This document shows, in pieces, positions 1-16,518 of a stretch of DNA of 16,518 bases. Location of the stretch: positions 1-16,518 of the forward strand of contig QMVQ01000013.1 in NCBI GenBank assembly GCA_003661185.1, given 5' to 3'. The stretch comes from Candidatus Alkanophagales archaeon. Lineage in GTDB: Archaea; Halobacteriota; Syntropharchaeia; Alkanophagales; B39-G2. A model generated the notes under the pieces. The model was not told where the DNA came from and did not search any database. It saw only the letters and a list, made by a program, of their open reading frames with translations. A program made the translations under genes and the position numbers. The stretch's first letter is position 1, and each line of letters starts with the position of its first letter.

Positions 1-529
1 AGTTGTACTTTCCGGAAAGTCCGGGGGCTGAGCAGCCTAAAGGTATTAAAATAGAGGCTCCTAAGGCAAATGCCTTTTTCAGCTTCTCATTTTCTGTCAG
101 GCTAGGATTTTTTTCTTCGGAAAGCTCCTTAGGAGTTTGATAACCATTTCCCCAGCCCTCCATCCATTCTTCATCTATTTTTTCCTCGGAATTATCTCCA
201 AAAAGATGCCTCAAGCCTGCAGCATATACCTTACCTTTTGTTTCCTCTCCAGCAATCTTCTTTAACTTTGAAAATATTTTCCTCTCAGCATATTTCAAAT
301 CTCTTTGATAATTTTTTGGGGAGGCGTTAAAATAATCGCTATATCCTTCTTTCCCGAATAAAAAGCCATCCCTGAATTCCTCAAGATCTATATCCCAATC
401 TTTCATTAGCTTTTTTGAAATCTCTTGATAAGCTTTTTCAAAAGGAATTCCCTTCTCCTCTCCCAAGTTTCCTATTGTTCTCTCTATCTTTCCCAAGGCA
501 TCTAGGGCCTCAGGATTTATTTCATTCAT
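1..529 (-). CDS. Unrecognised protein, partial (3' end off the left edge)
   Basis: Reading the minus strand from ATG at 529-527, the frame stays open for 176 codons to the window edge, so the C-terminus is missing. The product starts MNEINPEALDALGKIER and is highly charged, rich in Lys and Glu and probably mostly helical. It has aromatic patches around residues 55-70 and 125-135. The last visible part (about residues 157-170) is a short hydrophobic stretch containing LIPLGCSAPG, which could be a membrane or buried helix. I do not recognise a family. Codon use is strongly AT-biased (many ATA, AGA, AAA, TTT), unlike the GC-rich genes from 731 onward, which suggests foreign origin. The ribosome binding site is weak (GGA about 10 bases upstream). 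The frame is open upstream to a TAA at 634-632, so the start could be further out. That the frame is coding is fairly sure from its length in AT-rich DNA; function is unknown. Confidence 0.7.
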   Translation of the reverse strand, partial: MNEINPEALDALGKIERTIGNLGEEKGIPFEKAYQEISKKLMKDWDIDLEEFRDGFLFGKEGYSDYFNASPKNYQRDLKYAERKIFSKLKKIAGEETKGKVYAAGLRHLFGDNSEEKIDEEWMEGWGNGYQTPKELSEEKNPSLTENEKLKKAFALGASILIPLGCSAPGLSGKYN

Positions 530-574
530 ATTGTAATTCCATACTTGGGAAGGAGATAAATAAATTTTTCGGAA

Positions 575-716
575 TTGAGCTGCCCAAGATGTGGGAAGGA
601 TAGTACTGTTGTGGAGTCGGGACTTAGGGATTTAGAGGTGGGGAAGACGGAGAAGGAAAGTGAGCGTGAAGAAATGTGGAAGCTGCGTCCTCATTTTTTA
701 CGAAAGTGTGAAATAG
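575..716 (+). pseudogene. Small zinc-ribbon protein broken by a frameshift
   Basis: From a TTG at 575 the plus strand encodes LSCPRCGKDSTVVESG and onward, a CPxCG zinc knuckle, but the same frame then runs on without a second knuckle. Moving one base to the right at about 665 gives VKKCGSCVLIFYESVK followed by TAG at 714-716, which supplies a second CxxC pair. Joined, the two halves make a two-knuckle zinc ribbon of about 46 residues, ending 14 bases before the convergent Trm5 gene. No good start signal is visible: AAGGAG at 550-555 is about 20 bases from the TTG, and there is no ATG. It is either a decayed gene, a gene with a sequencing or assembly indel, or a chance arrangement. The pairing of CxxC motifs across a single frameshift is the only evidence. 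Confidence 0.35.
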
Positions 717-730
717 TAGCCGCAGCCGCT

Positions 731-1567
731 TTAGCTTCTAACAAGCAGATCCAAGACGACATGGTATTTACGAGGTCCGACGGAACGCACGACCCTCTTC
801 TCCTCTATTTTTACCTCCCTGTCCGAAAGCACTTTATTCACTTCCTCTATTGGCCTCTTGAAAAGGGGGGATGAGGAATTTGCAAAAGCTACCGTGTAGT
901 AATGAACGACGCCTTGCTCCTTGAGGGCGTCGGCGGCGAACCTTAGGAAGGCGGCGGCACGCTCCGGCAGGGGCATGAGCACTCTATCTGCTCTGCCTTC
1001 GAACAGCGGCATGAGGTCGGCGGCGTCGCCGAGCAGCGGGATGACGTTGTCCGTCCCGTTCAGGATTATGTTCTCACACATGTATTCATAAGCGTAAGGG
1101 TTAATATCGATGGAGAAAATGCGGGCGGTTGGCTCCGCCTTTGCAATGACTATGGAGAAGCAGCCGACGCCTGCAAACATGTTAATGACGGTCTCGTGCC
1201 GCCTGACTTTCCTTGCGACACGCTGACGTTCGTAGGCGAGGCGGGGTGAGAAGAACGCCCTCCGAAGATCGACTTTGAATGTGCACCCATGCTCCTTATG
1301 TATCGTTTCTAAGTTCTCGTCGCCGGCGATGACCTCGAGCTTTCTAGTCCTGTAAAGCTCTTCCGTCAGTCCAGTAATGGCAACTACACTCCTGAGGCGT
1401 CGAAACTCCATTAACGCCTCTGCAATTATTTTCTCTTGTCCCAAATCTCTCTGCGGACTTTAATGACGGCAATGTCGCCTATGACGTCACGCCCTCGTAA
1501 CGAACTTCAGCTCCTCTTCGCTCAGACCCTTTTCCAAAAGTAAGTCTTTTAACTTCTTTGCGGGCAT
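731..1567 (-). CDS. trm5: tRNA (guanine37-N1)-methyltransferase Trm5-like, 5' end frameshifted
   Basis: This is a class I SAM methyltransferase of the archaeal Trm5 family, which methylates G37 next to the tRNA anticodon. The uninterrupted part starts at a TTG (1444) and gives 237 residues. It carries the family signatures VIAGDENLETIHKEHGC (38-54), FFSPRLAYER (64-73), SAM motif I NMFAGVGCFS (88-97), SIDINPYAYE (111-120), the MPLPE catalytic-loop region (157-161) and the C-terminal GPRKYHVVLDL (223-233). The N-terminus lies upstream in broken frames: ATG at 1567 behind GGTGCTGAC begins MPAKKLKDLLLEKG and stops at TGA 1489-1487. The expected DVIGDIAVIKV segment is in the next frame and stops at TAA 1428-1426, and the original frame then resumes. 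Removing one G from 1492-1494 and adding one A at 1429-1432 would give a single protein of about 278 residues. Either these are homopolymer sequencing errors or the gene is decaying. Confidence 0.85.
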
Positions 1568-1593
1568 GTCAGCACCACGGTGTAAACTAAAAG

Positions 1594-1608
1594 TAGAGTC
1601 TCACTCTA
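1594..1608. promoter_or_regulatory. Inverted repeat between divergent trm5 and methyltransferase genes
   Basis: TAGAGT (1594-1599), a 3-base spacer CTC and ACTCTA (1603-1608) form a perfect 6-bp dyad. It lies 27 bases upstream of the proposed trm5 ATG (1567) and about 60 bases upstream of the methyltransferase ATG (1670). The position in a divergent intergenic region fits an operator overlapping the trm5 promoter. It could also be a chance palindrome. No clear TATA box was identified for either gene, although CTTAATCTTTT at 1642-1652 is a possible one for a nearly leaderless methyltransferase mRNA. Confidence 0.3.
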
Positions 1609-1669
1609 GACGCCAAGGATTACCTCTACTCCGCACGCCAACTTAATCTTTTGTAGCGGAAAAATATGC

Positions 1670-2167
1670 ATGATGTCATTTAGAGCGGGCGTGCAGCCGT
1701 CCTTTCTAACAAAAACGTTGGTGGAGGCGGGCTTGCCAGAGCAGGCTAAGGTTTTAGAGGTGGGCTGTGGCACGAACGTGCAGACGGCGCTCGAGCTTTT
1801 GGAATTCAACGGTAGCGTGCTCGTGCTCGACGTAAGCGAGACTCAGATGCAGGAATACAAAAAGAAGCTGGGTGAGAGCGCCGCCGTTCACATTCTCGTG
1901 GCGGACGCTCAGGCACTGCCTTTTAGGGATTGCTCGTTAGACTGCGTTGTTTTTTATTATGCTTTCGACTGGATTCCCATATTCGGCGGCAGGAACGAGG
2001 CAGTGGTAGCGGAGGTTTTCAGGGTTCTAAAGCCAAGCGGCGTGCTCGTGTCGTTCGAATACTGGGAGCGGGGCGCCGAGAGCCGGGCGACGCTCTTAAA
2101 GATGGCGGGCTTTTCCGCAAAAATAATAATTGAGGAGGACGAGTTAGTAGTAATAGGGAGGAAATGA
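1670..2167 (+). CDS. Class I SAM-dependent methyltransferase (type 11-like), small
   Basis: The 165-residue product has the classical small-molecule methyltransferase fold. Motif I is VLEVGCGTNVQ (28-38), the acidic end of strand 2 is LVLDVSE (51-57), motif II/III is LVADAQALPF (75-84), followed by SLDCVVFYYAFD (87-98), and the late strand is VFRVLKPSGVLVSFEYWE (116-133). At 165 residues it is short for the family (usually 200-270); the N-terminal cap is only about 25 residues and the C-terminal sheet is abbreviated. The substrate cannot be inferred. Two ATG codons occur in tandem (1670 and 1673); no good ribosome binding site is visible, which suits a near-leaderless transcript. The stop overlaps the start of the next gene (ATGA), so the two are translationally coupled and probably act together. 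Confidence 0.85.
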   Translation: MMSFRAGVQPSFLTKTLVEAGLPEQAKVLEVGCGTNVQTALELLEFNGSVLVLDVSETQMQEYKKKLGESAAVHILVADAQALPFRDCSLDCVVFYYAFDWIPIFGGRNEAVVAEVFRVLKPSGVLVSFEYWERGAESRATLLKMAGFSAKIIIEEDELVVIGRK

Positions 2168-2478
2168 CGACTGTCCGTGTTTTCGGGGGTGCGTGCAGAT
2201 TTAACACTGTTATTGAGGCTCGGCGGAATGGGCTTTCGGTGGAAATAGGCGTAAAGTCGGAATGTAGCGCCGTTAACAAGCTCGCAAAAGAGATAACCGC
2301 CGTAAAATATGAGGATATTTTCCTGAAAACTCATAACGTCTTCGAGAACATCATCTATGCGTGCGCCGGCAAGCACTTGAAGCATGCAGACTGCCCGGTC
2401 CCGTGCGGCATCATGAAGGCGATACTCGTGGAACTCGGCATTCAGAGAAAGGAGGCACCAAGATTTGAGTTTGAGTGA
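2164..2478 (+). CDS. Small cysteine-containing protein of unknown function (DUF6951-like)
   Basis: This 104-residue protein starts inside the stop of the methyltransferase gene (ATGA overlap), with GGGAGG about 6 bases upstream as ribosome binding site. Cysteines sit at CRFNT (11), SECSA (34), YACAG (67) and in ADCPVPCGIMKAI (76 and 80). The pattern of an N-terminal Cys, a middle Cys and a late KHLKHADCPVP motif resembles, from memory, a small uncharacterised family in methanogens and other anaerobes annotated as DUF6951. I could not check this. The cysteines could bind a metal or an Fe-S cluster (inference). Coupling to a SAM methyltransferase suggests a shared pathway. The gene is convergent with the thiolase. 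Confidence 0.75.
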   Translation: MTTVRVFGGACRFNTVIEARRNGLSVEIGVKSECSAVNKLAKEITAVKYEDIFLKTHNVFENIIYACAGKHLKHADCPVPCGIMKAILVELGIQRKEAPRFEFE

Positions 2479-2557
2479 CGTCGTGGCGGCTTCCGACAGC
2501 GCTTTGCGTCAATACTAACTGCTCGCCACAAGTGGCACGCCGCACACGTCTGCGAAC

Positions 2558-2588
2558 GCCGCTCAGCCTACGGCAAGGAGCGGCTGAG
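2558..2588. terminator. Overlapping alternative hairpins at the convergent thiolase end
   Basis: Two 7-bp perfect inverted repeats interleave here. GCCGCTC (2558-2564) pairs with GAGCGGC (2578-2584), and CTCAGCC (2562-2568) pairs with GGCTGAG (2582-2588). They share bases, so only one stem can form at a time. They straddle the thiolase stop (2570-2568) in the gap between two converging genes. A bidirectional transcript-end structure is the likely role, but no T-tract follows on either strand and archaeal termination mostly relies on U-runs. The rest of the gap (2479-2557) holds one 12-base palindrome at 2525-2536 and nothing else I can support. Confidence 0.3.
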
Positions 2589-3737
2589 GATGTGGACAAC
2601 AGCAGTCCCGCCGGTGCCGCCGACGTTGTGCGTAAGCCCGATTTCGGCGTTCGTTTGCCTGCCTTTTGCGTCGCCTCGCAGTTGCAGCGTGATTTCGACG
2701 GCTTGCCTTATTCCTGTGGCACCGAGGGGGTGTCCGCAAGCTTTCAGCCCGCCCGAGGGATTCACTGGGATGTGCCCACCGATTTCCGTGGCGCCGTCCT
2801 CAACGGCACGTCCGCCCTCGCCTTTTTCGAAAAAGCCTAAGTCCTCAATTGCCATTATCTCAGCGATGGTGTAAGAGTCGTGCACTTCCGCCACGCCAAT
2901 GTCTGTAGGCGAGATTCTGGCGATTTTGTAAGCTGTCCTCGCCGCTACCGCCGTCGCCTTCACAGTCGTCAGGTCCTCTCTGTCGTGCAGAGCGAGGAAG
3001 TCGCACGCCTGCGTCGATGCACGGATGTAAATTGGCGTGTCGGTGTATTTGCGAGCGTCTTCCGCAGCGCATAAAACGACGGCGGCAGCACCATCCGCCA
3101 CGGGCGAGCAGTCGAGCACCCGCAACGGGTCGGCGACGATTGGCGAGCGCAGGACGGCATCGACGCTTATCTTGCTTCTGAACTGCGCAATCTCATTGTT
3201 GCTTGCGTTTTTGTGATTTTTGACGGCGACGAGCGCTAATTGCTCCCTCGTGGTCCCGTATTTCTGCATGTGCGCCCGTGCCATCATTGCGAAGAGCGCC
3301 GGCAGCGTCGCTCCTTGCATCGCCTCCCACTCCCGGTCGGTCGAAGCCGCAAGCAACTCGTCTATCGCATTCGGGTCGGCGTCCGTCATTTTTTCGACGC
3401 CCGCAGCTACGACCACATCATACCAGCCAGAAGCGACGGCGAGCGTCGCAACGTGTAATGCCAAACCGCCGGAGGCGCACGCCGCTTCGACCCTGCAAGC
3501 TGGGATATGCAGCGACGCCAACCCGACGTGGTCTGCAATCAGTGTGCCGATGTGCTCCTGCTGTATGAAGCTCCCAGCGCTCATGTTGCCACCGAAGATT
3601 GCTTCTATCTCCTCACCGCTTATCCCAGCGTCCTCTATGGCTCTCACACCCGCCTCCACTGCCAGCTCCCGGAAAGAACGCTCCCAAAGCTCCCCAAACT
3701 TCGTGCAACCTACCCCAATTATTGCCACTTTTCTCAT
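2568..3737 (-). CDS. Thiolase family protein (archaeal acetyl-CoA acetyltransferase type)
   Basis: The 389-residue product is a full-length thiolase of the archaeal/SCP-x type. It would condense or cleave acyl-CoAs, for instance 2 acetyl-CoA to acetoacetyl-CoA. The nucleophilic cysteine is in VEAACASGG (Cys87). AEVHDSYT (283-290), [17 protein letters not shown] (326-342, catalytic His336) and [10 protein letters not shown] (368-377) complete the active site. The start chosen is ATG at 3737, directly behind GGGGGAAATT; an in-frame TTG at 3749 lies inside that ribosome binding site. It follows rtcB by 28 bases on the same strand and is probably co-transcribed. In many archaea this thiolase sits next to HMG-CoA synthase and a DUF35 OB-fold protein for mevalonate synthesis. 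Neither is here, so a role in acyl-CoA degradation is equally possible. The enzyme class is sure, the direction is not. Confidence 0.93.
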
Positions 3738-3765
3738 AATTTCCCCCAAGTAATTTGAGCAAAAA

Positions 3766-5250
3766 TTAGCCCTTCATCACCCCAATGGCTCTGAGCGCCG
3801 CGACTTTCTTCGCAATGCCCGCACGCTCGCAGCACTCCACAACAACCTCAGGGTTCTTGTAGGCGCCGGCGGCTTCTTCCGCAAGCTCGCTGAGCCTATC
3901 GCCTTTACGCCTCTTGGAGGGGCGGCAGCGCACCACGATGTTTCGCCGCTCAAGCTCCCGCTTCACCTGCTCGCCCTTATAAATCTTCGTCGCCCGCGTG
4001 CGGCTCATCTCCCGCCCAGAACCATGAGCGCACGTCCCGAAGGTCTCCCGCATTGCAGTCTCAGTTCCAACGAGGAGGAAGCTGCGTGTCCCCATCGAGC
4101 CCGGCAGGAGGACCGGCTGTCCCACGCCCCTGTAAACCTCAGGAAGTCGCTCGTCGCCGGCGATGAACGCCCTCGTCGCACCTTTCCTGTGGACACAAAG
4201 CTCCATATTCGCACCGTCAACCTCATGCACTTCTCGCTTTGCGATGTTGTGCGCCACGTCGTAAACGAGCTGGATTTCCATACTCTCCGCCGAGTTCTTT
4301 AGGACTCTCTCAAAAGTCTGCCGGACCCAGTGCGTCGCGAGCTGCCTGTTCGCCCAAGCGTAGTTAGCGCATGCACACATCGCTTCGAAGTAGTCCATGC
4401 CGACTTTTGAATTCAGGTAAGCGCACGCCAGCTCTCTTTCAAGTTCGAAGATGCGGTTCAGCGTCGCATCCTTCCGCATTTCCCGCTCGAAGACTCTTAG
4501 GTAATAGGAACAGACACCGTGCGAGAAGCCGCGCCCGCCGGTGTGTATGAGGATTGCAACCTGCCCGACATCGAAAATCCCAAACTTCTTCGCAAGCTCT
4601 TCATCAAAAATCTCATCAACTACTTGGACTTCAAGGAAGTGATTGCCGGAGCCGAGTGTGCCCAACTGCGGGGCGCCCCGCTGTCTCGACTTCTCGTCTA
4701 TTTTCTCAGGGTTTGCCTCCGCAAGCCGCCCTCCATCCTCTGTCCGCTTCAAATCATCCTCCCAACCGTAGCCGTGCTCTACACACCACTCAGAACCCGC
4801 AACCAGAACCTCATCAAGCTCCTTATAGGAGAGGCGGAGCTTCCCTGAAAGCCCGAGCCCAGCCGGGATGCTCTCGAAAAGCCCGTCCATCAGCTCGTTG
4901 AGGTGCGGGCGCACGTCTTTCTCTAAAAGATTCGTCCTGATGAGGCGGACGCCGCAGTTGATATCGTACCCCACCCCCCCAGGGCTTATTACGCCGTTGT
5001 TAAAGTCTGTGGCAGCGACGCCGCCTATCGGGAAGCCATAGCCCTGATGCCCGTCAGGCATGACCATAGAATACTTCTGGATGCCCGGCAGCGATGTCAC
5101 GTTAATCGCCTGCTGCAGTGTCATGTCTTGTTTCATCTTCTCCATGAGTTTGACGTCGGCGTAAACACGGGCGGGGACTCTCATGAAATCCTTATAATCT
5201 TGCGGAATCTCATAGACACAATCCCTTACTTTTCTTAGAGGAACTTCCAT
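3766..5250 (-). CDS. rtcB: RNA-splicing ligase RtcB (3'-phosphate/5'-OH RNA ligase)
   Basis: RtcB joins RNA ends left by the tRNA splicing endonuclease, using GTP and Mn2+. The 494-residue product contains all recognised elements: [16 protein letters not shown] (65-80), [12 protein letters not shown] with metal ligands Asp97 and Cys99, GTLGSGNHF (His204), LIHTGGRG (His236), DVAHN (His334) and [11 protein letters not shown] with the guanylylated His409. No intein interrupts it. The start chosen is ATG at 5250 behind GAGAGGTGAGAGA; the in-frame GTG at 5268 lies upstream of that site. It is divergent from the ACT/homoserine dehydrogenase pair and shares its promoter region. A T5 run follows the stop (RC of 3761-3765), just before the thiolase. 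The archease cofactor gene is not in the window. Confidence 0.97.
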
Positions 5251-5285
5251 TCTCTCACCTCTCCACACTTATCTTACTCAAAAAG

Positions 5286-5294
5286 GTATAAAAG
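5286..5294. promoter_or_regulatory. Shared TATA box for divergent rtcB and ACT-hom transcripts
   Basis: GTATAAAAG at 5286-5294 reads as a TATA box on the plus strand, preceded by the purine-rich, BRE-like AAAAAGG. On the minus strand the same bases read CTTTTATAC. A start about 25 bases downstream would fall near 5317 for the ACT gene and near 5263 for rtcB. The latter leaves a short leader containing the GGTGAGAG ribosome binding site. No other AT-rich candidate exists in the 106-base gap, so one box may serve both directions. Confidence 0.55.
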
Positions 5295-5298
5295 CATA

Positions 5299-5316
5299 AG
5301 TTCCAAAAAAGGAACT
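5299..5316. promoter_or_regulatory. Inverted repeat, candidate operator for ACT-hom
   Basis: AGTTCC (5299-5304), six A residues and GGAACT (5311-5316) form a perfect 6-bp dyad between the TATA box at 5287-5294 and the expected start site near 5317. Binding here would block RNA polymerase on the ACT-hom side and lie upstream of the TATA box on the rtcB side. This is the usual position for an archaeal repressor site. Formation of a hairpin in a nascent transcript is less likely because the dyad is upstream of the predicted start. Confidence 0.45.
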
Positions 5317-5356
5317 AGGGAGGTTTAACTCGTTGCAGAAGGCAGAGGCGTAAATT

Positions 5357-5860
5357 ATGAAGGTGTCGATGGACATAGAGCTGAAGGACGTTCCCGGGCA
5401 GCTTGTCTCCGCCCTTATCCCCATTTCAGAACTCGGCGGCAACATAATCAGTGTGCTCCACCACCGAGACAGGAAAACGCAACGTGGCACAATCCCCGTG
5501 CAAGTTGTTTTCGACGTCGAGGAGAGCAAGCTTGCGGCTCTGCTGCAACGACTCCGAGAGCGTGGAATCACGGTCGTGCGAGTCGGTGCCGAAAGGCTCA
5601 AGGAGGCAGTGTTCGTCCTGCTGATCGGGCATATCGTCCGCTCCGGCGTGAAGGAGCTGATAAACGAGGTTGACGGGACGGGCGTCGCCGAAGTCGTCGA
5701 GCTTTTCCTATCGATGCCTGCCGTCGAAGAAAAGTCAGCGGCAGCTCTGAAAATTCGAGCTATCGGCAAGATGGAACTGGAAAGGGCCTTGGATATTGTT
5801 GAGGGATTTGCAGCAAGGTGTGGCATTCTCGTCGTGCGTCCGATAGAGGACGAGCTTTAA
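5357..5860 (+). CDS. ACT-domain regulatory protein, two tandem ACT modules
   Basis: The 167-residue protein begins with a clear ACT domain: MDIELKDVPGQL (5-16), then ELGGNIISVLHHRD (24-37), where the Pro-Gly turn and the GGNI..V.H pattern form the amino-acid binding interface. A second, more diverged ACT-like module covers about residues 83-165 and has EAVFVLLIGHIV (83-94) and a terminal CGILVVRP. There is no catalytic domain. It lies 9 bases upstream of homoserine dehydrogenase in the same operon, so it is most simply an allosteric partner sensing threonine or another aspartate-family amino acid, in place of the ACT domain fused to Hom in most bacteria (inference). Start: ATG at 5357 behind GAGGCG. 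Confidence 0.88.
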   Translation: MKVSMDIELKDVPGQLVSALIPISELGGNIISVLHHRDRKTQRGTIPVQVVFDVEESKLAALLQRLRERGITVVRVGAERLKEAVFVLLIGHIVRSGVKELINEVDGTGVAEVVELFLSMPAVEEKSAAALKIRAIGKMELERALDIVEGFAARCGILVVRPIEDEL

Positions 5861-5869
5861 GGTGATTGG

Positions 5870-6922
5870 ATGAGAGAGGTAAAGCTCTCAATCGTGGGCT
5901 TCGGCGTCGTCGGGCGTGGCGTCGCCGAAGTCGTTGCGAGAAAGCGGGCAGAGATTGGTGAGCGGTTTGGGCTTGATTTAAGGATTGTTGCGGTCGTTGA
6001 CCTTTGGGGCGCCGCTCTCGCCTCCGACGCTGATGGCGGCGGGCTTGACCCTCGCCGCATCCTCGACGCCCTGCAGAAAGGTGGAGCAGAGGGCCTGTCC
6101 CCCCGAGAGAGCCTTGAGGCGCACGGCGTGAGGGTGGAGGAGTTGCAGAGTCCCGACGTGATTCAGGAGGTGGAGCACGACGTCACCGTCGAGGCAACGC
6201 CCACGAACGTCGATAACGACGGCGAGCCCGGCACGAGCCATATCCTCACCGCCCTAAAAGCGGGAAGGCACGTCGTGACCTCAAACAAAGGGCCGTTAGC
6301 GCTGCACTTCAATAAGCTTATGCAAGCGGCAAAGCGTGCCGACCGCAAGATAGGCTTCGAAGCAACAGTCGGCGGCGCCATGCCCATCATCTCGCTCAGA
6401 GACACGCTTGCGGGCAACGAAATCCTCTGCATCAAAGGCATCCTGAACGGCACATGTAACTACATACTCACGAGAATGGGCGAGGAGAACATGCCCTTCG
6501 AGCACGCCCTCCGAGAGGCGCAAGAAATGGGCATCGCCGAAGCCGACCCAAGGAGCGACGTCCTCGGCGTGGACACAGCGGTCAAGCTCGTAATCCTCGC
6601 AAATGCGCTCCTCGGGCTCGACGCCGCCTACAAGGACGTGAGAGTCACCGGCATCACAGAAATAACGCCTGAAGCGTTAAGCCTTGCGAGGGACAACGGC
6701 TACGTCATCAAGCTCATCGGCGAAGTTGACCGGGATGGGAAACTGGAGGTAGCGCCGAAGCTCGTCCCGGAAACGCACCCCCTCAACGTCGGCGGGACTT
6801 TGAACGCTGCACTTTTGAAAACAGACCTTGCTGGCGAGGTCATGGTCGTCGGGCGGGGCGCCGGCGGCATCGAAGCCGCTAGCGCCATCATCAGCGACAT
6901 CATCAGAATTTTCAAAAATTAA
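5870..6922 (+). CDS. hom: Homoserine dehydrogenase, without a C-terminal ACT domain
   Basis: This enzyme reduces aspartate-semialdehyde to homoserine, the branch point to threonine and methionine. The 350-residue product has the Rossmann motif GFGVVGRG (10-17), TVEATPTN (106-113), VVTSNKGPLA (135-144), GFEATVGGAMPII (162-174), GILNGTCNYIL (190-200) and the catalytic region ADPRSDVLGVDTAVKL (225-240), with Lys239 as the probable catalytic lysine. It ends at residue 350, without the about 80-residue ACT tail of bacterial Hom, matching the separate ACT gene just upstream. The ribosome binding site AAGGTGATTGG precedes ATG 5870; the ACT stop overlaps this site region. It is convergent with the ligase operon. 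Confidence 0.96.
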   Translation: MREVKLSIVGFGVVGRGVAEVVARKRAEIGERFGLDLRIVAVVDLWGAALASDADGGGLDPRRILDALQKGGAEGLSPRESLEAHGVRVEELQSPDVIQEVEHDVTVEATPTNVDNDGEPGTSHILTALKAGRHVVTSNKGPLALHFNKLMQAAKRADRKIGFEATVGGAMPIISLRDTLAGNEILCIKGILNGTCNYILTRMGEENMPFEHALREAQEMGIAEADPRSDVLGVDTAVKLVILANALLGLDAAYKDVRVTGITEITPEALSLARDNGYVIKLIGEVDRDGKLEVAPKLVPETHPLNVGGTLNAALLKTDLAGEVMVVGRGAGGIEAASAIISDIIRIFKN

Positions 6923-6930
6923 TTAATCGC

Positions 6931-6935
6931 TTTTT
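6931..6935 (+). terminator. T-run after hom
   Basis: Five T residues occur 9 bases after the hom stop, in the 46-base gap between two convergent genes. Archaeal polymerases terminate at short U-runs, so this is a plausible 3' end for the ACT-hom transcript. No hairpin precedes it. Evidence is position and composition only. Confidence 0.3.
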
Positions 6936-6968
6936 ACTACTGGTTGCCTTCCGCGGCGCTCCTCTTCC

Positions 6969-8297
6969 TCACATTTTCGTCTCGTCCAGCACTCTTTCAA
7001 TCTTGTGGAAAATCACGGGCAGCCCTGAGAACGACACCCATCTTATCTCGGCTTCGACGCCTAATTTCTCTCTTATCCGCTCGCAGATACTGCTTGCAAG
7101 CGCCTCCTCGTCTTCCGGACGCACCCAAGGCTCGTGTCGCATGTCTATTTTTAACTTCGTCATCTCATGGGCATACTTCCGAATGGTGAAGGCGCCTTCC
7201 ACAGTCTCCGGGAATTCCTCAATGACACGCCGCACGTCTATTGGGTATATCTCCTTACCGCCCACTTTTATGCGCCACGAAATTCTGTCACGAGGGACAA
7301 GCCGTGCGTGCGTCCTACCGCAGCCGCAGCGTTCTGTCTCCAGATACGCAACGTCCTCAGTGCCGTAGCGTATGAAAGGCATGTCCCTCGCAAACAAACT
7401 TGTGACGACAACCTCGCCGCTCTCGCCTGAGTCCGGCGGAATCACATCGCCGCTGTCCGGGTCAAGAATCTCAACGTGGAACATGTCTTCCCAGAAATGG
7501 TTACCGTTGTGCTCCGGGCATTCCACCGCCACGATATGGCTCTCAGAGCAGCCGTAGAGGTCATAGACGCCGCCAGTGATGCCGAACTCTTGCATGAGGT
7601 GTTCCTTAAACTTTGGCGGGAAAGATTCACCGCCGCACACGAGGTTTCTCACGCCGCCGTAAAGCTCGTGCGGCTCTTTCCCGGTGTGTTCACGAATCTC
7701 GTCCCGGATCGCCATGAGCAGCGGCTGGTCCATGAACATGAAATCAGGCTTGAAACCCGCAAGCCAGACATAGCGCTCTGCGGTTATCGGATGCACGAAG
7801 TCGATCATGAGATGCATGCCGAACCGCCGGTATGCCGTGACCGAAGGCGGTCCGAGCCAGTGCCAGTTTAACTGAATCGTCAGCGCTTTATCGCCGGGGC
7901 GAGCATCCGTCATCCAGAAATGTCGACACATCATCTCCGCACATATCTTAAGTTCGGTCTCAGCATACGTAACGAACGTCGGGATGCCTGTCGTGCCCGT
8001 CGACGGATTTATCAACAGCACGTCCTCCAGCGGCATGCAGAGCAGCCCGGCAAACGGGTCGCCCGTCTTATCCCGCTCCGCCCTGATGTCGTCCTTCCTG
8101 AACACCGGTATCTTTTCAAAGTCTTTGAAGCTCCGAACGTCATCAGGCGTTACGCTCGCCTCTTTAAACCGCTTGTGGTAGAACGGCGAATTATAGTAAG
8201 CGTATCTTATGATCGCACGCAGTCGCCTCAGCTTCAGCTCCTCAAGCTCTGCCCTTGGCAGCCTCTCAATGACGTTCCAATAAGCGCTCTCTTGCAT
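6969..8297 (-). CDS. Phenylacetate-CoA ligase-like AMP-forming acyl-CoA ligase (intact)
   Basis: This is an adenylate-forming ligase of the PaaK branch, which would activate an (aryl)carboxylate as its CoA thioester with ATP. The 442-residue product has the PaaK N-terminal helix (LRAIIRYAYYNSPFYHKRF, 26-44) and an intact glycine-rich ATP loop NPSTGTTGIPT (97-107). Further motifs are YGCSES (248-253), RYGTED (310-315, usually RYRTGD), CGCGRTHARL (324-333) and GGKEIYP in the C-terminal lid (346-352). HKIERV (431-436) carries a lysine in place for adenylation. The start ATG at 8297 follows GGTGGGAGC, which begins at the stop of the previous gene (TGAGGTGGG). It is the last gene of the operon and the only one of three tandem paralogues with a normal ATP loop, so it is probably the working ligase. 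The true substrate is unknown. Confidence 0.92.
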   Translation of the reverse strand: MQESAYWNVIERLPRAELEELKLRRLRAIIRYAYYNSPFYHKRFKEASVTPDDVRSFKDFEKIPVFRKDDIRAERDKTGDPFAGLLCMPLEDVLLINPSTGTTGIPTFVTYAETELKICAEMMCRHFWMTDARPGDKALTIQLNWHWLGPPSVTAYRRFGMHLMIDFVHPITAERYVWLAGFKPDFMFMDQPLLMAIRDEIREHTGKEPHELYGGVRNLVCGGESFPPKFKEHLMQEFGITGGVYDLYGCSESHIVAVECPEHNGNHFWEDMFHVEILDPDSGDVIPPDSGESGEVVVTSLFARDMPFIRYGTEDVAYLETERCGCGRTHARLVPRDRISWRIKVGGKEIYPIDVRRVIEEFPETVEGAFTIRKYAHEMTKLKIDMRHEPWVRPEDEEALASSICERIREKLGVEAEIRWVSFSGLPVIFHKIERVLDETKM

Positions 8298-8306
8298 GCT
8301 CCCACC

Positions 8307-9431
8307 TCACAGGCGCAGGAAAATGCGGCGGTGCGTTCTGCCACAGCCGCAACGCTCGTCCTCAAACGTCGCCGTTATTCCCGTTTTGTATCTAATGAGC
8401 GGCGTCGCCTCCGCGAAAATGTTCGTGAGAACGAGGTCGCCCCACTCCCCGGCACTCACACACTCGCCAGCGGCATCAATAACCTCGACAACGAACGCAT
8501 CCTCCCAAACGTGCAAGCCACAGTGCTCTGCGCAATCCGACGCGTAAAACAGGATGTCCTGAATGTCAAGCAGCGTGAAAACATCTTCTACGCCCCATAC
8601 TTCTTTTATCCTGCTTCGTTTCTCCTCGTTTGCATAAAAAAGCTCGTAAAATGGCGCCCGCAGCACGATGACCCGATACCCAATGGAGCGGGGCGAGAAC
8701 TCCTCCTCCTTAACCACCTTAAAGGAGGTAGTCTCGGAAACTGCCACTTCAACCGTGACTTTTTCGCCCTCGCTCACGGGCGTCAAATAACTCTCAAGCG
8801 TTGCAAGCGCTGTCTCAGTCGTGAAGAGCACGTCGGGCTTGAAAAACCGTCCTGTATGAATCGTTCTCGGCACATCCGGCACGAAGAGCTCCTGCGGGAT
8901 AATTCGGCAGCCTAAAACGCCGCCGACGCTCGTGAGCCCGAAAGTGTGCGACGGGAAGCTGAACGCAAAGCCAAACGCCTCCCACGCCCAGCACTGCACC
9001 TGCACCAAGTCCTTTGGAGCAACGCCCTCCATCACCCAGATCCGCGTCAGCAGCTCCACAACCTCCCGCTGGTCTGCCACCGTCAGCGCAGTAACGACTG
9101 GAATATCCTCAAGCGGCACGAACGGCCACTCTGGCGGCGAAATGCTCAGTATCAGGCGGTCTGCAGGCACGCACAGCCGCCCCCCATAAAAGTCCCCAGA
9201 GTCTTTTACCGCACGCTGCAAATCCTCCCTCGTTACAAGCGGCAACCTCCTCAAATCCTCGACGCCCCGTATCTCGTCGGGCGTCACGCCCGCCTCTCTG
9301 AATCGCTGGTGGTGGAGAGGCGAGCTCTCGTAAACTCGCCGCAGTTGCGCTCTGAGTCTTCGCTCCTGGAGTTTTCTCAGCTCCTCCTTCGGCATTACCT
9401 CCACTTTCGGGTTAAACATGCGATTTTCCAT
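8307..9431 (-). CDS. Truncated PaaK-like ligase paralogue, ATP loop and C-domain missing
   Basis: The 374-residue product aligns from its first residues with the neighbouring ligases: LRAQLRRVYESSPLHHQRFREAG (26-48), then RYKTG (347-351) and CGCGRTHRRIFLRL at the very end. Two essential parts are absent. Where the ATP loop should be it reads SISPPEWPFVPL (96-107), without the Ser/Thr-Gly pattern, and the protein stops about 13 residues after the CGCG motif, so the roughly 110-residue lid domain is gone. The YG.SE motif is also unrecognisable (IQDILFYASDC, 290-300). The frame is otherwise clean, 15 bases after the previous gene and 9 bases before the next, and its TGA is merged with the next ribosome binding site. 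That looks like a maintained non-catalytic paralogue, perhaps a partner subunit, rather than a recent pseudogene (inference). Confidence 0.8.
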   Translation of the reverse strand: MENRMFNPKVEVMPKEELRKLQERRLRAQLRRVYESSPLHHQRFREAGVTPDEIRGVEDLRRLPLVTREDLQRAVKDSGDFYGGRLCVPADRLILSISPPEWPFVPLEDIPVVTALTVADQREVVELLTRIWVMEGVAPKDLVQVQCWAWEAFGFAFSFPSHTFGLTSVGGVLGCRIIPQELFVPDVPRTIHTGRFFKPDVLFTTETALATLESYLTPVSEGEKVTVEVAVSETTSFKVVKEEEFSPRSIGYRVIVLRAPFYELFYANEEKRSRIKEVWGVEDVFTLLDIQDILFYASDCAEHCGLHVWEDAFVVEVIDAAGECVSAGEWGDLVLTNIFAEATPLIRYKTGITATFEDERCGCGRTHRRIFLRL

Positions 9432-9445
9432 GATTCGCTACACTC

Positions 9446-10726
9446 CTACTCAAACTCCCTTTTGTCAACAACAAGTTTTGCGTCCTCATAAAGCTTGTCC
9501 ACAAATTCAACACTCGCCCGCAGCTTTATGACTTCCTTAAGCTCGCTTTCGAGGGTCTTCCGCAACTCCTCGCTCCTGTCCTTGCTTTCAACCACGATTG
9601 TAAGCTCGTCAAGCGTCGCCGGGCGCTCAATCACCATTTGGAACCTCCCAAGCTCGGGATGACGTCGTAACACGCTCTCAACCTGCGAAGGCACTACGAA
9701 CATGCCTCTAACCTTGACGACGTCGCTTACACGCCCCACAATCTTCAGCAGTCTCGAAGAGCTCCTACCGCATTCGCAGACGCCCTCCTCAAGCCCTGCT
9801 GCGAGGTCGCCTGTTCTGTATCTAAGTAGAGGCATGCTCCTGCGTTGTAAGAACGTAGCAACGACCTCACCCGGCTCTCCCGGCGGCACATGCTCCCCAG
9901 TTTTCGGGTCAATTAGCTCCAAAACGATGTCCTCGTAAATATGCAAGCCTCGGACCTTGCCGCTCGCCGCCGCGGGGCACTCCCTCGCCATTATGCCTAC
10001 TTCCGCCGCTGCATATATTTCCATGGGCGCAAGCCCGAAGAGCGCATTAAGCTCCCGCTTCAGGCTGTCAGGCACTGCTTCCCCTGTAAAAACGCCAACT
10101 CTCAGCCGTAAATCCTGTTTCGGCTTTAAGCCAAGCTCTTGCGCACGTTTGCCAATCTGCATTAAGAAACTCGGCGTGCCCACGAACGCCGTTACGGAGG
10201 CAGCCCGCATCACCTGTATGTGCATGTCGGTGAAGCCCGTGCCCGCAGGAATGACCGCAGCGCCAATCCTGCGACAGGCATCGTCGAAGACAGTGCCGGC
10301 GGGCACCCAGTTATATGCAAATGCCACGTCCACGACGTCGCCCGCTCGGACGCCGCACGTGTAGAAGCATGCTGCACACATTTCCACGGCATTTTCCAGC
10401 TCGTCCTTCGTCAGCGGGTAAAAAATGGGACCGGGTGATATAAAGATCCTTACAACTTTATCCGGCGGCACCGCCAGGAATTCGCCAAACGGCGGCTTCT
10501 CCCGCTCGTTCTCTATAATTTCAAGCTTTGAAATCATTGGAACCTTTTCGAAGAAGTCATCAAGATTCTTAATGTCCTCAGGACGTAGCCCCCGCTCATC
10601 GAACTGCCGGCGGTAGTAAGGCGAATGCTCATAGGCATATTTGACGTATTCGAGCAGCAGTTTTTCTTGATGCGCTCGCAACTTCTCAGGCGGCAGCGCT
10701 TCCACCTCAGGACGCCAAAACTCCAT
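9446..10726 (-). CDS. PaaK-like AMP-forming ligase with substituted ATP loop
   Basis: The 426-residue product has full PaaK-like architecture: an N-terminal helix LLEYVKYAYEHSPYYRRQF (24-42), RYRTGD (302-307), ECGRSSSRL (318-326), the hinge GRVSDVVKVRG (331-341) and a C-terminal lid ending in KLVVDKRE with a possible catalytic Lys. The ATP loop, however, reads ISPGPIFYPLT (96-106) rather than SSGTTGKPT. I recall the SPGPIY-type loop from other anaerobe PaaK homologues, so it may mark a subfamily rather than a dead enzyme. Start: ATG at 10726, with GGGATG in front. It is the first of three tandem paralogues, and the region around residues 237-247 (IYAAAEVGIMA) replaces the usual YG.TE motif. 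Substrate unknown. Confidence 0.88.
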   Translation of the reverse strand: MEFWRPEVEALPPEKLRAHQEKLLLEYVKYAYEHSPYYRRQFDERGLRPEDIKNLDDFFEKVPMISKLEIIENEREKPPFGEFLAVPPDKVVRIFISPGPIFYPLTKDELENAVEMCAACFYTCGVRAGDVVDVAFAYNWVPAGTVFDDACRRIGAAVIPAGTGFTDMHIQVMRAASVTAFVGTPSFLMQIGKRAQELGLKPKQDLRLRVGVFTGEAVPDSLKRELNALFGLAPMEIYAAAEVGIMARECPAAASGKVRGLHIYEDIVLELIDPKTGEHVPPGEPGEVVATFLQRRSMPLLRYRTGDLAAGLEEGVCECGRSSSRLLKIVGRVSDVVKVRGMFVVPSQVESVLRRHPELGRFQMVIERPATLDELTIVVESKDRSEELRKTLESELKEVIKLRASVEFVDKLYEDAKLVVDKREFE

Positions 10727-10735
10727 AACGCATCC

Positions 10736-11008
10736 CTAAATATCGATAACGGCGCCCAACTCTTGCGCCCGCTTCACGGCTTCGTCCCGCTCGTAAAACC
10801 ACTCCACTGCCTTGCCCTTTGCGACTTTTATTGACATGTTGCCGACAAGCTCCACAATCACGTATTTGGGAAAAGGTTTAAGAGACGGGGGGTCCTCTCG
10901 AATCATCACCCGCCGCCTCGTGCTCTTCATTATGCCCATGCACACCTGCTTCCCGCCGCTGATGATTTCCACCAAAATGAGCTTTGGTGTCGCTGTCTGC
11001 GCCTGCAT
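10736..11008 (-). CDS. Small protein of unknown function (90 aa)
   Basis: The 90-residue product is not recognised. It is basic in the middle (KSTRRRVMI) and seems to alternate beta strands (LILVEII, YVIVELV) with a C-terminal helix EWFYERDEAVKRAQELG (69-85), compatible with a small alpha/beta domain. It has one cysteine and no signal peptide. The start ATG at 11008 follows AGGGGGCTCGAGT, and the gene lies 11 bases from the Fe-S protein before it and 9 bases from the ligase after it, so it belongs to the operon. A role as an accessory subunit of the oxidoreductase or ligase is a guess from position only. Confidence 0.7.
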   Translation of the reverse strand: MQAQTATPKLILVEIISGGKQVCMGIMKSTRRRVMIREDPPSLKPFPKYVIVELVGNMSIKVAKGKAVEWFYERDEAVKRAQELGAVIDI

Positions 11009-11019
11009 ACTCGAGCCCC

Positions 11020-12249
11020 CTAAAGGGCGTTCGCCAACAGCTCCACGAGGTCAAGCACCTCGATGCTCTTACCGGAGGCTGCGACCGCGTCCTTGAAGTT
11101 GTGCACGCAGAACGGGCACGGCGTGACTAAGGTTTGAGCACCAGTCTCTTCAACCTCTTTCAGGCGTTCGATTGCCGTCCACACGGCGAAGTCATCGAAT
11201 GCCGCCTTCACGCCTCCGCCAGAGCCGCAACACCAGCTCTGCTCCCTGTTCCTCTTCATCTCCACGAGTTCCACACCTGGCACCGCTTTTACAAGCTCAC
11301 GTGGCGGCTCGTAGACAGCGGCAAAGCCCAAATGCCGCCCGAGGTGGCAAGGGTCGTGGTATGTGACCTTCCTCTGCATTTCCTTGAATTTCAGCTTCCC
11401 CTCCTTAACGAGCTGCGGCAGGTATTCCGAGACGTGCAGGCACTCGAATCCGAGGTCGCCGAAAAGCTGCGGATAGTCCTCCTTGAACGTGCGGTAGCAG
11501 CCCGCACAGGAGAAGATGACGGTCTTCACGCCCATCTGCTTCAGCGTTTCGACATTATGCTTTGCGGTTTCGACAGCCGCTGATTTCTGCCCGGTGCGCA
11601 ACAGCGGCGAGCCGCAGCACCACTCGTCGCTCATGACGCCGAAGTCCACGCCCGCAGCTTTTAGCAACTTCACCGTCGAAACAGCAATGCTCGGCTCTCG
11701 GTAAGATGATGTGCAGCCGACGAAGTAGATAACCTCGGCATTCTTCACGGGCGGCTCTCCGACGTCGGACGACGCAAAACACGCCCGCCGCTTCTCGTGC
11801 GGCTCGTTGTAGGGGTTGTGGTTGAGCTTGATGCTCTCAGCAAACGCCTTCTGTGCAGGGAGCGGCCCCCAGCCAAGTTCTTCAGAAAGGACCGTCCGTA
11901 ACGCCTCGAAGGCTTCGACGTGGTCGATGCCCATGACGTCGGTGCCCTGTGTAACGTGCCCTTTACACTGCTGCCGGCAGCCGCCGCACACCGTGCACGC
12001 ATAAATGATCTCGAGGAGGCGTTCTGACGGCTCCTTTATGTCGCGCTCGGCGATTGCCCGTAGCGTTTCCAGCCTGCCGGAGCCGTAGTAAGCTTCGTAT
12101 TTGAAATACTCACCGCTCGGGCATATCGGCAATGGTGCGCCGAGCTTGTGATAATTCACGAAGTGGCAAGTTCGCTCCTTGCCGCAGCGATATGCCCATG
12201 CCGCATACTTGCGCAGCGACTCTATGACGTTTTCAAGAATCGTGACCAT
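11020..12249 (-). CDS. Fe-S oxidoreductase with two CCG domains (HdrD/GlpC-like)
   Basis: The 409-residue protein is an electron-transfer subunit of the HdrD/GlpC/LldE type. It has a [4Fe-4S] motif CTVCGGCRQQC (Cys85, 88, 91, 95), then two cysteine-rich CCG domains. The first has Cys179, WCCGSP (211-212), and Cys248/251 in CAGC; the second has Cys301 (HDPCHLG), WCCGSG (340-341) and Cys378/381 in CPFC. Only one standard ferredoxin motif is present. Upstream Cys22, Cys28 and Cys43 (the last in PICPSG) may form a second, irregular site in place of the usual second CxxCxxC. It follows the FAD oxidase by 13 bases, with ribosome binding site GAGGTGGTAAA before ATG 12249. Such pairs act as flavoprotein plus Fe-S partner in D-lactate and glycolate oxidation, so it probably takes electrons from that enzyme. 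Confidence 0.9.
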   Translation of the reverse strand: MVTILENVIESLRKYAAWAYRCGKERTCHFVNYHKLGAPLPICPSGEYFKYEAYYGSGRLETLRAIAERDIKEPSERLLEIIYACTVCGGCRQQCKGHVTQGTDVMGIDHVEAFEALRTVLSEELGWGPLPAQKAFAESIKLNHNPYNEPHEKRRACFASSDVGEPPVKNAEVIYFVGCTSSYREPSIAVSTVKLLKAAGVDFGVMSDEWCCGSPLLRTGQKSAAVETAKHNVETLKQMGVKTVIFSCAGCYRTFKEDYPQLFGDLGFECLHVSEYLPQLVKEGKLKFKEMQRKVTYHDPCHLGRHLGFAAVYEPPRELVKAVPGVELVEMKRNREQSWCCGSGGGVKAAFDDFAVWTAIERLKEVEETGAQTLVTPCPFCVHNFKDAVAASGKSIEVLDLVELLANAL

Positions 12250-12262
12250 TTTACCACCTCAC

Positions 12263-13693
12263 TCACACAAAGACCTTTCCGGGGTTCATTATGTCGTGCG
12301 GGTCGATGAGGTCTTTGATTGCCTTCCAGAGCTTTGCGTAATTGCCCATCAGCGGGAGGGCTGCGCTCATGTTTCCGGGGTTCGGTCTGAAGTAAGCGTA
12401 GGCGCCCATTTCGATGATTTTCTGGTGATATTCGTCGGTGAAGTTGATGAGTTTTTGCCGCTCCTCCTCGTTGGTCGGATCGAACCATGTTTCGACTTCA
12501 TAATAGCAACTCTGCCCGTGCTTGCAGTAGTCAAATGGCGCAATGAACCAGCCGCACGTGTCGTAGTCAAGCCCGTGTTTCAGCCAGAGCTTCTTTGTCT
12601 CCTCATGATACACCGGAGCCAATTTCATCTGAGCGAAGAACGGCACCGCATAGTAGCTACCGAGGCGGAACCACGAAGCGACGTCCCTTGGATACGTCAT
12701 CTCGTTGACCAAGTCCTCAGGCATCGGGAATATCTCGCCGCCCGCCACGTAGTTGGAATTCCTCACGATATTCTCCGCCATTTCCCTCTCCCATTCCATC
12801 CGCCCTTTCGTCTCCTCGGTGCCTTCGATGGCGAGCCAGACGACGTATTCGCCCCACGTGCCTTTAAACTCCATGACGTCTTCCGCTCGACCTGAGAAAA
12901 TCATAGCGAAGCCGAGCCAGTGCATGCCCATGCAACTCGTGCCGATTTCGTATTTGCCGAATTCAAGAATCACACGCACGAGCTCGTTCAAGTCGTCGTA
13001 ACCCGCAACGACCCAGTCCTTAATGTCGCAATACGGGAAGAGCTTTGCGCACATTTTTGTGATGACGCCCATGGTGCCGGGTTGGTTCTGGAAGAGCCCT
13101 GTCAAGTCGGGACCCTGCCCGTATCTCGAATACGGACCGGGCGAGTTCGGGAAGCCCCAAGAGCCCGTGTATAAGACCTCGCCGTTGGGCAGGACAACCT
13201 CCATGGAGAGCACGTTCTCGATACCATCTTTCCACTGGTGGTGGTAAAGCCCTCGGAGCGAGTAGTTTGCGACTGCGGACGCCGTCGCCGGGCATCCCGG
13301 AACTGCGGGGCGGACGCCATGTTTCATACACTCTGAAGCGAGCTGCGCGATCGTGACGCCGGGCTCGATGACGCATGCCATCATTTCAGTGTTAATCTCA
13401 AGGATGCGGTTCATCTTCCGCATGTCCAGCATGATGCCGCCCTGCGTGGGGATGCAGAGCCCTCTGACGTTAATTCCGGCGCTGTAAGGGATCACTGGGA
13501 TGCGCTCTCGGTATGCGAGCCGCATCACCGCTTGCACTTCCTCTCTTGACTTCGGGCGGACGACGTAGTCCGGACGCATCGGTGGCACGAACGGCCATTG
13601 CTGGTCCCTTGCATACGTCCAAAGCACTTCTTCGTCGTCAGTTACGTTCTCCTCTCCAACAATATCCTCCAAATGTCTAACTAATCTACTCAT
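12263..13693 (-). CDS. FAD-linked oxidoreductase, PCMH/VAO superfamily
   Basis: The 476-residue flavoprotein has a PCMH-type FAD domain over about residues 38-221: RPDYVVRPKSREEVQAVMRLA (40-60), PVIPYSAGIN (66-75), CVIEPGVTIAQL (107-118), MEVVLPNGEVLYTGS (164-178), and YGQGPDLTGLF.. PGTMGVITK (191-213). It ends DPHDIMNPGKVFV, typical of the family. The superfamily includes D-lactate/glycolate dehydrogenases and 4-cresol/vanillyl alcohol oxidising enzymes. The VVLPNGEV-TG-GPDLTGLF stretch looks to me close to the cresol branch, but PGTMG resembles the lactate branch, so the substrate is open. Its neighbours are an unknown protein 9 bases upstream and the CCG Fe-S partner 13 bases downstream. 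Start: ATG 13693 behind GGGTGGTCAT, which follows the previous stop directly. It is cytoplasmic, as no signal peptide is visible. Confidence 0.9.
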   Translation of the reverse strand: MSRLVRHLEDIVGEENVTDDEEVLWTYARDQQWPFVPPMRPDYVVRPKSREEVQAVMRLAYRERIPVIPYSAGINVRGLCIPTQGGIMLDMRKMNRILEINTEMMACVIEPGVTIAQLASECMKHGVRPAVPGCPATASAVANYSLRGLYHHQWKDGIENVLSMEVVLPNGEVLYTGSWGFPNSPGPYSRYGQGPDLTGLFQNQPGTMGVITKMCAKLFPYCDIKDWVVAGYDDLNELVRVILEFGKYEIGTSCMGMHWLGFAMIFSGRAEDVMEFKGTWGEYVVWLAIEGTEETKGRMEWEREMAENIVRNSNYVAGGEIFPMPEDLVNEMTYPRDVASWFRLGSYYAVPFFAQMKLAPVYHEETKKLWLKHGLDYDTCGWFIAPFDYCKHGQSCYYEVETWFDPTNEEERQKLINFTDEYHQKIIEMGAYAYFRPNPGNMSAALPLMGNYAKLWKAIKDLIDPHDIMNPGKVFV

Positions 13694-13702
13694 ATGACCA
13701 CC

Positions 13703-14389
13703 CTATCGTAACGGCCAAGTCACCTCCCTCAGCCACTTCTGGAATCTGTCCTTGCTCATCAATAAGAAGCCCTTCATCGTCGGTGGTAGCGGAAACATGT
13801 CGAAGCGTCTCGGCTTGAGATGCCAATTGTCGTAGAGGATGCCTGCTGCTGCGTCCACATCATCAGGATAAGACCGAGGTTCGTAAATCCGCTGCTCCGA
13901 GAGTGGCTTGTCCTGCTCCACGGTCGGAGCGTTCGCAAAGTCTTCGAGGTATAAAGCTTCGACGTGCAGCTTCCGGCTCTTGTCAGGTCTCGTCGGCGCA
14001 ATCGCTTCATGCATCAGCTTGATGCCCTCTTCGAGGGGATATTGCTTGAATATTTCAGTAACAGGCACGTCGAGCGTCGGGTGCTTTATCCCGGCAAGGT
14101 CAAGCTCCTCGTAAGTCACAGAGTAGCCGTAGTCCACGAAGTTAAGGTGCACGTGTTTTATGTTTCTTGCCTCATCGAGCCAGCACGTGATGACCTCCGC
14201 TTTCATTCCGAGGAGCATTCGCTTCTCGGACGCTGCTGGTCTGATTTTATATACGATCCACGGCCAGAACTCGCCATACGCGGGCGTGTCCGGCGGAATC
14301 TTGCCCTCCTTTGCCTGCACGTTCTTCTCGACCGCCTCTTTCGCCCTGAAAATGATTTCTTCGACCAGTTCCTGTTCCGAAAATCCCAT
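13703..14389 (-). CDS. Protein of unknown function, first gene of the FAD oxidase operon
   Basis: The 228-residue product is unrecognised. It starts MGFSEQELVEEIIFRAKEAV with an acidic amphipathic helix and is rich in aromatic residues and prolines (GEFWPWIVYKIRP, 39-51; RRFDMFPLPPTMKGFLL, 193-209). Only one cysteine is present and there is no membrane segment or signal peptide. It could be a soluble partner or assembly subunit of the flavoprotein. Evidence for linkage is the strong promoter just upstream, the GAGGTGGTCTA ribosome binding site before ATG 14389, and only 9 bases to the FAD oxidase, whose ribosome binding site begins at this gene's TAG. No homology is claimed. Confidence 0.82.
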   Translation of the reverse strand: MGFSEQELVEEIIFRAKEAVEKNVQAKEGKIPPDTPAYGEFWPWIVYKIRPAASEKRMLLGMKAEVITCWLDEARNIKHVHLNFVDYGYSVTYEELDLAGIKHPTLDVPVTEIFKQYPLEEGIKLMHEAIAPTRPDKSRKLHVEALYLEDFANAPTVEQDKPLSEQRIYEPRSYPDDVDAAAGILYDNWHLKPRRFDMFPLPPTMKGFLLMSKDRFQKWLREVTWPLR

Positions 14390-14427
14390 TAGACCACCTC
14401 AACCGCTGAGATTTTCATTAAATATAG

Positions 14428-14442
14428 TTATATAATTTTCGG
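14428..14442 (-). promoter_or_regulatory. BRE/TATA promoter for the unknown-FAD-CCG-ligase operon
   Basis: On the minus strand 14442-14428 reads CCGAAAATTATATAA, a purine-rich BRE followed by a TATA box, in the 100-base AT-rich gap between the ferredoxin gene end (14490) and ATG 14389. A start about 25 bases downstream falls near 14405, leaving a leader of about 15 bases that still contains the GAGGTGGT ribosome binding site. A second AT-rich stretch (AAAATATAAACC, 14454-14443) lies just upstream and could act as an alternative box. It suggests the seven genes down to 6969 can be transcribed separately from the AOR genes. Confidence 0.6.
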
Positions 14443-14489
14443 TTTATATTTTGCACATTGAGATGGCGTGCTCAGCCACTGCAACGCCG

Positions 14490-14954
14490 CTATATAAGCT
14501 TCTCCACAGCTTTTTTCAAGTGTTCGTCACGCATTCCGTCAACAATTTCTTCGAAAGTCGCCAGCTTCAAAGCACTTTCAGGGCAGAATTTTATACATTG
14601 CGGCTCGCCACCGCAGAGGTCGCAGGCGACAGGAAGCTCGGCGTCGGGCTTCAGTATCAGCACGCCGAACTCGCAGGCTTCGACACACACGCCGCACGCC
14701 GTGCAGTTCTCCTCGGCAACGCTGAGCACGCCGTTCTCGTCGGCGCTTAACGCCTCGTTCGGACAGGCAGCGACGCACGGCGGCTCATTGCAGAAATGGC
14801 AAGCAAACGCTATCGAAAAGCCTGGACTCTCCTTTATAACCCTTATTCTCGCCTTTTCAGGGTTAAATACCCGTTCCTTCACGCCTGAGCAAATGAGTTC
14901 GCAAAGGCAGCAGCCCGAACACTTCTCAGGGTCCGAAATAACATATTTCCGCAT
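14490..14954 (-). CDS. Four-cluster ferredoxin subunit (HycB/DmsB-like), AOR partner
   Basis: The 154-residue protein carries four [4Fe-4S] motifs. They are CSGCCLCELIC (Cys12, 15, 18, 22), CHFCNEPPCVAAC (52, 55, 60, 64), CTACGVCVEAC (84, 87, 90, 94) and CDLCGGEPQCIKFC (111, 114, 120, 124). The arrangement is that of HycB/DmsB-type electron-transfer subunits. The start chosen is ATG at 14954, behind AGGTGGTGCGG, which overlaps the AOR stop (TAG at 14966-14964); a GTG at 14963 lies inside that ribosome binding site. Immediate coupling to the AOR gene means it carries electrons from the tungsten enzyme, as in two- and three-subunit bacterial AORs and in the BamB/BamC pair of benzoyl-CoA reductase. 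Its soluble acceptor is unknown. Confidence 0.93.
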   Translation of the reverse strand: MRKYVISDPEKCSGCCLCELICSGVKERVFNPEKARIRVIKESPGFSIAFACHFCNEPPCVAACPNEALSADENGVLSVAEENCTACGVCVEACEFGVLILKPDAELPVACDLCGGEPQCIKFCPESALKLATFEEIVDGMRDEHLKKAVEKLI

Positions 14955-14963
14955 CCGCACCAC

Positions 14964-16518
14964 CTAAACCGACAGCCCCAGCTCTCTCAATTTCCCAGCA
15001 GTTGGCACGCCGCCTTCGTCCCAGCCTCGCAACCTGTAATACTCGCTCAGCCGCCGCTCGAACTCCTCCCTGGGGATGACCTCGCCACTCGCTGCACCCT
15101 TCGGCAGCGGCTCCTCGTAGAAACGGTCTGGCAGCCAGTCGTCCTCCTTACCCCGCAAACCTTCTCTGAGGTTGAATAGCCTTTCGAGGTTCCAAATACG
15201 TTCGCCGATACGTTCAAGCGTCTTAACCGAGAAATCAAAGCCGGTGACAAGAGAAATCAAAGATGCAAGCTCCTCCTTGCGTAGCAGGACGCCGAAAAAC
15301 TTGCAGATGATAGCGGAGTCGAGAACTTGCATCCAATCTTCAAGCTCCTTCACCAGCCGCACCTTCTCAGAACTAAGCTCCAGTGGGTCGACGGTGACCA
15401 TGGCGAGCGGCATTGCCATGCCGAAATCCACGAGTGTCATTAACGCACCAAGATGGTCAGCGCCACGGTTTGCTGTTGCAAACGAAAGAGCGGCACCCTT
15501 CATAGCTCTCGGCTCATAGCCCGGGAACTCCAGGCCCTTAACATGCATTGCGTATTTCTCGGCACCCCTACCGAGACGTTCAGCCGCCCGCTTCACGCCT
15601 TCCGCAAGGAGGTCGCCGACGCCCTCCCGCCTCGCAATTCTCTCTAAAAGTTCGATGACGATGTCGGCGTCGCCCCACCGCAACTCCAGCCCGCCCGTCC
15701 TATCGGCATCCAAAACGCCCGCCTCGTAGCACTCCATGGCAAAACCGATGACGCCGCCCGCTGTGATGCCGTCCATTCCAAGTTCGTTGCAGAGGTTGTG
15801 CGCCTTCATCAGAGCATTTAGGTCGTAACAGCCGCATCTCCCCGCTAAAGTGTTTATGTGCTCATATTCGGGACCCTCGCCGAGCTCGTCAGCATATTTT
15901 CCTTCTGGGATCCTGGAGAGACGCCCGCAGCCTATGGGGCAGCCGAAGCACGCCGACTTCTTTAGCACAAGGCTTTCCCTTATGCTTTCTTGGTCAATAG
16001 GCTCGATTTCCTCATAGTCGAACTGTAATTTGAAATTATGCGTCGGGAAGCCGCCGATGGCGTGCACATAAGAGACGATACTGGCGGTGCCGTAAGTACT
16101 TAGTCCAATGGCGAGCGTTTCGTATCTGCCGAGTTCCCGCAGCCTGTCGAGCAGTTTCATGAGTCCATCGAAGTCGCTCACCTGCACGTCCTTCGTGCCA
16201 CGAACCGCAATGGCTTTGAGCCTCTTGGCGCCCATGACGGCGCCGAGCCCGCAACGCCCGGCGGCTCTCGTCGAATCGTTTATTATGGCGGCGAACCTCA
16301 CGAGGTTCTCGCCAGCAGGTCCGATGCACGCGACCTTCACTTTACGGTCGCCTAACTCCTCTCTCAGGATTTTCTCGGTTTCGGTGGTCGAGCTGCCCCA
16401 GAGGTGGGAGGCATCTCTGAGCTCGACGCCGCCGTCGCGGATGACGAGCGCCGTCGGCTTCGCGGCGACGCCCTCGATAATAACGCCGTCGTAGCCCGCG
16501 AATTTCAGCTCGGCGCCG
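14964..16518 (-). CDS. Aldehyde:ferredoxin oxidoreductase (tungsten type), partial
   Basis: The frame is open from the stop at 14964 through the right edge, giving 517 residues; by family length (about 600) the first 80-90 are missing. The visible start reads GAELKFAGYDGVIIEG, an AOR N-domain signature. It continues with RDASHLWG, CIGPAGEN, GRCGLGAVMGAKRLKAIAVRG, CFGCPIGCGR ([4Fe-4S] ligands), NTLAGRCGCYDLNALMKAHN, ELGMDGITAGGVIGFAMEC, RAMKGAALSFATANRGADH and a late Cys in SAIICKFFG (fourth cluster ligand). The GTG at 16340 is internal, not a start. These enzymes oxidise aldehydes to acids at a tungstopterin. The same family includes BamB, the class II benzoyl-CoA reductase subunit, and I cannot exclude such a role. 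It overlaps in control signals with the ferredoxin gene that follows. Confidence 0.93.
   Translation of the reverse strand, partial: GAELKFAGYDGVIIEGVAAKPTALVIRDGGVELRDASHLWGSSTTETEKILREELGDRKVKVACIGPAGENLVRFAAIINDSTRAAGRCGLGAVMGAKRLKAIAVRGTKDVQVSDFDGLMKLLDRLRELGRYETLAIGLSTYGTASIVSYVHAIGGFPTHNFKLQFDYEEIEPIDQESIRESLVLKKSACFGCPIGCGRLSRIPEGKYADELGEGPEYEHINTLAGRCGCYDLNALMKAHNLCNELGMDGITAGGVIGFAMECYEAGVLDADRTGGLELRWGDADIVIELLERIARREGVGDLLAEGVKRAAERLGRGAEKYAMHVKGLEFPGYEPRAMKGAALSFATANRGADHLGALMTLVDFGMAMPLAMVTVDPLELSSEKVRLVKELEDWMQVLDSAIICKFFGVLLRKEELASLISLVTGFDFSVKTLERIGERIWNLERLFNLREGLRGKEDDWLPDRFYEEPLPKGAASGEVIPREEFERRLSEYYRLRGWDEGGVPTAGKLRELGLSV

Follow-up and report, generated by a model that had tools for sequence, protein, structure and literature searches.

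Our analysis of the window, a 16,518-nucleotide stretch of contig QMVQ01000013.1 from a Candidatus Alkanophagales archaeon, identified a co-directional run of nine ORFs on the minus strand (6969-16518) that may constitute an accessory operon carrying carbon from alkyl-CoM, or from its alcohol or aldehyde, to acyl-CoA for beta-oxidation, a reading to which we give a probability of about 0.4. The step from alkyl-CoM to acyl-CoA has been reported as unknown. The observations behind this reading are the genes and their order, the alkyl-CoM reductase (Acr) background of the host genome, the recurrence of four of the genes (FAD-CCG-P228-AOR) in a second genome, and the linkage of the FAD-CCG pair and of an Acr-associated protein family, here named AAP, to acr genes in other phyla. 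The features of the operon are the following:

14964..16517, minus strand: aldehyde:ferredoxin oxidoreductase (AOR) family, 517 aa present (AFOR_C and AFOR_N, Pfam)
14490..14963, minus strand: four-cluster (4x[4Fe-4S]) ferredoxin, 157 aa (Fer4 families; 17 Cys)
14390..14489, minus strand: AT-rich gap of 100 bases with TATA-like stretches (read by eye, no promoter model)
13703..14389, minus strand: P228, 228-aa protein without assigned function (remote AAP relative)
12263..13693, minus strand: VAO/PCMH-type FAD protein, 476 aa (FAD_binding_4; PDB profile match; tree; active-site signature)
11020..12249, minus strand: CCG (HdrD/TfrB-like) Fe-S protein, 409 aa (PF02754 twice; Cys motifs)
10736..11008, minus strand: 90-aa protein, no family (ORF)
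9446..10726, minus strand: PaaK-like protein, 426 aa, P-loop lost (PF00501/PF14535; alignment to PaaK 2y27; motif scan)
8307..9431, minus strand: PaaK-like protein, 374 aa, without P-loop or C-terminal domain (NCBIfam PaaK-type model)
6969..8297, minus strand: PaaK-like AMP-forming CoA ligase, 442 aa, P-loop intact (family models; motif)

The intergenic gaps measure, from left to right, 9, 14, 9, 11, 13, 9, 100 and 0 bases, in agreement with the initial annotation, which had described a closely spaced minus-strand run with one 100-base gap; the ten genes that it counted are nine in the ORF list of the window. The gap at 14390..14489 is possibly a second promoter, judging by its composition. 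The 90-aa protein has no family match, and among 2107 ORFs of the compared loci only its own copy was related to it.

The AOR (AFOR_C, E 5e-138, with AFOR_N also over its cut-off) is a member of the aldehyde:ferredoxin oxidoreductase family for which tungsten-dependent aldehyde oxidation is predicted. It is truncated by the contig end, and the window lacks its N-terminus. The end of contig C37 carries 116 codons of an AOR N-terminus (L048:10276-10623) and shares exactly 11 bases, in frame, with the end of the window, suggesting that the 5' end of the gene probably continues there. Because of this in-frame overlap, AOR is probably the first gene of the operon, divergent from the genes for ribosomal protein S13, an S4-domain protein and an RNA polymerase subunit. 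The adjacent 157-aa protein, whose 17 cysteines are spaced as in a four-cluster ferredoxin, is likely the electron subunit of AOR. In having an AOR family gene beside a four-cluster ferredoxin gene, the operon resembles Aromatoleum AorAB and Pyrococcus AOR, which we take to be AORs with a ferredoxin-like subunit, but it differs in that its AOR is tied to FAD-CCG-P228 and is nearest, at 46% and among 15 other AOR-like rows compared, to the AORs that are linked to P228 in G208 and G218. An AOR has also been proposed for the conversion of ethyl-CoM to acetyl-CoA in Ca. Ethanoperedens, where, as here, an AOR near methanogenesis-pathway genes is a candidate for the missing step; the available part of that source mentions no FAD-CCG oxidase or P228 and describes a genome without CoA ligase, whereas the operon encodes a PaaK-like ligase.

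Three PaaK-like ligases had been annotated at the other end of the run, and all three proteins do match PaaK-type NCBIfam models, the 374-aa protein having no Pfam match. Their scores against TIGR02155 (PaaK) are 177 (442 aa), 236 (426 aa) and 95 bits (374 aa), short of the equivalog cut-off of 646.3. A TSGTTG-type P-loop is present in the 442-aa protein (STGTTGIP at 99) and in neither of the others. We therefore rejected the description as three ligases in favour of one ligase with an intact P-loop and two degenerate relatives; the 374-aa protein, to judge from its sequence, is probably not a ligase by itself. The 442-aa ligase, which counts 2-hydroxyisobutyryl-CoA synthetase among its matches, has in common with that enzyme and with PaaK the AMP-forming ligase fold. 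Ligase matches in G218 and G208 show 26-36% identity.

The 476-aa protein matches FAD_binding_4 (Pfam, 7e-29), and a family profile built from 20 relatives found 1wve, the 4-cresol methylhydroxylase PCMH, as its best PDB match (173 bits, E 6e-50, positions 6-474), so that the PCMH-type flavoprotein of the initial annotation is the best fit among solved structures. The VAO/PCMH fold of 4-cresol methylhydroxylase (PchF/PchC; 1wve, 1dii) extends along the entire protein and the active-site Arg is retained, whereas both phenol-binding Tyr are replaced and the cytochrome c partner gives way to a neighbouring CCG Fe-S protein; no cytochrome family has a Pfam match among the nine ORFs. Using the alignment to 1dii, we located Tyr95, Tyr473 and Arg474, which we take to be the phenolate-site residues of PCMH. 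Across the FAD clade the Tyr95 position is R/K77 and the Tyr473 position is F435 (35/35 rows each), and the Arg (R436) alone is retained of the phenolate site (35/35), giving a clade signature of R/K77 plus F435-R436-P437; R/K77 occurs in none of the 47 rows outside the clade (82 rows total). Since the phenol-binding Tyr positions are replaced throughout the clade, an aromatic substrate appears unlikely.

An identity as D-lactate or glycolate dehydrogenase, which the initial annotation had named as the outcome that would count against it, was rejected for want of the metal motif and because scores fall far under cut-offs: the HxGDG(N) motif of D-lactate dehydrogenases is found in 0/35 clade rows, and the glcD model TIGR00387 (NCBIfam) gives 101.9 bits where the cut-off is 567.9. 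The motif is also found in 0/47 rows outside the clade, and its absence separates all 82 rows from true D-lactate dehydrogenases, not the clade from its neighbours. All placeable rows of the clade come from Acr or ANME-1 lineages. The ANME-1 rows in the tree, comprising the first 8 of 23 such rows and two named Methanophagales loci (L061, L062), fall inside the clade in 10/10 cases. A fragmentary FAD protein of G027 (58% over 3-247) was too short for the tree, and identity is the sole basis for counting it as a close copy. Most of the named relatives of the FAD protein belong to alkane- or methane-oxidising lineages.

The 409-aa protein matches the CCG family (E 3e-39), with PF02754 found twice, CCG at 211 and 340, CxxC at 248 and 378, and a CxxCxxCxxxC site, two CCG domains that agree with its annotation as an HdrD-like Fe-S protein. 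Its best named NCBIfam model is TfrB (222.7 bits, below the cut-off of 385), which is also the best named model for the acr-linked CCG proteins of Bathyarchaeota BA2 and Helarchaeota Hel_GB_A. TfrB is the CoM/CoB subunit of thiol:fumarate reductase. On these motifs and scores the protein is HdrD/TfrB-like, with a CoM-CoB activity that is putative. Pairs of glcD and hdrD genes, in which a FAD_binding_4 protein adjoins a two-CCG-domain Fe-S protein in Mcr or Acr hosts as here, have been noted in the available parts of two studies (Boyd 2019; Hua 2019), with a proposed role in CoM/CoB thiol oxidation or CoM and CoB regeneration in Polytropus, Methanomethyliaceae/Verstraetearchaeota and Bathyarchaeota. 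Compared with the pairs as described there, the operon adds P228, AOR, ferredoxin and PaaK-like proteins in one unit, and its FAD clade bears its own active-site signature.

P228 is, on sequence comparison, a remote relative of AAP, an undescribed family that is encoded near acrA and whose scanned members match nothing in Pfam. The relationship has an E of 6e-6 with phmmer (1710 ORFs) and of 2.7e-5 with hhalign (probability 74.5%); by eye, the core helices and strands of the two follow the same order, P228 being shorter. P228 was found in 3/392 Halobacteriota genomes, all three Acr-bearing, with one 20-bit match in G373 set aside. AAP was found in 9/392 Halobacteriota genomes, of which 8 are among the 12 Acr genomes (Fisher p 3e-13, 12 Acr genomes against 380 others), and in 1/141 genomes of the class of BA2, namely BA2 itself. 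Since the AAP profile was built including G000, G142, G082, G150, G297, G208, G218, BA2 and Helarchaeota, whose hits arise by construction, the search is informative in the absence of AAP elsewhere and in the new hits G007 and G037.

The genome of the operon has two MCR_alpha matches, both divergent, and thus carries a divergent McrA (Acr). Our comparison revealed a recurrence of FAD-CCG-P228-AOR as a single run in G218, roughly 11 kb from an acr cluster on the same contig; because four of its genes co-occur in another genome, the gene set goes beyond a chance association of neighbours. In BA2 the order is FAD-CCG-152aa-AAP-acrA on one strand, with FAD-CCG within 4 kb of acrA, and in Hel_GB_A FAD-CCG lies directly beside acrA (FAD-acrA spacing 304 bases), which AAP adjoins. 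The recurrence in G218 and these two linkages are new here. AOR genes also lie near acr in G007, G387 and G142. A close FAD copy is present in 10 Acr genomes, on the acr contig and within 12 kb in 3/10 of them and on short contigs in several others.

Conservation of the gene set in related genomes had been proposed as a check: the FAD, CCG, P228 and AOR core is conserved in G218, but the set is missing from most relatives. Despite this absence, neither a dehydrogenase identity of the FAD protein nor a complete lack of joint conservation was found. Searched for P228, the FAD protein (threshold 1e-40) and the 442-aa ligase (1e-15), the sister species G142 (three divergent MCR_alpha matches, 88% complete) gave no match, and other genes occupy the place of the operon at its conserved locus. 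FAD and P228 are both absent, at the thresholds used, from the Syntrophoarchaeum-type genomes G025 and G082. Because these three genomes are without the set, the operon is not the sole route, and we rejected it as the universal missing step. A restriction of the FAD clade to multi-carbon alkane oxidisers was likewise rejected, since 34/51 ANME-1 genomes have a FAD match; methyl-CoM requires no step from alkyl-CoM to acyl-CoA.

In the route that we favour, from alkyl-CoM to acyl-CoA, P228, by our guess an alkyl-chain binder, would bind or present the alkyl chain, and the FAD protein would remove a hydride from the alkyl-CoM carbon next to sulfur to give an aldehyde and HS-CoM or, alternatively, oxidise an alcohol released from alkyl-CoM. 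VAO-type flavoproteins abstract hydride at benzylic carbons, and we infer by analogy that the same attack could extend to an unactivated thioether. The CoM sulfonate could be held by R/K77 and R436, the two basic residues that are conserved at the phenolate site. The CCG protein would accept electrons instead of a cytochrome and perhaps pass them on to CoM/CoB thiol chemistry, AOR and its ferredoxin would convert the aldehyde to the acid, and the 442-aa PaaK-like ligase would form acyl-CoA, with its two degenerate relatives as possible partners or regulators. The more specific proposal, a VAO-type FAD/CCG alkyl-CoM dehydrogenase with P228 as alkyl-binding partner, followed by AOR and the AMP-forming ligase, would be the first known system for thioether oxidation of alkyl-CoM and, in some of the alkane-oxidising archaea, would supply the missing connection from alkane activation by Acr to beta-oxidation; we consider it doubtful. 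With named proteins, an active-site signature that is conserved and a family almost limited to Acr genomes, the question becomes testable with few purified proteins. Whether or not the substrate is right, the AAP/P228 family, like the FAD-CCG pair, sits in Acr genetic surroundings in several phyla.

Reported expression of the Alkanophaga AOR genes is only moderate, which counts against the alkyl-CoM route, as do the absence of the set from G142, G025 and G082, the FAD matches in ANME-1, the low share of close FAD copies near acr and the remoteness of the P228-AAP relationship. The same enzymes could instead salvage free alcohols or aldehydes (fatty alcohols, alkylbenzene side-chain products) to acyl-CoA without ever touching alkyl-CoM. 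The sequence alcohol, aldehyde, acid, CoA ester suits the enzyme set and needs no new chemistry, the operon is accessory and varies between species, PaaK-fold ligases also take aliphatic acids (cf. 2-hydroxyisobutyryl-CoA synthetase), and a free-alcohol route has been proposed, in the available part of the source, for Methanoliparia. We nevertheless hold salvage to be unlikely, given the linkage of FAD-CCG and AAP to acrA in other phyla and the occurrence of P228 and AAP almost solely in Acr archaea.

It is also conceivable, if improbable, that the FAD-CCG pair recycles cofactors, interconverting CoM-SH plus CoB-SH and the heterodisulfide with electrons passing via FAD, and that AOR and the ligases are mere neighbours. 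The published thiol role of glcD-hdrD pairs, so far as those sources were available, and the TfrB matches of all three CCG proteins favour this, as does the pair's presence in ANME-1, where heterodisulfide is needed too; yet the TfrB cut-off is missed, the company of P228 and AOR and the conserved FAD substrate-site signature are left unexplained, and canonical-Mcr genomes outside ANME-1, which cycle CoM and CoB as well, have a FAD match at 1e-40 in just 4/171 cases (G017, G037, G127, G183). The route of the initial annotation, in which an aromatic compound, cresol-like or otherwise, is oxidised to an (aryl)acyl-CoA and CCG replaces the cytochrome, could draw on the PCMH fit, on phenylacetate-CoA ligases as the closest relatives of the operon ligases, and on four HGD-D proteins in the genome, a pair each on C12 and C62, members of the family of benzoyl-CoA reductase subunits. 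The C12 HGD-D pair, however, scores best with 2-hydroxyisocaproyl-CoA dehydratase models, below all cut-offs, and with Arg/Lys and Phe at the phenol Tyr positions, the alkane and methane oxidisers among the FAD relatives and a comparative context that points to Acr archaea, we rate this route as very improbable.

The 12 Acr genomes comprise those with only divergent MCR_alpha (G000, G142, G025, G082, G150, G297, G208, G218, G387), those with a second weak match (G007, G027) and G045, which has two matches; G357 (one match, 6e-24, family otherwise canonical) and G119 (1e-4) were dropped. The 171 canonical-Mcr genomes remain after 32 ANME-1, 12 Acr and the 2 dropped genomes are taken from the 217 that have a match. 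We infer that G007, G037 and G027 (family f12) are Methanoliparia, because canonical and divergent Mcr are both present. G037, which shares its genus with G027 and G045, is the sole genome with AAP outside the 12 Acr genomes.

Nine ORFs occupy the right half of the window (6969-16518), all on the minus strand and separated, from left to right, by gaps of 9, 14, 9, 11, 13, 9, 100 and 0 bases; the initial annotation had counted ten genes. Based on family matches, they are, in order of transcription:

minus strand, aldehyde:ferredoxin oxidoreductase (AOR), truncated at the contig end
minus strand, four-cluster ferredoxin, followed by the 100-base gap
minus strand, 228-aa protein (P228)
minus strand, VAO/PCMH-type flavoprotein, 476 aa (FAD protein)
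minus strand, HdrD/TfrB-like Fe-S protein (CCG protein)
minus strand, 90-aa protein
minus strand, PaaK-like protein, 426 aa
minus strand, PaaK-like protein, 374 aa
minus strand, PaaK-like protein, 442 aa

Three PaaK-like ligases had been proposed, and three such proteins are indeed encoded, but the P-loop is intact in the 442-aa copy only. The missing AOR N-terminus (116 codons) probably lies at the terminus of another contig of the source genome (1.69 Mb, 86% complete), which shares 11 in-frame bases with the end of the window; upstream of the AOR start, this contig (C37) carries divergent genes for ribosomal protein S13, an S4-domain protein and an RNA polymerase subunit. The window's left half carries housekeeping genes, for homoserine dehydrogenase, an ACT-domain protein, RtcB, thiolase and a TYW2/Trm5-type methyltransferase.

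Both MCR_alpha matches of the source genome are divergent, at 100 and 72 bits, against 140-161 bits for the best matches of its ANME-1 order-mates (family f2; 32 of 51 genomes have one). Its AAP protein, a member of the family associated with alkyl-CoM reductase (Acr) to which P228 is remotely related, shares 85 and 84% identity with two Candidatus Alkanophagales archaeon proteins, and the genome most likely belongs to this order. Ca. Alkanophaga has been described from enrichments on C5-C14 alkanes, with activation of these alkanes via Acr (Zehnle 2023). The AAP and acrA genes of the source genome (L142, contig C12, 4424-15369) adjoin a HadBC-like dehydratase pair with its activase, an SDR, an acetate-CoA ligase alpha-like protein and a YcaO McrA-thioamidation protein.

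Among the 392 Halobacteriota genomes searched, P228 is present in the source genome, G218 and G208 (Archaeoglobaceae archaeon S009_4_esom, of the same family as G218), all three Acr-bearing; a further match of 20 bits in G373 is regarded as chance. Four database proteins match it, including one from Syntrophoarchaeum GoM_oil (58% identity) and P0014, which covers just 14% of the P228 length. The FAD protein is more widespread, being found at E 1e-40 in 48 of the 392 genomes (the source, 34 of 51 ANME-1 and 13 others). In a tree of 82 rows it falls inside a 35-row clade (SH-aLRT 97), whose placeable rows belong to Methanoliparum, Methanolliviera, family f12 (apparently Methanoliparia), Helarchaeota, Bathyarchaeota BA2, Syntrophoarchaeum GoM_oil, Argoarchaeum, ANME-1 and genomes G218, G150, G297 and G387; P0016, P0018-P0022, P0024 and P0025 carry no organism assignment, P0018 being the BA2 protein by identity. 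Its own branch (support 97) holds P0016, P0019, GoM_oil and G218, and the known P228 carriers fall here. Outside the clade lie rows of sulfate reducers, Thorarchaeota, Lokiarchaeota and Methanomethylicota, together with further copies from the Acr genomes G208, G218, Hel_GB_A and Hel_GB_B. The ANME-1 proteins, one match per genome (e.g., L057 9231-11914 and L058 6783-9529), branch beside the copies of Argoarchaeum and G387. A second clade member of BA2 (L059 894-2303), encoded about 8 kb upstream of the acr-linked one, groups with the proteins of G007 and G037.

A profile of 20 relatives of the FAD protein matched 4-cresol methylhydroxylase (PCMH, 1wve) at 173 bits, ahead of D-lactate dehydrogenase at 160 bits. 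The phenol-binding residues of PCMH, Tyr95 and Tyr473, correspond in the alignment to position 77 and F435. Among the 35 clade rows, position 77 holds Arg in 31 and Lys in 4; none of the 47 other rows has either residue there, two having His; F435, R436 and Y397 each occur in 35/35 clade rows, F435 and R436 also appearing together in two of the 47. Since both phenol-Tyr positions are replaced, a phenol substrate is unlikely judging from the alignment, which turns the reading away from the cresol-like, aromatic direction first suggested. With two basic residues, the phenolate-equivalent site would be suited to a substrate whose head group is anionic, and by rough geometry we infer that the distance from sulfonate to alpha carbon in alkyl-CoM is close to that from oxygen to methyl in cresol.

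Gene neighbourhoods are conserved for part of the set. FAD, CCG, P228 and AOR genes form a single run in G218 (L047), on one contig with its acr cluster (acrA to FAD, ~11 kb), and G208 has P228-AOR at a contig start; a core of the set is kept together in G218, and the sister species G142 lacks the set. In BA2, the FAD, CCG, 152-aa protein, AAP and acrA genes follow one another on a single strand, and in Helarchaeota Hel_GB_A acrA adjoins AAP, with a divergent FAD-CCG pair 304 bases from acrA. The close FAD copy lies on a contig other than that of acr in the source genome, G007, G027, G150, G297 and G393, and 180 kb away in G387; AOR genes occur near acr in G007, G387 and G142. The window AOR is nearest to the P228-linked AORs (45-46% identity; 15 other AOR-like rows compared), followed by an ANME-1 AOR about 3 kb from FAD-CCG (44%), the remaining rows reaching 28-41%. 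Of 28 ANME-1 loci read, with three genomes represented twice, 23 have a CCG gene no more than 0.6 kb from FAD.

What is observed are the genes and the company they keep; we infer each reaction of a route that may carry carbon from alkyl-CoM to acyl-CoA. The FAD protein would remove a hydride beside the sulfur in a VAO-type reaction, giving a sulfur-stabilised cation, which would add water to form a hemithioacetal and release aldehyde and HS-CoM; prenylcysteine oxidase catalyses a related reaction. The electrons would pass to the CCG protein, which among named models scores highest with TfrB (222.7 bits, under the cut-off of 385), the subunit of thiol:fumarate reductase that handles CoM/CoB. 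AOR and ferredoxin would oxidise the aldehyde, and the 442-aa ligase would yield acyl-CoA.

Several observations weigh against this reading. G142 keeps the thiolase-RtcB-homoserine dehydrogenase order (L196, contig C5; 79-84% DNA identity to window 1670-6922), and beyond homoserine dehydrogenase it carries other genes for 4.7 kb up to the contig end, one of them, at the operon's place, MutS-like by our own reading of the sequence. Searches of G142 gave no match to P228, to the FAD protein at 1e-40 or to the 442-aa ligase at 1e-15, despite three divergent MCR_alpha matches, and genome searches at the thresholds used found neither the FAD protein nor P228 in the Syntrophoarchaeum-type G082 and G025 (one genus). 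Thus Acr alkane oxidation can apparently do without this operon. Its presence in the source and absence from its congener G142 at a syntenic locus suggests a gained or lost island, the GC content of operon and flank (56 and 54%) being barely different. We also know of no multi-carbon alkane use by ANME-1, which keep the FAD-CCG pair. An alternative role is offered by the proposal that such glcD-hdrD pairs recycle CoM and CoB (Boyd 2019; Hua 2019). Expression of AOR genes is reported to be no more than moderate (Zehnle 2023). The Ethanoperedens paper considers free acids unlikely there for want of CoA ligases; unlike Ethanoperedens, reported there without any, the window operon carries a CoA ligase gene.

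Acr archaea were already known to have FAD-HdrD pairs and AORs. What appears to be new is the way the genes are combined, together with the Acr-linked family and the signature of the active site, and the literature searched, largely outside subscription papers, yielded no description of the operon, P228 or AAP. If alkyl-CoM is the substrate, the putative chemistry would represent a new kind of enzyme system.

Three minor features accompany these loci. The BA2 152-aa protein (L154 6961-7419, between CCG and AAP) resembles sterol-carrier-protein-2 domains by eye, with no Pfam match at E 1. G297 has tandem AAP copies ahead of acrA, three in L166 and two in L165. In the window, a short DUF6951 ORF (2164-2478) adjoins a small SAM methyltransferase gene.
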